In this document: positions 1 to 55,717 of the stretch, in pieces
Position numbering within the stretch: the first letter of the stretch is position 1
How the letters are laid out: the number at the start of each line of letters is the position of its first letter
Assembly (NCBI GenBank): GCA_021793515.1
Contig: JAJYSP010000017.1
Location: forward strand, 1-55,717
DNA: 55,717 nucleotides
Direction of reading: 5' to 3'
DNA from: Actinomycetes bacterium
GTDB taxonomy: Bacteria > Actinomycetota > Acidimicrobiia > Acidimicrobiales > RAAP-2
Position numbers and translations under genes: made by a program
Notes under the pieces: generated by a model
What the model was told of the DNA's origin: nothing
What the model saw: the letters and a program-made list of their open reading frames with translations, nothing else
Databases searched by the model: none

Positions 1-1390
1 ATCCTCGGATGAAGTACGCGCCCTTGGAGTCCGAGCCCGGCACGGTGCGCGCGGCCACGTGCTCGGCGTCGGCGTTGGCGTAGCGGAAGAACTCCTTCAT
101 CCCCGCCAGGTCCTCGTCGTTGAGGATCCGCCCGCGGTCGGGGACGAATGAGTCGTCCCAGGTGAGCTTGGGCACGACCCAGTCGTTCATGCCGATATCG
201 AGGTCGAGGAGCATGAAGACGGGCGTCTGGAAACGTTCGGCGAGGTCAAAGGAGGTGACGGCGAACTCGAAGCACTCCGCCGGGTTGGCCGGGAAGGTGA
301 GGATGTGCTTGGTGTCTCCGTGGCTCGCGTAGGCACAGAGCAGGATGTCGGCCTGCTGGGTGCGCGTCGGCATGCCGGTGGAGGGACCCGTTCGCTGGAC
401 GTCGACGATGACGGCGGGGATCTCGGTGTAGTACGCGAGTCCGAGCAGCTCGTTCATGAGTGAGATTCCTGGACCCGAGGTCGAGGTGAAGGACCGGGCC
501 CCGCTCCAGCCGGCGCCGAGCACCATGCCGATCGCGGCGATCTCGTCCTCGGCCTGGAGGATGATGTAGTTGTTCTTCACCGTGGGCGGGTCGCCCTCGT
601 TCTTGCCGGGCACGACCTCGCGGCGGTAGGTCGCGCAGAGCTTGGTGAAGTTGTCCATCACTGCCGTCGCCGGGGTGATCGGGTACCAGCCGGCGACCGT
701 GGCCCCGGCGTAGAGCGCACCGAGCGCCGTCGCGGTGTTGCCGTCGATCAGGATCGAGTCCTTGGTCGCGTCCATCGTCTCGACGTGGAACGGCAGCGGG
801 CAGTCAAAGGTCTGCGTGGCGAAGTCGTAGCCGAGCTGCAATGCCTTCTGGTTGGATTCGCGCAACGCCTCGTTGCGAGCGAAGGTCTCAGCCAGCAGAG
901 AGCGCACGAGGTCGACGTCGATGCCGAGCAGTGCGACGATCGCCCCCGCGTAGGCGATGTTCTTCATGAGGATCCGCTCGCGCGGCTTCGTGAAGTTGTC
1001 GAGGCACATGCGCGCGAGGGGCACGCCGAGGAAGGTGACGTCGTCACGCACGAGGTCGTCGTCGAGGGGCCAGGACGAGTCGAACAGGAGGTAGCCGCCC
1101 GAGCGGACCGCCGCGATGTCCTCGGCGTAGGTCTGGGCGTTCATCGCGACCATGAGGTCGTACTCGAGTGCGCGCGCGGTGTGGCCGTCCTTGTTAACCC
1201 TGATCTCGTACCAGGTGGGTAGTCCTTGGATGTTCGAGGGGAAGAGGTTCTTACCCGACACCGGAATGCCCATGCGGAAGATTGCCTGCATCAAGAGGCT
1301 GTTGGCACTGGCCGAGCCGGTGCCATTCACGTTCGCCAACTTGACCGCGAAATCATTGACTCGCACGGTGGGGGCCGCGTCGATGGTCAT
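1..1390 (-). CDS. korA: 2-oxoacid:ferredoxin oxidoreductase, alpha (gamma-alpha fused) subunit, 3' end outside window
   Basis: Translating the minus strand from the ATG at 1390 gives 463 residues without a stop, running off the left edge. The N-terminal part resembles the gamma domain (VNGTGSASANSLL, then GIPVSGKNLFPSNIQG). The second part resembles the pyrimidine-binding alpha domain (GWYPITPATAVMDNF, then QAEDEIAAIGMVLGAGWSGAR and TSTSGPGISLMNE). This fusion is typical of KorA, which with KorB converts 2-oxoglutarate and CoA to succinyl-CoA, CO2 and reduced ferredoxin. Family members are about 600 residues, so roughly 150 are missing. The gene follows the iron-sulfur flavoprotein at 1392-3206 with a 1-nt gap and has an AGGA ribosome site, so the two are one operon. 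KorB would be expected beyond the left edge. The substrate could be another 2-oxoacid. Confidence 0.9.
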   Translation of the reverse strand, partial: MTIDAAPTVRVNDFAVKLANVNGTGSASANSLLMQAIFRMGIPVSGKNLFPSNIQGLPTWYEIRVNKDGHTARALEYDLMVAMNAQTYAEDIAAVRSGGYLLFDSSWPLDDDLVRDDVTFLGVPLARMCLDNFTKPRERILMKNIAYAGAIVALLGIDVDLVRSLLAETFARNEALRESNQKALQLGYDFATQTFDCPLPFHVETMDATKDSILIDGNTATALGALYAGATVAGWYPITPATAVMDNFTKLCATYRREVVPGKNEGDPPTVKNNYIILQAEDEIAAIGMVLGAGWSGARSFTSTSGPGISLMNELLGLAYYTEIPAVIVDVQRTGPSTGMPTRTQQADILLCAYASHGDTKHILTFPANPAECFEFAVTSFDLAERFQTPVFMLLDLDIGMNDWVVPKLTWDDSFVPDRGRILNDEDLAGMKEFFRYANADAEHVAARTVPGSDSKGAYFIRG

Positions 1391-1391
1391 A

Positions 1392-3206
1392 TCAGTTCCT
1401 TCCTTCGTTTGCGGTCGAGCCGACCGGGATGTGCAGCACGCCGGCGCCGGCGTAGGGCGAGATCAAGGTGAACTCCTCCATGTCCCAGGCTGCGGTCGGG
1501 CAACGCTCGGCACACAGTCCACAGTGGACACAGACGTTCTCGTCCTTGACCATCACGCGACCGGTCTGGGGGAGGGGCTCCGAGACGAAGAGCGCCTGGT
1601 CGAGGTTGACCGACGGCGCCGAGAGGCGCGTGCGCAGGTCGGCCTCGTCGCCATTGCGCGTGATCGTCAGGCACTGGACCGGGCAGATGTCCACGCAGGC
1701 GTCACACTCGATGCACGCCGAGGCCGTGAAGCCCGTCTGGATGTCGCAGTTGAGGCAACGCTGGGCCTCGCGGGCCGTCTGGGCGGCGCTGAAGCCGAGT
1801 TCGACCTCGAGGTTGAGCGAGCTGAATCGCTCGGTCAGGTCGACGTGGGTCATCTGCTGGCGCGGTGAGGGGTTGTAGTCGTTGTGGTAGCGCCACTCGT
1901 TCATGCCCATCTTCGCGCTCACCAGGTTGAGTCCCTTCGCGGGCCGTTCCTCGAGCGCGACACCCGAGCAGTAGTTGTCGATCGAGATGGCGGCCTCGTG
2001 ACCGTGGGCGACGGCCCAGATGATGTTCTTGGGCCCCCACGCGGCGTCACCACCGAAGAAGACGCCCGGACGGCTGCACTGGAAGGTCGTCTCGTCGACG
2101 ACCGGCATGTCCCACTCGCCGAACTCGATACCGAGGTCACGCTCGATCCAGGGGAACGCGTTTTCCTGGCCGATGGCCAAGATGACGTCGTCACACGGCA
2201 CGACCACGGTGTCGATTGTGGTGGAGTGGCGAGCACCCTCGTCCCACTCGAGCACGTCGAACTCCATGCCCACGAGTCGGCCGTCTTCGACGACGAATCG
2301 TTTGGGTGCGTGGTTGACGACGATCTCGACGCCCTCCTCCTCGGCGTCCTCGAGCTCCCAGGGCGAGGCCTTGAAGAACTCGCGGGGCCGACGGGCCATG
2401 ACCTTGATGTCCTCGCCGCCGACTCGCCGTGAGGTGCGACAGCAGTCCATCGCGGTGTTGCCGACACCGATGATCAGGACTCGCTTTCCGATCGAGTCGA
2501 GGTGGCCGAAGGCTACTGATTCGAGCCAGTCGATGCCGATGTGGATGTGCGACTCCACCTCGTCGTGGCGTCCCGGCAGGTCGAGCTCCTTGCCCCGCGG
2601 GGCGCCGACGCCGACGTAGACAGCGTCGTAGCCCTCGTCGAGCAGTCCGCGCAGGCTCGTGACCGGTGAGTTGTAGCGGATCTCGACGCCGCCGCGGTCC
2701 AAGATGACGCCGGTCTCCTCGTCGAGGACCTCTGCCGGGAGTCGAAAGTTCGGGATGTTCGAACGCATCAGACCACCGGGCTGGTCGAACTTCTCGAAGA
2801 TGGTGATCTCATAGCCGAGCGGGGCGAGGTCGTTGGCGACGGTGAGTGAGGACGGGCCGGCGCCAATCAGCGCGACGCGCTTGCCGTTCTTCTGCTCGGG
2901 GATCGGGGCGAGGCGATCGGTGATGTCACCCTTCAGGTCGGCGGTCACGCGCTTCAGCCGGCAGATTGCGACCGGGGTGCCGTCCACGCGCCCGCGCCGA
3001 CAGGCCGGCTCGCAGGGCCGGTCGCACGTGCGCCCGAGCACGCCCGGAAAGACGTTGGAGGAGCGGTTGAGGAGGTAGGCCTCGTCGAACTCGCCCTGGG
3101 AGATGAGACGGATGTAGCCCGGCACATCGGTGTGGGCCGGACAGGCCCATTGACAGTCCACCACGCGGTGGTAGTAGTTGGGGTCCCGTACGTCCGTCGG
3201 TTCCAC
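1392..3206 (-). CDS. GltD-like FAD/NAD(P) oxidoreductase with C-terminal 2x[4Fe-4S] ferredoxin domain
   Basis: 604 residues starting at GTG 3206 behind AAGGAGGG. The N-terminus has the Cys-rich domain of glutamate synthase small subunit/dihydropyrimidine dehydrogenase (WACPAHTDVPGYIRL, then GRTCDRPCEPACRRG). Next come an FAD Rossmann motif (ALIGAGPSSLTVANDLAPLG) and an NAD(P) motif (VLIIGVGNTAMDC). The C-terminal ~120 residues carry two ferredoxin motifs, CIECDACVDICP and CVHCGLCAERCP. It lies 1 nt upstream of korA, so it probably passes electrons between reduced ferredoxin or the oxidoreductase itself and NAD(P)H. It lacks a glutaminase or GltB partner here, so a role in glutamate synthesis is unlikely. 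The electron-transfer role is inferred from domains and context. Confidence 0.85.
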   Translation of the reverse strand: MEPTDVRDPNYYHRVVDCQWACPAHTDVPGYIRLISQGEFDEAYLLNRSSNVFPGVLGRTCDRPCEPACRRGRVDGTPVAICRLKRVTADLKGDITDRLAPIPEQKNGKRVALIGAGPSSLTVANDLAPLGYEITIFEKFDQPGGLMRSNIPNFRLPAEVLDEETGVILDRGGVEIRYNSPVTSLRGLLDEGYDAVYVGVGAPRGKELDLPGRHDEVESHIHIGIDWLESVAFGHLDSIGKRVLIIGVGNTAMDCCRTSRRVGGEDIKVMARRPREFFKASPWELEDAEEEGVEIVVNHAPKRFVVEDGRLVGMEFDVLEWDEGARHSTTIDTVVVPCDDVILAIGQENAFPWIERDLGIEFGEWDMPVVDETTFQCSRPGVFFGGDAAWGPKNIIWAVAHGHEAAISIDNYCSGVALEERPAKGLNLVSAKMGMNEWRYHNDYNPSPRQQMTHVDLTERFSSLNLEVELGFSAAQTAREAQRCLNCDIQTGFTASACIECDACVDICPVQCLTITRNGDEADLRTRLSAPSVNLDQALFVSEPLPQTGRVMVKDENVCVHCGLCAERCPTAAWDMEEFTLISPYAGAGVLHIPVGSTANEGRN

Positions 3207-3277
3207 TCGGCCCTCCTTCGAAGTCGCCCGAGACGGACCCGCGACTCGATATACGACGACGCAATGGCCAATCTCAG

Positions 3278-3290
3278 GAGTACTGTACTC
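3278..3290. promoter_or_regulatory. perfect 13-bp palindrome between divergent kor and pyk genes
   Basis: GAGTAC-T-GTACTC is a perfect inverted repeat with 6-bp arms in the 223-bp intergenic region (3207-3429) between the divergent kor operon and pyruvate kinase. It could be an operator for either side. No partner regulator is visible, and a palindrome this short could be chance. Confidence 0.3.
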
Positions 3291-3429
3291 GTCCGGATTC
3301 CATGCTCGTGGCGCGCGGGTCGCCCGCGGGCCGCTTGAGTAGGGCCTTTAGTCACTCTCGTCATGTCGTGTGCGAGTCGAGTCCGATGGTGGTTCTCGTA
3401 GACTTGCGAAAAGCGTTGAAGGGAAGCAC

Positions 3430-4845
3430 GTGCGACGCACGCGAATCGTGGCCACATTAGGACCGGCGTCTGATTCGGACGCGGTCATCCTTGACCTCGC
3501 CGCGGCGGGTGTCGACGTCTTTCGGCTCTCCATGGCCCACGGCGACATCCCCTCGGGCATCGAGCGACTTCGGCGGGTACGCGCGCTCGCGCCGGACCTC
3601 GCGATCATGGTCGACATTCCGGGGCCGAAGATCCGGGCCGGGTCGTTCGGCACGGCGCCGGTCACCCTCGAGACCGGGGACTCGGTCGAGCTGGTCGAGG
3701 CCTTCGGTGAGACCTCGAGCGCCCAGCGAATCGTCGTCGAGCGCAAGGACGTGCTCAGCTTGCTGCACGCCGGTGACAAGATTCACATCGGCGACGGTGG
3801 CGTGTCACTGGAAGTCCTCCAACCAGGTCCGACGGCCCGCGCGGTGGTTAGCGCCGGCGGCAACGTGACCGGAAAGCCGGGGCTCTCGCTCCCGACCTCG
3901 ATCCTGCACGACCGGCTGCCCACCGTTGAGGACCGCGCCCGTCTCGAGGCGCTGCGCGGCGAGGCCTTTGAGATCCTCGCGGTCTCCTTTGTCCGCTCGG
4001 CCTTTGACATCGTCTCGACGCGCACCGTCCTCTCGCGCGACGACGTCATGATCATGGCCAAGATCGAGACCGCCGAGGGGGTCACCAACCTCGACGAAAT
4101 CATCGCGGTCTCAGACGCCATCATGGTGGCGCGCGGCGACCTCGGCGTGCGCATGCCCATTGAGGAGGTCCCTCACCTGCAGAAGGACATCGTGCGTCAC
4201 GGCATTCGCTACGCGCGTCCCGTCGTGGTGGCCACCCAGATGCTCGAGTCGATGACCCACGCCCAGGTGCCCACGCGCGCCGAGGTGACCGACGTCGCCA
4301 ACGCGGTGCTCGACGGTGCGAGCGCGGTGATGTTGAGCGGGGAGACCGCGATCGGTGACGACCCGGTTGGCACGGTGACCACGATGGACCGGATCGTTCG
4401 TCGCGCCGAGGAGTCCTTTGACTACGCGACCTGGGGTGGGTCGCTCGGGGTACAGCAGATCGGGGCCGGCACCGAGTCAACGAGGATCACCGCCGCCATC
4501 ACCGGTGCCGCCTGGCGCGCGGCGATGGAGGAAAAAGCCGTCGCCATCGTCGCGTGCACCCGGTCGGGCCTGACCGCGCGGGCGATCTCGCGCTTTCGTC
4601 CCCCGATGCCGATTGTCGCGATCACGCCGAGTGAGGCCACCGCACGCCAGCTCCACGGGTCGTGGGGTGTCCAGGAGATCTATCTATCACCCGCGACCGA
4701 CATCGACGACCTCTGTGACTTTGCCGTTACCCAGATGAAGCTCTCGGGCACCGCCAAGCCCGGTGACGCGGTTGTCGTGATGGCCGGTTCGGCCTCGGGC
4801 GGGACCGCCATCACCGATACGGTGCGGATGGTGATGGTCTCGTAA
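3430..4845 (+). CDS. pyk: pyruvate kinase
   Basis: 471 residues: phosphoenolpyruvate + ADP to pyruvate + ATP, the last step of glycolysis. The GTG at 3430 is preferred over an upstream in-frame start because a GAAGGGAAG ribosome site precedes it and the protein then begins with the canonical RRTRIVATLGPASDS. Visible family features are VFRLSMAHG (usually N-F-S-H-G), DIPGPKIR, the metal-binding and catalytic MIMAKIETAEG, MVARGDLGVRMP, and ATQMLESM. The C-terminal domain carries ACTRSGLTARAISRFRP. It ends 6 nt from the convergent cysC gene. Confidence 0.95.
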   Translation: MRRTRIVATLGPASDSDAVILDLAAAGVDVFRLSMAHGDIPSGIERLRRVRALAPDLAIMVDIPGPKIRAGSFGTAPVTLETGDSVELVEAFGETSSAQRIVVERKDVLSLLHAGDKIHIGDGGVSLEVLQPGPTARAVVSAGGNVTGKPGLSLPTSILHDRLPTVEDRARLEALRGEAFEILAVSFVRSAFDIVSTRTVLSRDDVMIMAKIETAEGVTNLDEIIAVSDAIMVARGDLGVRMPIEEVPHLQKDIVRHGIRYARPVVVATQMLESMTHAQVPTRAEVTDVANAVLDGASAVMLSGETAIGDDPVGTVTTMDRIVRRAEESFDYATWGGSLGVQQIGAGTESTRITAAITGAAWRAAMEEKAVAIVACTRSGLTARAISRFRPPMPIVAITPSEATARQLHGSWGVQEIYLSPATDIDDLCDFAVTQMKLSGTAKPGDAVVVMAGSASGGTAITDTVRMVMVS

Positions 4846-4851
4846 CGAGGG

Positions 4852-5421
4852 TTACGAGCGGTTCGCGAGCAGGCCGGCGGCCTCGAGCGAGGCGATCACG
4901 AGTTCACCCGCGTCGCGCGGGTTGAGCGCCACGGCGTCGACGTGGACCTCGGGGTGCGACGGCGGCTCGTAGGGCGAGTCGATACCCGTGAAGTTGGTCA
5001 GGTGACCCTCGCGCGCGAGGCGGTAGAGCCCCTTGGGGTCCCGGGCCTCGGCTACGTCGAGGGGTACGTCGACGAACACCTCGATGAACCGACCCGGCTC
5101 GATGAGGCTGCGAGCGCGCTTGCGACCCGACTCGAACGGTGAGATCGCCGCCACGAGCACCACATGTCCGGCGTCGACCAGGATCCTGGTCACCTCACCG
5201 ATGCGCCGGATGCTCTCGTCGCGTGCGTCGTCGTCGTAGCCGAGGTCCTGGTTGAGTCCGCGTCGCAACGCGTCCCCGTCGAGGTTGTGCACCGGCACCT
5301 CACGTGCGCGTAAGAGTTCCTCGACGATGCTCGCCAGGGTGGACTTGCCCGATCCAGAGAGTCCCGTGAACCAGATGACGAAGGGGGTCTGGGTTTTGGG
5401 GCGTGGGTCGTCTGCGTTCAT
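4852..5421 (-). CDS. cysC: adenylylsulfate (APS) kinase
   Basis: 189 residues from ATG 5421. A longer in-frame reading exists upstream but adds nothing resembling the family. The P-loop GLSGSGKST (near residue 20), DGDALRRGLNQDLGYDDDAR (APS-binding region) and VLVAAISPFESGRKRAR are diagnostic of CysC. The enzyme phosphorylates APS to PAPS. It sits 31 nt downstream of a PAPS-type sulfotransferase gene on the same strand and far from the cysND/cysH genes at 37-40 kb. The neighbourhood therefore suggests it feeds sulfation rather than, or as well as, cysteine synthesis. Confidence 0.93.
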   Translation of the reverse strand: MNADDPRPKTQTPFVIWFTGLSGSGKSTLASIVEELLRAREVPVHNLDGDALRRGLNQDLGYDDDARDESIRRIGEVTRILVDAGHVVLVAAISPFESGRKRARSLIEPGRFIEVFVDVPLDVAEARDPKGLYRLAREGHLTNFTGIDSPYEPPSHPEVHVDAVALNPRDAGELVIASLEAAGLLANRS

Positions 5422-5452
5422 AGGGCGTCGGTAGAGCGACTGTAGTACGCCG

Positions 5453-6466
5453 TCAGGGCTTGGCCGGGCTACGGCCGAAGGCGCGCGCCACGCGGATCGC
5501 CCGGGTCGCTTCGAGCTCGCGTACCGCGTCGATGGCGGCACTCACCTCACCGCGCAACTCTTCACCCTGGGCGCGCAGCGCCGCGTTGTCAGCGAGGAGT
5601 GCCGCGATCTGGGCGTCGCGCTCGTCGAGGGCGGCCTCGTAGTGCTGGACGAAGACCCGCCGCTCGTTCATCAGGGGTTCCTCCCACCAACCGGCTTGTG
5701 GCACGGTGGCGTGGAACTCGTCGTGACGTCCGTTGAGCGATCCGAGGAACGCGGCGAGGTCACGGATTGAGGTCGGGGGGTCGGTGAGGATCGGGTCGCT
5801 GGCGGGGTGGGTGTCGCGGCGAAGGTCGGGCTTGATGCGCTGGGCACCCGCGTCGGCGTCGGGCTCGTCGAGCTCACCCCAGGCGTTGAGGCTGCTCACG
5901 ATGTCGGACACCACCTCGAGGGGGCGCTCGACGAGGTCACGGTAGTGACACAGGTGCACCGGCAGTCCGTCGAGGTCGGTGAGCAGGGTCCGGTTATAGG
6001 CGGCCCACAGGCCGAGTCCGGTGAGCGGGGCCATCCCGTCGCGTAGGGCGAGTGACCACGCGACCTCCGCGGGGTCGCGCACGATCACGACGACGGCCAC
6101 CCGATCGAGCAGGGTCTGACGCCACAGCGGCATCAGCAGCGACATACGGGGGTCCTTTAACACGAAGTTGGACCCGGAGAAGGTCGCGTCGAAGGTCGTG
6201 CGCGCCTCGGCGACGAAGTTTCGGGCGTCGACCTCGTTGGCCCAGCCCGGGGCGAGCAGGGGCGGGATGTCCCATCGCCCGCCGTAGGCGGCGAGGATTC
6301 GCTCGTCGAGGGCGGCGACGGACTGGACCTCGAAGTAGCCGTCGGGGTTCCCGACGTCGCCGCGCATCAATCCCTCCCGTGAACCGACGTCGAGCCCGAG
6401 GGCGTCGAGGACGCTCGCGAGCGCGGACGTGCCGGACCGGTGCATACCTAGAACGAGGATTCCCAC
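5453..6466 (-). CDS. sulfotransferase-family protein with C-terminal coiled coil
   Basis: 337 residues from GTG 6466. The N-terminal GMHRSGTSALASVL is the 5'-phosphosulfate-binding loop of PAPS-dependent sulfotransferases. NFVLKDPRMSLLMPLW and VVIVRDPAEVAWSL match the 3'-phosphate-binding strands. The last ~70 residues (from about 265, DERDAQIAALLADNAALRAQ) look like an alpha-helical coiled coil. A TAGATT -10 motif lies 6 nt before the GTG, indicating leaderless transcription. The acceptor, probably a glycan or lipid, cannot be told from sequence. The cysC gene next door would supply its PAPS. Confidence 0.85.
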   Translation of the reverse strand: MGILVLGMHRSGTSALASVLDALGLDVGSREGLMRGDVGNPDGYFEVQSVAALDERILAAYGGRWDIPPLLAPGWANEVDARNFVAEARTTFDATFSGSNFVLKDPRMSLLMPLWRQTLLDRVAVVVIVRDPAEVAWSLALRDGMAPLTGLGLWAAYNRTLLTDLDGLPVHLCHYRDLVERPLEVVSDIVSSLNAWGELDEPDADAGAQRIKPDLRRDTHPASDPILTDPPTSIRDLAAFLGSLNGRHDEFHATVPQAGWWEEPLMNERRVFVQHYEAALDERDAQIAALLADNAALRAQGEELRGEVSAAIDAVRELEATRAIRVARAFGRSPAKP

Positions 6467-6472
6467 GCATGC

Positions 6473-6478
6473 AATCTA
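6473..6478 (-). promoter_or_regulatory. -10 element TAGATT of leaderless sulfotransferase gene
   Basis: TAGATT on the minus strand ends 6 nt before the GTG start. That distance puts the transcription start at the start codon, and no ribosome site is present. Confidence 0.6.
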
Positions 6479-6626
6479 GTGGCCTCGTCGTGCCCGACTC
6501 GGGTGTTGGCGCGGCGTCACACCCGGCCCTAGTACGAGGATGCATCGATTGCGTTGGGGCCAACCGCACTTCGACGGGTTGGGCTAGCCGCGGGCGACGC
6601 CGCACGACGGGCCCTCGGTACTGGTT

Positions 6627-6704
6627 TGGTGTTGCCGGCGAGATTCGAACTCGCAAGTCTCCACCTTCGGAGGGTGGCATGTTATCCAATTACACCACGG
6701 CAAC
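6627..6704 (-). tRNA. tRNA-Arg(CCG)
   Basis: On the minus strand the acceptor stem GTTGCCG pairs with CGGCAAC. The anticodon stem CCACC/GGTGG closes the loop CTCCGAA (anticodon CCG, reading CGG). The T-arm GCGAG-TTCGAAT-CTCGC is perfect, and ACC-A follows, so CCA is encoded. It lies just upstream of lysA, where argS sits in many actinobacteria. Confidence 0.95.
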
Positions 6705-6835
6705 TCGCCCGACCAGCCTACCGGACTGGCGCTCGGAGCGGCCGCCGGCGTCGCCGACGTACGCCAACGGTGACCGCGTCGTGCGCTGGACGCTCGTCTG
6801 CGTGCGCCGCGTGCGGCTTGCCCGGTGGGCTTCAG

Positions 6836-6841
6836 TAATGT
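6836..6841 (+). promoter_or_regulatory. -10 element TAATGT of leaderless lysA
   Basis: TAATGT ends 6 nt before the lysA ATG at 6848, and no Shine-Dalgarno sequence is present. The geometry predicts a leaderless transcript. Confidence 0.55.
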
Positions 6842-6847
6842 TCGCCT

Positions 6848-8116
6848 ATGGCCGAGCCGCTCGACGTCACCCTTCTGCCCGACGGGGCGGAACTGCTCGA
6901 CGACGACGTCCTCGTTGGCGGCGTGTCGTTGCGCGCACTCGCCGAAACCCACGGCACGCCGCTGTTCGTCTACGACGAGGCCACCTTGCGCGCACGTTGT
7001 GCTGAGGCGGCGAGCGCCTTTGACGACGGGGTCGCCTTCGCGTCCAAGTCCTTCCTGTGCGGGGCTATGGCCCGGGTCGCACTCGAAGAGGGTCTGTGCC
7101 TGGACGTGGCGACGGGCGGTGAGCTCGACCTCGCGCTGCGCGCCGGTGTCTCGGCCTCGCGGATCATCATGCACGGCAACAACAAGTCCGCGAGCGAACT
7201 CGCCACCGCGATCGACGTGGGCGTGCACCGGGTGGTCGTCGACAACTTCGACGAGATTGACCGACTCAGCCAACTGGTCGGCGCCGGTAGCGACCTGCAC
7301 TGTCTCGTGCGCATCACGCCGGGCGTCGAGGCGCACACCCACGAATTCGTTCGCACCGGTCAGGAGGACTCCAAGTTTGGCTTCTCAGTCGCCTCGGGGG
7401 ATGCCCGGCGCGCGATCGAGGCGCTCAGGGCATTGCGCGGGGTGCGCGTGCACGGCGTGCACAGCCACATCGGCTCACAGATCTTCGAACTCGACGGCTT
7501 TCGCGAGACCATGGCCATCGTCGCGAACTTCACCCGGGACGACGACTTCGACGAGCTCTGCGTGGGCGGCGGGTTGGGTGTGGCCTACATGGCCGGCGAG
7601 CACGCGCCCTCGATCACGCAGTGGGCCGCGAGCCTGCGGGCGAGCGCGGTCGCGAACGGGGTGGATCCGGGGGTCCGACTGACCGCCGAACCCGGTCGGG
7701 CGATCGTGGCCCAGGCGGCGCTCACGCTCTACCGCACCGGTACGCGCAAGCGGGCCGCGTCACGGACGTATCTCGCGGTGGACGGCGGTATGAGCGACAA
7801 CCCCCGCCCCGTGCTCTACGGCTCGGGCTACGAGGTCTTTGATGTGGCTCGACCCCTCCACGAGCGCCCTCAGGCCGTGCGCCTGGTCGGCAAGCACTGC
7901 GAGAGCGGCGATGTGATCGTCGACGAGGCCTGGCTGCCCGAAGCGACGGGCATCGGTGAGCTCGTCGCCACGCCAGTGACGGGTGCCTACGGCTACGCGA
8001 TGGCGTCGAACTACAACCGGGTGCCGCGCCCGGCGGTGGTCTTCGTGCGCGACGGGCAGGCCCGGGTGGTGCTTCGACGCGAGACCTTCGAGGACCTCGC
8101 GCGTCTCGAGGCGTAA
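6848..8116 (+). CDS. lysA: diaminopimelate decarboxylase
   Basis: 422 residues. A PLP enzyme converting meso-diaminopimelate to lysine. The PLP lysine is K67 in AFASKSFL. HSHIGSQIFEL, the phosphate-binding ELCVGGGLGVAY, TAEPGRAIVAQA, KHCESGDV (active-site Cys) and GAYGYAMASNYN are all conserved. The assigned start is supported by the -10 motif 6 nt upstream. It heads a lysine/threonine gene group with hom and thrC. The N-terminus is shorter than in mycobacterial LysA but the full catalytic core is present. Confidence 0.95.
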   Translation: MAEPLDVTLLPDGAELLDDDVLVGGVSLRALAETHGTPLFVYDEATLRARCAEAASAFDDGVAFASKSFLCGAMARVALEEGLCLDVATGGELDLALRAGVSASRIIMHGNNKSASELATAIDVGVHRVVVDNFDEIDRLSQLVGAGSDLHCLVRITPGVEAHTHEFVRTGQEDSKFGFSVASGDARRAIEALRALRGVRVHGVHSHIGSQIFELDGFRETMAIVANFTRDDDFDELCVGGGLGVAYMAGEHAPSITQWAASLRASAVANGVDPGVRLTAEPGRAIVAQAALTLYRTGTRKRAASRTYLAVDGGMSDNPRPVLYGSGYEVFDVARPLHERPQAVRLVGKHCESGDVIVDEAWLPEATGIGELVATPVTGAYGYAMASNYNRVPRPAVVFVRDGQARVVLRRETFEDLARLEA

Positions 8117-8138
8117 CGAGACCCCGTCACCCACGGGT

Positions 8139-8144
8139 TAGCCT
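8139..8144 (+). promoter_or_regulatory. -10 element TAGCCT of leaderless hom
   Basis: TAGCCT ends 6 nt before the hom ATG at 8151, inside the 34-nt lysA-hom gap. This gives hom-thrC its own likely leaderless promoter. Confidence 0.5.
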
Positions 8145-8150
8145 TGTCCG

Positions 8151-9452
8151 ATGACCACCCCGGTGATCCGCGTCGGCGTCATTGGCGCCGGCTACGTCGG
8201 TTCGGCCCTCGTTGGACTGCTCCTGGACGAAGCACGGCACGACGCGCTCGTCGACGCCGCCACGGCCACGCTCGAGGTCGTCGCGGTTGCCGTGCGCGAC
8301 CTTGACAAACCGCACCCGGGGGTCCCCGCATCGCTCCTGACCACCGACGCTGCGGGCCTCGCGGCGTCGGGTGACATCGACATCCTGGTCGAACTCGCCG
8401 GGGGGCTCGAGCCCACGCGGGCTTACATCGAGTCGGCCCTCAGTCGCGGCGTCTCGGTCGTGACCGCCAACAAGGCCCTGATGGCCGAGCGCGGCACGTC
8501 GCTCGCGCGACTTGGACACGAGCACGGGGCGGACCTTTTCTACGAGGCGGCCGTCGGCGGCGCGGTGCCGATCCTTCGCGCGCTGCGCACCTCGCTCGCG
8601 GGCGAGCGAATCGAGCGCGTGATGGGCATCGTCAACGGCACCACAAACTTCATCCTCTCCCAGATGACCACCGAGGGCTCGGACTACGAGACGGCCTTGG
8701 CCGAGGCCAAGGCCCGGGGGTACGCCGAGGCCGATCCCACGGCCGACGTCGAAGGATTCGACGCGGCGGCCAAGGTCCTCATTCTCGCCTCACTCGCCTT
8801 TGGCACCGAACTGCGCGACGAGCGCATCTCGCGCCAGGGCATCTCGGGTATTCGCACGGTGGACGTCGAGTTCGCCCGCCGCGCCGGCTACGTCATCAAG
8901 CTGCTCGGCGTGGCCGAGCGGGTGGGCGAGCACGGGCTCTCGCGGCGCGTGCACCCCGCGATGGTCCCCGTCGACCATCCCCTCGCCGCCGTGCACGGCC
9001 CGATGAACGCCGTCTTCGTCGAGGGCGCGATCAGCGGTCCGCTGATGTGGCTCGGCGAGGGAGCGGGCGGCGCGCCGACCGCCACGGCGGTGCTCGGCGA
9101 CGTGCTCGACGCGGCGCGTAACCGCGTGAGCGGCCGTCACGACGTGCCGTTCATGGTCGACGACACCCTGGTACGCGTGTCCGCCGGCGACCTTCCGAGT
9201 GTCTATTACATCTCCCTTGACGTGGCCGACGAACCGGGCGTGCTCGCCAGCGTGGCGAGCGTCTTTGGTAAGCACCGGGTCTCCATCCAGTCGATGGAGC
9301 AGTTCGGGGTCGGCACCGAGGCCCGACTCTCCTTCGTCACCCACCACGCGCTCGCACGCGACGTGGACGCGACGATCGAGGAACTGGCGAAGATCGAGTC
9401 GGTCGACTCGGTCGGGGCGTGTATACGAGTGATTGATGGAGGGAACCCGTGA
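8151..9452 (+). CDS. hom: homoserine dehydrogenase with ACT domain
   Basis: 433 residues. It reduces aspartate semialdehyde to homoserine with NAD(P)H. An N-terminal Rossmann motif ([16 protein letters not shown]) is followed by [13 protein letters not shown], then the catalytic core ([45 protein letters not shown]). The C-terminal ~80 residues ([19 protein letters not shown]) form an ACT domain, where threonine feedback is usual in this family. The stop overlaps the thrC start by 4 nt (GTGA), so the two are translationally coupled. Confidence 0.95.
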
Positions 9453-10486
9453 CCGGTTGGAACGGACTGCTGCATGAGTACGCCACGTGGTTCAATCTCG
9501 ACGGAGTCGACGAGGTCGTTACCCTCCAGGAGGGCAACACGCCACTGATCCGCGCGGACCGGCTCTCGGAGCGCTTGTCGGCGAACGTGTACTTGAAGTT
9601 CGAGGGACTGAACCCGACGGGCTCGTTCAAGGACCGGGGCATGACCATGGCGATCACCAAGGCCAAGGCCAATGGAGCCAAGACCGTGATCTGCGGATCG
9701 ACCGGCAACACCTCGGCCGCCGCCGCCGCGTACGCGGCCAAGGCCGGCATGGACTGCGTGGTACTTGTGCCCGACGGCAAGATCGCGCTGGGCAAGCTCG
9801 CCCAGGCGATGGTCTACGGCGCGAAGATCTTCCAGATCCGCGGCAACTTCGACCAGGCGCTCGACCTCGCGCGCGAACTCACCCAGCACCTGCCGATCAC
9901 GATCGTGAACTCAATCAACCCCGATCGCATCGAGGGCCAGAAGACCGGCGCCTTCGAGGTCGTCGACGTGCTCGGGGACGCACCCGACATCCTCTCGATC
10001 CCCGTGGGCAACGCGGGCAACATCACGGCCTACTGGCGGGGGTTCACCCAGTATCACGAGGCCGGACGGATTGACGGCCTGCCGCGCATGTGGGGCTTCC
10101 AGGCCGCCGGCGCGGCGCCGATCGTGCTCGGCCACCCCGTCGAGCACCCCGAGACCATCGCCACGGCGATCCGCATCGGGAATCCAGCGAGCTGGGTGCC
10201 GGCGCTCGAGGTCATCCACGAGTCGCTCGGGGACATCCGCGCGGTCACCGACGACGAGATCCTCGACGCGTACCACTACGTCGCGCGCCACGAGTCGATC
10301 TTCTGCGAACCGGCCTCGGCGGCCTCGGTCGCGGGCATCATCAAATATGGCGTGCCCGAGGGCTCGACGGTGGTGTGCGTGCTCACGGGCAACGGCCTGA
10401 AGGACCCCGACACGGCGCTGCGCACGAGTTCCAACCCACCGGTCGTGGACGCGACCATCGACGCATTGCTCGGCGCACTGTCCTAG
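9449..10486 (+). CDS. thrC: threonine synthase
   Basis: 345 residues from GTG 9449. A PLP enzyme making threonine from O-phosphohomoserine. The PLP lysine is K61 in [29 protein letters not shown] is the phosphate/PLP-contacting region, [16 protein letters not shown] the phosphate-binding loop, and [11 protein letters not shown] is near the C-terminus. The length fits the shorter actinobacterial thrC class. The next gene is rho after a 164-nt gap. The homoserine kinase gene thrB, usually found here, is absent. Confidence 0.95.
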
Positions 10487-10532
10487 ATTGGGGCCGTCCC
10501 ATCGGTGACGATGGAGTCGTTCATTCGTCGAC

Positions 10533-10538
10533 TACACT
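10533..10538 (+). promoter_or_regulatory. possible -10 element for rho
   Basis: TACACT fits the TAnnnT -10 pattern within the thrC-rho gap and would give a leader of about 110 nt before the rho ATG. No good -35 is visible. Rho genes are often autogenously attenuated in their leaders, but nothing here proves that. Confidence 0.3.
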
Positions 10539-10650
10539 GAAGGAGTCATCCGCGAACGGCCGTATTCGCCGACGTGGGGAACTCTTTCCAGGATGACATT
10601 CTTCGTATTTTCTCCGTCGACCGTGTTGCTGCCGGCGAGAAAGGACCTTC

Positions 10651-12381
10651 ATGGCTATTAAGCCCGCCCCGGATCGTTCGGACCTCGAGTCCAAATCGCG
10701 TGACGATCTCCAGACCATCGCCAAGGTGAAGGGTGTCGACCTCGGCGCCCGAGCCACCAAGGCCGCCATCATCGACGCCATCATGAAGAGCGACGGCGAG
10801 CCCGCTTCAGCGCCCTCGCGCGCCGTGCGATCACGCCGAACGGTCGCGACACCGGTGGACGACTTCGAGACGCTGCTCGGGGAGTTCGCCTCGGACATCG
10901 CACCGGCCCACCCCGTACGCGCTGAGGCGTCCGTGAGCGCCGAGCCCGTGGTGTCGGCGACGTCCGCGAGCGCACCCTCGAACGCTCCCTCGAGCGTGGC
11001 CCACAGCGCGGTCGCCGATGAGACAAGTGCACCGGCTCCCGCGACGACGCGGCCGCCACGGCAGGACCGCACCGAGCGGCCCGAGCGCACGGAGCGGCCC
11101 GACCGCACCGACCGCACCGATCGCACTCGAGACTTCACCAACGAGCCGAACTCGCGCAACCGACGCAACCGACGCAACCGCAACGGCCGCGAGCGTTTCC
11201 CCACCGAGGTCATGCCCGGCGCCGACCAGCCCTACAACGGCGAACTGCTCGACGTCGAGGGTTTGCTCGACCTGCGCGATGACGGCTACGGGTTCCTGCG
11301 CCTGCGCGGGTATCACCCCTCGCCCCAGGACGTGTACGTCTCGATCAATCAGGTCCGTCGCTACGGCCTGCGCAAGGGCGACACGGTGACCGGTGGGTAC
11401 CGCGCGGCCGGTTCGAACGAGAAGTACCCGGCGCTCTTGCGCGTGGACACCGTCGCGGGCTTCGACCCCGAGGTCGCCAAGATGCGGCCCCGCTTTGAGG
11501 ACCTGACCCCGCTGTTCCCCGACGAGAAGCTCAAGCTTGAGACCAACGCCGGTAAGACCGACCTCACCCCACGCATCGTGGACCTGATCGCGCCGATCGG
11601 TAAGGGTCAGCGCGGGCTGATCGTCTCGCCGCCCAAGGCTGGCAAGACCACGGTCATGAAGCAGATCGCCCAGTCGATCGAGGCCAACAATCCCGAGGTT
11701 CACCTCATGGTCCTGCTGGTGGACGAGCGACCCGAAGAGGTCACCGACATCCGCCGAAGCGTTCAGGGCGAGGTCATCTCGTCGACCTTCGACCGTCCGG
11801 CCGACGAGCACACCCACGTCGCCGAACTCGCCATCGAGCGGGCCAAGCGACTCGTCGAGCAGGGTCGCGACGTCGTGATCATCCTCGACGGCATCACGCG
11901 CCTCGCGCGCGCCTACAACCTGGCCGCGCCGGCCACCGGGCGCATCATGTCCGGTGGTGTCGACTCCGGCGCGCTCTACCCGCCCAAGAAGTTCTTCGGG
12001 GCGGCGCGCAACATCGAAGAGGGCGGCTCGCTCACGATCCTCGCCTCGGCCCTTGTCGAGACGGGGTCCAAGATGGACGAGGTCATCTTCGAGGAGTTCA
12101 AGGGGACCGGCAACATGGAGCTGCGCCTCGACCGGCGACTCGCCGAGCGCCGGCTCTACCCGGCGATCGACGTGAACGGCTCCTCGACCCGCCACGAGGA
12201 GCTGCTCTTCACCCGTGAGGCGCTGCCCCAGGTCTGGAAGCTTCGCCGCGTGCTCAACGGGCTCGCGGCCGACGGCCGCGACGCGGCCGGCCTGGAGCTG
12301 CTGATCGACAAGTTGAAGTCCACCCGCTCCAACGACGAGTTCCTCGCCGAGATCGGGCGCGGCCCGAGTCCGACCAGCTGA
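10651..12381 (+). CDS. rho: transcription termination factor Rho
   Basis: 576 residues, start set by GAAAGGACC. Residues ~10-50 are the Rho N-terminal helical domain ([17 protein letters not shown]). Residues ~60-190 are a disordered Ala/Pro then Arg-rich insert with short repeats ([30 protein letters not shown]), typical of actinobacterial Rho. The RNA-binding cold-shock-like domain follows ([14 protein letters not shown]). The ATPase core has Walker [11 protein letters not shown] near residue 330, [12 protein letters not shown] and [11 protein letters not shown]. The enzyme is a hexameric RNA-dependent helicase that ends transcription. Next is rpmE, 37 nt downstream. Confidence 0.97.
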
Positions 12382-12418
12382 ACTTCCGCTAAACTCTCCC
12401 TTCGCGCTAAGGAGTCAC

Positions 12419-12646
12419 ATGAAGACCGACATCCACCCCAACTACGTCGAATGCACCGTCACCTGTTCGTGCGGTAACAGCTTCGCCACCCGCTCGACCA
12501 AGCCCGTGATGAGCGTCGAACTGTGCAACGCCTGTCACCCCTTCTTCACCGGCAAGCAGAAGCTCGTGGACACCGGTGGCCGCGTCGAGCGCTTCCAGCG
12601 CCGCTACGCCCAGAAGACCTCCAAGGCGCGCGCTCCGAAGGCTTAG
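12419..12646 (+). CDS. rpmE: 50S ribosomal protein L31 (zinc-binding type)
   Basis: 75 residues preceded by [15 protein letters not shown] is the L31 signature. C16, C18, C36 and C39 (TCSCGNSF and [15 protein letters not shown]) make the zinc site, so this is the C+ paralogue rather than the zinc-free stress form. The rho-rpmE-prfA order is standard for actinobacteria. Confidence 0.97.
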
Positions 12647-12664
12647 GCCCTCGGACCACCCGCC

Positions 12665-13744
12665 GTGCGTTCGATCGACGAGACCCTTGACGCCCTCGAG
12701 GCGGAGTTCCACACTGTCGAGGCGGCCCTCGCCGATCCCGATGTCGCCAAAGACCTGACCCGGTTGCGCGACCTGTCGCGCCGCCACAAGGACCTCGCCG
12801 AGATCAACGCCGCCTGGGTCCGGCTGCGCGGCGCGCGCGAGGACCTCGAGACCGCGCGCGAGATGTTCAACGAGTCCGCCGGTGATGACCGCGAGCAGTG
12901 GCGCGACGAGGTGAACGCCGCCGAGTCGCGCATCGCCGAGCTCGAGTCGACCCTCGAGACCTTGTTGTTGCCCCACGACCCCAACGAGGGCCGCAACGTC
13001 ATCCTCGAGATCCGTGGCGCCGAGGGCGGTGAGGAGGCGAACCTCTTCGCGGCCGATCTCGCCCAGATGTACCGCCGCTACGCCGCGCTGCGGGGCTGGA
13101 AGCTCGAAGTGGTTGAGGAGCGCCCCACTGAACAGGGTGGTATCGACGAGGCGACCTATCTCATCAAGGGCGACGACGCCTGGGCCCGGCTCGAGCACGA
13201 AGCCGGCGTCCACCGTGTCCAGCGGGTGCCGGTCACCGAGGCCAAGGGCCGCGTGCACACATCCTCGGCCACTGTCTCGGTGCTGCCTGAGGCCGAGGAG
13301 GTCGACGTCGACCTCGACCAGAACGACCTCAAGATCGACGTGTACCGCTCGTCGGGTCCCGGTGGCCAGAGCGTGAACACGACCGACTCGGCCGTGCGCA
13401 TTACCCACCTGCCCACGGGCATTGTCGTGTCGATGCAAGACGAGAAGAGCCAGATCCAGAACCGCGCCAAGGCGATGATCGTGCTGCGCTCGCGGCTCTT
13501 GAAGGCCGCCCAGGACGCCCAGGCGAGCGAGCTCGGGGACCTCAAGCGTTCCCAACTCGGCGGCGGCGGACGCAGCGAGAAGATCCGCACGTACAACTTC
13601 AAGGAGAACCGGGTCACCGACCACCGGATCAACCTGACGACGTACACCCTTGACGCCGTGCTGAACGGCGACCTCGACACCTACGTCGACGCCCTGCTCG
13701 CCGACAAGCGGGCCCGTCAACTGGCCGAGAGTGACGGGCGCTGA
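12665..13744 (+). CDS. prfA: peptide chain release factor 1
   Basis: 359 residues from GTG 12665. It recognises UAA/UAG stop codons. The stop-codon-reading PxT motif appears as PVT in RVPVTEAKG, and the peptidyl-tRNA hydrolysis motif GGQ in SSGPGGQSVNTTDSAVR near residue 235. The N-terminal ~100 residues form the helical domain. It overlaps prmC by 14 nt, which fits since PrmC methylates the GGQ glutamine. Confidence 0.97.
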   Translation: MRSIDETLDALEAEFHTVEAALADPDVAKDLTRLRDLSRRHKDLAEINAAWVRLRGAREDLETAREMFNESAGDDREQWRDEVNAAESRIAELESTLETLLLPHDPNEGRNVILEIRGAEGGEEANLFAADLAQMYRRYAALRGWKLEVVEERPTEQGGIDEATYLIKGDDAWARLEHEAGVHRVQRVPVTEAKGRVHTSSATVSVLPEAEEVDVDLDQNDLKIDVYRSSGPGGQSVNTTDSAVRITHLPTGIVVSMQDEKSQIQNRAKAMIVLRSRLLKAAQDAQASELGDLKRSQLGGGGRSEKIRTYNFKENRVTDHRINLTTYTLDAVLNGDLDTYVDALLADKRARQLAESDGR

Positions 13745-14546
13745 GCCGACCGTCCTCGCGCGACTGGTCGCGGCCGGTCTCGAACGGCGTGAGGCGCGCT
13801 GGCTGACCGAGGAGTTTGGCGCGGACAGCGTCGCCCTCGAGGGCGCCCTCGCGCGCCGTCTGGCCGGCGAGCCGCTGCAGTACGTGATCGGCCACTGGCC
13901 CTTTCGCGGGCTCGACCTGGACGTCGACCCCCGGGCGCTCATCCCGCGGCCCGAGACCGAGGAGCTCGTCGGGTACGCCATCGACGCGCTCGCCCAGTCC
14001 AACGTGGCCGCCCCGGTCGTGCTCGACCTCGGCTGCGGGACCGGGGCCATTGGCCTGTCGATCCTCGCCGAGCTGGCCGAGCGCGGCGTCTCGGCGACCC
14101 TGATCGCGCTCGACGAGTCGCACGACGCGCTCGCGCTCTGTCGCCAGAACGCCATCAAACACCGGCTCTTCGCGGTCTCCTTCGTCGAGGGCTCGTGGTA
14201 CGAGGGGCTGGACGACTCCCTCGCCGGGCGGGTCGACCTCATTGTCTCGAATCCGCCCTACGTCGGTGCGCTCGAGCGCGAGACGCTTGACCCGGTGCTC
14301 GACCACGAGCCGGCGGGAGCGTTGGTGGCGCCCGACGCCGAGGGCGTGGCCGGGTTCGCCGACCTCGCCGTCGTGATCGCCGGTGCGCCGCACTGGCTCA
14401 GCCACGGCGGTGCACTGGTCGTCGAGCACGGCGAGGGTCACCGCGAGGCCGTTCGCCGCGCGGCCTACGGCGCGGGATTGCGCGACGTCGTGGATCACGA
14501 CGACCTGGCCGGACGGCCCCGCGTGCTCGTGGCGAGACGGCCGTGA
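13731..14546 (+). CDS. prmC: release factor glutamine N5-methyltransferase
   Basis: 271 residues from GTG 13731 inside the end of prfA. The SAM-binding motif is VLDLGCGTGAIGLSIL and the glutamine-binding NPPY is in LIVSNPPYVGA. The N-terminal helical substrate domain includes GEPLQYVIGHWPFRG. It methylates the GGQ glutamine of release factors. Its stop overlaps the ywlC start by 4 nt. Confidence 0.95.
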   Translation: MTGAEPTVLARLVAAGLERREARWLTEEFGADSVALEGALARRLAGEPLQYVIGHWPFRGLDLDVDPRALIPRPETEELVGYAIDALAQSNVAAPVVLDLGCGTGAIGLSILAELAERGVSATLIALDESHDALALCRQNAIKHRLFAVSFVEGSWYEGLDDSLAGRVDLIVSNPPYVGALERETLDPVLDHEPAGALVAPDAEGVAGFADLAVVIAGAPHWLSHGGALVVEHGEGHREAVRRAAYGAGLRDVVDHDDLAGRPRVLVARRP

Positions 14547-15148
14547 CCGCGCGACTCGACCGCGAGGCCGCAATCGACGCCCTTCTCGGGGGAGGGATTG
14601 TGGCGCTGCCCTCCGATACGGTCTACGGCGTCGGGGCGGCGATCGCGCACCCGCAGGCCGTCGCGCGACTGTTCGGGTTAAAGGGTCGTCCGACGAGCGT
14701 TGCGCTGCCCGTGATCATCGACGACGTCGCAACGGCTACGCGCCTCGCGGTGACGTGGTCGGCGCGCGCGGCGCGCCTGGCCGACGCCTACTGGCCGGGG
14801 GCACTCACGATTGTGGTCGTCGCTGACGCGACCCTCGCCCGTCTCGTCGGCGCGACCGGTGCCGTCGGGTTGCGCGTGCCCGACGACAACACCCTGCGCG
14901 CCATCGCGCGGGCGGTGGGACCGATCGCCTTCACCAGTGCGAACCGTCACGGCGAGCCGCCGTGCACGAACGCGGCGGCCGTACTTGACGCCTTCGCCGG
15001 CGACGACGCGCTGGCCGGGGTCCTCGACGGTGGGGAGCGTTCCGGGGCGGTGTCCAGTGTCGTCGACGTCACCGATGACAACTGGCGGGTGCTTCGCGCC
15101 GGAGCGATTAGCACCGACGCGCTCGCCACCGTACTCGGACCGGCCTAG
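14543..15148 (+). CDS. ywlC: L-threonylcarbamoyladenylate synthase (Sua5/YwlC/TsaC family)
   Basis: 201 residues. It makes threonylcarbamoyl-AMP for the t6A37 modification of ANN-decoding tRNAs. GGIVALPSDTVYGVGA, FGLKGRPTSVALPVI, YWPGALTIVV, VGLRVPDDNT and AFTSANRHGEPPCTNA are the YrdC signature segments. It lacks the extra Sua5 C-terminal domain. The start overlaps prmC, and the stop overlaps the stop of the convergent enoyl-CoA hydratase gene by 4 nt. Synteny after prmC is the usual actinobacterial one. Confidence 0.95.
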   Translation: MTARLDREAAIDALLGGGIVALPSDTVYGVGAAIAHPQAVARLFGLKGRPTSVALPVIIDDVATATRLAVTWSARAARLADAYWPGALTIVVVADATLARLVGATGAVGLRVPDDNTLRAIARAVGPIAFTSANRHGEPPCTNAAAVLDAFAGDDALAGVLDGGERSGAVSSVVDVTDDNWRVLRAGAISTDALATVLGPA

Positions 15149-15924
15149 CGGTCCTCGTCGAGGCGCTTCACCCAGGCGGCGGGCCGCTTCTCGAGGTAGG
15201 CGCTCATGCCCTCGCGCGCGCTCGGGCTCGTGAAGAGTCGCGCGGAGAGTTCGGCGCTCCACGCGAAGGCCTCGTCGTCCTCGAGGGTGGGCACCACGGC
15301 GATGAGCCGCTTGATCTCTCCGATCGCGCCCGGCTCGCCGGCGAGCAGGTCGTTCACCACGGCGTCGACCGTCGCGTCGAGGTCGTCGCGTTCCACGGCG
15401 TGGGCGATCAGTCCGAGGCGGGCGGCCTCGGTGCCGTCGAAGCGGGTCCCGCGCAGGAATGCCTCCTGGGCTTCGCCGCGACGCATCTTGGGTAGGCAGA
15501 CGACGGCGATCATCGCCGGAGCGAGCCCGAGGCGGACCTCGGTGAAGCCGAAGGTGACCTCGCGTACGGCGACGGCCACGTCGAGCACGGCCGCGAGCCC
15601 GACGCCGCCGGCCACGCAGTGTCCGTCGATGCGTCCGACGAATGGTTTGGGCGACTGACGGATCCGCTGGAGCAGGTCGACGAGGCCCACCGGGGGACGG
15701 GTGCCGGGCGCGGCGTCGTGCTGTTCGCTGAGGTCCGCACCCGCACAGAAGGTGCGACCCCGGTTGGTCATGACGACCACCCGTACGAGCGGGTGGGTCT
15801 CGGCGATGTCGATCGCGTCCATCAGCTCGTTGAGCATCGCCGCGCTGAGTACGTTGCGCCGCGCCTCGTCGGCGAGCGTGATCGTGCAGACCCCGCGTTC
15901 GATGGTGGTCGCTACGAGGCTCAT
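15145..15924 (-). CDS. enoyl-CoA hydratase/isomerase family protein
   Basis: 259 residues, crotonase fold. RTFCAGADLSEQ and IDGHCVAGGVGLAAVLD form the oxyanion hole, and the first catalytic Glu position lies in TFGFTEVRLGL. It is the last gene of a minus-strand operon after an acyl-CoA carboxylase pair and AtuA, overlapping the gene upstream by 4 nt. By analogy with the Pseudomonas atu (acyclic terpene utilisation) pathway it could hydrate a glutaconyl-type CoA as AtuE does. That role is inferred from context, and crotonase members are hard to assign from sequence. Confidence 0.88.
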   Translation of the reverse strand: MSLVATTIERGVCTITLADEARRNVLSAAMLNELMDAIDIAETHPLVRVVVMTNRGRTFCAGADLSEQHDAAPGTRPPVGLVDLLQRIRQSPKPFVGRIDGHCVAGGVGLAAVLDVAVAVREVTFGFTEVRLGLAPAMIAVVCLPKMRRGEAQEAFLRGTRFDGTEAARLGLIAHAVERDDLDATVDAVVNDLLAGEPGAIGEIKRLIAVVPTLEDDEAFAWSAELSARLFTSPSAREGMSAYLEKRPAAWVKRLDEDR

Positions 15925-16724
15925 GGTCGCTCCTTGGGTTTGGGGCCGAGTGTGGCGCCGCCGGCGAAAGCCTGCGCGCGGATCAGCCAGTGTCGTGCGA
16001 GCTCGCCGGTCACCAGCGCGGTGTCGTCGAGGTGGCGCCGCTGGGTGACCACGAGACAGAAGTCTTCGGCGGGACCGCTCACCACGTCCTCGGCGTCCTC
16101 GTCGCCCCAGACCCAGCGATTTCCGCTCGGACTGGTGAGGGCGACGCGCACGCGTCCCTCGGGCATCGGCTCACCGCGTACGGCGTAGGACCAGGCGCGC
16201 GTGATCACGCCGAGGCGCGCAACGTGCACGAGACGGTCGCTCGCGACAAGCCGCGCACCGAGGGCGTCGGCCACGTCCGTGCCATGCGCCCAGGTCTCCA
16301 TCAGGCGCGCGGTGAGGAACGAGGCCGCGCTCATCGACGGTCCGTACCAGGGGACCCGCGTCGCCGGGTCGAGGGTCGTCGCGGCGACCGCCAGACCAGC
16401 TCGGTTCGCACGCCACCGCGAAAGGACCGTCGTCGGGTCCATCGCGCGCCACGGACCCAGGGTGTACTCGTCGAGCTCCCCGGCGATGGCGACATCGGCC
16501 ACCGCCTCGAGCGAGGCGCGAAAGGCGTCGGGGTCGAGGATGGCGACGGTGGCGGCGTCATCGAAGTAGGCGAGGTGGGCGATCTGGTCGAGGACGGTCC
16601 AGCCGACCGCCGGCGTGTCACGGTGCCACGCGGACTCGTCGATCGACGCGACGAGTCCGTCGAGGGACGTCTGCTCGTCAGAGAGGTCACGCGCGAGCGC
16701 GTCGAGTTCGGCGCGCGTACTCAC
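15921..16724 (-). CDS. TIGR03084-type DinB/maleylpyruvate-isomerase-like metal-binding protein
   Basis: 267 residues from GTG 16724, which overlaps the AtuA stop by 4 nt. A longer reading from 16772 is less likely because it would run 48 nt into the AtuA gene. The N-terminal four-helix bundle has GWTVLDQIAHLAYFDDAATV and MSAASFLTARLMETWAHGTDVA. The spaced histidines (H in IAHLAYF, and in ETWAHGTDVAD) are the expected metal ligands of the DinB/MDMPI superfamily, some of which are mycothiol-dependent. Adjacency to AtuA genes is a common actinobacterial pattern. The biochemical role is unknown. Confidence 0.8.
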   Translation of the reverse strand: MSTRAELDALARDLSDEQTSLDGLVASIDESAWHRDTPAVGWTVLDQIAHLAYFDDAATVAILDPDAFRASLEAVADVAIAGELDEYTLGPWRAMDPTTVLSRWRANRAGLAVAATTLDPATRVPWYGPSMSAASFLTARLMETWAHGTDVADALGARLVASDRLVHVARLGVITRAWSYAVRGEPMPEGRVRVALTSPSGNRWVWGDEDAEDVVSGPAEDFCLVVTQRRHLDDTALVTGELARHWLIRAQAFAGGATLGPKPKERP

Positions 16725-18493
16725 TCGTCGACCAGGTCGACGGGTGCGTCGACGAACCGGCTGCGCAACCACTCGCCGAGACCCTTGGCCTGCTTGTCCA
16801 GACGACTCGACGCCGCGACACCCTCTTCGAGTAGGTCGTGGATGAAGAAGTTCAGCGCACGCAGATTCGCGAGCCGGTACCGGTCCACGACGAGCGTGCT
16901 CGTCTCGGGCAGCAGCTCGCCCAACCGCTCGGTGGTGAGGAACTCATCCAGCCAGGCCCAGACTCGCTCGTTGCGGGCAAAGACCCCGAGGTTGGCGTGG
17001 CCACCCTTGTCGCCCGAACGGGTCCCCACCAGACGTCCGAGCGCCACGCGCGTCGTGGGCACCGCATCGTCCCTGGCGGTCGCACCGGGTGAAGAGTCGG
17101 GTGGCGGTAGTGGCGTTGAGGACGTGTGGGGTGCCACCGAGTCGACGACGCGCGTCTCGCCACCGAGCATCGTGACGTACTGGGGCACTACCGAGGCTGG
17201 CACGAGGGCTGGCCGGTAGACCCCGAAGGGCGTGGCCGCGCCGGGGGCGTTCCCGACCCCGAAGTACCCCGGGATCGTCGCGAGAGCAATCTCCACGCCG
17301 GCGTTGGCGACGGCCCGACCGACCTTGCGCTCGTCGTGGTCGCGCAGTGTCAGGTGCCAAAGCGCGACGGCCTCGTCGTTGGTCACCGGGTCCACCTTGT
17401 CGGTGCGCGACAGTCGGGTGGTCACTCGCTCGAAGTCCTCGGGCGCGTAGGGACAGGCGTCCCAGAAGGCCGCCTCGACGACGCGGGCCTTCTCGTCGAT
17501 ATCGAGTCCCGTGAGCGCGATGTGGAGGTCCTGGCGGTAGCCGCCGAGTTCGTTGACCGCGACCTTCAGGGTCGCCGGCGGGGCCTCGCCGCGAACGCCA
17601 CTCAGGCGCACGCGGTCGCGTCCGATCTGGTCGAGCGTGATCGTGTCGAAGCGTGCAGTGACGTCCGGTCCGAGGTAGCGAGGTCCGGCGATCTCGTAGA
17701 GGAGCTGGGACGTCACGGTGCCGATCGAGACCTCGCCGCCCGTGCCGTCGTGCTTCGAGACAACGCACGATCCGTCCGAGGCGACCTCGACCCACGGGAA
17801 GCCCACGTGCGTGAGGTCATCGACCTCGCCGAAGAACGAGTAGTTGCCCCCTGTGACCTGCGCGCCGCACTCGATGACGTGCCCGGCCACGACCGCCCCG
17901 GCGAGGGCGTCGTAATCGTCGCGGGCCCACCGGTGGTGCCACGCGGCCGGCCCACAGACGAGCGCCGCGTCCGTGACCCGACCGGTCACCACGATGTCGG
18001 CCCCCATGTCGAGCGCCGCCACGATGCCAAAGGCGCCGAGGTAGGCGTTCGCGGTCAGTAGCGCCCTTGACTCGAGGGGTTCGCCCGTCTCGGCGTGGGT
18101 CAGTCCGTTGCCACTGGTGCTCAGCGCATCGAGGCGGTCGAGGAGGTCGTCTCCGTTCACGTAGGCGATGCGCGGCGAGAGGCCGAGCTTGTCGGCGGCC
18201 TCGGCGACGGCCTCGGCGCAGTGGTCCGGGTCGAGGCCACCGGCGTTGGCGACGACCTTGACCCCGCGCTCGAGGCAGGTGCCCATGACCTGCTCCATCT
18301 GGGCGACGAAGCTGCGCGCGTAGCCGCCACCGGGGTGCTTCAGGCGGGTGCGCGCGAGGATCAGCATCGTCAGTTCCGCCAGCCAGTCACCGGTCAGGAC
18401 GTCAATCGGGCCACCCTCGACCATCTCGCGCGCGGCCGACAGTCGGTCGCCGTAGAAACCCGAGCAGTTCGCGATGCGGATCGGGTCGGCCAC
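16721..18493 (-). CDS. atuA: acyclic terpene utilisation AtuA family protein (DUF1446)
   Basis: 590 residues beginning IRIANCSGFYGDR, with GPIDVLTGDWLAELTMLIL, VVANAGGLDPDHCAEAV, GADIVVTGRVTDAAL and VIECGAQVTGGNYSFF. These are the conserved segments of the AtuA/DUF1446 family. The C-terminal ~110 residues (RLVGTRSGDKGGHANLGVFA) are the AtuA-like C-terminal domain. AtuA is needed for growth on citronellol or geraniol in pseudomonads, but its reaction is not established. The gene lies 6 nt from the biotin carboxylase gene in the same operon. Confidence 0.88.
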   Translation of the reverse strand: MADPIRIANCSGFYGDRLSAAREMVEGGPIDVLTGDWLAELTMLILARTRLKHPGGGYARSFVAQMEQVMGTCLERGVKVVANAGGLDPDHCAEAVAEAADKLGLSPRIAYVNGDDLLDRLDALSTSGNGLTHAETGEPLESRALLTANAYLGAFGIVAALDMGADIVVTGRVTDAALVCGPAAWHHRWARDDYDALAGAVVAGHVIECGAQVTGGNYSFFGEVDDLTHVGFPWVEVASDGSCVVSKHDGTGGEVSIGTVTSQLLYEIAGPRYLGPDVTARFDTITLDQIGRDRVRLSGVRGEAPPATLKVAVNELGGYRQDLHIALTGLDIDEKARVVEAAFWDACPYAPEDFERVTTRLSRTDKVDPVTNDEAVALWHLTLRDHDERKVGRAVANAGVEIALATIPGYFGVGNAPGAATPFGVYRPALVPASVVPQYVTMLGGETRVVDSVAPHTSSTPLPPPDSSPGATARDDAVPTTRVALGRLVGTRSGDKGGHANLGVFARNERVWAWLDEFLTTERLGELLPETSTLVVDRYRLANLRALNFFIHDLLEEGVAASSRLDKQAKGLGEWLRSRFVDAPVDLVDE

Positions 18494-18499
18494 GACGCC

Positions 18500-20434
18500 C
18501 TAGTCTTCGGCGGGCTCGTCGGGCTCGAAGTCGAGGAGCTCGGCTCCGCCGTCCACCTGCTCGCCCTCGCGAACGAAGATTGCGCTCACGACGCCGTCGG
18601 TTGGGGCGGTGATCGGGTGCTCCATCTTCATTGCCTCTAAGACGACGAGGGTCGCGCCGGCGCGCACGTGCTCACCGACGCTCGCGCGCAGGTCGATCAC
18701 CACGCCGGGCATCGGGGCGAGGAGGCCGCCGACGGTGTCGACGACGCCGGGTACGCGGAAGCGCGACACCAGCGCGAACTCGACGGTGCCGCGCGGCACC
18801 TGGACGTAGAGGTGGTGGGCGACCGCCGTGATGCGCGCACGCCAGCGTCGGTCATTGACCGCGAGGTCGATGGAAGTGGGTGTCCAGGCGACCACTCGGG
18901 CCGATCCCGTCGCGAGGGCCACCGTGCCGTCTCGGCGCACGTGGTAGTCGACGGCGATGGTGTGGTCCCCGTGACGAAGTTCGACTCGTTGGTCGGGCAG
19001 GCGGGCGTTGCGCCAGCCGCTCGGCACGGCGGCGAGTACCGGCGCCTCGTGTCGGTTTCGACCCTGGAGCCAGAGGGAGGCGGCGACGGCTGCGTCGTGC
19101 AACTCGTCCTCGGTGAGTACCAGCGTGCGCGCCGGGGCGTGGCGCTCGATGAAGTCGGTCGTGGTGTCGCCCGCGAGGAAGCCGGGGTGGCGCAGGGTCG
19201 CGGCGAGGAAGTCCCGGTTCGTCGTGACCCCACCGAGGTGCAGTCGCTCAAGGGCGCTCGCGAGCACGCCGGCCGCCTCCTCGCGCGTGGGCGCGTGGGC
19301 GATCACCTTGGCGAGCAGCGGATCGAAGGCGACCGAGACGGCCGACCCCCGCTCGACGCCGGACTCCCAGCGCACCGTCGGTTCGCTCGCCGGTTCGAAG
19401 GCGGCGAGTGTGCCCGTCGCCGGCAGGAAGCCGGCGTTCGGGTCCTCGGCGCAGAGTCGAACCTCGATGGCCCAACCCTTCGGCGTCGTCACCGCGGGGG
19501 CGCTCAGTGGGTGGCCGTCGGCGATGCGCAGTTGTTCGCGTACGAGGTCGACGCCCGTCACCATCTCGGTGACCGGGTGTTCGACTTGGAGCCGCGTGTT
19601 GACCTCGAGGAAGAAGAACTCGCGGGTCGCGTCGTCGACCAGGAACTCCACCGTGCCGGCGGACTGGTAGCCAATCGCGCGCGCGAGTGTGAGGGCCGCT
19701 TCGCCCATCGCGGTGCGCATCGCCGGGTCGACGATGGACGAGGGCGACTCCTCGACCAGTTTCTGGTGCCGTCGTTGGATCGAGCACTCGCGTTCACCGA
19801 GGTGCACGAGGTTGCCGTGGGCGTCACCCAGGATCTGGATCTCGACGTGGCGCGATGCGCCGACGTAGCGTTCGAGGAAGACCCGGTCGTCACCGAAGCC
19901 GCCGAGCGCCTCTCGTCGCGCGGCCGCGACGGACTCCTCGAGCTGGTCCATCGAGGTGACCAGTCGCATGCCCTTGCCACCGCCACCGGCGGCGGCCTTT
20001 ACGAGCAGAGGGAAACCGACATTCTCGGCGTCGGCGAGGTCTTCGCTCGAGACGAGCACCGGCACCTGCAGTGACCGGGCAAGGTCCTTGGCCGCGAGCT
20101 TGTCGCCCATGGCCTCGATCACGGCGGGCGGTGGCCCCACCCAGGTGAGGCCGGCGGCCGCGACGGCCCGGGCGAAGTCGGCGTTCTCTGACAGGAAGCC
20201 GTAGCCGGGGTGGATCGCGTCGGCGCCGGCCCGACGCGCGGCCTCGATTACGGCGGCGCCGTCGAGGTAGCCCGTCGCGAGGCGAATCGCGACGTCGGCG
20301 TCGGTGACGAAGGGCGCGCGCACGTCGGCGTCGACGTAGACGGCCACCGTACGCAGGCCGAGCGATCGGGCGCCGCGGATGACGCGTCGGGCGATCTCGC
20401 CCCGGTTGGCTACGAGCACGCTCGTCATCGTCAT
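18500..20434 (-). CDS. acyl-CoA carboxylase, biotin carboxylase + BCCP subunit
   Basis: 644 residues from ATG 20434, overlapping the upstream stop (ATGA). VLVANRGEIARRVIRGA opens the biotin carboxylase domain. The ATP-grasp loop is AAAGGGGKGMRLV, with HVEIQILGD and FFLEVNTRLQVEHPVTEMV further on. The C-terminal biotinyl domain carries VLEAMKMEHPI, the Lys being the biotin site. It makes carboxybiotin for the partner carboxyltransferase. In an operon with AtuA the likely substrates are branched unsaturated acyl-CoAs (geranyl- or methylcrotonyl-CoA), though propionyl-CoA cannot be excluded. Confidence 0.93.
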   Translation of the reverse strand: MTMTSVLVANRGEIARRVIRGARSLGLRTVAVYVDADVRAPFVTDADVAIRLATGYLDGAAVIEAARRAGADAIHPGYGFLSENADFARAVAAAGLTWVGPPPAVIEAMGDKLAAKDLARSLQVPVLVSSEDLADAENVGFPLLVKAAAGGGGKGMRLVTSMDQLEESVAAARREALGGFGDDRVFLERYVGASRHVEIQILGDAHGNLVHLGERECSIQRRHQKLVEESPSSIVDPAMRTAMGEAALTLARAIGYQSAGTVEFLVDDATREFFFLEVNTRLQVEHPVTEMVTGVDLVREQLRIADGHPLSAPAVTTPKGWAIEVRLCAEDPNAGFLPATGTLAAFEPASEPTVRWESGVERGSAVSVAFDPLLAKVIAHAPTREEAAGVLASALERLHLGGVTTNRDFLAATLRHPGFLAGDTTTDFIERHAPARTLVLTEDELHDAAVAASLWLQGRNRHEAPVLAAVPSGWRNARLPDQRVELRHGDHTIAVDYHVRRDGTVALATGSARVVAWTPTSIDLAVNDRRWRARITAVAHHLYVQVPRGTVEFALVSRFRVPGVVDTVGGLLAPMPGVVIDLRASVGEHVRAGATLVVLEAMKMEHPITAPTDGVVSAIFVREGEQVDGGAELLDFEPDEPAED

Positions 20435-22068
20435 AGGCGGAACACCCCGTAACTCGTCGCACCCTCGATGGGTCGGCTCCGCACCACCGACAGGCACAGA
20501 CCGAGCACGGTGCGCGTGTCGCGGGGATCGATGATGCCGTCGTCACTCACCACGCCGGTCGCGGCCAACGCGAGCGACCCTTTCTCCTGCATCTCCTCGA
20601 CCATGGCGACGATCTTCGCGTCCTCTTCCTCGTCGAAGGCCTCGCCCTTACGCTCCGCCTGGGCCCGTCGGACTTGGCTCATGACACCCGCGATCTGCTT
20701 GGGTCCCATGACCGCAATCTTCGCGGTGGGCCACAGGAAGGTGAACCGGTTCCCGAAGGCTCGCCCCGACATGCCGTAGGTGCCGGCGCCGTAGGAGGAG
20801 CCGACGATGACCGTCAGATGGGGCACCGTCGAGTTCGTGACGGCGTTGAGCATCTGGGAGCCCTTCTTGATGATCCCCTCGGCCTCGGCTTCGCGCCCGA
20901 CCATGTAGCCGGTCACGTTCTGGACGAAGATCAGCGGCACGTCGATCTGGTTGCAGAGCTGGATGAACTGGCCCGCCTTCTCGGCGGCGTGCGGGTAGAT
21001 CACGCCGTTGTTGCCGAGGATGCCGACGGGGTAGCCGTGGATGGAGGCCCACCCGCAGATCATCGTCGAGCCGTAGCGCGCTTTGAACTCCTCGAAGCGT
21101 GAACCGTCCACGACCCGCCCAATGATCTCGCGCACGTCGACGGGTTGGCGCAGGTCGCGGCTCACGATGCCGAGCAGCTCCTCAGGGTCGAGCACCGGCT
21201 CCTCAACGCGCAGCGAAGGAGCGGGTCCGCGCTTTCGCCAGTTGAGGTGCGAGACGACCTCGCGGCAGAGTCGGATCGCGTCCATCTCGTCCTCGGCGAA
21301 GTAGTCGCCGAGCCCGGACACCTCGGCGTGCAGCCGGGCGCCGCCCAGGGTCTCGTCGTCGGTCTCCTCTCCGGTCGCCATCTTCACGAGGGGCGGTCCG
21401 GCGAGGAAGATCTTGGACTGGTCCTTGACGACGATGTTGTAGTCCGAGAGTCCGGGCTGGTACGCCCCGCCGGCCGTCGAGGAGCCGAAGACGACGCTCA
21501 CCGTCGGCACGCGCATCTTGGACAGCTCGATCAGGTCATAGAAGAAGCGGCCGCTCTCGGCGAAGTGGCCGGTATTCATCTTGCCCCCGCCACCGCTGCC
21601 CACGCGCAGGTCGGCGCCAGCGGACTCGACGAAGCTCACGTAGGGGATCTGGTTGTCGCGCGCGACCTCGAGCGCCCGCATCCACTTCTTCGCCGAATAG
21701 ATCGTGAGTGCCCCACCAAGCACCGAGGGGTCGTTGGCCATGATGACGCACTCGGTGCCGGCGATGACGCCGATGCCCACCACCATCCCGCCGCCCATGG
21801 CGTAGTCCGAGTCGTAGCCCGCGAGGGCGGACAGTTCTAGGAAGGGGCTGTCGGGGTCAAGCACCGCCGCGATCCGCTCGCGCACGGGCATCTTGCCGCG
21901 ACTGCGCAGCCGGGCCATCGCCTGCTCGCCACCGCCGGCGTTGGCCTGGTCGAGCAGGTCGTCGATGACGCCCAACTGCTCGAGCATGTCGACGCGATTC
22001 TGCTGGAAGGCGTCGCCGACGACGTCGAGCCGTGAGACCAGGGCAGGGGCTAGCAGGTGTCGCTCCAC
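20431..22068 (-). CDS. acyl-CoA carboxylase, carboxyltransferase (beta) subunit
   Basis: 545 residues from GTG 22068. It has two crotonase-like halves: an N-terminal domain with SFVESAGADLRVGSGGGGKM and VSVVFGSSTAGGAYQPGLSDY, and a C-terminal domain with GILGNNGVIYPHAAEKAGQF, FVQNVTGYMVG and VIVGSSYGAGTYGMSGRAF. The pattern is closest to methylcrotonyl-/geranyl-CoA carboxylase beta subunits. A TAGTAT -10 element 6 nt before the GTG marks the operon promoter. This first gene sets up a five-gene operon: carboxyltransferase, biotin carboxylase, AtuA, the DinB-like protein and the hydratase. Confidence 0.92.
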   Translation of the reverse strand: MERHLLAPALVSRLDVVGDAFQQNRVDMLEQLGVIDDLLDQANAGGGEQAMARLRSRGKMPVRERIAAVLDPDSPFLELSALAGYDSDYAMGGGMVVGIGVIAGTECVIMANDPSVLGGALTIYSAKKWMRALEVARDNQIPYVSFVESAGADLRVGSGGGGKMNTGHFAESGRFFYDLIELSKMRVPTVSVVFGSSTAGGAYQPGLSDYNIVVKDQSKIFLAGPPLVKMATGEETDDETLGGARLHAEVSGLGDYFAEDEMDAIRLCREVVSHLNWRKRGPAPSLRVEEPVLDPEELLGIVSRDLRQPVDVREIIGRVVDGSRFEEFKARYGSTMICGWASIHGYPVGILGNNGVIYPHAAEKAGQFIQLCNQIDVPLIFVQNVTGYMVGREAEAEGIIKKGSQMLNAVTNSTVPHLTVIVGSSYGAGTYGMSGRAFGNRFTFLWPTAKIAVMGPKQIAGVMSQVRRAQAERKGEAFDEEEDAKIVAMVEEMQEKGSLALAATGVVSDDGIIDPRDTRTVLGLCLSVVRSRPIEGATSYGVFRL

Positions 22069-22074
22069 GCGCCG

Positions 22075-22080
22075 ATACTA
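22075..22080 (-). promoter_or_regulatory. -10 element TAGTAT of the leaderless carboxylase operon
   Basis: TAGTAT on the minus strand ends 6 nt before the GTG at 22068. It lies about 37 bp from the divergent rpiB promoter. Confidence 0.6.
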
Positions 22081-22116
22081 GAGCCGGTGCACCGGTGAGT
22101 GAGAATGGCCGACGGG

Positions 22117-22122
22117 TAGGGT
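22117..22122 (+). promoter_or_regulatory. -10 element TAGGGT of leaderless rpiB
   Basis: TAGGGT ends 7 nt before the ATG at 22130. It supports that ATG over the in-frame GTG codons just upstream. Confidence 0.5.
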
Positions 22123-22129
22123 GGGTGTG

Positions 22130-22579
22130 ATGCGCGTCGCTCTGGGATCCGATCACGCTGGCTACGAGCTCAAGGCGCACCTCGTCGCCACGCTCGAACA
22201 GTGGGGCTACGACGTTCTAGACCTCGGTACCGAGAATGGCGAGGACAGTGTCGACTACCCGGACTACGGCGAGGCCGTCGGGCGCGCGGTCGCCTCGGGC
22301 GACGCCGATCTCGGCGTCGCGGTCTGTGGCTCGGGCATCGGAATCGCCATCGCGGCGAACAAGGTGCCCGGTGTGCGCGCAGCCGTGGTGCACGACGTAA
22401 CCTCGGCGCACCTCGCGCGCGAACACAACCACGCGAACGTGCTGTGCCTGGGTGGTCGCCTCACGGGCGCGACCGTCGCGGTCGAGTCGCTGCGCGCGTG
22501 GTTGGACGCCACCCCGGGCGAGGGTCGCCACCTGGGGCGGATCGAGAAGTTGACGACGCTCGACCATCGTCGGGCCTGA
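22130..22579 (+). CDS. rpiB: ribose-5-phosphate isomerase B
   Basis: 149 residues from ATG 22130 ([15 protein letters not shown]). It interconverts ribose 5-phosphate and ribulose 5-phosphate. [10 protein letters not shown], the [17 protein letters not shown] region, and [22 protein letters not shown], with the Cys general base, are RpiB hallmarks. [23 protein letters not shown] is also conserved. It lies 14 nt before glyA and is probably cotranscribed. Confidence 0.93.
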
Positions 22580-22593
22580 AAAGAGAGGCGGCC

Positions 22594-23883
22594 GTGGAGT
22601 CATCCCCGTTCGACGCATGGATTACCAACGACGACGAGCTGGTGTCGTTGCTCGCCCAGGAGTGGCAGCGACAGACTTCGACGTTGCAGCTGATCGCGAG
22701 TGAGAACTTCGCGTCGCCCGCGGTCATGGCCGCGACCGGATCAGTCCTGACCAACAAGTACGCGGAGGGCTATCCCGGACGGCGCTACTACGGCGGTAAC
22801 CAGATCGTCGACGAGGTCGAGGACCTGGCCCGACGTCGCCTCACCGCGCTCTTCGGTGCCGATCACGCCAACGTCCAGCCCCACAGCGGGGCGAACGCGA
22901 ACGTCGCCGTCTACCAGGCTCTGCTCGAGGCCGGTGACACAATCCTCGCCATGCGACTCGACCAGGGCGGGCACCTCACCCACGGCTCACCGGCGTCGAT
23001 GACCTCCAAGGCCTGGCACTTCGTCTCCTACGGCGTGACGGCGCGCAATGACGATCCCGAGCAGCCCGGCGAGCTGATTGACTTCGACAACGTTCGCGAC
23101 CTCGCTCGCGAGCACCGGCCCAAGCTGATCGTGGCCGGCGCGACCGCCTACGCCCGTCGCATCGACCCGTCGCCCTTCCGCGAGATTGCCGACGAGGTCG
23201 GTGCCCTGTTGATGTTCGACTCGGCCCACGTCGCCGGACTGATCGCCGGTGGTTCGCACCCCAACCCCGTGCCCTACGCCGACGTGGTGACCTTCACCAC
23301 GCACAAGACCCTGCGTGGTCCGCGCGGCGGCGCCATTCTCGCGCGGGCCGAGCTGGCCAAGAAGATCGATTCGGCCGTCTTCCCGGGCCAGCAGGGGGGA
23401 CCGCTCGAGCACGCGATCGCCGCCAAGGCGGTGTCCTTCCGCGAAGCCTCGCTTCCGTCGTTCTCGCTGTACACCGAGCAGATCGTCGCCAACGCCAAGG
23501 CCTTCGCGACGGCGCTCGCCGGTCACGGGTTCCGCCTGGTGTCCGGTGGGACCGAGAACCACATGGTCCTGCTCGACCTGCGCGAGTTCGACGCCGAGCT
23601 CACGGGAAAAGAAGCCCAAGAGGTGCTCGATCGGGCCGGGATCACGACGAACCGCAACACGATCCCCGACGACCCACGCAGCCCCTTCATCACGTCGGGA
23701 CTCCGTCTCGGCACCGCCGCTCAGACGACGGCGGGCATGCGCGAGGGTGAGTTCACCCAGATCGCGGACCTGATGACGCGGGCGCTTCGCGGGCGCGCCG
23801 ATGAAGCCGAGGTCAGTGCGGTGCGCGCCGACGTGGCCGAACTCTGTCGCTCGTTCAACCCGTACGCCACCTTCGTGAAGTAA
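22594..23883 (+). CDS. glyA: serine hydroxymethyltransferase
   Basis: 429 residues. The GTG at 22594 is chosen because AAGAGAGG precedes it and the protein starts near the family norm. It converts serine and tetrahydrofolate to glycine and 5,10-methylene-THF. [31 protein letters not shown], the aspartate in [13 protein letters not shown], and the PLP lysine near residue 238 in [13 protein letters not shown] are all present. It is followed after 2 nt by the wecA-like gene, so it likely leads the transcript into the atp operon. Confidence 0.96.
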
Positions 23884-23885
23884 CC

Positions 23886-25031
23886 GTGCGCAACATCCTC
23901 GCCTACGCCGTCGTCGCGTTCGTCGGGGCCCTCGTGACCATGGTTCTCAACCGCCCCGCGCGGTTGATCTCGTTGCGGGTGGGCTACACGGCCCAGCCCG
24001 ACGCCCGCAAGGTCCACCAGACCGTCACGCCCTACGGCGGCGGCGCCGCGATGCTGGTCGGTCTGTGCGTCGCCTTGGTCGCCGCGGTGTTCATCCCCGA
24101 ACTGCGCATGGTGATCTCGTCGTCACATGAGATGTTGGGGGTGGTCATCGCCACGGGCGTTATCTTCGTCGTCGGCGTCGTGGACGACTTCCGCGAGATG
24201 AGCCCACCGGCCAAGGTGGCGGGACAGTTCCTCGCCGCCTCGGTGCTCTACTTCAGCGGCGCCACGATGTACCAGCTCAAGTTGCCCTTCGCGGGCTTCG
24301 TCGTGCTCGGCCCGTCGATCCTGCCCCTGATCACCGCCGTGTGGGTCTTCGCGATCTCCAACGCGATCAACCTGATCGACGGGCTCGACGGCCTGGCCGC
24401 GGGCATCGTGGCCATCGCCTCGGCGACGCTGTGCGTGTACGGACTGCGCCTCGAAGACCTGGGACTGTTACCGGTGACCAACGTAGGACCACTGATCGCG
24501 GCGCTCACCTTTGGAATCTGTGTCGGCTTCCTGCGCGACAACTTCCATCCGGCCAAGCTGTTCATGGGCGACGCCGGCGCGTTGATGCTCGGGCTCTTGA
24601 TGTCGGCCTCGACGATGGTGATCGGGGGGCGCACCCCGCCAGCGAGCGGCGTCACCTTCTTCTTCTTCGCGCCCCTGCTCATCCCCGTGTTCATCCTCGG
24701 CGTACCGCTCATCGACGCGGTCTGGGCCTTCGTGCGACGTACCGCCTCGGGACAGGGGTTCCACACCCCGGACAAGAACCACATCCATCACCGCCTCATG
24801 CGGCTCGGACATGGTCATCGGCGCACGGTGTTCATCCTCTGGCTCTGGACGGCGCTGCTGTGCGGCTTCGTCCTCTTCCCGCTGTTCGAGCCGCGCGTGA
24901 ACGTCTTCATCCCCTTCGGCGTGGCGTTGCTGCTCGTGGGCCTGCTCACCTGGTTCAGCCCGCTGTTCAACCGCTGGACGGGTCGCGGTCCCGTGGACGT
25001 CGAGACCAGTGACGAGGCGGTGCACCAGTGA
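23886..25031 (+). CDS. wecA: undecaprenyl-phosphate GlcNAc-1-phosphate transferase (MraY/WecA family)
   Basis: 381 residues with about ten or eleven hydrophobic segments, so an integral membrane protein. GVVDDFREM is the DDxxD-type metal/polyprenol motif, NAINLIDGLDGLAAGI and LFMGDAGALMLGL are catalytic loops, and NHIHHRLMRLGHGHR is the cytoplasmic His-rich loop of WecA-type enzymes. It transfers sugar-1-phosphate from a UDP-sugar to polyprenyl phosphate for cell-wall polymers such as arabinogalactan. Its position directly before the atp genes is conserved in actinobacteria. It overlaps the next gene by 4 nt. Confidence 0.9.
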   Translation: MRNILAYAVVAFVGALVTMVLNRPARLISLRVGYTAQPDARKVHQTVTPYGGGAAMLVGLCVALVAAVFIPELRMVISSSHEMLGVVIATGVIFVVGVVDDFREMSPPAKVAGQFLAASVLYFSGATMYQLKLPFAGFVVLGPSILPLITAVWVFAISNAINLIDGLDGLAAGIVAIASATLCVYGLRLEDLGLLPVTNVGPLIAALTFGICVGFLRDNFHPAKLFMGDAGALMLGLLMSASTMVIGGRTPPASGVTFFFFAPLLIPVFILGVPLIDAVWAFVRRTASGQGFHTPDKNHIHHRLMRLGHGHRRTVFILWLWTALLCGFVLFPLFEPRVNVFIPFGVALLLVGLLTWFSPLFNRWTGRGPVDVETSDEAVHQ

Positions 25032-25297
25032 GTGATGAAGCGAACGGGACCGACCCCGCACACCACGACGGTTCCCCCGACCAGCACGAAGACGTCGGTG
25101 ACGGGACATGGATCGGCCTGGGCGCACTCGCGGCGCTCGGCACGACGATCGCGATCACCGAGGCCGTGGGCGTCGTGGCCGGCATCTGGATCGACCGGAC
25201 GTGGGGGACCACTCCGTGGGGTCTCGTTTTCGGGATAGTGTTGGGGACGGTCGCCGCCGTGGTGAGCGTAGTGAAGCAAGTCCGGCGTTTCCTCTAG
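25028..25297 (+). CDS. small AtpZ/AtpI-like membrane protein
   Basis: 89 residues from GTG 25028. An acidic N-terminal ~28 residues is followed by two transmembrane segments (GLGALAALGTTIAITEAVGV; LVFGIVLGTVAAVVSVVKQV) joined by the GIWIDRTWGT loop. This is typical of the AtpZ/AtpI group, which assists c-ring assembly or ion uptake for the ATP synthase. It overlaps wecA by 4 nt and is followed by a second, larger subunit-I-like protein. Confidence 0.75.
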   Translation: MSDEANGTDPAHHDGSPDQHEDVGDGTWIGLGALAALGTTIAITEAVGVVAGIWIDRTWGTTPWGLVFGIVLGTVAAVVSVVKQVRRFL

Positions 25298-25305
25298 AAA
25301 CCTAA

Positions 25306-25719
25306 TTGCCCGTGCTTGAGAACCTACCCACGAATACGTTGCCGCGCCTGTTGAGGCGGACGACCGTCTCCGCCCTCGCGGCGGGACTCGTGGGCTTCGT
25401 GGTCGCCCTTGTCATCGCGCCGCCCCTGGCCGCACTCGGCGTGGCGATCGGCGTGGGGCTCGCCGTGGTCAACCTGCGCTTCCTCGATCGACAGGCCGCG
25501 CGCGTCGAACTTCGAGGTGAGCAGAGTTCCAAAGCGGTCCGTCGCCAACTCGGTGGTAAGACCACCGGACGCCTCGCGGTAGTCACCGTGGTGGTGCTCG
25601 CGCTGGTTTGGCTGAACGCCCCCTTAGGAATCGGTATTGTATCGGGGCTCGTGATTTATCAAATCGTGTTCGTGATCAACGTGATGCGCGTGGTGGCGAG
25701 CCAAGGAGGCCCAGAGTGA
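25306..25719 (+). CDS. atpI: ATP synthase subunit I-like protein
   Basis: 137 residues, four hydrophobic stretches (about 20-40, 43-60, 87-103, 108-130). It begins at TTG 25306, with GTG 25312 possible. It sits directly before atpB and overlaps its GTG start, the standard place for AtpI, which helps assemble the c-ring. Sequence similarity is weak in this family, so the name rests mainly on position and topology. Confidence 0.7.
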   Translation: MPVLENLPTNTLPRLLRRTTVSALAAGLVGFVVALVIAPPLAALGVAIGVGLAVVNLRFLDRQAARVELRGEQSSKAVRRQLGGKTTGRLAVVTVVVLALVWLNAPLGIGIVSGLVIYQIVFVINVMRVVASQGGPE

Positions 25720-26480
25720 AGATGCTGTACGCCGCGAAGACGATCACGGTTGGCGTCCACCCGACCTTCCGCGTGTTCGGCTTGACGATCGACGGCGACA
25801 TCGTGATGTCGACGTTGTTGACGGCGGCGATCTTCCTCTTCCTCGCGCTTCGCATGCGCGCGCGCGTCTCAGACGGCGTGCCGAGCAAACTCCAACTGTT
25901 CTGGGAGATCCTGGTTGAGCAGGTCACCGAGCTCGCGCTCTCGGCGATCGGGCCCAAGGGTCGGCGCTACGTGCCTATCGCGGTCACGATCTTCCTCTTC
26001 ATCCTCATCGCCAACTGGATCGACTTCATCCCGTCGGCGATGCACCCCGGTGTGTCGGGCCCAATCTTCCCCGCTCCGACCGGTGACGTGAATCTACCGC
26101 TCGCCATGGCGTTGGTGGTGATCGTCTGGGTGCACATCGAGTCGTTCCGCGCCCGCGGGTTCAAGGGCTACTTCAAGCACTACGCCCAGCCCTACGCGGC
26201 CCTGACGCCAATCAACATCGTCGAGGAGATCACCAAGCCGATCACCCTGACCTTCCGTCTCTTCGGCAACCTGTTCTCCGGTGGCCTGTTCGTGGTGGTG
26301 CTCACCACGCTGCTGCCCATCTACATCAGCCCGCCGTTCGAGATCGGCTGGAAGCTCTTCGACACGGGACTGCTCGGCGCGATCCAGGCGTTCATCTTCA
26401 TGCTTTTGACGATCCTCTACTTCGGCATGGCCACGAGCCACGAGGAAGAGCCAGTCGTCGCACTTGAGGCCTCACACTAA
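25716..26480 (+). CDS. atpB: ATP synthase Fo subunit a
   Basis: 254 residues from GTG 25716, 6 nt behind a strong AAGGAGG; ATG 25722 is an alternative. The proton-channel subunit. The essential arginine is in ITLTFRLFGNLFSGG, followed by hydrophobic helices ending FMLLTILYFGMATSHEEE. Five or so transmembrane helices are apparent. It is next to atpE, as in all atp operons. Confidence 0.95.
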   Translation: MKMLYAAKTITVGVHPTFRVFGLTIDGDIVMSTLLTAAIFLFLALRMRARVSDGVPSKLQLFWEILVEQVTELALSAIGPKGRRYVPIAVTIFLFILIANWIDFIPSAMHPGVSGPIFPAPTGDVNLPLAMALVVIVWVHIESFRARGFKGYFKHYAQPYAALTPINIVEEITKPITLTFRLFGNLFSGGLFVVVLTTLLPIYISPPFEIGWKLFDTGLLGAIQAFIFMLLTILYFGMATSHEEEPVVALEASH

Positions 26481-26504
26481 ACCAACCCAGGAGGAAAGAT
26501 TAAA

Positions 26505-26771
26505 ATGGCAAATACAGACTCCGTTGCGTCTGCGGTACGCATCGCTGGTGCGCTCGTCGGCGGCGGTCTCGCCCTCGGCGGTGGCGCCATCGGTGCGGCG
26601 ATCGGTGACGGCCTCGCCGGTAGCCAGACGATCGCCGCCATCGCTCGTCAGCCCGAGATCGAGAACAAGGCCCGTCAGTACTTCTTCTTGACAGTTGGTC
26701 TGGTGGAGGCGATGTACTTCATCAACCTGCTGTTCATGGTGGTCTTCGTCTACGTCTTCAAAGCGCAGTAG
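26505..26771 (+). CDS. atpE: ATP synthase Fo subunit c
   Basis: 88 residues, AGGAGG ribosome site. It is a helical hairpin: [18 protein letters not shown] is the glycine-rich first helix, RQPE the polar loop, and E68 in [14 protein letters not shown] the ion-carrying carboxylate of the second helix. The c-ring rotates as protons pass. There is no obvious sodium-site signature. A strong stem-loop follows the stop codon. Confidence 0.97.
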
Positions 26772-26776
26772 TCATG

Positions 26777-26812
26777 ACGTTGGTCGGCCCACGTCGGTGG
26801 GCTGACCAACGT
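26777..26812 (+). promoter_or_regulatory. 16-bp intercistronic stem-loop between atpE and atpF
   Basis: ACGTTGGTCGGCCCAC pairs with GTGGGCTGACCAACGT over 16 bp (one G-U) around a GTCG tetraloop, starting 5 nt after the atpE stop. No U-run follows, so it is unlikely to be a full terminator. It could block 3' exonucleases or attenuate read-through, raising the yield of subunit c relative to downstream subunits. That role is inference. Confidence 0.7.
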
Positions 26813-26844
26813 GTTCACCCACTAATCAAAGTAGGACTCTCGAG

Positions 26845-27366
26845 ATGATTGGCGTATCAATCTTCCTTCTCCCCAACGGCACGTTCTTCGTCGAACTGCT
26901 GGTGTTCGTCGTGATCGTGCTCATCATGGCTAAGTACGTGCTGCCACCGCTCAACAAGGCGATGGAGGGCCGTCAGGAGAAGATCCGTGCCTCCCTGGAA
27001 GCCGCCGAACAGGCGCGCGCCGAAGCGGCCGCGGCCGGCGACGAGCGGGCCAAGGTGCTCGCCCAGGCTCGGGACCAGGCCCGCGACATCGTCGCGGCGG
27101 CCCAGGCCCTGGCCGAACAGGTCAAGAGCGAGGCCGGCGGACGTGGTCAGGCCGAGTACGACCGGATCGTCGGCTCGGCCAACGACGAGGTCGCCACGGC
27201 GCGCCAGCGCGCCATCGAGGAGGCCTCGGCGCGAATCGGTGAGATCGTCTTTGACTTGGTGAACAAGATCGTCGGGCGCGAGGTCGACCAGCAGACGCAC
27301 CAGGACCTCATCCGTGAGGCGGTCGCCGCTCTCACGGCCGAGGCGCAGCGCGGAACGAGTCGCTGA
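26845..27366 (+). CDS. atpF: ATP synthase Fo subunit b
   Basis: 173 residues. A single N-terminal transmembrane helix (TFFVELLVFVVIVLIMAKYV) is followed by a long charged helix (EGRQEKIRASLEAAEQARAE onward), the dimeric peripheral stator. It is an ordinary b subunit, separate from the delta subunit, unlike the fused b-delta of mycobacteria. It ends 2 nt before atpH. Confidence 0.93.
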   Translation: MIGVSIFLLPNGTFFVELLVFVVIVLIMAKYVLPPLNKAMEGRQEKIRASLEAAEQARAEAAAAGDERAKVLAQARDQARDIVAAAQALAEQVKSEAGGRGQAEYDRIVGSANDEVATARQRAIEEASARIGEIVFDLVNKIVGREVDQQTHQDLIREAVAALTAEAQRGTSR

Positions 27367-27368
27367 CC

Positions 27369-28280
27369 ATGTTGCCCAAGCTCGAAGGTTACGCCGCCGC
27401 CCTCCTGGGAACGTTGGATGCGGCCGACCTCACGACGGTCGCGAGCGACCTCGTCGCACTCGAGCAGACGGTGCTGACACGCGCCGACCTGCGCGGCGTG
27501 CTTGCCGACACCTCGATTGCGGGACCCGTGCGTGGGGTCATCGTGCGCGAGCTACTCGCGGGCAAGGTGGCTGACACCACGAGCCGCCTGGCCGTCTTCG
27601 CAGCGACGATGGTGCCGGCCCAAGAGGTCCCGCGCGCGATCGGGGAGTTGAACCAGGGCGCGCACCACCTCGTCGAGACGGGCGCCATCGAGCAGAGCAA
27701 CCTGGGACTGCTCGGGGCGCGCAAGCGCGTCGGCGGATACGCCGACGCCATCCTTGAGGACTTAGCGACCGAAGACTTCGCCGCGATCGAGCACGAGCTC
27801 TTCACCTGGGCGCGCACGATTGAGGAGAACCAGGAACTGCGCCGACTGCTCGTTGACCGCGACGCGTCCCTCGACGCGCGACTGGCGGTCACCGACCAAC
27901 TGCTTAGTGGGCGTGTGAGCGCCGCCACACTGGCGCTCGCGCGCTACGTCATCGTCGGTGGGCGCCCCCGAGACGTCGTGGGGACCCTCGACTTCCTCGT
28001 TGACCACGTCGCCGAGGCGAGGAACTGGCGCGTCGCACGAGTCCACAGCGCCCGCGCGCTCAACGAACAAGACCAGCTCGATCTCGCGCGGTCCCTGAGC
28101 GCCCTGACGGGCGGCTCGGTCGAACTGCAGATCGCCGAGGAGCCCGAGTTGCTCGGCGGGGTGCTCGTCGAGGTTGGCGACTTGCGCCTCGACGCCACGA
28201 CTCGCGGTCGCTTGAGCACGCTGCGCGACGCCGTCGCGAGCGGCCACTTTTACGAATCAGCTTTGAAGCAAAACGACTAG
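27369..28280 (+). CDS. atpH: ATP synthase F1 subunit delta with duplicated N-terminal domain
   Basis: 303 residues, against about 175-180 for a usual delta/OSCP. Residues 7-77 (GYAAALLGTLDAADLTTVAS ... SRLAVF) and 123-194 (GYADAILEDLATEDFAAIEH ... LALARY) align along their length, so the six-helix N-terminal domain appears twice. The normal C-terminal domain (about 200-303) follows and includes ARALNEQDQLDLARSLSAL and ELLGGVLVEVGDLRLD. Delta ties the b stator to the alpha3beta3 head. The duplication resembles the extended delta parts of actinobacterial b-delta fusions, but here b is separate. Confidence 0.9.
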   Translation: MLPKLEGYAAALLGTLDAADLTTVASDLVALEQTVLTRADLRGVLADTSIAGPVRGVIVRELLAGKVADTTSRLAVFAATMVPAQEVPRAIGELNQGAHHLVETGAIEQSNLGLLGARKRVGGYADAILEDLATEDFAAIEHELFTWARTIEENQELRRLLVDRDASLDARLAVTDQLLSGRVSAATLALARYVIVGGRPRDVVGTLDFLVDHVAEARNWRVARVHSARALNEQDQLDLARSLSALTGGSVELQIAEEPELLGGVLVEVGDLRLDATTRGRLSTLRDAVASGHFYESALKQND

Positions 28281-28295
28281 GAAAAGGAAACTGTG

Positions 28296-29813
28296 ATGAC
28301 TGAGCTCACGATTAGTGCCACGGAGATCACCGAGGCGCTGCGCAAGCACGTCGCCGACTTCAATCCGGCGATCGGCGCCGAGCAGGTCGGGCGCGTCGTC
28401 GAAGTCGGGGACGGCATCGCACGTGTGTCGGGACTGCCGTCGGCGAAGGTGAACGAGCTGCTCGAGTTCGAGGACGGCACCGTCGGCCTCGCGATGAACC
28501 TGGACGAGGAGACCATCGGTGCGGTGGTGCTCGGCTCGGTTGACAAGATCGAGGAGGACCAGATCGTCCGTTCGACGGGTCGGATCCTCTCGATGCCGGT
28601 CGGTGACGCGATGCTCGGACGCGTGGTGAACGCGCTCGGTGAGCCAATCGACGGACGCGGGCCACTGCAGAACCCCCAGTCGCGCCGCATGGAGGTCCAG
28701 GCACCGGGCATCATCGGTCGCCAGCCCGTGGGCGAGCCCCTCCAGACGGGTATCAAGGCCATCGACGCCATGACCCCGATCGGCCGAGGTCAGCGTGAGT
28801 TGATCATCGGTGACCGCAAGACGGGCAAGACGACGGTCGCCATCGACACGATCCTCAACCAGAAGGGTCAGGGCGTCAAGTGCATCTACGTCGCCATTGG
28901 CCAGAAGAACTCGTCGGTCGCCCAGACCGTCAAGACCCTCGAGGACCACGGGGCGATGGAGTACACCGTCGTGGTCGTCGCCTCCGCTGGGGACCCCGCA
29001 CCTTTCAAGTTCCTCGCCCCCTACGCCGGCTGCGCGATCGGTCAGCAGTGGATGGACGGCGGCGAGCACGCCCTCGTCGTCTACGACGACCTCTCCAAGC
29101 AGGCCGAGGCCTACCGACAGATCTCGCTGCTGCTGCGTCGCCCACCGGGCCGCGAGGCCTACCCCGGCGACGTCTTCTACCTGCACAGCCGTCTCCTGGA
29201 GCGCGCCGCGAAGCTGTCCGACGAGCTCGGTGGCGGGTCGATGACGGCGTTGCCCATCATCGAGACCAAGGCGGGCGACATCTCGGCCTACATCCCGACC
29301 AACGTGATCTCGATCACCGACGGTCAGGTGTTCCTCGAGTCCGACCTCTTCTACTCGGGCGTGCGCCCGGCGATCAACGTCGGTAACTCGGTGTCGCGCG
29401 TCGGTGGCGCCGCCCAGATCAAGGCCATGAAGTCGGTGGCCGGTACGCTCAAGATCGACCTCGCGCAGTTCCGCGACCTCGAGTCGTTCGCGACCTTCGG
29501 TTCCGAGCTCGACAAGTCGTCCCAGGCCCAGCTCGACCGTGGGTACCGCCTGACCGAGCTCTTGAAGCAGGGTCTGAACGCGCCGGTGCCCGTCGAGGAG
29601 CAGGTCATCGTGATCTACACCGGCACCCGTGGCTGGCTCGACACCGTGCCGGTGAGCGACGTGCGCCGCTTCGAGTCCGAGTTGCTCGCGACCTTCCGCG
29701 CGAAGCACCCCGAGCTGCTCGAGCAGATCCGTACGTCGGGCACCCTGCCCGACACCGATGCGATCGACGCGGCGATGCGTAACTTCGTCGACAACTTCGC
29801 CGTCAGTAACTAA
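28296..29813 (+). CDS. atpA: ATP synthase F1 subunit alpha
   Basis: 505 residues from ATG 28296 (GTG 28293 also possible), AGGAAA upstream. Walker A-like [11 protein letters not shown] is near residue 172; [20 protein letters not shown] and [30 protein letters not shown] are conserved, with the arginine finger region [17 protein letters not shown]. It forms the non-catalytic nucleotide sites and contributes to catalytic ones. Confidence 0.98.
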
Positions 29814-29842
29814 GCCAACCCGCGAGTCAGAGAGGAGGAGAC

Positions 29843-32174
<2,332 letters not shown>

Positions 32175-32176
32175 TC

Positions 32177-32608
32177 GTGGCCACGTTGAAGGTTGAGATC
32201 GTCACGCCCGAAGCGGCGTTGTGGCGCGGTGAGGCGAACGCGTTGATCGCGCGCTCCTCGGAGGGTGACTTCACGATCCTGCCCCAGCACACCGAGACCG
32301 TCGGTGACATCGTGGCGGGCGTCGTGCGAGTCCAGACCAACGAGGGCGAGTTCGCTTTCGCCGTGCACGGTGGCTACTTCCAGGTCGGTCCCGACGACGT
32401 TGAAGGCGTGACGCGCGCGACGGTCCTCGCGGGTGTCGCCGAACGCACGACCGATATCGACGTGGCGAGGGCCCAGGCCGCGAAAGAGCGCGCCGAGGCC
32501 GAACTGGCCGCGCTGACCAAGGGCGATCCGGAGGACCACGCGGCGCATCTGCTCGCGCACGCCGCACTGGAGCGCGCCGAACTACGCCTGCGCGCTGCGG
32601 CGAACTAG
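32177..32608 (+). CDS. atpC: ATP synthase F1 subunit epsilon
   Basis: 143 residues from GTG 32177. The N-terminal beta-sandwich (LKVEIVTPEAALWRGEANAL, then FTILPQHTETVGDIVAG) is followed by a C-terminal helical hairpin (EAELAALTKGDPEDHAAHLL) that can inhibit ATP hydrolysis. It is the last gene of the operon; the next gene is convergent, 20 nt away, and no clear terminator is seen. Confidence 0.95.
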   Translation: MATLKVEIVTPEAALWRGEANALIARSSEGDFTILPQHTETVGDIVAGVVRVQTNEGEFAFAVHGGYFQVGPDDVEGVTRATVLAGVAERTTDIDVARAQAAKERAEAELAALTKGDPEDHAAHLLAHAALERAELRLRAAAN

Positions 32609-32627
32609 CGGACTACGCGCCGCGCCG

Positions 32628-32975
32628 TCAGCGTTCGTCATCCTGCGTGTGAGAGGTGGGCCGAGTGCCCACCACGTCGTTGAGCCGCGGACGGACTCGG
32701 GTCAGGTAGTAGAGCGCGACCACTAACGCGGTCGCGTCGCCAGCCGCCAGCAGGACGACAATCGCGACCACCCATCGCCATTTGGAGCGCCCGATCGAGT
32801 GGAACACACGTTCTGGCGTGCCGACGGCGTGACCCATCGCCCAGGCCGACGCCACGACTGCTACCACGACGAGCAGCGATCCGATGACGCCGACGATCGT
32901 GCCACCGCGCGCGATGGTGAGGTGGAGCAGCAGTACCCGAACCGTCAACGTCGACTGCGTGATTGTCGCAAGCAT
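32628..32975 (-). CDS. small membrane protein of unknown function
   Basis: 115 residues preceded by GAGGTGG. Two clear hydrophobic segments (about 26-47 and 68-90; VVAIVVLLAAGDATALVVAL) are joined by a cytoplasmic-looking basic loop, with a hydrophilic tail. I do not recognise a named family; similar two-helix proteins occur widely in actinobacteria. It is convergent with atpC. Confidence 0.65.
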   Translation of the reverse strand: MLATITQSTLTVRVLLLHLTIARGGTIVGVIGSLLVVVAVVASAWAMGHAVGTPERVFHSIGRSKWRWVVAIVVLLAAGDATALVVALYYLTRVRPRLNDVVGTRPTSHTQDDER

Positions 32976-33017
32976 GACCCACCTCGCTTATCACCGTACC
33001 CCGTACGGCAATGCGTG

Positions 33018-33449
33018 TCAGCGAGCGCTCACGTACTCCAAGAGGTCGCGCTTCTCGTTCTCGAGCTCGGTCACCCGGGCCTTCACCACGTCGCCGATCG
33101 AGACGATCCCGACGAGCAGGCCGCCCTGGACGACCGGTACGTGGCGGATCCGCTTCTCAGTCATCGTGGTCATGAGTTCGTTGACCGACGTCGACTCCTC
33201 ACAGGTGGTCACCGACGTGCTCATCAGGGCCGCGACCCGAAGGTCGAGGGCGTCGGCACCCTCGCGCGCGAAGGCGCGCACGACGTCGCGCTCGCTCAAT
33301 ATCCCGGTCAGGGGCCCCGTGCCTCCGACGACGACCAGGGCGCCGATGCCCCGCTCCTTCAGCATCGCAACCGCGTCATGCACGGAGCGTTCCTGGTTGA
33401 TCGTGGCGACGTCGCGTCCCTTTGTTGCCAGCAGGTTGGCTACGTTCAC
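33018..33449 (-). CDS. tandem CBS-domain protein
   Basis: 143 residues from GTG 33449, set by GAGGAGG; the longer upstream reading is low-complexity. Two CBS motifs fill the protein: ATINQERSVHDAVAMLKERG ... GILSERDVVRAF, and TCEESTSVNELMTTMTEKRI ... GIVSIGDVVKARV. Such stand-alone pairs bind adenosyl nucleotides and sense energy state. The partner is unknown. It is between the ATP synthase operon and glpX. Confidence 0.85.
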   Translation of the reverse strand: MNVANLLATKGRDVATINQERSVHDAVAMLKERGIGALVVVGGTGPLTGILSERDVVRAFAREGADALDLRVAALMSTSVTTCEESTSVNELMTTMTEKRIRHVPVVQGGLLVGIVSIGDVVKARVTELENEKRDLLEYVSAR

Positions 33450-33546
33450 TCCGGCCTCCTCAGTTCTCACGAGTTGTCCTCGTAGCCGGACCCTAACGCG
33501 CAACCGCGCCAGTCGCAACGTGTTGACTCGTGCACTGGTTCACGAA

Positions 33547-34536
33547 TCAGAAGCCAGCGGTCGTGAACTCCTGGAGCTTGTTGTGGCGGTGGAACGTCTC
33601 AATGGTGCGCACGGTGCCCGATCGCGAACGCACCACGAGGGACTGGGTCGTGGCGCCGAACTCGGTGAAGCGCACGCCCTTGAGGAAGTCACCGTCGGTG
33701 ACGGCGGTCGCCGAGAAGTAGCAGTTGTCACCGGTCACGAGGTCATCGGTGGTGAGCACTCGGTCCAGGTCGTAGCCCATCGCCTCGGCGGTCTCGCGCT
33801 CGACCTCGTCGCGCGGGTACAACACGCCTTGGATCTCGCCACCGAGCCCCTTTAACGCCGCGGCGGCGATGACACCCTCGGGCGTGCCGCCGATGCCGAG
33901 TAGGAGGTCGGCACCGGAGTTGGGCCAGCCGGTGGCGATGGCGCCGGTCACGTCGCCGTCGGAGATCAACAGGACTCGGGCGCCGGCCTCGCGGATCTCG
34001 CCGATCAACTCGTGGTGGCGGGGGCGGTCGAGCACGACGACACCCAACTCCTGGACCGGCTTGCCGAGTCGCTTGGCGAGCTCGCGCAAGTTCTCGGTGG
34101 GCGTCGCGTTGATGTCAACAGCGCCGCGCCCGCGTGGGCCCACCGCGATCTTACGCATGTAGACACACGGGCCCGGATTGAACATGGTGCCGCGCTCCGA
34201 GAGCGCGATCACCGAGACCGCACCCTTACGACCCATGGCCGTCATCGTCGTGCCGTCGATGGGGTCGACAGCCACGTCGACCAGTGGCGGCTGACCGTCA
34301 CCGATGTGCTCACCGTTGAAGAGCATCGGCGCCTCATCCTTTTCGCCCTCGCCAATGACGACGATGCCGTCCATGGCGACCGCACCGAGCACGAAGCGCA
34401 TGGCGTCCACGGCTGCGCCGTCGGCCGCATTCTTGTCGCCGCGACCGGCCCAGCGAGCGGCGGCGATGGCGGCCGCCTCGGTCACGCGAATCATTTCCAG
34501 GGCAAGATTACGGTCCGGTTCTGACGGTGGTTGCAC
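33547..34536 (-). CDS. glpX: class II fructose-1,6-bisphosphatase
   Basis: 329 residues from GTG 34536. The start is fixed by a TACGCT -10 element 7 nt upstream, and the long upstream extension is antisense to murA. GDKNAADGAAVDAMR, IVVIGEGEKDEAPML and VAVDPIDGTTMTAMG are the metal-binding and catalytic segments of GlpX. It hydrolyses fructose 1,6-bisphosphate in gluconeogenesis, opposing the pyk-side flow. It is divergent from murA. Confidence 0.95.
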   Translation of the reverse strand: MQPPSEPDRNLALEMIRVTEAAAIAAARWAGRGDKNAADGAAVDAMRFVLGAVAMDGIVVIGEGEKDEAPMLFNGEHIGDGQPPLVDVAVDPIDGTTMTAMGRKGAVSVIALSERGTMFNPGPCVYMRKIAVGPRGRGAVDINATPTENLRELAKRLGKPVQELGVVVLDRPRHHELIGEIREAGARVLLISDGDVTGAIATGWPNSGADLLLGIGGTPEGVIAAAALKGLGGEIQGVLYPRDEVERETAEAMGYDLDRVLTTDDLVTGDNCYFSATAVTDGDFLKGVRFTEFGATTQSLVVRSRSGTVRTIETFHRHNKLQEFTTAGF

Positions 34537-34543
34537 GATACGA

Positions 34544-34549
34544 AGCGTA
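34544..34549 (-). promoter_or_regulatory. -10 element TACGCT of leaderless glpX
   Basis: TACGCT on the minus strand ends 7 nt before the GTG at 34536. Confidence 0.5.
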
Positions 34550-34597
34550 GCCCGCCTGTCGCGACCGGGTCCGATTGGAGCCCCCTTCCGTAGCGGC

Positions 34598-34603
34598 AAT
34601 ACT
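34598..34603 (+). promoter_or_regulatory. possible -10 element AATACT of leaderless murA
   Basis: AATACT keeps the conserved second A and last T of the -10 pattern and ends 6 nt before the murA GTG at 34610. No ribosome site is present. Confidence 0.4.
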
Positions 34604-34609
34604 GGATGG

Positions 34610-35872
34610 GTGAGTTCGTTGTTGGTCAAGCCCGCGGGTCCCTTGTCGGGCGACGTCCAGGCCTTCGGCGCGAAGAACGCGGTTCTAAAGCAGATGGCCG
34701 CCTGTCTGCTGGCGAGCGGGGTCCACCGCCTGACCAACGTCCCCGCGATCAGCGACGTCGCCGTCATGACCGAGTTGCTGCGAGCGGTGGGCTGTGAGGT
34801 GGTCTCGAGCGACCACCGCCTGACCATCACGGTGCCCGACGCGAAGGACCTTCATCCGATCGCGCCCGCTCACCTGTTTGAGGCGATGCGTGCCTCAATC
34901 GTCGTGCTCGGCCCGTTGCTCGCGCGCTGCGGCGAGGCCCACATGGCCCTGCCGGGGGGCGATGACTTCGGGCAGCGACCGATCAACTTCCACACCGACG
35001 GTCTGTCGGCGATGGGCGCCGACTTCCACAACGACCGTGTCTCGATCCACGCGACGACGACGCGCACCCGATTGCGCGCGACGCGGATCACCCTGGAGTA
35101 CCCGAGCCACACCGCGACAGACAACCTGCTGATGGCCTGCGTGTTGGCCGAGGGTCGCTCAGTCATCGACAACGCCGCGCGCGAACCCGAGGTCGAAGAC
35201 CTGGGCCACCAGCTCATCGCCATGGGGGCTCGTATCGAGGGACTCGGCACCTCGCGGCTCACCATTGACGGCGTCGAGTCGCTCAACGCCGCCGACCACG
35301 AGGTCATCCCCGACCGCGTCGTCGCCGCGACGTATCTCGCCGCGGGGCTGATCACCGGTGGGGCGGTGCGGGTCATCGACGCGCGCGCCGACCACATGGA
35401 GATGCTGCTGCGCAAGATCGAGGCAATGGGGGGCGTCGTGGACGTCACCGGCCCGGGCATCGTCGTGCGCGGCCCCGCCCGACTGCGGGGCTGTGACGTC
35501 TCGACCTTGCCCTACCCCGGGGTCGCAACGGACTACAAGCCATTGCTTACCACCATGCTCGCCGTCGCCGACGGGGTCTCGGTCGTGACCGAGAACCTCT
35601 TCGCCGGTCGATTCCGCTACGTTGACGAACTGGTCCGACTGGGCTCGAATATCACTACCGACGGCCATCACGCGATGATCCGGGGCGTCGACCACCTCAC
35701 CGGAACGACGGTGCGCGCAACGGACATCCGGGCGGCCGCCGCGCTCGTGCTCGCGGGCCTCGTCGCGGACGGGTCGACGACCGTCGAGGGGCTCGAACAC
35801 GTCGAGCGCGGGTACGACGATTTCGTGGGACGGCTCACCAGTCTTGGCGCCCGAATCGAGCGTCTTCGATGA
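34610..35872 (+). CDS. murA: UDP-N-acetylglucosamine 1-carboxyvinyltransferase with Asp in place of the fosfomycin-target Cys
   Basis: 420 residues from GTG 34610. It transfers enolpyruvyl to UDP-GlcNAc, the first committed step of peptidoglycan synthesis. LSGDVQAFGAKNAVLKQMAA and the C-terminal RAADIRAAAAL-type segment (RATDIRAAAALVLAGLVADG) are typical. The active-site loop reads LPGGDDFGQRP, so the usual catalytic Cys (LPGGCxIGxRP) is D118. This is the natural state in mycobacterial MurA and confers insensitivity to fosfomycin. It overlaps meaB by 4 nt. Confidence 0.93.
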   Translation: MSSLLVKPAGPLSGDVQAFGAKNAVLKQMAACLLASGVHRLTNVPAISDVAVMTELLRAVGCEVVSSDHRLTITVPDAKDLHPIAPAHLFEAMRASIVVLGPLLARCGEAHMALPGGDDFGQRPINFHTDGLSAMGADFHNDRVSIHATTTRTRLRATRITLEYPSHTATDNLLMACVLAEGRSVIDNAAREPEVEDLGHQLIAMGARIEGLGTSRLTIDGVESLNAADHEVIPDRVVAATYLAAGLITGGAVRVIDARADHMEMLLRKIEAMGGVVDVTGPGIVVRGPARLRGCDVSTLPYPGVATDYKPLLTTMLAVADGVSVVTENLFAGRFRYVDELVRLGSNITTDGHHAMIRGVDHLTGTTVRATDIRAAAALVLAGLVADGSTTVEGLEHVERGYDDFVGRLTSLGARIERLR

Positions 35873-36831
35873 TCGCGCGCGACCCCGATGAGTTGATCGT
35901 CCAAGCGGGCACGGGGTCGCGCACGGCCCTCGCGCGTTTGATTACCTACGTCGAGTCCGGTGGCTCGAATCAGCGCGCGACGGTCTCGCGCGCCTACGCG
36001 GCGCCCGCCCCCTACGTGGTCGGACTCACCGGTCCGCCTGGCGCGGGCAAGTCGACGCTCACCGACCAGTTGATCAAGACGGCGCTCGCGAGTGGCTCCT
36101 TTGACGGGACTCAGGTCTTCGACCAGATCGGCGTGCTCTGTGTGGACCCGAGTTCACCCTTCACCGGTGGCGCGATCCTTGGCGACCGGATCCGCATGCA
36201 GGACCACGCGACCAACGATCACGTCTTCATCCGCTCGATGGCCACGCGCGGCCACCTCGGTGGACTCTCACTCGCGGTGCCCGACGCGATCCGGGTCCTC
36301 GGCGCGGCGGGGTTCTCGGTGGTGTTCGTCGAGACCGTCGGCGTCGGGCAGATGGAGGTCGACATCGCCTCGGCCGCCGACACGACCATCGTGGTGACCA
36401 ACCCTGGTTGGGGCGACTCGATGCAGGCGAACAAGGCCGGCCTGCTCGAGGTGGCCGACATCTTCGTTATCAACAAGGCCGACCGAGCGGGGTTGCGTGA
36501 GACCCGTCGGGACCTCGAGCAGATGCTCGAGCTCGGCAGTGCCAAAGAGCCCCGCCCGCCGATCCTCGAGACCGTCGCCAGCACGGGGGCGGGCACTGAC
36601 GAGCTCTGGCGTGCGATCATCGACCATCGTCGACTCGTGACCGGTGCGCAACACGATCAGCACCGAGAGACCCAGGCGCGCGCCGAGTTGGACCGGGTCT
36701 TGTCGGTGATGCTGCGCGCGCGCATCGGCGAGTTGGCCGAGGGCTCGGCCTACGCGGACCAAGTCGCCGCGCTTATCGCCGGTGAGACCGACCCGTATCG
36801 GGCGGCTGAGGCGTTACTGTCTGAGACGTGA
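35869..36831 (+). CDS. meaB: MeaB/ArgK-family GTPase (cobalamin mutase chaperone)
   Basis: 320 residues. The P-loop is GLTGPPGAGKSTLTDQL, GVLCVDPSSPFTGGAILGDRIRM is the switch region, FVETVGVGQMEVDIASAADT and the NKAD motif (FVINKADRAGL) follow. MeaB protects and reloads methylmalonyl-CoA mutase with adenosylcobalamin. No mutase gene is in the window; the enzyme would connect with propionyl-CoA or branched-chain carbon flow. It is coupled to murA upstream and a membrane protein downstream. Confidence 0.92.
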   Translation: MIARDPDELIVQAGTGSRTALARLITYVESGGSNQRATVSRAYAAPAPYVVGLTGPPGAGKSTLTDQLIKTALASGSFDGTQVFDQIGVLCVDPSSPFTGGAILGDRIRMQDHATNDHVFIRSMATRGHLGGLSLAVPDAIRVLGAAGFSVVFVETVGVGQMEVDIASAADTTIVVTNPGWGDSMQANKAGLLEVADIFVINKADRAGLRETRRDLEQMLELGSAKEPRPPILETVASTGAGTDELWRAIIDHRRLVTGAQHDQHRETQARAELDRVLSVMLRARIGELAEGSAYADQVAALIAGETDPYRAAEALLSET

Positions 36832-37280
36832 TTGCCGCGTCGGTCGGTTTCGACCTCCTCTTTCTTGTTCACGTCCTCGCCGCCGTGGCGACGATCACCG
36901 TCATCGCGGTGATGCGATCTGGGGCCGTGGCGGTCGCGGGCGGCGCCGACGCAGTCATCCAACGTCGCCGCTTCCCCGAACGGCGCAACTGGGCGGCACG
37001 GGTCGTCCATCTCCTGGTATTGAGCGGTTTGGCCGTGTCGGCGACGGGCGGCAGCGCGGACTCGCTGCGGCGGCCCTTCGTGATCGTGGGCCTGCTGTGC
37101 TACCTCGCCATCGCCGGTCACCTCGAGGCGCGGACGTTGCCCCTGGAGCGTACGGTAGCCAACGAGATCGCCCGCGACGGCGTGGCCGAGGTCGCCAAGG
37201 GCCGTCAGCTCACCCGCTCCATTGACGTGATCGCGGTCCTGCTCGCTGTCGCTTTGATCTCGATGCTCGTCCAGTTTTAG
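36828..37280 (+). CDS. four-helix integral membrane protein of unknown function
   Basis: 150 residues from GTG 36828, overlapping meaB by 4 nt. Four hydrophobic helices are evident (about 6-28, 58-76, 85-99, 131-148), with HVLAAVATITVIAVMR in the first. The topology resembles small DUF2269-like proteins, but I cannot assign a family. Coupling to meaB suggests co-expression, not necessarily a shared function. Confidence 0.7.
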   Translation: MIAASVGFDLLFLVHVLAAVATITVIAVMRSGAVAVAGGADAVIQRRRFPERRNWAARVVHLLVLSGLAVSATGGSADSLRRPFVIVGLLCYLAIAGHLEARTLPLERTVANEIARDGVAEVAKGRQLTRSIDVIAVLLAVALISMLVQF

Positions 37281-37296
37281 GTCCGAGGCGAGCGAT

Positions 37297-38553
37297 CTAC
37301 AAGAAGGCTGCGCGCCCGACCATGCCGGCCGCGACCGTGGCGTTGGTCACCTCATCGATCAGTACGAAGCTCCCCGTGACCCGGTTGTCTCGGTAGTCGT
37401 CGACCACCAGTGGGTCCGCGGTCTGCAACTGGACCAAGCCGATGTCGTTGGTGCGTAGCTCATCGCCGTCTTCGACGGTGAGCGTGGCCACGTCGACGAC
37501 GCCGTCGAGCCCGACGATGCGCGCTGGGGTGACCCGGGTGGTGTGCTTCAGGCGTAGGCGCGAGCCGGTCGTGAGCGGGCGTTCGCCGAACCAGCAAACG
37601 GTTGCGGTGATCTCGCGCGTCACCCGCGGTAGCGGCGCACAGGCGAGCAGGTCGCCGCGTCCGGCGTCAGTCTCGTCGGCGAGGGCCACGTCGATCGAGA
37701 GTCCGGCACCGGCTTGGACGTCGGGACCGTTGTGCAACGTGTTGAGGGCGGTGATCGTCGTCTCGATGCCGGCGGGTAACAGGGTGACGACGTCTCCTTC
37801 GTGCAGGGTGTCACCGTTGACCATGCCGGCGTAGGTCCGCCCGCCGCCGGGCTGGCGCAGCACCCACTGGATGGGCAGGCGAGGTCCGTTAGTCGAGTTC
37901 GTCCACGCGCCGGCGTCGCTCGACTCGAGCGCCGCGAGCACGGTGGGGCCGGAGTACCAGGGGGTGTGATCGGACGCGTCAACGACGTTGTCACCGAGCA
38001 GCGCCGAAGTTGGCACGCAGGTGATCGCGTCGAAGCCAAGTTCACCGGCGACGGTCTCCACCTCGTCGACCACGCTCTGGAAGGCTGCGGGCGACCAGTG
38101 CACCGCGTCCATCTTGTTGACCGCCACCACGAGGCCGCGAACGCCGAGCAGCGCCGCGATGCAGAGGTGGCGGCGGGTCTGCTCCTTGAGCCCGTGCGCG
38201 ACGTCCACTACGACGAGCGCGAGGTCCGCCGTGGAGGCGCCGGTGGCCATGTTGCGGGTGTACTGCACGTGGCCCGGGCAGTCGGCGATGATGAACTTGC
38301 GTTGCGGGGTCGAGGCGTAGCGGTAGGCAACGTCGATGGTGATGCCCTGCTCGCGCTCGGCGCGCAGGCCGTCGGTCACGAAACTCAGGTCGAGGTCGCC
38401 CACGCCGCGACGCTCCGAGGCGTTGACCACGGCGTCGAGCTGGTCGTCGAAGAGCTGTCGGGTGTCTACGAGGAGACGGCCGATGAGCGTGGACTTGCCG
38501 TCGTCGACCGAGCCGATGGTCGCGAGGCGCAAGATGTCGGTCGTGCGCTGCAT
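37297..38553 (-). CDS. cysN: sulfate adenylyltransferase subunit 1 (GTPase)
   Basis: 418 residues. EF-Tu-like GTPase: G1 ATIGSVDDGKSTLIGRLL, G3 DCPGHVQYTRNMATGAS, G4 VAVNKMDAV. It drives ATP sulfurylase (with CysD) to make APS. It has no C-terminal APS-kinase domain, which fits a separate cysC at 4852-5421. It begins right at the cysD stop. Confidence 0.95.
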   Translation of the reverse strand: MQRTTDILRLATIGSVDDGKSTLIGRLLVDTRQLFDDQLDAVVNASERRGVGDLDLSFVTDGLRAEREQGITIDVAYRYASTPQRKFIIADCPGHVQYTRNMATGASTADLALVVVDVAHGLKEQTRRHLCIAALLGVRGLVVAVNKMDAVHWSPAAFQSVVDEVETVAGELGFDAITCVPTSALLGDNVVDASDHTPWYSGPTVLAALESSDAGAWTNSTNGPRLPIQWVLRQPGGGRTYAGMVNGDTLHEGDVVTLLPAGIETTITALNTLHNGPDVQAGAGLSIDVALADETDAGRGDLLACAPLPRVTREITATVCWFGERPLTTGSRLRLKHTTRVTPARIVGLDGVVDVATLTVEDGDELRTNDIGLVQLQTADPLVVDDYRDNRVTGSFVLIDEVTNATVAAGMVGRAAFL

Positions 38554-39477
38554 TTAGAAATAGCCCTCGCGCTTGCGGTCTTCCATCGCCGTCTCGGAGA
38601 AGCGATCGTCGGCTCGGGTCGCACCGCGTTCGGAAACATTCGCGGTCGCCACTTCGTGCACGATGGCCTCGAGCGTGACGGCGTCTGATTCGACCGCACC
38701 GGTGCAGGTGGCGTCGCCGACCGTGCGGTAGCGCACGAGGCGACGCTCGACGTGCTCGCCGGGGCGAGGTTGGATGAATTCATTGACGGCAAGCCACATC
38801 GCGTCCCGACGCACAACATCGCGCTCGTGGGCGAAGTAGATCGGTGGCAGCGCGACGTTCTCACGCGCGATGTACTGCCAGATGTCGAGTTCGGTCCAGT
38901 CCGACAGCGGAAAGGCACGCAGGTGCTCACCGGCATTGACCCGACCCTGGTAGAGCTGCCAGAGCTCGGGGCGCTGCTGACGAGGGTCCCACTGTCCGAA
39001 CGCGTCGCGAAACGAGAGGATCCGTTCCTTGGCGCGGGCCTTGTCCTCGTCGCGCCGCGCGCCGCCGAAGGCGGCGTCAAAGCCGTGCTCGACGATCGCG
39101 TCGAGCAGTGCGACCGTCTGAAGACGGTTACGCGCGCCGTGGGGGCCAGGGTCGGCCACCCGACCACGGTCGATCGCCTCCTGGACGCTCGCGATCACGA
39201 GGCGCGCGCCGAGTCTGGCGACAGTCTGGTCACGGAATGCGAGGACCTCGGGGAAGTTCTGCCCGGTGTCCACGTGCATGACGGGAAAGGGGAGGCGACC
39301 CGGTGCAAAAGCCTTGACGGCCAGGTGCAACAGCACCGCCGAGTCCTTCCCGCCCGAGAAGAGCAGCACGGGGCGTTCGCACTCGGCGGCTACCTCGCGC
39401 AGAATGTAGACGGCGTGGGACTCGAGCAACGAGAGATGGTCAGTGGTCGTCTGGGGGCGCAGGGGTGTCAAGGTCAT
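38554..39477 (-). CDS. cysD: sulfate adenylyltransferase subunit 2
   Basis: 307 residues from ATG 39477 behind GAGGAACGG; a longer in-frame reading crosses the divergent cysH gene and is rejected. The PP-loop is LLFSGGKDSAVLLHLA, with FPVMHVDTGQNFPEVLAFRD and AFGGARRDEDKARAKERILSFR downstream. It adenylates sulfate with CysN. It is divergent from cysH across a 63-bp AT-rich gap. Confidence 0.95.
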   Translation of the reverse strand: MTLTPLRPQTTTDHLSLLESHAVYILREVAAECERPVLLFSGGKDSAVLLHLAVKAFAPGRLPFPVMHVDTGQNFPEVLAFRDQTVARLGARLVIASVQEAIDRGRVADPGPHGARNRLQTVALLDAIVEHGFDAAFGGARRDEDKARAKERILSFRDAFGQWDPRQQRPELWQLYQGRVNAGEHLRAFPLSDWTELDIWQYIARENVALPPIYFAHERDVVRRDAMWLAVNEFIQPRPGEHVERRLVRYRTVGDATCTGAVESDAVTLEAIVHEVATANVSERGATRADDRFSETAMEDRKREGYF

Positions 39478-39501
39478 GGTTCCGTTCCTCGAATAGTCTA
39501 C

Positions 39502-39520
39502 AATATCACTAGGAAATATT
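39502..39520. promoter_or_regulatory. AT-rich inverted repeat in the cysD/cysH divergent promoter
   Basis: AATAT-N9-ATATT lies in the 63-bp gap between divergent cysD and cysH and overlaps a TACAAT -10-like hexamer (39499-39504) facing cysH. This strongly AT-rich patch in GC-rich DNA is a candidate operator for a shared sulfur regulator, perhaps Rrf2-type; the regulator is not in the window. Confidence 0.4.
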
Positions 39521-39540
39521 AAACTTTTCGAGGTCTTTTC

Positions 39541-40209
39541 ATGATGATACCCAGTCAGCCCACGATTCAGGACCTGGCGGCGCTCAACTCCCAGTTCGAG
39601 ACGGCCGATCCGAGCGAGGTGTTGGCGTGGGCGTTCGACCAGCTGGGCGACGTGGTGGTCGCGTGCTCCTTCGAGGATCTGGTGCTCGTGGACCTCGTGC
39701 GCACGCGCTGGCCCGAGGCCGAGTTCGTCTTCTTGGACACCGGCGGACACTTTCCCGAGACGCTCGAGTTCGTCGACCGAATCGAGCGCGAGTGGTCACT
39801 GCGAATCACCCGACCCGACCTCGGTCCCGACGTCGCCGAGTGGCCCTGTGGCACCGCCCAGTGCTGTGCCCTACGCAAGGTCGAGCCGCTCCAGCGCACG
39901 CTCGCGGGTCGCGCGGGTTGGATCACGGCGCTCAAGCGTGTGGACGCGCCGACACGCGCGACCACACCCATCGTCTCCCATGACGAGAAGTTCGGTCTGG
40001 TCAAGGTCAACCCGCTCGCGACCTGGACTGATGATGACATCGCGTACTACATCCAACAGCACGCGCTGGCGTCGCACCCACTGTGGGCCGAGGGGTACGC
40101 GTCGATCGGTTGCGCGGCGGTGACGACCAAGCCAGTGAACCCCGGCGACCGTCGAAGTGGACGTTGGGCCGGTGGTGACAAAGTCGAATGTGGACTGCAC
40201 GAGGAGTAA
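39541..40209 (+). CDS. cysH: APS/PAPS reductase family, one Fe-S cysteine missing
   Basis: 222 residues. It reduces activated sulfate to sulfite. The PP-loop region VVVACSFEDLVLVDLV, FLDTGGHFPET, and the catalytic C-terminal ECGLHEE (C217) are present. APS reductases bind a [4Fe-4S] cluster with CC...CxxC. Here the CC pair is C108-C109 (AQCCALRKVEPL), but the CxxC position reads GCAAV, keeping C191 and replacing the fourth ligand with V194. Overall similarity to the mycobacterial APS reductase is high. The cluster may be altered, or another ligand may substitute. Confidence 0.9.
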   Translation: MMIPSQPTIQDLAALNSQFETADPSEVLAWAFDQLGDVVVACSFEDLVLVDLVRTRWPEAEFVFLDTGGHFPETLEFVDRIEREWSLRITRPDLGPDVAEWPCGTAQCCALRKVEPLQRTLAGRAGWITALKRVDAPTRATTPIVSHDEKFGLVKVNPLATWTDDDIAYYIQQHALASHPLWAEGYASIGCAAVTTKPVNPGDRRSGRWAGGDKVECGLHEE

Positions 40210-40251
40210 CATCCACCAATTTCACGTGACGGCCTTGTACATTTAACGGCA

Positions 40252-40293
40252 ATGTCGAGTGAGATCCAGCGAACGCGAGCCGGATGCTACTGA
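40252..40293 (+). CDS. possible 13-codon leader peptide overlapping the next gene
   Basis: ATG at 40252 opens 13 codons (MSSEIQRTRAGCY) and stops at TGA 40291-40293, overlapping the ATG of the next gene at 40284. A TACATT -10-like hexamer (40238-40243) ends 8 nt before it, so it could be a leaderless start with translational coupling. The single Cys codon near the end is suggestive only. Confidence 0.25.
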   Translation: MSSEIQRTRAGCY

Positions 40294-41141
40294 TCATCCT
40301 GCTACTGCTCTGGGGTGCGTTCCTCATCCCGATGCTGGTACGGCGGATTCGCGACAATCGTAACGACCGGTCAATCGAGCACTTCCACGAAGAACACGAC
40401 GTTTTAGCCCGACGCGCGGTCGTCGAACCAGTGCACCGCTTGGACGAGTACGACGGGTACGGGTCCTACGAGCCAGAGCGCGCTCAGCCCCGTCGTCCGC
40501 ATCTGACGGTCGTTCACGACGACGACACCTACCAGACACTCGAGGCCCGCAGTTCATGGGACGAGTGGAGCGAGGACTACGAGTTCGATGAGTCGCCCGA
40601 CTGGCGTCGCGACGTGCGCACCGAGTCACCCTCGGCCCAGCGACCGACTGCCAACCGGTACGCCGCGGCCTACGCGGCGACACCACGGCCGGCGTCTCAC
40701 CGGCCGACGTCCACACGGCCGGCCGCGACCAGTCGCGCGCGATCGATGCGCGCTCGTCGGCGTGTCATGTTCACCCGTCTCGTCCTGACCGCGGTGACGC
40801 TCAGCATCATCGGATTCTTCACTGGCTTCGCGTTGGCCTGGGACCTCGCGATCGTCGCGTGGATCGGCGTCGTCGGGTTCATCGCGCTGGCGTTCTACGC
40901 GGTGGGCCAGGGGTACCTCCACGAGTCGTCGCTCGGGGTCGGTTCGCTCAGTCGTCGTCCCGCAGCGCCGGTCGAGCCACTCGACTCCCGTCGAGCCCGC
41001 GCCCCACGTCACAGCGAGCCGGTCTATGACGAGTACGTCGATGATGAATTCGAGGAGTTCCCACCTTTCGAGACCCGCCCGGGTGCCCGAGTGAATGGCC
41101 GGTGGCACGGCGACGAATCTGACCGTTACGCGTTGGGCTAA
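40284..41141 (+). CDS. membrane protein of unknown function with two-part hydrophobic layout
   Basis: 285 residues. One N-terminal transmembrane helix (LLIILLLLWGAFLIPMLV) is followed by a long polar acidic and Arg-rich middle (about 20-160), then two adjacent helices (about 165-210; RLVLTAVTLSIIGFFTGFAL and VAWIGVVGFIALAFYAVG) and a polar tail. I recognise no family. The layout, helix - disordered loop - two helices, is common among actinobacterial envelope proteins. The chromosomal backbone ends here just before the tRNA-Ala integration site. Confidence 0.7.
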   Translation: MLLIILLLLWGAFLIPMLVRRIRDNRNDRSIEHFHEEHDVLARRAVVEPVHRLDEYDGYGSYEPERAQPRRPHLTVVHDDDTYQTLEARSSWDEWSEDYEFDESPDWRRDVRTESPSAQRPTANRYAAAYAATPRPASHRPTSTRPAATSRARSMRARRRVMFTRLVLTAVTLSIIGFFTGFALAWDLAIVAWIGVVGFIALAFYAVGQGYLHESSLGVGSLSRRPAAPVEPLDSRRARAPRHSEPVYDEYVDDEFEEFPPFETRPGARVNGRWHGDESDRYALG

Positions 41142-41156
41142 ACTGGTGGCTCCTTC

Positions 41157-41229
41157 GGGGGTGTAGCTCAATTGGTAGAGCGCTACGTTCGCAATGTAGA
41201 GGCAGTGGGTTCGAATCCCATCACCTCCA
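41157..41229 (+). tRNA. tRNA-Ala(CGC), integration site of the element
   Basis: The acceptor stem GGGGGTG/CACCTCC (one G-T) is closed by a GCTC/GAGC D-stem. CTACG-TTCGCAA-TGTAG gives anticodon CGC, and GTGGG-TTCGAAT-CCCAT is the T-arm. The discriminator is A41229; CCA is not encoded (CCG follows). The 32-bp attachment repeat begins in its last four bases, so the element lies directly downstream and the tRNA body is intact. Confidence 0.95.
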
Positions 41230-42724
41230 CCGACCGGGACGGTGCGCGAACCGCATCGCCCGCCATGGCGTCGCCAGCCAAAGGCACGCGAAAGACGGGC
41301 TGAATGGCGTTGCGGCTGTCTACACGAATTTCGTGGATGAGGGCTTGTAGGAGTGATTTAACCACGGCTGGTGAGCCTTCGGCGATGGCCTCGTTCACTC
41401 GGTCGCGCAGTGTCGCGAGTTCCTCGGGCGACGCACACGTGATGTCGGCCTGTTCCATCTCCTCGTTCAGTTCTTCGCGGCGGGCTCGAAGAACGGTGGC
41501 GCGAGTGGCGAGTTCCTTCACTCGTTCACCGCACAGTGCCTCGGGCATGGAACCCGACTCGAAAGCTCGTAGGTAGCGATCGATACTGGCGTCGACCTTG
41601 GCGAGTTCATTGGTGACGGCTTGTAGTTCGTCGTCGTGGCGCGAATGACCGTCGCGGGCTTGTAGCTGTGCTTGGCCAACGGCAGCGCGAAAGAGGTCCG
41701 AGTCCTCGTAGGCGGCGAGCAGCGACTCGAGGATGGCACTATCGAGCACGTCGGCGGGCAGCCGGTCGGCGTCACAGGTCTTGGTGCCGTAGCGCTGGCG
41801 CGAACCGCAGGTGTAGTAGCGATAGGTCTCGTTGCGACCGGTTGCGCGGGTGCCACTGAAGTGCTGACCGCAGTGTGAGCAGACGACCAGTCCGGTGAGC
41901 AGGTAGTCCGACGCGTTGGTGGCGCGCTTGGCGCTGTCCTCTGCGCGCTCATCGAGGATCACCTGTGCGGCGTCGAAGAGCTCCTCGTCGACGAGAGCGG
42001 GGTGACTGCCGTCGCACCACCCGTCGCGGTAGCGGACCTGGCCGAGATAGACCCGACTGCGCAGCACGGTGAGAACCGACTTGAACGACCAGGGTTTGCC
42101 CGATCGGGTCACCAGGCCCGCCGCGTTGAGCCAATTGGCGACGGCGTGACTGCCGAGGTGCTGGTTCGCGTAGAGGTCGAAGAGCACCGGCACGAGGGGT
42201 GCTTCGGACTCATCCACGCTGAGACGGCCCTCACCCTTCACCGCGCGGTAGCCGTAGGGGGCGACGCCGCCGCACCAACCGCCGAGGCTGGCCTTGCGGT
42301 CCATGCCCGCGATCACGCGGTCGATGATGGTAGCTCGTTCAAATTCGGCGAAGACGCCGAGCATCTGGACCATCATGCGTCCCGCCGGAGACGTGGTGTC
42401 GAAGGGTTCGGTCGCCGAGCGAAAGCCCACGTTCACGCTGTCCAAGGTCTCTAGTATCTCGGCGAGCCCGCGCACGCTGCGCGAGAGCCGGTCGACGCGG
42501 TAGACGAGCAGGAGATCGAACTTTCCGGCCTTGGCGGCGCGCAGCGCGCTGGTGAGTCCGGGGCGCTCCAACTTGGCACCCGACATCTGGTCGGTGAAGG
42601 TGGCGACCAATTCCCAGTCCTCTTGGCTCGCGACGTAGTTGCTCAGTTTCTCGGACTGCGCGCCGAGGGAGTAGGGCTGGTTGACCTCGTCGGTCGAAAT
42701 CCGGGTGTAAGTGGCGATGCGCAC
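41183..42724 (-). CDS. int: large serine recombinase (integrase) whose 3' end crosses the attachment site
   Basis: 513 residues from GTG 42724, chosen because GAGGAG precedes it; upstream codons are not conserved. The resolvase domain includes the nucleophile S10 in ATYTRISTDE, with VYRVDRLSRSVRGLAEIL and GVFAEFERATIIDRVIAGM. The recombinase domain follows (PYGYRAVKGEGRL), then a zinc ribbon near residue 280 (CSHCGQHFSGT, later YYTCGSRQRYGTKTC) and a coiled-coil region. The gene runs through the 32-bp repeat (codons ~490-499) and ends inside the antisense of tRNA-Ala, where its last 14 residues (EVMGFEPTASTLRT) are tRNA-derived. In the circular form the tail would instead come from 52866-52959. 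Confidence 0.93.
   Translation of the reverse strand: MRIATYTRISTDEVNQPYSLGAQSEKLSNYVASQEDWELVATFTDQMSGAKLERPGLTSALRAAKAGKFDLLLVYRVDRLSRSVRGLAEILETLDSVNVGFRSATEPFDTTSPAGRMMVQMLGVFAEFERATIIDRVIAGMDRKASLGGWCGGVAPYGYRAVKGEGRLSVDESEAPLVPVLFDLYANQHLGSHAVANWLNAAGLVTRSGKPWSFKSVLTVLRSRVYLGQVRYRDGWCDGSHPALVDEELFDAAQVILDERAEDSAKRATNASDYLLTGLVVCSHCGQHFSGTRATGRNETYRYYTCGSRQRYGTKTCDADRLPADVLDSAILESLLAAYEDSDLFRAAVGQAQLQARDGHSRHDDELQAVTNELAKVDASIDRYLRAFESGSMPEALCGERVKELATRATVLRARREELNEEMEQADITCASPEELATLRDRVNEAIAEGSPAVVKSLLQALIHEIRVDSRNAIQPVFRVPLAGDAMAGDAVRAPSRSVEVMGFEPTASTLRT
41226..41257 (+). repeat. attL: 32-bp direct repeat copy 1
   Basis: A perfect 32-bp match to 52960-52991, starting TCCACCGACCGGGACGG and ending CGAACCGCATC. 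It begins in the tRNA-Ala 3' end and overlaps the integrase coding sequence, as expected for an attachment site. Confidence 0.93.
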
Positions 42725-42788
42725 GATGCTCTCCTCAATCGGTGGCGGTAGACATAACTTCAAACAAACTGAACGTCCACTTTGCTAG

Positions 42789-43079
42789 TCAACCATGCGT
42801 CGACGCTGTGACATCGGAAGGTTCGATCACGACACCGGTGGGGCGACCCCCAGACACCGTTCGGTCGAGCACGGACCCCAGCAGCGTTGCGAGCGCGATC
42901 GTCGCGCGAATCTCGTCGGCGTTCGAGAGATCGACGAAGACGGGTGCGTTGATGCACAGCGAAACCGAGGCGCTGTCCTTCGGCGTCGTTGGTCGAGGGG
43001 GTTGCACGGGTCGGCCAGGTCCGGGGCCACGAGAACCGGGGTAGTCGACCTTCGGACGGGGGTTCTTGCGTGGCGTCAC
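42789..43079 (-). CDS. small conserved-position protein between rep and int (possible recombination directionality factor)
   Basis: 96 residues from GTG 43079, overlapping the rep stop by 4 nt. A Pro/Arg-rich N-terminal 35 residues is followed by a compact part (DLSNADEIRATIALATLLGS). It has no recognised domain. Its place between replication initiator and integrase, and its coupling to rep, would suit an excisionase or directionality factor, but this is inferred only from position. Confidence 0.6.
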   Translation of the reverse strand: MTPRKNPRPKVDYPGSRGPGPGRPVQPPRPTTPKDSASVSLCINAPVFVDLSNADEIRATIALATLLGSVLDRTVSGGRPTGVVIEPSDVTASTHG

Positions 43080-44554
43080 GGTTCACGCCGTTCGAAGTCG
43101 AGGAAGTGACGAGGCCGCTCGTCCCAGAGGTCGGCGTCATGTCGTCGTTCGATGCAGCGAGCCTCACGGGCCTCCGTTCGCGACTGCACCTTCTCTCGCT
43201 GGCCCTGCAACGCGAGCCAGGCATCACCAAGACTGCTCCAACCGGCCCCGATCCACTTCCACACGCCAATATTGATTGACTGTTCGTTGGGTGCGGTGCC
43301 GTGTTGACGCTGTACCTGCCAAGCTTGGCGCTCCGCCCGCAAGAACTTGAAGGTCACTGAGTAGCGACGCGACTTGGTGAGCCAGTGGCCGCCAAAGCCG
43401 AGCGAGTGTGCCCACGTGCGCAGGCGCGCGAGATGGGTCAGTGCACCGAGCCGCCACGCCATCGTGACCAGACGGGCCAAGTGTACCGACACGTTACGTG
43501 CGTCGAGGTCGTCGAGACTCGTGAGACGCCGGTCGAGGGCGCCCAGATCGTCGGTGGATTTTGTCGCGTACTTGGCGACGTAATTCGCAACGGCGCGCGA
43601 ACTGCGTCGTGACTCACTACTGTCGGCGTCGTCACCGTCGACCTCGCTGGCGTTGATCACGCGCACGTCGAGTTGTCGACCCCACCGCGCACTTGCGAGT
43701 GGTGCGTCCGAGAATCCTGCGGGCAGCGGTGCCGACACCTTCGAGGCGGCGGCGCGAATAGCCGAGGTGAGAGTCTGTGCGTCGATGAAGTGCGGTACAT
43801 CACCTTCGCCGTCACGGGGATCGACGCGCAGTATCGCGTGCAGGTGCACGACGCCCCGGCGTTGGAACTCGGCGACCTTGGCGAACGAGAGTCGCACCGA
43901 CTGGTCCAGTTCTTTTACGTTCATCTCGCAGAGTCGCGCGAGTTCGCGTCGCACGTAGATGGTGGTGCGCCGCCACAGTTCGGGACAGGTCGCGTTCCAC
44001 AAGACTGATTGCTCGTAGTCGTAGCAGTCGGGGCAGATCGGGTGTCCGAGTGCGGGATCATCGGCGCGGTGGCGAAGGTGGCAGGTGGCGCGGCGACCGT
44101 GCGCGCAGGGTTGCTGGTTCGTGCCCGCACGACAGGGTCTCGTGCCCCTCGCGCCGTGGACCGCGCCGAAGCTTGGGGCAGTGAACGTGGCGAAGACCAT
44201 CGGGTGTTGCGACACTGATTCCGGCACGCCCTTGCCACCCGACATCCCTGCTCGCACGAGCATCCTCGCGTCACTCGCGTAGAGGGCGGCGCAACTGGGA
44301 CAGCGCGTCGCGCGTCGGGTACCGCACGCCTTCAAGAGCACGCCATCTGGTTCGTCGTTCGTGGAGTACGAACGCAGAATCTCGCCGGTCGAGGTGTCTA
44401 CGCTCACCGAGTTGCCAATGAGACGGATGGGGTGCGCGCACCAGCCGCACTGTTCGCCCTGGCGTTGCAGGTTGGCCAAGGACGCCGGGTCACTGGCGCG
44501 AGCCAGCACCCCGTGCCAGGTCTTCTCGTCGGGTGCGCGGGTGACCATAGACAC
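43076..44554 (-). CDS. RepSA-like HUH rolling-circle replication initiator
   Basis: 492 residues from GTG 44554 (ATG 44548 possible). The N-terminus has zinc-type cysteine pairs (CGWCAHP; RCPSCAALY), and GHPICPDCYDYE follows. The HUH metal motif is in FQRRGVVHLHAILRVD near residue 235. Later KYATKSTDDLG-type and HLARLVTMAWRLG segments match actinobacterial RepSA-type initiators. It nicks the element origin to start rolling-circle copying. It lies 5 nt after the ftsK-like stop and overlaps the next gene by 4 nt. Confidence 0.85.
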   Translation of the reverse strand: MSMVTRAPDEKTWHGVLARASDPASLANLQRQGEQCGWCAHPIRLIGNSVSVDTSTGEILRSYSTNDEPDGVLLKACGTRRATRCPSCAALYASDARMLVRAGMSGGKGVPESVSQHPMVFATFTAPSFGAVHGARGTRPCRAGTNQQPCAHGRRATCHLRHRADDPALGHPICPDCYDYEQSVLWNATCPELWRRTTIYVRRELARLCEMNVKELDQSVRLSFAKVAEFQRRGVVHLHAILRVDPRDGEGDVPHFIDAQTLTSAIRAAASKVSAPLPAGFSDAPLASARWGRQLDVRVINASEVDGDDADSSESRRSSRAVANYVAKYATKSTDDLGALDRRLTSLDDLDARNVSVHLARLVTMAWRLGALTHLARLRTWAHSLGFGGHWLTKSRRYSVTFKFLRAERQAWQVQRQHGTAPNEQSINIGVWKWIGAGWSSLGDAWLALQGQREKVQSRTEAREARCIERRHDADLWDERPRHFLDFERREP

Positions 44555-44559
44555 GGTTC

Positions 44560-45867
44560 CTACTTCCCGAGTCGAAGTTGGCGGGCACGCTCGGCCAGTG
44601 CGCGCACGTCATCGTCGTTCAGGTGAAAGGCACGCAGTTGCACCGGTACGCCACCTTCGTGAAGGAGCAGACCGACCCCGCGCCGCGCCGAGTTGAGGTT
44701 CGACGCGGAGAAGCCCTCGCTGGCCCAACCGGCCCCGAGCACGGTGTCACTCGCGTCGCGCGTCGCACAGCGCAGCGCCCAGCGAAACCCGAAGAGATCG
44801 CGCAGTGTCGACGGCACAATGTCCGTCGAGGGCTTCTGCGTGGCCGCCAGCACGATGATCCCGGCGGCTCGCCCACGTGCGACGAGGTCGCGCAGCAGTT
44901 CGGCGAAACGCTGGGCGGACTTCTTGTCGGTCCCCGCGACGTAGAGCGCGAGCTCGTCGATGACGACGACGCGCAGGCGAAGCCCCTCGGCGCGGGTCAC
45001 CTTGCGCACGCCGCGACGCAGGAGCTCGTCATAACGGTCGTCCATCTCAACGGTCAGCTCTTCGAGGACCGTGATGGCGAGTTGCACGTCGTGGCCGACG
45101 AAGACTCTCGCGCACGCTGACCACGCGCTGAGTTCGACTACTTTGCCGTCGAAGAGACAGAGGTCGACTTCGGGGTCGAGCGCGGCGGCAGCCACCAGCA
45201 GCGATAGGGCGACCGACTTGCCCGCGCCGGGTTCGCCGCCCAGCAGCACGTTGCGCTCGGGTAGCGACAGCGTCACGATCTCACCCTCTTCGTTAACGCC
45301 CACCGGGACTGCGTCCCAGAGACAGGTCCGCTGCATGTGGAGCAGTGGACAGCGCAGCGCTTCAACACCGAACGGGTCGTCACGGGTGATGGTCAGTGAC
45401 ACGAGGTTCCGCTTGGCCGAGTTCGCCACGCAGCGAACCTGGCGCACCCCGAGCGACGCCGCGAGGACGGCTTCGGCCTTCACGAGGTCATCAATGGACG
45501 TACCACGCCAGAGCACAAGCTCGACACGGTCCCCGAAGGTCGTGCGCGTGATCTTGACGATGTGAGGCCGCTTCTCGCTCAGCACTCCGGGCAGCGCGTG
45601 GAACGCGGCTTCGAGGTGTCGACGCACGCTTGATCGGTGCAACAGTCGCCCGAGGAATCGGCGAAGTGGACCGACGCAGAGGACGGTCGTAACGAGTGCG
45701 ACCGGAGCGGCGATGGCGAAGAACAGACCGAAGCGCACGTAGAGCCAGACGCCGAGTCCGGTGGGTAGAGCGAACAGCCCGAGCTCAACGCGCCAGACGG
45801 CGAGCAGGCGCAGCAGTTCATCGAGCATTTCGTCGGTCATTGAACGTGAGTTGGTGGGAGCGTTCAT
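44560..45867 (-). CDS. FtsK/SpoIIIE-type DNA translocase (TraB/TraSA-like conjugation protein)
   Basis: 435 residues behind AAGGAAC. Two hydrophobic segments (about 25-65) anchor it in the membrane. Walker A GGEPGAGKSVALSLLVAAA is near residue 210; Walker B VVVIDELALYVAG near 300; LAATQKPSTDIVPSTLRDLF follows, as in FtsK domains. In AICEs one such hexameric pump moves double-stranded DNA between mycelial or paired cells. It is preceded by a stem-loop and followed by rep. Confidence 0.9.
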   Translation of the reverse strand: MNAPTNSRSMTDEMLDELLRLLAVWRVELGLFALPTGLGVWLYVRFGLFFAIAAPVALVTTVLCVGPLRRFLGRLLHRSSVRRHLEAAFHALPGVLSEKRPHIVKITRTTFGDRVELVLWRGTSIDDLVKAEAVLAASLGVRQVRCVANSAKRNLVSLTITRDDPFGVEALRCPLLHMQRTCLWDAVPVGVNEEGEIVTLSLPERNVLLGGEPGAGKSVALSLLVAAAALDPEVDLCLFDGKVVELSAWSACARVFVGHDVQLAITVLEELTVEMDDRYDELLRRGVRKVTRAEGLRLRVVVIDELALYVAGTDKKSAQRFAELLRDLVARGRAAGIIVLAATQKPSTDIVPSTLRDLFGFRWALRCATRDASDTVLGAGWASEGFSASNLNSARRGVGLLLHEGGVPVQLRAFHLNDDDVRALAERARQLRLGK

Positions 45868-45895
45868 TGGAAGTTCCTTTCGAGAAGGGGAAGGT

Positions 45896-45921
45896 GCCCC
45901 GAGAGAGAGTTCTCTCGGGGC
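45896..45921 (-). terminator. strong hairpin between the OB-like gene and ftsK-like gene
   Basis: On the minus strand GCCCCGAGAGA-ACTC-TCTCTCGGGGC forms an 11-bp perfect stem, extended by GGTG/CACC with a small bulge. It begins 9 nt past the OB-like stop. A TTCCCCTTCTC tract follows, so it could be a leaky terminator or processing site that sets different levels of the two genes. Confidence 0.55.
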
Positions 45922-45929
45922 GCACCTCC

Positions 45930-46262
45930 TTAGGCCGCGACCGGGGCCTTGGTCGCGGGACCGGACAGGACTTCCACTCGCTCGGCGCGGAAACTCACGC
46001 CATGACGGTCGCCCATCTGCCAGGTCGTCGCCACGAGACCAGTGACCTTCACCTGGGCTCCGAGCGTGAGGCCCTTGGGCTCGCCGGCCACCTTCACGAC
46101 GAGGATGTCGGCTCCTTCACCGCCGATCGCCACGACACTGACGGCGAAAATCGCCTTGCCGTCGGCGTCGACACGCTGTTGTTTCGAGTCGAAGTCGATC
46201 ACCGGCTCGGCAATCGAAACCGCGAGAAAGTCGAGGCTACTTGTTTCAATGGGTAGTTTCAT
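45930..46262 (-). CDS. conserved AICE protein with probable OB-like fold
   Basis: 110 residues from ATG 46262, set by GAAGGA; a longer reading adds nine non-conserved residues. It begins MKLPIETSSLDFLAVSIAEP and contains VSVVAIGGEGADILVVKVAG and LGAQVKVTGLVATTW. I recognise this layout from proteins encoded just upstream of tra/rep in Streptomyces integrative elements, where it is usually left as hypothetical. An OB-like single-stranded-DNA role would suit rolling-circle transfer but is inference. Confidence 0.75.
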   Translation of the reverse strand: MKLPIETSSLDFLAVSIAEPVIDFDSKQQRVDADGKAIFAVSVVAIGGEGADILVVKVAGEPKGLTLGAQVKVTGLVATTWQMGDRHGVSFRAERVEVLSGPATKAPVAA

Positions 46263-46454
46263 GTTCGTTCCTTCGTGCGTTGTCGGCACAATCTGTGGCG
46301 ACGAAACGAAGGTAAAGAATCTCAGGTGGTGAAAAGGCGAAAACAGTCAAAGTCACAGCAGGATTGTGAGTGATTGTTAGTTGCCGTCGAGGGTCGCCAG
46401 CAGGCGCGTGGAGTTACGTCAACCGTCTGGCGCGCGGAGAACTCGTCGAACTAC

Positions 46455-47687
46455 TCAGCCGTAGAGGCGTTGCTTGAGTTTGCGCAGGGCCAGACTTCGC
46501 CGTCGGCCCAACTGGTCTTCGATTTCTTCGATGATCATCATCACGAGTCCCAAGTTCCTGAGTTCCTCGGGTGCGATCTCTTCGATGTGCAGCAGCGTGT
46601 CGATCGCGCGCTCGGGCGACTTGATCAGAAGATTGGCTCGCGCGACGTCGATCAAGAAGCGGGCCTGGCGTTCAGGTGACAGCGTTCGCGGCGGAACGGC
46701 TTTGGCGCGGTCCAGGGCCTCTTGCCCGTTGCCCAGTTCGACCGAGATGGCGACGGCGTGCATGGCCACGTTGGTTGGACCGAACTCGGTACCGTACTCG
46801 TTTCGGTCTTCACCCAACTGACGGGCCAGTGTCTGGGCCGTCTTGAGAGACTTCTGCGCTGAGGCGGTGTCGTGGTCGCGCGCGAGCAACACCCCGGTCA
46901 GCAGCGCGCACCCTCCCACCAGTGAAATCAGTCCCGGATCGTGCGAGGACTTCACGTCATTCGCCATGACCATGGCCCGCTTCAAGACGTGCACCGCCAG
47001 TTTCTGGTCCTTGGCGTCGAGCATGGTGCGCGCCATCCGTAACTGACCCGCCAGAATCAGGCAGCGATCTCCGCAACGTTCCCCGGCGGTGATGGCCCGA
47101 TCGGCGGCGACCCAGGCGGCACCGTGGTCGTCGACCTTGACGAGCATGGCGGCCGCGACCTGGTAGACGTCGGCGAGACAGGTAAGGGTCCGAGTCGAGT
47201 CGACGTCACTCGTCGATCGACTGGCGGCCTCGGCCACGGGAATGAGCGCCGCGAGTACGTGGCCGAGTTCTTGGTAGGAAGAAGCGTGCACCAACGCCCA
47301 GGCGTGATGCGTCTGGGCTTCTAACTCTTCGAGGGTGACGGTGGTCGACACCGCCGCCGCGTTGGGTACGAGTGACTCGGGGTTCGGGAATCCGGCGATC
47401 GCTACGCGCACCATCTCCACGTAGTCACGCTCCCGCAGGTTCTTCGCGGCGTCGGGAACCCCCGTCGCGCGCACGAACTCGATCAGCGGGGCGCCCAACG
47501 CCAGGGCGAGACGCCCGAGGTGGTTGATGTCCCTGACCTCGATCTCGCCCTGCTCCACCTGAGCGACCCAGCTCGTGGACATACCGATCTCGTCGTGGAG
47601 TCGCTCTTGAGTCCAGTTCCTCTCACGCCGGTACTGCCTGACGAGCGTGCCTACGACGTTGACTTCGTCAGCGGCGTCACTTCGCAC
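46455..47687 (-). CDS. XRE-type regulator with C-terminal TPR-like domain
   Basis: 410 residues from GTG 47687 (GGAGAA upstream). Residues ~12-65 are a helix-turn-helix (LVRQYRRERNWTQERLHDEIGMSTSWVAQVEQG, split at standard positions). The rest is helical and resembles the tetratricopeptide repeats of Streptomyces XRE regulators that sense signals. Its start overlaps the ABM-domain gene stop by 11 nt, so the two are coupled. It is the likely regulator of the downstream transfer/replication module. Confidence 0.85.
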   Translation of the reverse strand: MRSDAADEVNVVGTLVRQYRRERNWTQERLHDEIGMSTSWVAQVEQGEIEVRDINHLGRLALALGAPLIEFVRATGVPDAAKNLRERDYVEMVRVAIAGFPNPESLVPNAAAVSTTVTLEELEAQTHHAWALVHASSYQELGHVLAALIPVAEAASRSTSDVDSTRTLTCLADVYQVAAAMLVKVDDHGAAWVAADRAITAGERCGDRCLILAGQLRMARTMLDAKDQKLAVHVLKRAMVMANDVKSSHDPGLISLVGGCALLTGVLLARDHDTASAQKSLKTAQTLARQLGEDRNEYGTEFGPTNVAMHAVAISVELGNGQEALDRAKAVPPRTLSPERQARFLIDVARANLLIKSPERAIDTLLHIEEIAPEELRNLGLVMMIIEEIEDQLGRRRSLALRKLKQRLYG

Positions 47688-47997
47688 GCAGTTCTCCGTT
47701 GATCACGCCCGACAGTGTCGCCAGCGGCCAGACTTCGGGTGGACCGACCAGGTGTTGGCCGCGCTCTTGGAGAAATCGAATCGTGTGGACCTGGGCTTCG
47801 TGGAACGCGAAGGCGTCGTCGCTCTGGTAACACTCGTAGAACACGCGCTCGTCGGGCCGATCAGAGCGCTCGTGACTCACGTAGACGAGGGTGGCGGGCT
47901 CGTGGCGGGCAATCTGCGCCAGCGTGTCAGAAACCAGCACGTCGAAGGCTTCGAGGTGGTCGGGGAGCACGGTAAAGCGGACAACCAGAGCAAACAC
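47677..47997 (-). CDS. antibiotic biosynthesis monooxygenase (ABM)-domain protein
   Basis: 106 residues from GTG 47997, set by GAGAGG; a longer reading begins TTG/ATG upstream. FALVVRFTVLPDHLEAFDVL, EPATLVYVSHERSDRPDERV and CYQSDDAFAFHEAQVHTIRFL are characteristic of the ABM/dimeric alpha+beta barrel group. Family members act on quinones, haem or small aromatic molecules. Coupling to an XRE regulator suggests ligand sensing or modification, but this is inference. Confidence 0.82.
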   Translation of the reverse strand: MFALVVRFTVLPDHLEAFDVLVSDTLAQIARHEPATLVYVSHERSDRPDERVFYECYQSDDAFAFHEAQVHTIRFLQERGQHLVGPPEVWPLATLSGVINGELRAK

Positions 47998-48253
47998 GGC
48001 GCGGCCTCTCATTAGCAAATTGCTGTTCTGGAAACCGTACCCGCCCCATCTGGCCCGGCACCGGCAATCCCGAATTCACGCAATTCCGTCCGAGTCAGGT
48101 GCATGAACTGCGATCGACCAATGTTCACGCTCACCAGTGCCAGAGACCTGAACCATCGAAGTTCATCGATACCAGTCGGAATGGGAACTCGTGTGGACGC
48201 ACCTGCAATCGACCGATGAATCCCAAATAATCAACTTTCGGGGTTGATGACGA

Positions 48254-48300
48254 GGCGGTGGCCCTGCCGGGAACCTTCGGCCCCCGTCAGAGCCACCGCC
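48254..48300. other. long imperfect hairpin in the 304-bp gap 47998-48301
   Basis: GGCGGTGGC and GCCACCGCC form 9-bp perfect arms with further CTG/CAG pairing and an inner CCG-rich loop. It is the only structure seen in the gap 47998-48301. It lies immediately downstream of the interrupted helix-turn-helix gene (minus strand) and so may be its terminator, though no T-run follows. Confidence 0.45.
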
Positions 48301-48318
48301 ATTACGCCAAGGCCAAGT

Positions 48319-48343
48319 GTGTGAGAACTTTCTTTACGTATTC
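48319..48343. repeat. 25-bp repeat, copy 1
   Basis: GTGTGAGAACTTTCTTTAC plus TATTC with one mismatch between matches 53077-53101, same orientation. Copy 1 is the 3' end of the helix-turn-helix gene; copy 2 lies right of attR. Confidence 0.7.
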
Positions 48344-48479
48344 GAGAGTCAGCCGTCCCGCACGAGGAACCCACTGGTCGTCACGACCCTCTCGTTTCTG
48401 ACCGGCCAGGACTGTTCGGACCTGCGACGGACCGGACACACTGACGTGTCGAGCAATGCTTCGAAGAGACTCGCCCTTG

Positions 48480-48487
48480 CGTCGAAG
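48480..48487. repeat. 8-bp target duplication left of the IS256-family element
   Basis: CGTCGAAG here equals 50676-50683 on the other side of the element. Confidence 0.85.
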
Positions 48488-48606
48488 AGTTGAGTCCCAA
48501 CGAGTGGTGTACGAGCCAGTGAGCTGAATCAGGGTCCACCAAAAACGACGTTCATCGCGTCAATCTCAAGATGCAGTTCTGACACAACAACTTGAGGAGA
48601 GACACG

Positions 48607-50601
48607 ATGAACGTCCCAACCACTATCGACGCTGGCGCCTGGCTTAGCAAGTACCTGGAGGGTGCCGATGGCGACACCGACCTGGCGAGGTCCATGCTCG
48701 GGGCCTTCGCCGATGCCGTCATGAGTGCCCAGGCGTCGATGCAGTGCAACGCCGCCTACAACGAGCGCACCGCAGAGCGTGAGAACTCGCGCAACGGCTA
48801 TCGCACCCGGCCCTGGGACACGCGGGTCGGCACGATTGAGCTCAACGTCCCCAAACTGCGCCGAGGGGTCTACAGCCCCGAGGTGCTGCTGAACCCGCGC
48901 CGACGGGCCGAGCAGGCACTTGTGGCGGTGATCTGCCAGGCCTACGTCGAAGGAGTCTCCACGCGGCGCGTTGACGACCTCGTCAAGGCCATGGGCATCG
49001 ACGGGATGAGTAAGTCCGAGGTTTCGCGCCTGGCCGGCGAGCTCGACGCCGTCGTGGCTCAGTTCAAGGAACGACCCCTCGACCGTGGTCCCTACCGCTA
49101 TCTGTGGATCGACGCGCTGACCCAGCGGGTGCGAGAGGGTGGCCGGGTCGTCAACGTCGCCGCGGTGATTGCGACCGCCGTCAACAACGAAGGGACTCGT
49201 GAGATCATCGGCTTCGATATCACCACCACCGAGTACACCGCGGCCTGGACGGCCTTCCTGCGCTCGCTCGTGGCTCGCGGGCTCAGCGGGGTCGAACTCG
49301 TCATCTCCGACGCGCACGGCGGGATCAAAGCCGCCATCGCCCAGGTGCTCTCCGGGGCCAGCTGGCAACGCTGTCGAACCCACTTCATGGCGAACTTGGC
49401 GACCCGGTGCACCAAGGCCAGCTGGCCGATGATCGCCACGGCGGATTCAAGCAAAGGGAGTGAGCCTTCGCGACATCGCGAAGGAGATCGGCTGCAGCCA
49501 TTCGGGCATCGATGTGGTGCTTCGCGGGCAAGCTCGTGCGGCGAAACCAGACGTCTGGATGCCGCGTCCAGGAAGCCTGCAAGTGGGCGAACGTGAAGTG
49601 ATCATGCTGGCTCTCCACGATGGCCTCTCGATGACCGCAATCGCCCTGCAGCTCGGCCGCTCGCTCTCCACCGTGACCAGAGAAGTGAAGGCCAACGGCG
49701 GGCGTGAGAACTATCGGGTGTGGCCCGCCCACCAGCGCGCACGAGAGAACTCCAAGCGTCCAAAGCCCAGCAAACTAGCCAACCCAGCGCTGTGTGACCA
49801 GGTCACCGAGTGGCTTGAGAAGTTCTGGTCGCCCGAGGAAATCTCGGCGTGTCTGCGCCTACAGTTTGCTGATGATCCCACCATGCACGTGAGCCACGAG
49901 ACGATCTACCAGTCACTGTTCGTGCAAGGACGCGGCGAGTTGCGTCGCGAGTTGGCCCGGTGTCTTCGCTCGGGGCGGACGAAACGCAGAGTTCGTGGGC
50001 CGGTCGAGACTCGCGGGAAAATACCGAACATAGTCATGATCTCTGAACGACCAGCGGAGGTCGAAGATCGAGCCGTGCCGGGCCACTGGGAGGGTGATCT
50101 CATTATTGGCAAAGATGGCGCGAGCGCGGTGGGAACGCTGGTTGAACGCCAGACTCGGCTGCTGCTCGGCGCTCCATCTTCGATCAGCCCGACCGCGACA
50201 GCACCTGGGCCAAGTTGGCCGAGGTCACCAGTCGACTCACCCAGGCCGGGTTCTGTGACGAGGCGACCTACTTGCTCGACGCGGCCGACGACATCTTGGC
50301 CTTCACCGCCTTCCCGTTCGAACACTGGAAGAAGATCAGATCCAACAATCCCCAGGAACGGCTCAACAAGGAGGTCCGCCGGCGCACCGACGTGGTGGGG
50401 ATCTTCCCCAACCGTCAGGCGGTCATCCGTCTCGTGGGCGCCCTGCTCGCCGAGCAGAACGACGAGTGGGCCGTCTCGAGGCGCTACGTGCGAATTGAAT
50501 CACTCAGCCAGCCCGCGATCACCGAACCGTCGTTCGAGGATCCGAGGCCGGCGATCATTGCCGCACGCGAGGAGGTTGTCATCGATCTCACCGCGGCCTA
50601 G
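48607..50601 (+). pseudogene. IS256-family (mutator) transposase, split by an IS30-family fragment
   Basis: Starts at ATG 48607 (GAGGAGAG upstream). The N-terminal part to about 49443 has NSRNGYRTRPWDTRVGTIEL, VPKLRRGVYSPEVLL, YLWIDALTQRVREGGRVVNV (first catalytic Asp) and ISDAHGGIKAAI (second Asp). After the insert the reading resumes near 50167 (RSIFDQPDRDSTWAKL) and goes on with FEHWKKIRSNNPQERLNKEV (Glu) to the stop at 50601. The parts together give about 424 residues, the full family length. The joined product cannot be made as it stands. Confidence 0.9.
49444..50168 (+). pseudogene. IS30-family transposase fragment inside the IS256 transposase
   Basis: About 240 residues in one frame: KGVSLRDIAKEIGCSHSGID (HTH), GLSMTAIALQLGRSLSTVTREV, SPEEISACLRLQF, HETIYQSLFVQGRG, and HWEGDLIIGKDGASAVGTLVERQT, the start of the DDE domain. 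Both ends are missing, no terminal repeats or target duplication are visible, and the two junctions lie within the IS256 gene. A deletion/insertion by illegitimate recombination, or an assembly join, would explain this. The frame continues open to 50791 only by chance. Confidence 0.85.
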
Positions 50602-50675
50602 AGTTCACGACGACGAGGTTGGCGTGGCGAACGACGAGGCGCACGAACTCTTACACCACTCGTTGGGACTTAACC

Positions 50676-50728
50676 CGTCGAAGCCGACGAGCCAATTGCC
50701 GTTGCTGCTTCGTGAGGTGAACACCCAC
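50676..50728 (-). pseudogene. 5' part of the interrupted helix-turn-helix gene
   Basis: GTG 50728 follows AGGGAGG and reads MGVHLTKQQRQLARRL before the IS. It joins to 48302-48487 through the shared 8-bp duplication. The 90 bp from 50729 to 50818 upstream contains no other gene. Confidence 0.75.
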
Positions 50729-50818
50729 TACGCCTCCCTGTTAGTCGATCCGTCAAGGATGACTCACCAGGGCGTTGCACTCACCCCTTGAAACCGCCGA
50801 TCAGCAGAATGGGCAACT

Positions 50819-51457
50819 TCAAACATCCGTATTGGAATATAAAACGGCCGCACTCGCAGACTCGCAGACACCCGTGGTCCCAAATACGTAGCCTGGAGAA
50901 CCGTCAGATTGGATTACCTCGGAATGGTAGTGTCCCGTGCCCTGAATGTCGTCAAAACTACCCAACCAAGACTGTTGAGCGTAGTCCTCATCCCAATCGA
51001 CCTGAGCAGACCTATTGTAAGTGACGTTCGTCGTGTCGACTCCCCATTGGAAGTAGTAAACGGTCCCGACATCCTGATAGTTGACGTCCCAACCGGTCAC
51101 TCCGGTGATACCCGAGTTGTTTGAGTTTGCGTAAATATAAATGTCAGAGGTGCCGCAATCTCCAGTAATCGTGGTGTCAGGTTGAACGCCGTTCGATGGA
51201 GTGGAAATTTTTACTCGCGATGCAACCGTCGTTGGGACGGTGACTTCTTGTCCGTTTGACAATGTCAATTCACTCATGCCGTTTGCGAGTTGAACGCTAT
51301 TTGAAACGCCCACGAGAGTCATCGGGACGGAAGTAGAGGTTGAACTCGCCGCTTGCGCCGGCACCGCGCCCGAACTGAGGGGCACGAGCACAACAAAAAG
51401 ACCCGCTCCCAATGAACAGAGATAACGAAGAACCAGATTAAGTTTCATGCTTTTCAT
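50819..51457 (-). CDS. secreted protein of unknown function (element cargo)
   Basis: 212 residues starting MKSMKLNLVLRYLCSLGAG. A basic start, hydrophobic stretch (LFVVLVPLSSGAVPAQA) and small-residue site suggest Sec export with cleavage after AQA. The mature protein is Ser/Thr/Val-rich with VTVPTTVASRV, SDIYIYANSNNSGITGV and many Tyr, a beta-rich secreted look. Base composition is AT-richer than the chromosome and codon use differs from the backbone. A TTGACA/TAACAT promoter lies about 90 bp upstream. No family is recognised. Confidence 0.7.
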   Translation of the reverse strand: MKSMKLNLVLRYLCSLGAGLFVVLVPLSSGAVPAQAASSTSTSVPMTLVGVSNSVQLANGMSELTLSNGQEVTVPTTVASRVKISTPSNGVQPDTTITGDCGTSDIYIYANSNNSGITGVTGWDVNYQDVGTVYYFQWGVDTTNVTYNRSAQVDWDEDYAQQSWLGSFDDIQGTGHYHSEVIQSDGSPGYVFGTTGVCESASAAVLYSNTDV

Positions 51458-51543
51458 GAGCCGTTTCCCTCTTTCGCTAGCGGTTGAGCGATGGGCGACG
51501 ACTAGTTCGAAAGTGTGAACAGTTGGCCGCCGTCACCGCACCC

Positions 51544-51573
51544 ATGTTAATTATAAGGATGTGTAACTGTCAA
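51544..51573 (-). promoter_or_regulatory. promoter candidate for the secreted cargo protein
   Basis: On the minus strand TTGACA (51568-51573) and TAACAT (51544-51549) are separated by 18 bp. A TATAAT also lies between them at 12-bp spacing. It points toward the gene starting at 51457. Confidence 0.5.
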
Positions 51574-51673
51574 TGGCACGGCCGCCTGAGACCTCATAGA
51601 CCGACGCAACTCATCGCTTGACGTTTGAGCCAACGATGGTTGTGGGTACGAAATATCCTTCTCGCTCTACTTT

Positions 51674-52321
51674 TTACGTCTCACCGATTACCCTTAAACC
51701 CGATTCGAAGGTCCTTTTGAGTTCCGCGGCGAAGTGTGCATCGTCAAAGAAGGTCTCCTCTGAGCACAGAAGCACCCCAGGATCCGAAACGCAAGACCAT
51801 TCGCCTTTCACCGCCAAGACGAGTACAGCGGCCCTAACCCGTTCTGGAGGCACGTGATGCTCTTGCATGACCAACTCCGCGACGTTCTTTGATAGCGCCC
51901 AATCGCGTCGTAAGGTCTTGGCCGCGTGTATGTTTGTCCATTCGATTCCCTGCTTCCAAGTTCGTTGTGCAGCGCTCCTCAGAGTCGGAAAGTCCGCGAG
52001 ACTTTCGAACTCATCGAACTGGTCAAATATCGGTCTGCGAGCCATTATGCGTGCCATTTGATCACCGTCCTGAGAACCGAGATGATTCGCGCCCGTCGCA
52101 TGAATTAGTCGGCGCCACCAAAAAAGCCAAGCCAGCGATAGATCGTTTCGGTCAGAGGAGCTCATTTCCAGATCCGGGTTGCGGACGACGTCATCAAGCG
52201 AGGGAGGCACCTCGGCACTGACAGGCTCTAACCCAAAGACGTCTCGAACGTAGAGCCACACATGCAGTGCCTGATCGTTCGAAGTGCTAAGAATCCAAGT
52301 TTTCGAACTAACAGACTTCAC
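51674..52321 (-). CDS. hypothetical protein (element cargo)
   Basis: 215 residues from GTG 52321. A TAAAAT -10 element ends 6 nt upstream, so the transcript is probably leaderless. There is no signal peptide or transmembrane segment. It is Trp/Arg-rich in places (SLAWLFWWRRLIHATGANHL) and ends in a compact region (VRAAVLVLAVKGEWSCVSDP). I recognise no domain. It is AT-richer than the backbone and lies beside the IS3 relic. Confidence 0.65.
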   Translation of the reverse strand: MKSVSSKTWILSTSNDQALHVWLYVRDVFGLEPVSAEVPPSLDDVVRNPDLEMSSSDRNDLSLAWLFWWRRLIHATGANHLGSQDGDQMARIMARRPIFDQFDEFESLADFPTLRSAAQRTWKQGIEWTNIHAAKTLRRDWALSKNVAELVMQEHHVPPERVRAAVLVLAVKGEWSCVSDPGVLLCSEETFFDDAHFAAELKRTFESGLRVIGET

Positions 52322-52327
52322 TTTGCC

Positions 52328-52333
52328 ATTTTA
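52328..52333 (-). promoter_or_regulatory. -10 element TAAAAT of leaderless cargo gene
   Basis: TAAAAT on the minus strand ends 6 nt before the GTG at 52321. Confidence 0.5.
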
Positions 52334-52455
52334 TCCGAAAGGTCTTTCATGAGGTTCCCCAGCGAAAGTGGACACGGTTTTCATGCTGCGATGCGTGCGG
52401 CTGAGGCCAACGTTATCTCGTAGTTGACGGGGCTGATGGTTCCGACCTTCGAGTA

Positions 52456-52463
52456 GCGACGGG
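52456..52463. repeat. 8-bp target duplication left of the MITE
   Basis: GCGACGGG here equals 52579-52586. Confidence 0.85.
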
Positions 52464-52578
52464 TTGCCGTGTGGTAGAGGGGAGGTCAACTCTGGACGGT
52501 GATGATCGAATGGCCTTAGAATTTCTGACGATTTAGGGTGTCGGAGGCCGGGTTTACCTCCCCTGCATCACACGGCAA
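52464..52578. mobile_element. 115-bp MITE with 23-bp terminal inverted repeats
   Basis: Ends 52464-52486 and 52556-52578 are inverted repeats matching at 20 of 23 positions (outer TTGCCGTGTG, inner AGGGGAGGT). GCGACGGG is duplicated on each side. It has no coding capacity. Deleting the element with one duplication copy restores an IS3 transposase reading without a frameshift, so insertion is certain. The parent autonomous element is not in the window; 8-bp duplication fits several DDE families. Confidence 0.9.
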
Positions 52579-52802
52579 GCGACGGGTGTGATTGTAACAG
52601 TCGATGTAACCGGCGAGGCCGGTGCGCAACTCATCCATGGTGGCGAACACGTGGCGATAGAAGTACTCGTGTTTGAAGATCGACCAGAAACTTTCTGCGC
52701 TGGCGTGGTCGAAACCTTAGCCGGTTGCCCCCATCGAGCGCACGATGCCGAGTTGCTCGCAGAGTGCCGCGATACCACCATCACTGAACTGGGTGCAGCG
52801 AT

Positions 52803-52832
52803 CGGTGTTAAGCCGAATTCGGTTTAGCACCG
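52803..52832. promoter_or_regulatory. 30-bp near-perfect palindrome near the right end of the element
   Basis: CGGTGTTAAGCCGAA and TTCGGTTTAGCACCG are 15-nt arms matching at 13 positions; the two differences become G-U pairs in RNA. It lies at the broken 5' end of the IS3 relic, 128 bp from attR. Candidate roles are a DNA-binding site for element control or excision, or an old insertion-sequence end. Confidence 0.5.
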
Positions 52833-52865
52833 AACATGTCGAGGTTCTTCTGGCGTAACCGTGAG

Positions 52866-52959
52866 CTAATTCAAGAAATCGCCCAACATCCTCGCGTCGA
52901 GGTCGCTCGACTCTCGCACGAATGTCACAATGACGTGGTTCTTATTGTGTCCCTCAAGG
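52866..52959 (-). other. predicted alternative integrase C-terminus (used only in the circular form)
   Basis: Reading on the minus strand leftward from attR in the integrase frame gives 31 sense codons beginning DLEGHNKNHVIVTFV and ending LGDFLN, then TAG at 52866-52868. Codon composition is coding-like. On excision this segment joins the integrase after the repeat, making a 530-residue protein instead of 513. It is the only content I see in 52841-52959. Confidence 0.6.
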
Positions 52960-52991
52960 TCCACCGACCGGGACGGTGCGCGAACCGCATC
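52960..52991 (+). repeat. attR: 32-bp direct repeat copy 2
   Basis: A perfect copy of 41226-41257. The sequence to its right is the chromosome that lay directly downstream of tRNA-Ala before insertion. Confidence 0.93.
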
Positions 52992-53019
52992 TTTGACTGA
53001 ATGGTTTCAGGAGAAAAGT

Positions 53020-53050
53020 ACTCGCCGGGCGTCTTCACCGCCCGGCGAGT
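53020..53050. terminator. 12-bp perfect hairpin, probable original tRNA-Ala terminator
   Basis: ACTCGCCGGGCG-TCTTCAC-CGCCCGGCGAGT is a perfect 12-bp stem with a 7-nt loop, 28 bp past attR. Before insertion it sat about 60 bp after the tRNA-Ala gene. The minus-strand side is followed by ACTTTTCTCC, so termination may be better in that direction. Confidence 0.65.
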
Positions 53051-53076
53051 GTCTCTACACACGAGCAGAACCTCAC

Positions 53077-53101
53077 GTGTGAGAACTTTCTTTACTTATT
53101 C
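53077..53101. repeat. 25-bp repeat, copy 2
   Basis: Matches 48319-48343 at 24 of 25 positions. On the minus strand it reads like the end of the helix-turn-helix gene (VKKVLT) but with a stop in front, so it may be a relic of a second copy. Confidence 0.65.
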
Positions 53102-53127
53102 AAGTGGGGTGAATGGGTGTCGGGAAT

Positions 53128-53496
53128 CTACTTCGCTGTCCGTAAGCCAAGACGATGACACACGGTCACTCCTCTTGACAATGCCTGTGACATTGCTTCG
53201 CTGTCGTCCTTCCGCGCCGCAGTCTTCAGTTCTCGAGCGATGTGTTCAAGAGAGACGTTGCCCGATTTCGTTAGTGCCGTAAGCAGAGAGCCCCGGACCG
53301 CTATGGTTATAGAACTGCTTGTCCCTGCCACTGGTCTTGGAGGTGGCGCGATGCGCCTGCAGGCGGATGCCTCGTGCTGGAGACGACTGCTCTTTGTCGG
53401 TGACGACGCACCGATTGTACAACTCGCCAACACAAGCCCAAACCCTCCTATCAACACGAAAGTTTGCAGGGTTCGACGAATTGGAAGAGTTCTCAT
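53128..53496 (-). CDS. small lipoprotein of unknown function
   Basis: 122 residues from ATG 53496 behind GGGAGGTG; a longer upstream reading is not supported. MRTLPIRRTLQTFVLIGGFG is a typical lipoprotein signal ending in the lipobox LVLASC. The mature part is Ser/Arg-rich with no recognised domain. It is on the same strand as the secreted protein upstream, with a strong hairpin between them. Confidence 0.7.
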   Translation of the reverse strand: MRTLPIRRTLQTFVLIGGFGLVLASCTIGASSPTKSSRLQHEASACRRIAPPPRPVAGTSSSITIAVRGSLLTALTKSGNVSLEHIARELKTAARKDDSEAMSQALSRGVTVCHRLGLRTAK

Positions 53497-53590
53497 GGCG
53501 TTACACACCTCCCTGTCTGCTGGTGATTCAAACGCGGTACGCAACAACTTCCCTCGGGCCGTGTCACGATGGATCGGCCGACCGCATGGT

Positions 53591-53636
53591 AGCCCCCCCC
53601 GAGTCTGCGTTGCTAGGCCGCAAGACTCGGGGGGCT
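53591..53636. terminator. long GC-rich hairpin between two secreted-protein genes
   Basis: AGCCCCCC(CC)GAGTCT pairs with AGACTCGGGGGGCT (14 bp, two extra C bulged), with inner GCG/CGC. It lies 62 bp downstream of the 53698-54561 gene (minus strand) and before the lipoprotein gene, so a termination or RNA-stability role is likely. No T-run follows. Confidence 0.6.
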
Positions 53637-53697
53637 AAGTCACGCACTGCGGCGGCCGCCGTGGATCTTCCGACAACGGCTCCGCCCCACTATGGAC

Positions 53698-54561
53698 CTA
53701 CAAGTGACACGGCAGACCGATTGATGGCGACTGAGTGTACCCGGAACCGGTTGCCGGAACTGACCCCGGGGGCCATGTGACAGAAGTGTACAAACTTGTG
53801 TCGTAGAGGTTCCTAGGTGCGTAGCCAGACGTGCAGTAATGCGTGCCGCTCGGGTAGTCGACTCCAACTCCTGCGGATGTCGTCACAGCAACGTTATAAT
53901 ACGCGTAGTTGTCGTAGTAATCCCACAAATTCAACGTGTCCGAGAGCAACGCGGCGACATTGCACGTTGCGGAGCCGCTGTAATAAATGTAACTACCCGA
54001 AACGTATGGCTGCGCTGCAAACAAAAAGCACACTTCGGAACTGTCTTTCGGAGTTACCCGAGCATTGGGCGTGGGTGAAGCAGTCGATGAGGGCGATGAG
54101 GGCGTAATGGTTCCCACCGTCCCCGGTACGGTCACTTCCTGCGCCGCGGAGGGCGAAGGATTGGCCGTGTTGAATATCCAATTACTCGAATGGCTGGCCC
54201 CCGGTACCCAGGCACTGACAACTTCCGTGTCGTCCGTGGTGACGATGATACCCAGCACGACTGCGCCTGCGTTATCAGATGCCGCGAGTGACCAGTGCTG
54301 TGTCACATCGGGACTTTGACCTTGTGTGTTCGAGGCCCACACTCCGCCGCTCACGCTGCCGCGTGTTGTGTCAATCGTGAGTGGTCCCGCGTTACGAGAA
54401 GCTTCGACTATAGACAGGGCTTCCTGCACCGGTGCAGGAACCGTCGTCGGCGCTGATCGTGGCGTGGTTGCGGACGACACGCCGCCGGTTCCGAGTACGA
54501 CAGCAGGGACCGATAAAAGAACCGTCGACGCAATCGTTACCATCTTGATGAACTGTTTCAT
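53698..54561 (-). CDS. secreted Ser/Thr-rich protein of unknown function
   Basis: 287 residues from ATG 54561 behind AGAAGGG. MKQFIKMVTIASTVLLSVPA starts a signal peptide with a likely cleavage near SSATT. A low-complexity Pro/Ser/Thr segment (about 145-170) separates a first domain (GSVSGGVWASNTQG, HWSLAASDNAGAVVLGIIVT) from a Tyr/Cys-rich C-terminal one (YVSGSYIYYSGSATCNVAAL). Paired Cys suggest disulfides outside the cell. I recognise no family. Confidence 0.7.
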   Translation of the reverse strand: MKQFIKMVTIASTVLLSVPAVVLGTGGVSSATTPRSAPTTVPAPVQEALSIVEASRNAGPLTIDTTRGSVSGGVWASNTQGQSPDVTQHWSLAASDNAGAVVLGIIVTTDDTEVVSAWVPGASHSSNWIFNTANPSPSAAQEVTVPGTVGTITPSSPSSTASPTPNARVTPKDSSEVCFLFAAQPYVSGSYIYYSGSATCNVAALLSDTLNLWDYYDNYAYYNVAVTTSAGVGVDYPSGTHYCTSGYAPRNLYDTSLYTSVTWPPGSVPATGSGYTQSPSIGLPCHL

Positions 54562-54988
54562 AATGCCCTTCTGCTCAGAGGGCGTTCCCGGACGTCTAGT
54601 ACTGTAACACTATTAACATAGGAATACCCTAATTATCTGCATAGTGATACCACAGTTCCGCGCGCTCGTCAAGCCGAGTCGATCGTGATTCCACGGGTCC
54701 TTGCTGCGAATGACCGACGCGTTCAACACCCTCGGCGATCAGCGTCTGCTCGTCGTTCCTGACTTCGTGAACGAGAGCGAAATAGCTGACACTCGCCATG
54801 CGCTTGCGCGGGCCGCGCCCGGGCGCCACACCGTGAGAGCGACGATGGAAGAGGACGCGGCGCAGATCGGAATGCACATGATGTCATTTCTCGACGGTAT
54901 TGAACTCTCAATGCCACCCCGCGCGATGCTGCCCGCTGCAACAGCGTGACGACAGCGAGGTGAACAACCTTCATGCTACTGTTACCCT
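54562..54988. other. 427-bp region with no gene I can support
   Basis: The left 90 bp is AT-rich and probably holds the promoter of the secreted protein (minus). The part from about 54660 to 54950 is GC-rich and open in several frames, but none has a ribosome site or recognisable motif; it may be decayed coding sequence. The right end contains the gntR promoter. Confidence 0.4.
54977..54982 (+). promoter_or_regulatory. -10 element TACTGT of leaderless gntR
   Basis: TACTGT ends 6 nt before the ATG at 54989. No ribosome site is present. Confidence 0.5.
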
Positions 54989-55465
54989 ATGGCAGTAGGG
55001 AAATCACACGAGTCCGACCGGCCTGCGGCGGTGTCGCCGCTAGTCTTTCACCTCAGTCCAAGTTCGGGCGTTTCAACGTTTCTGCAGTTGGTGCACCAGG
55101 TCGAACACGCTCTAGCCCTAGGTCATCTGCGCCAGGGCGACCAGTTGCCAACGATCAAGGATGTCGTCGAGTCCCTCGCGATCAATCCGAACACGGTGCA
55201 AAAGGCCTACCGCAATTTAGAGCAGAAGGGACTTGTGCGCGGCTATCCCGGCCAGGGCACATTCGTCGAAGTTGCCCCCGACACCCTGAGCTTTCGCGAA
55301 TTCTCCTCACTGCGCTCGAAGCTCACGCGCGGATGGCTGCGCGAGGCAAGAGCGGCGGGACTCGACGATGAAGCTATCACCGCTCTTTTTGCAAGCGCCC
55401 TGCGAGAGCTGGCGGAAACCAGTGATGAGGGGACAACGCGAGGCACGCGCATGAACCGCGCATGA
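54989..55465 (+). CDS. GntR-family (YtrA-type) transcriptional regulator
   Basis: 158 residues. The winged-helix is LVHQVEHALALGHLRQGDQL then LAINPNTVQKAYRNLEQKGL and GYPGQGTFV, the standard GntR pattern. The short helical C-terminus (~70 residues) marks the YtrA subgroup, which usually represses a neighbouring ABC transporter operon. Its stop overlaps the ATPase start by 4 nt (ATGA). Confidence 0.88.
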   Translation: MAVGKSHESDRPAAVSPLVFHLSPSSGVSTFLQLVHQVEHALALGHLRQGDQLPTIKDVVESLAINPNTVQKAYRNLEQKGLVRGYPGQGTFVEVAPDTLSFREFSSLRSKLTRGWLREARAAGLDDEAITALFASALRELAETSDEGTTRGTRMNRA

Positions 55466-55623
55466 CCGCGATCTCGGCCAGTGGACTACACGTGCACTAC
55501 GGTACGACGCAAGTCTTGGCCGATTGCGATCTCGAAGTTCCCGAGGGCGTGATCACGGCGCTTGTCGGAGTCAACGGGGCTGGCAAATCCGGCGCTTCGG
55601 AAATGCGCGGGGTCTGGCGGTGA
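55462..55623 (+). pseudogene. ABC transporter ATPase truncated by an insertion sequence
   Basis: Reads MTAISASGLHVHYGTTQVLA, then ITALVGVNGAGKS, the Walker A motif. At 55591 the expected continuation (usually KSTL) is replaced by GASEMRGVWR and a stop at 55621-55623. The Q-loop, signature and Walker B are lost. The remaining gene may continue beyond the window past the insertion. With gntR in front, this is a broken YtrA-type regulated exporter. Confidence 0.85.
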
Positions 55624-55717
55624 GTACGAGCTGGTGACAAGGGGCTGAAGCAAGACGGGGGCTCTGCAAATCTGGTGGTTACGACACCGACAGATTGGAA
55701 GAACCCCCGTGGAAACA
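55591..55717 (+). mobile_element. left end of an ISL3-like insertion sequence, running off the window
   Basis: The sequence from GGCGCTTCGGAAATGCG resembles the terminal repeat of ISL3-family elements (usually GGCTCTTC-like) and starts abruptly inside the ATPase Walker A region. A GTG codon at 55709 (GTGGAAACA) may open the transposase. The 8 bp before the end (GCAAATCC) would be the duplicated target if confirmed at the other end. Confidence 0.55.

Follow-up and report, generated by a model that had tools for sequence, protein, structure and literature searches.

Our analysis of a 55,717-nt stretch of actinomycete DNA (hereafter the window) points to a cassette-collecting system at tRNA 3′ ends. 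With a probability of roughly two in three (0.68), judged from sequence comparisons, an integrase gene without its own stop codon, a C-terminal tail that is a by-product and the accretion of cassettes at tRNA ends by a half-site integrase would together form the whole explanation. The site and the cassette arrays are a larger result than the swap of the integrase tail from which the work started. We also consider it slightly better than an even bet that the system parallels the integron but works on double-stranded DNA with a serine recombinase: a CcrB-like one-armed integrase, cassettes tagged by a 28-bp arm and entering at the tRNA T-loop, an entry site regenerated at each insertion and often single-gene toxin-antitoxin cassettes beside several tRNA genes, also in integrase-less genomes.

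The window element is an 11.7-kb AICE-like unit at a tRNA-Ala(CGC) gene, its target (41157–41231, plus strand, ARAGORN). The AICE gene set is present, with int, Rep and FtsK-type Tra combined in a single element next to the end of a tRNA gene, and the protein genes described here all lie on the minus strand: the large serine integrase (41183–42724), a RepSA-type replication initiator (43076–44554; PF20199, E 1.9e-148; 397.5 of 700 bits for NCBIfam RepSA, below the cut-off), a predicted FtsK/TraB-like transfer ATPase (44560–45867; PF01580, E 6.9e-17), a SCO3933-like small regulatory protein (45930–46289; NF051478, E 7.4e-22, 77.5 bits, cut-off 80) and a helix-turn-helix regulator (46455–47687; PF13560, E 1e-8). 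Pfam analysis of the integrase (526 aa scanned) gave PF00239 at residues 17–162, PF07508 at 186–273 and PF13408 at 288–348, which is the large-serine-recombinase order of Resolvase catalytic, Recombinase and zinc-ribbon domains, and its fold matched the SPbeta and Bxb1 integrases. The closest curated models were CcrB (190.1 bits, cut-off 900) and CcrC (148.5, cut-off 900), with CcrA at 107.3 (cut-off 700); no NCBIfam cut-off of a Ccr model was passed. The Pfam scan of the ten element proteins revealed no second resolvase.

As the initial annotation had proposed, the integrase frame passes in phase into a 32-bp repeat, with DAVRAPSRSV encoded across it, and in the integrated form it ends inside the antisense tRNA-Ala, where the stop (41183–41185) follows EVMGFEPTASTLRT. 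Joining the two repeat copies to a circle in silico gave DLEGHNKNHVIVTFVRESSDLDARMLGDFLN and then a stop ending at 52866, the DNA for this 31-residue tail being 52866–52959 (minus strand). The lengths predicted for the two forms, 513 aa integrated and 530 aa circular, were both obtained when counted from the GTG at 42724. Exact comparison in the window showed that the repeat copies (41226–41257 and 52960–52991) are identical and do not extend in either direction. An ordinary attL/attR duplication was dismissed as their origin: the distal copy is the P′ end (minus strand) of another mobile unit next door, with like ends elsewhere. The conserved remainder of that end (52992–53105, minus strand; inverted repeat seen by eye) has 77–83% identical copies at four other loci and a 75% copy at a fifth, in G132, inside the int-bearing unit of that genome. 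Similar ends of 105–113 bp carrying the arm of the distal copy adjoin antisense tRNA-Val in G000:C15, G147:C63 and G079:C10, and the same type of end in G102:C5 adjoins a stretch that resembles a T-arm but in which no tRNA was recognised. At other integrase loci, many of them with short upstream sequence, exact repeats of at least 15 bp were found on two contigs only, namely L121/L055 (30 bp), where the repeat is the 3′ end of a second integrase located upstream, and L074 (19 bp), where it lies within the coding part. Locus L067 was kept out of alignment A2.

A site consisting of GTGG and an arm like ACCTTGAGTCACACAATAAGAACC was found 145 times in 51 of 99 genomes of the genus. First-class sites of this kind occur family-wide in 68 of 172 genomes and 8 of 21 genera; in both the genus and the family the reversed control pattern gave 0 matches. 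Order-wide, 18 of 397 sampled genomes, the own family included, have such sites. All data come from draft assemblies, and some of the sites are located at contig ends. These two circumstances are what could favour an assembly or binning artefact as the source of the repeat and its neighbours, which we regard as extremely improbable given the separate assembly of the 68 site-bearing genomes and the empty control. The conserved part of the site is a one-sided 28-bp arm. In the window, the core with the right (P) arm, GTGGACCTTGAGGGACACAATAAGAACC, occupies 52937–52964 (minus strand), at the start of the int-bearing unit.

The sites often form same-orientation arrays of approximately 1-kb cassettes rich in toxin-antitoxin genes. 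Fetched stretches, covering part of the 145 sites and the genus alone, included 72 with sites, 28 of them with two or more and 44 with one; sites on both strands occurred in none of the 28. A tRNA was seen downstream in 29 of the 72, always antisense (29/29) and with the last cassette abutting its antisense 3′ end, and was not seen in the other 43. The 68 delimited units (39 arm-to-arm, 29 arm-to-tRNA) had a median length of 976 bp, 61 being no longer than 2 kb. From 63 units of up to 2.5 kb, 126 ORFs of at least 60 aa were obtained, of which 111 were scanned. The remaining 15, none longer than 86 aa and all but two encoded on the opposite strand, were omitted by hand. In many units we found one or two compact ORFs, which belong to toxin-antitoxin types that recur.

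Comparison of sites in pairs, which are not independent because the genomes are related, showed the cassette end alone in common in 154, the cassette start alone in 166 and both in 3. In 34 gap-free END pairs, where one member continues into the arm and the other into the tRNA, identity was at least 0.94 over the last ten bases and 0.44 directly past GTGG. In 39 START pairs it changed from about 0.28 to about 0.95 at GTGG, a step that, like GTGG itself, is not a free observation because the sites were found by the arm; free observations are the identity loss directly past GTGG in END pairs and the difference between box distances described below. These profiles suggest that cassettes shuffle with breakpoints at GTGG, and that the exchange core is a tetranucleotide or thereabouts, GTGG, rather than the full 32-bp repeat; at the tRNA-side junction (attL) it would lie at 41227–41230 (minus strand). 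They also bear on whether the small units are what deletions have left of AICE-like elements that inserted one after another, accreted and can no longer move. Truncated integrase ends in the array stretches L204, L198 and L263 are in line with such remnants, and the available part of PMC3146451 proposes accretion for ssrA islands without integration modules. Yet the compact toxin-antitoxin ORFs of many units, the recurrence of the same unit end or start beside different neighbours and the breaks in identity at GTGG make this origin unlikely, at around one chance in eight.

Of 111 arms, 101 have the GAACC box at a distance of 19 nt from the core, a count that follows from the search pattern (up to 4 mismatches allowed, with one site having 4; identical surroundings excluded). 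In 29 of 29 tRNA ends the distance is 14 nt, which follows from tRNA geometry. Both distances are present in the window: the P-arm GAACC is separated from the core by 19 nt, and the T-arm GGTTC of tRNA-Ala (41208–41212), by this distance rule the attB-side box, by 14 nt. Upstream of integrase relatives at 43–61% identity, the first-class arm was not found in most, and a second arm class, GCGC.CC.GGCCTCCCA.AATGCGAACCTC, was present instead. Among the 172 family genomes, 14 contain sites of this class, 20 in total, and the control gave no match. The class-2 box lies at 16 nt in 3/3 arm-like vs. 11 nt in 6/6 tRNA-like junctions, with 5 of 14 class-2 junctions unscored. Both classes thus have a 5-bp offset between attP- and attB-like boxes (19 vs. 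14 and 16 vs. 11 nt). A shift of the same size is described in PMC3783163 for the LI/A118 integrase, whose zinc-domain motif in attB is displaced 5 bp towards the core relative to attP, and by analogy GAACC may be the zinc-domain motif of the serine integrase. The left arm is unexplained by the box rule: GGTTC within 30 nt was present in only 36 of 137 junctions, at 15 nt in 20 of these 36, compared with 17 nt in the integrase's own left arm.

The same attP right arm (GTGG-ACCTTGAGTCACACAATAAGAACC) begins cassettes, mostly of 0.5–2 kb, which follow one another at the 3′ ends of tRNA genes throughout the family. We propose that the integrase would read the GAACC box of the cassette arm (P) at 19 nt and, on the tRNA side (B), the near-universal T-loop GGTTC box at 14 nt, with little demand on the other arm. 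With such one-arm recognition, each insertion would therefore leave cassette end–GTGG–tRNA arm, which would again be a target, so that cassettes would build up next to the tRNA in the manner of an integron. The exact core and the order of events are inferred. Characterised serine integrases, as far as the consulted portion of PMC3783163 goes, pair only attP with attB without a helper, and this counts against the model because it needs attL-like targets.

It is probable that an integrase of the window type moves the cassettes, in cis or in trans. Five int-bearing loci have an arm upstream on the contig; none was detected upstream of ten int relatives (at least 73% identity) within at most 5.8 kb of upstream sequence. 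Close int and sites co-occur in the genus in 8 of 10 int genomes, a list compiled by hand, vs. 43 of 89 others, which is not significant (Fisher p 0.093) and was dropped as proof. A different recombinase might instead build the arrays, with the AICE integrase sharing or hijacking the site. Of the 51 genomes of the genus with arrays (drafts), 43 yielded no close int, and further serine recombinases exist, e.g., a family at 37% identity. This family was rejected as array builder, two of its members, L032 and L033, having no tRNA in their loci. Moreover, the core and arm are identical in kind at the five int-bearing loci, close relatives of int are located, like the arrays, at the ends of tRNA-Val, -Ala and -Leu, the 5-bp shift suits a serine integrase, and arrays without an integrase are normal for integrons. 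We thus assign a different array builder roughly a one-in-six chance.

Returning to the window integrase, its gene has no stop codon of its own ahead of the attachment site, and about its last ten codons are the left (P′) arm of attP (41226–41257, minus strand). The stop would come from whatever DNA adjoins the GTGG core: from the antisense tRNA when the unit is integrated beside it, or from the attP right arm and the DNA beyond when it is circular or followed by another cassette. Consistent with this, 40 of 55 distinct integrase 3′ ends in the clade, the window included, have their stop inside or past an antisense tRNA or tmRNA (tmRNA in 1 of the 40); the 55 are those with a stop in the contig, which 4 of 59 lack. 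The 26-nt P′ arm is 96–100% identical at the DNA level in four relatives at 73–75% identity, compared with an identical-codon fraction of 0.51–0.55 at conserved residues of the gene body in the same four; the fifth of this group, L043, was left out as its motif was not matched. As judged from this comparison, the last int codons are conserved as DNA.

A C-terminus set by the DNA joined at the attachment site, as originally described for this integrase, is therefore general in the clade, and what did not find support is the tail as a functional switch, with the 530-aa circular form favouring integration and the tRNA-tailed 513-aa form favouring excision or being degraded. For such a switch speak the recurrence of the swap across the clade, the motif [GD][FLIV][EDG][PL] in 38 of the 40 tRNA-stopped ends (in most cases GLEP or GFEP, reflecting one shared T-arm frame) and precedents in the accessible text on the BPs repressor (PMC4557955) and in the circular-form suggestion for DsiB (PMC3146451). 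However, neither tail is conserved in the examined relatives except for arm- or T-arm-coded residues. A conserved 31-residue tail had been expected in relatives; in three complete ones (75–96% identity, six candidate upstream sites; L048 unscored, contig ends), likeness to the window is confined to about 8 arm-coded residues of the type DL[EG][SG]HN[KT]N, with divergence afterwards, and that expectation fails. Integrated tails vary with the tRNA used, and residues 485–513 are predicted to be disordered (pLDDT <50 in a model of the integrated form only); the circular tail begins at the same place, past the folded domain of that model. No ssrA-like ending was seen in either tail by eye. When 106 cassette starts were joined to the integrase frame, 25 gave a tail at least as long as the 31-residue circular one, as would 58% of random frames in the element, so that its length is unremarkable and within chance. 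We hold the switch to be improbable, at about one in ten; most likely, the variable tail represents a by-product that is tolerated, its neutrality being inferred.

If the proposed serine-recombinase analogue of the integron is real, integron-like gene capture would have evolved twice, on the second occasion by means of an unrelated enzyme. Half-site logic, with its 5-bp box offset, a single constrained arm and renewal of the entry site, would then explain serine-integrase arrays at tRNA genes and the translated antisense tRNA (GLEP/GFEP) tails of clade integrases, and a one-armed serine integrase accepting several tRNAs would be of interest to genome engineers.

An FtsK-like transfer gene, as in the window, is a feature of AICEs. 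With AICEs the element also shares int, RepSA and insertion at a tRNA 3′ end, and serine-integrase AICEs are known in tRNA-Leu of Mycobacterium; cassette arrays are not described in the part of the source available (PMC3218068). In mycobacteriophage BPs, attP likewise lies in a reading frame and integration alters the C-terminus, but there, in the portion of PMC4557955 at hand, the tail belongs to a repressor and includes a degradation tag, whereas no conserved tail or tag was seen here. Unlike LI/A118, the system described here has the tRNA T-loop as its attB box, and its second arm for the most part lacks conservation.

An integrase gene that overlaps attL and takes its stop from outside has been known since 2011, so that the tRNA-encoded tail, singled out initially as noteworthy, has a precedent. 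The accessible sections of McMurdie et al. (PMC3146451) describe, for Dehalococcoides ssrA islands, a CcrB-like serine integrase, DsiB, whose 3′ end always overlaps attL, a stop provided by antisense ssrA or by the next island, islands arranged in tandem, some without an integration module, and the idea of a circular form. The window integrase likewise lies over attL with an outside stop, but its unit is inserted in tRNA-Ala and not in ssrA. By the same account, those islands are distinguished by one tmRNA gene, 20-bp ssrA repeats, the helper DsiA and rdhA cargo; here we find several tRNA species, a short core, toxin-antitoxin-rich units of about 1 kb, the box rule and AICE-type Rep and FtsK. 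In the literature searched, subscription papers and preprints lying outside it, we found no description of serine-integrase cassette arrays.

SCC elements (CcrA/CcrB/CcrC) are similar in that CcrB and CcrC are the closest curated integrase models and elements reportedly insert in tandem, although the window integrase is far below the curated cut-offs (190 vs. 900 bits for CcrB). SCC targets orfX (rlmH) and its units are far larger than the cassettes here; the target in the window is tRNA-Ala, and tRNA/tmRNA in 40/55 integrase ends. Integrons (IntI, attI, attC) carry tandem same-orientation cassettes of about 1 kb that are rich in toxin-antitoxin genes and shuffled at fixed sites, often in arrays without a nearby integrase, and our arrays likewise consist of cassettes placed in tandem with one orientation, their modular breakpoints coinciding with a common site. 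Integrons, however, use the tyrosine recombinase IntI, whereas the int-bearing unit encodes a serine recombinase, and in place of a folded attC the arrays described here would follow a double-strand arm rule with tRNA ends as entry.

The source of the window is a 2.38-Mb draft genome, of which it spans one entire contig. An 11.7-kb element extends from the tRNA-Ala(CGC) gene (41157-41231), which bounds it on one side, up to 52991, and the exact 32-bp repeat proposed in the initial annotation to flank it was borne out on the sequence. The serine integrase gene (int) starts with GTG at 42724 on the minus strand and encodes Resolvase, Recombinase and zinc-ribbon domains (Pfam); as had been described, its frame crosses the proximal repeat and stops at 41183-41185 in the antisense tRNA. 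Its neighbours, by Pfam and NCBIfam, encode a RepSA initiator, an FtsK-type transfer protein, an HTH regulator and a small protein of the SCO3933 type, a gene content that marks the unit as an AICE-like element. CcrB and CcrC were the top NCBIfam models for the integrase, with scores far under the cut-off, and an AlphaFold model of the integrated form (mean pLDDT 79, pTM 0.48) was nearest to the SPbeta and Bxb1 integrases among PDB structures. Within the element, IS256- and IS30-type transposase frames overlap at 48592-50791 (Pfam/NCBIfam), which suggests an insertion of one into the other, or a truncation of one by the other; an IS3-type transposase fragment, judged by eye, lies near the distal end (52554-52840, minus strand). 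For the ORFs at 50819-51457 (212 aa) and 51674-52321 (215 aa), neither Pfam nor NCBIfam gave a hit at E 0.001.

In-silico joining of the int frame to the distal side puts the stop at 52866, and the predicted lengths, counted from GTG 42724, are 513 residues in the integrated and 530 in the circular form, both as annotated initially. Of the 172 family genomes, 29 (own genome counted) gave integrase matches, as did 67 loci of the genome collection and three viral contigs. Among 59 distinct integrase 3′ ends, that of the window included, 55 have a stop inside the contig. For 40 of the 55 it lies in or past antisense tRNA or tmRNA sequence (Arg 17, Ala 6, Val 6, Glu 4, Leu 2, Lys 2, Pro, Ile, tmRNA), so int genes across the clade generally lack a stop codon of their own. 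A [GD][FLIV][EDG][PL] motif, mostly GLEP or GFEP and corresponding to the T-arm in one frame, is present in 38 of the 40. The other 15 ends comprise seven with this motif but no recognised tRNA and eight without it; in two of these eight, from loci L121 and L057, the frame continues into the attachment-arm class of the locus itself.

The tail swap had been proposed to act as a switch, for which we found no support, as the tails of relatives are not conserved beyond arm-encoded residues. Integrated tails differ even where the aligned part of the integrases is 96% identical (EVMGFEPTASTLRT, GAEGLEPPTC and GATGLEPVTSAV). Circular tails, built in silico with the nearest upstream arm site, read DLESHNKNRISSVSEPKINLGAPHSI, DLESHNTNHKFTVDRLTL and DLGGHNKNPTIAG... 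in the relatives G153, G132 and G002, respectively, against DLEGHNKNHVIVTFVRESSDLDARMLGDFLN in the window, which they match only over attachment-arm residues; three additional arm sites in G153 and G002 gave no better match. The integrated-form model has its last strand at residues 473-478, and residues 485-513 fall below pLDDT 50. The 26 nt ahead of GTGG, the putative exchange point (core), show 96-100% DNA identity in four relatives, compared with codon identity at 51-55% of conserved residues elsewhere, so that the conservation of the last int codons is at the DNA level. Taken together, the unconserved tails, the low-pLDDT end and the DNA-level conservation indicate that the tail is best read as a translation of the attachment site and whatever comes next.

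Searching with the distal end retrieved numerous copies of its arm from related genomes. The adjoining 52992-53105, supposed to be chromosomal flank, is 77-83% like unit ends with the same left arm at four other loci, against that assignment. These ends abut antisense tRNA-Val in G000:C15, G147:C63 and G079:C10, and in G102:C5 a T-arm-like stretch where no tRNA was recognised, so a mobile unit next to the element is the most likely identity of the right-hand side. The window would then most likely show a tandem arrangement, unit 2 - GTGG - int-bearing unit - GTGG - tRNA-Ala; no chromosomal end of the array was seen within the contig. A 28-34-bp motif (about GAACTTTCTTTACTTATTCAAGTGG) occurs at 53076-53109 and 48319-48346, and at twelve places in other genus genomes, some in array stretches.

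Several relatives show further arrangements. In L054, L121 and L057 (57-59% identity) an own-class attachment arm, with no tRNA, lies directly 3′ of the integrase, which is thus located inside an array; the tail reads PPALHNANLSTEL... in L054 and L121 and PPGLHNANLSTEL... in L057. At L121:62-153, upstream of the integrase and oriented like it, lies a second integrase 3′ end with an attachment arm, so that the locus has a tandem resembling that of the window. L210 (G153:C103) has attachment arms at 17048 and 19136, on the far side of the int gene, and its antisense tRNA next to int, missed by ARAGORN, appears cut short. G000 carries a second serine recombinase (C30:137942-139426), 37% identical to its first.

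Allowing up to 3 mismatches, the site pattern GTGGACCTTGNGNNACACAATAAGAACC matched 145 times in the genus, in 51 of 99 genomes, and at the family level it was present in 68 of 172 genomes from 8 of 21 genera; the reversed control pattern gave zero matches in both scans. Order-wide it was rarer (18/397 sampled genomes). The 80 stretches retrieved, which cover part of the genus sites, gave together with the window 111 distinct sites, spread over 72 stretches. At least two sites are present in 28 of these, and in no stretch do sites occupy both strands. A tRNA gene lies downstream in 29 of the 72 (Val 15, Ala 13, Leu 1), always antisense, and the final unit stops at GTGG, abutting the 3′ end of the tRNA. 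Units delimited at both sides (n=68) have a median length of 976 bp, 61 being at most 2 kb. Mechanical calling, as opposed to gene curation, gave 126 ORFs of at least 60 aa in 63 units of up to 2.5 kb; the 111 scanned contained PIN (14), Phd/YefM (13), ParE (7), HTH_3 (7), HepT (6), nucleotidyltransferase (5), Fic (3) and MazE (3) Pfam domains, and NCBIfam also reported toxin-antitoxin families. We read these as probable serine-integrase cassette arrays at tRNA genes.

Modularity was examined by pairwise comparison of 140 junctions. The same upstream cassette end was followed by a different next cassette in 154 pairs, the same cassette start was preceded by different DNA in 166, and only 3 pairs had both in common. 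For 34 gap-free pairs in which the same end meets an arm in one member and a tRNA in the other, identity over the last ten bases is 0.94-1.0, is kept through GTGG and drops to 0.44 at the first base past it. For the same start (39 gap-free pairs) identity climbs at GTGG, from about 0.28 to 0.95, a step partly built in, since sites were found by their arm. Such breakpoints are characteristic of site-specific recombination acting on a short core.

GAACC lies 19 nt past GTGG in 101 of 111 cassette sites, and its T-loop copy 14 nt past GTGG in 29/29 tRNAs. A second relative group (around 57% identity), with an arm class present at 20 sites distributed over 14 of 172 family genomes, has its own core and arm, with distances of 16 nt (3/3) vs. 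11 nt (6/6), 5 of 14 junctions being unscored. Arm distances are built into the search pattern and the tRNA distance into tRNA geometry; the difference between them is not. It fits a serine integrase, since for LI integrase the zinc-domain motif is described as displaced by 5 bp in attB relative to attP (PMC3783163), with GAACC as the putative zinc-domain motif here.

On the left arm of int itself, GGTTC lies 17 nt ahead of GTGG in 12/12 distinct junctions at ≥70% identity, making the int attP symmetric about the GG. Among cassette ends, 36/137 have such a box within 30 nt (background 6%), 20 of them at 15 nt, 2 bp off the distance in int's own arm. Most lack the box, which led us to a one-armed model: a free left arm would let [cassette end]-GTGG-[tRNA arm] act as target again. 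Against this model, it requires attL-like targets, into which characterised serine integrases are described as refusing integration (PMC3783163). Co-occurrence of close int relatives with arrays in the genus was not significant (p 0.093), and all comparisons involve draft assemblies of genomes related to each other.

The Dehalococcoides gene dsiB, encoding a CcrB-like integrase, is reported to overlap attL in every case, with its stop codon outside its island, and DsiB was suggested to be possibly fully functional on the circle only (McMurdie et al. 2011, PMC3146451); for the BPs repressor, an integration-dependent C-terminus is described as established (PMC4557955). An integrase C-terminal swap is therefore not new in kind, and in our judgement the locus matters for the probable serine-integrase cassette arrays at tRNA genes, reached via the attachment site, rather than for a tail swap with a 2011 precedent.
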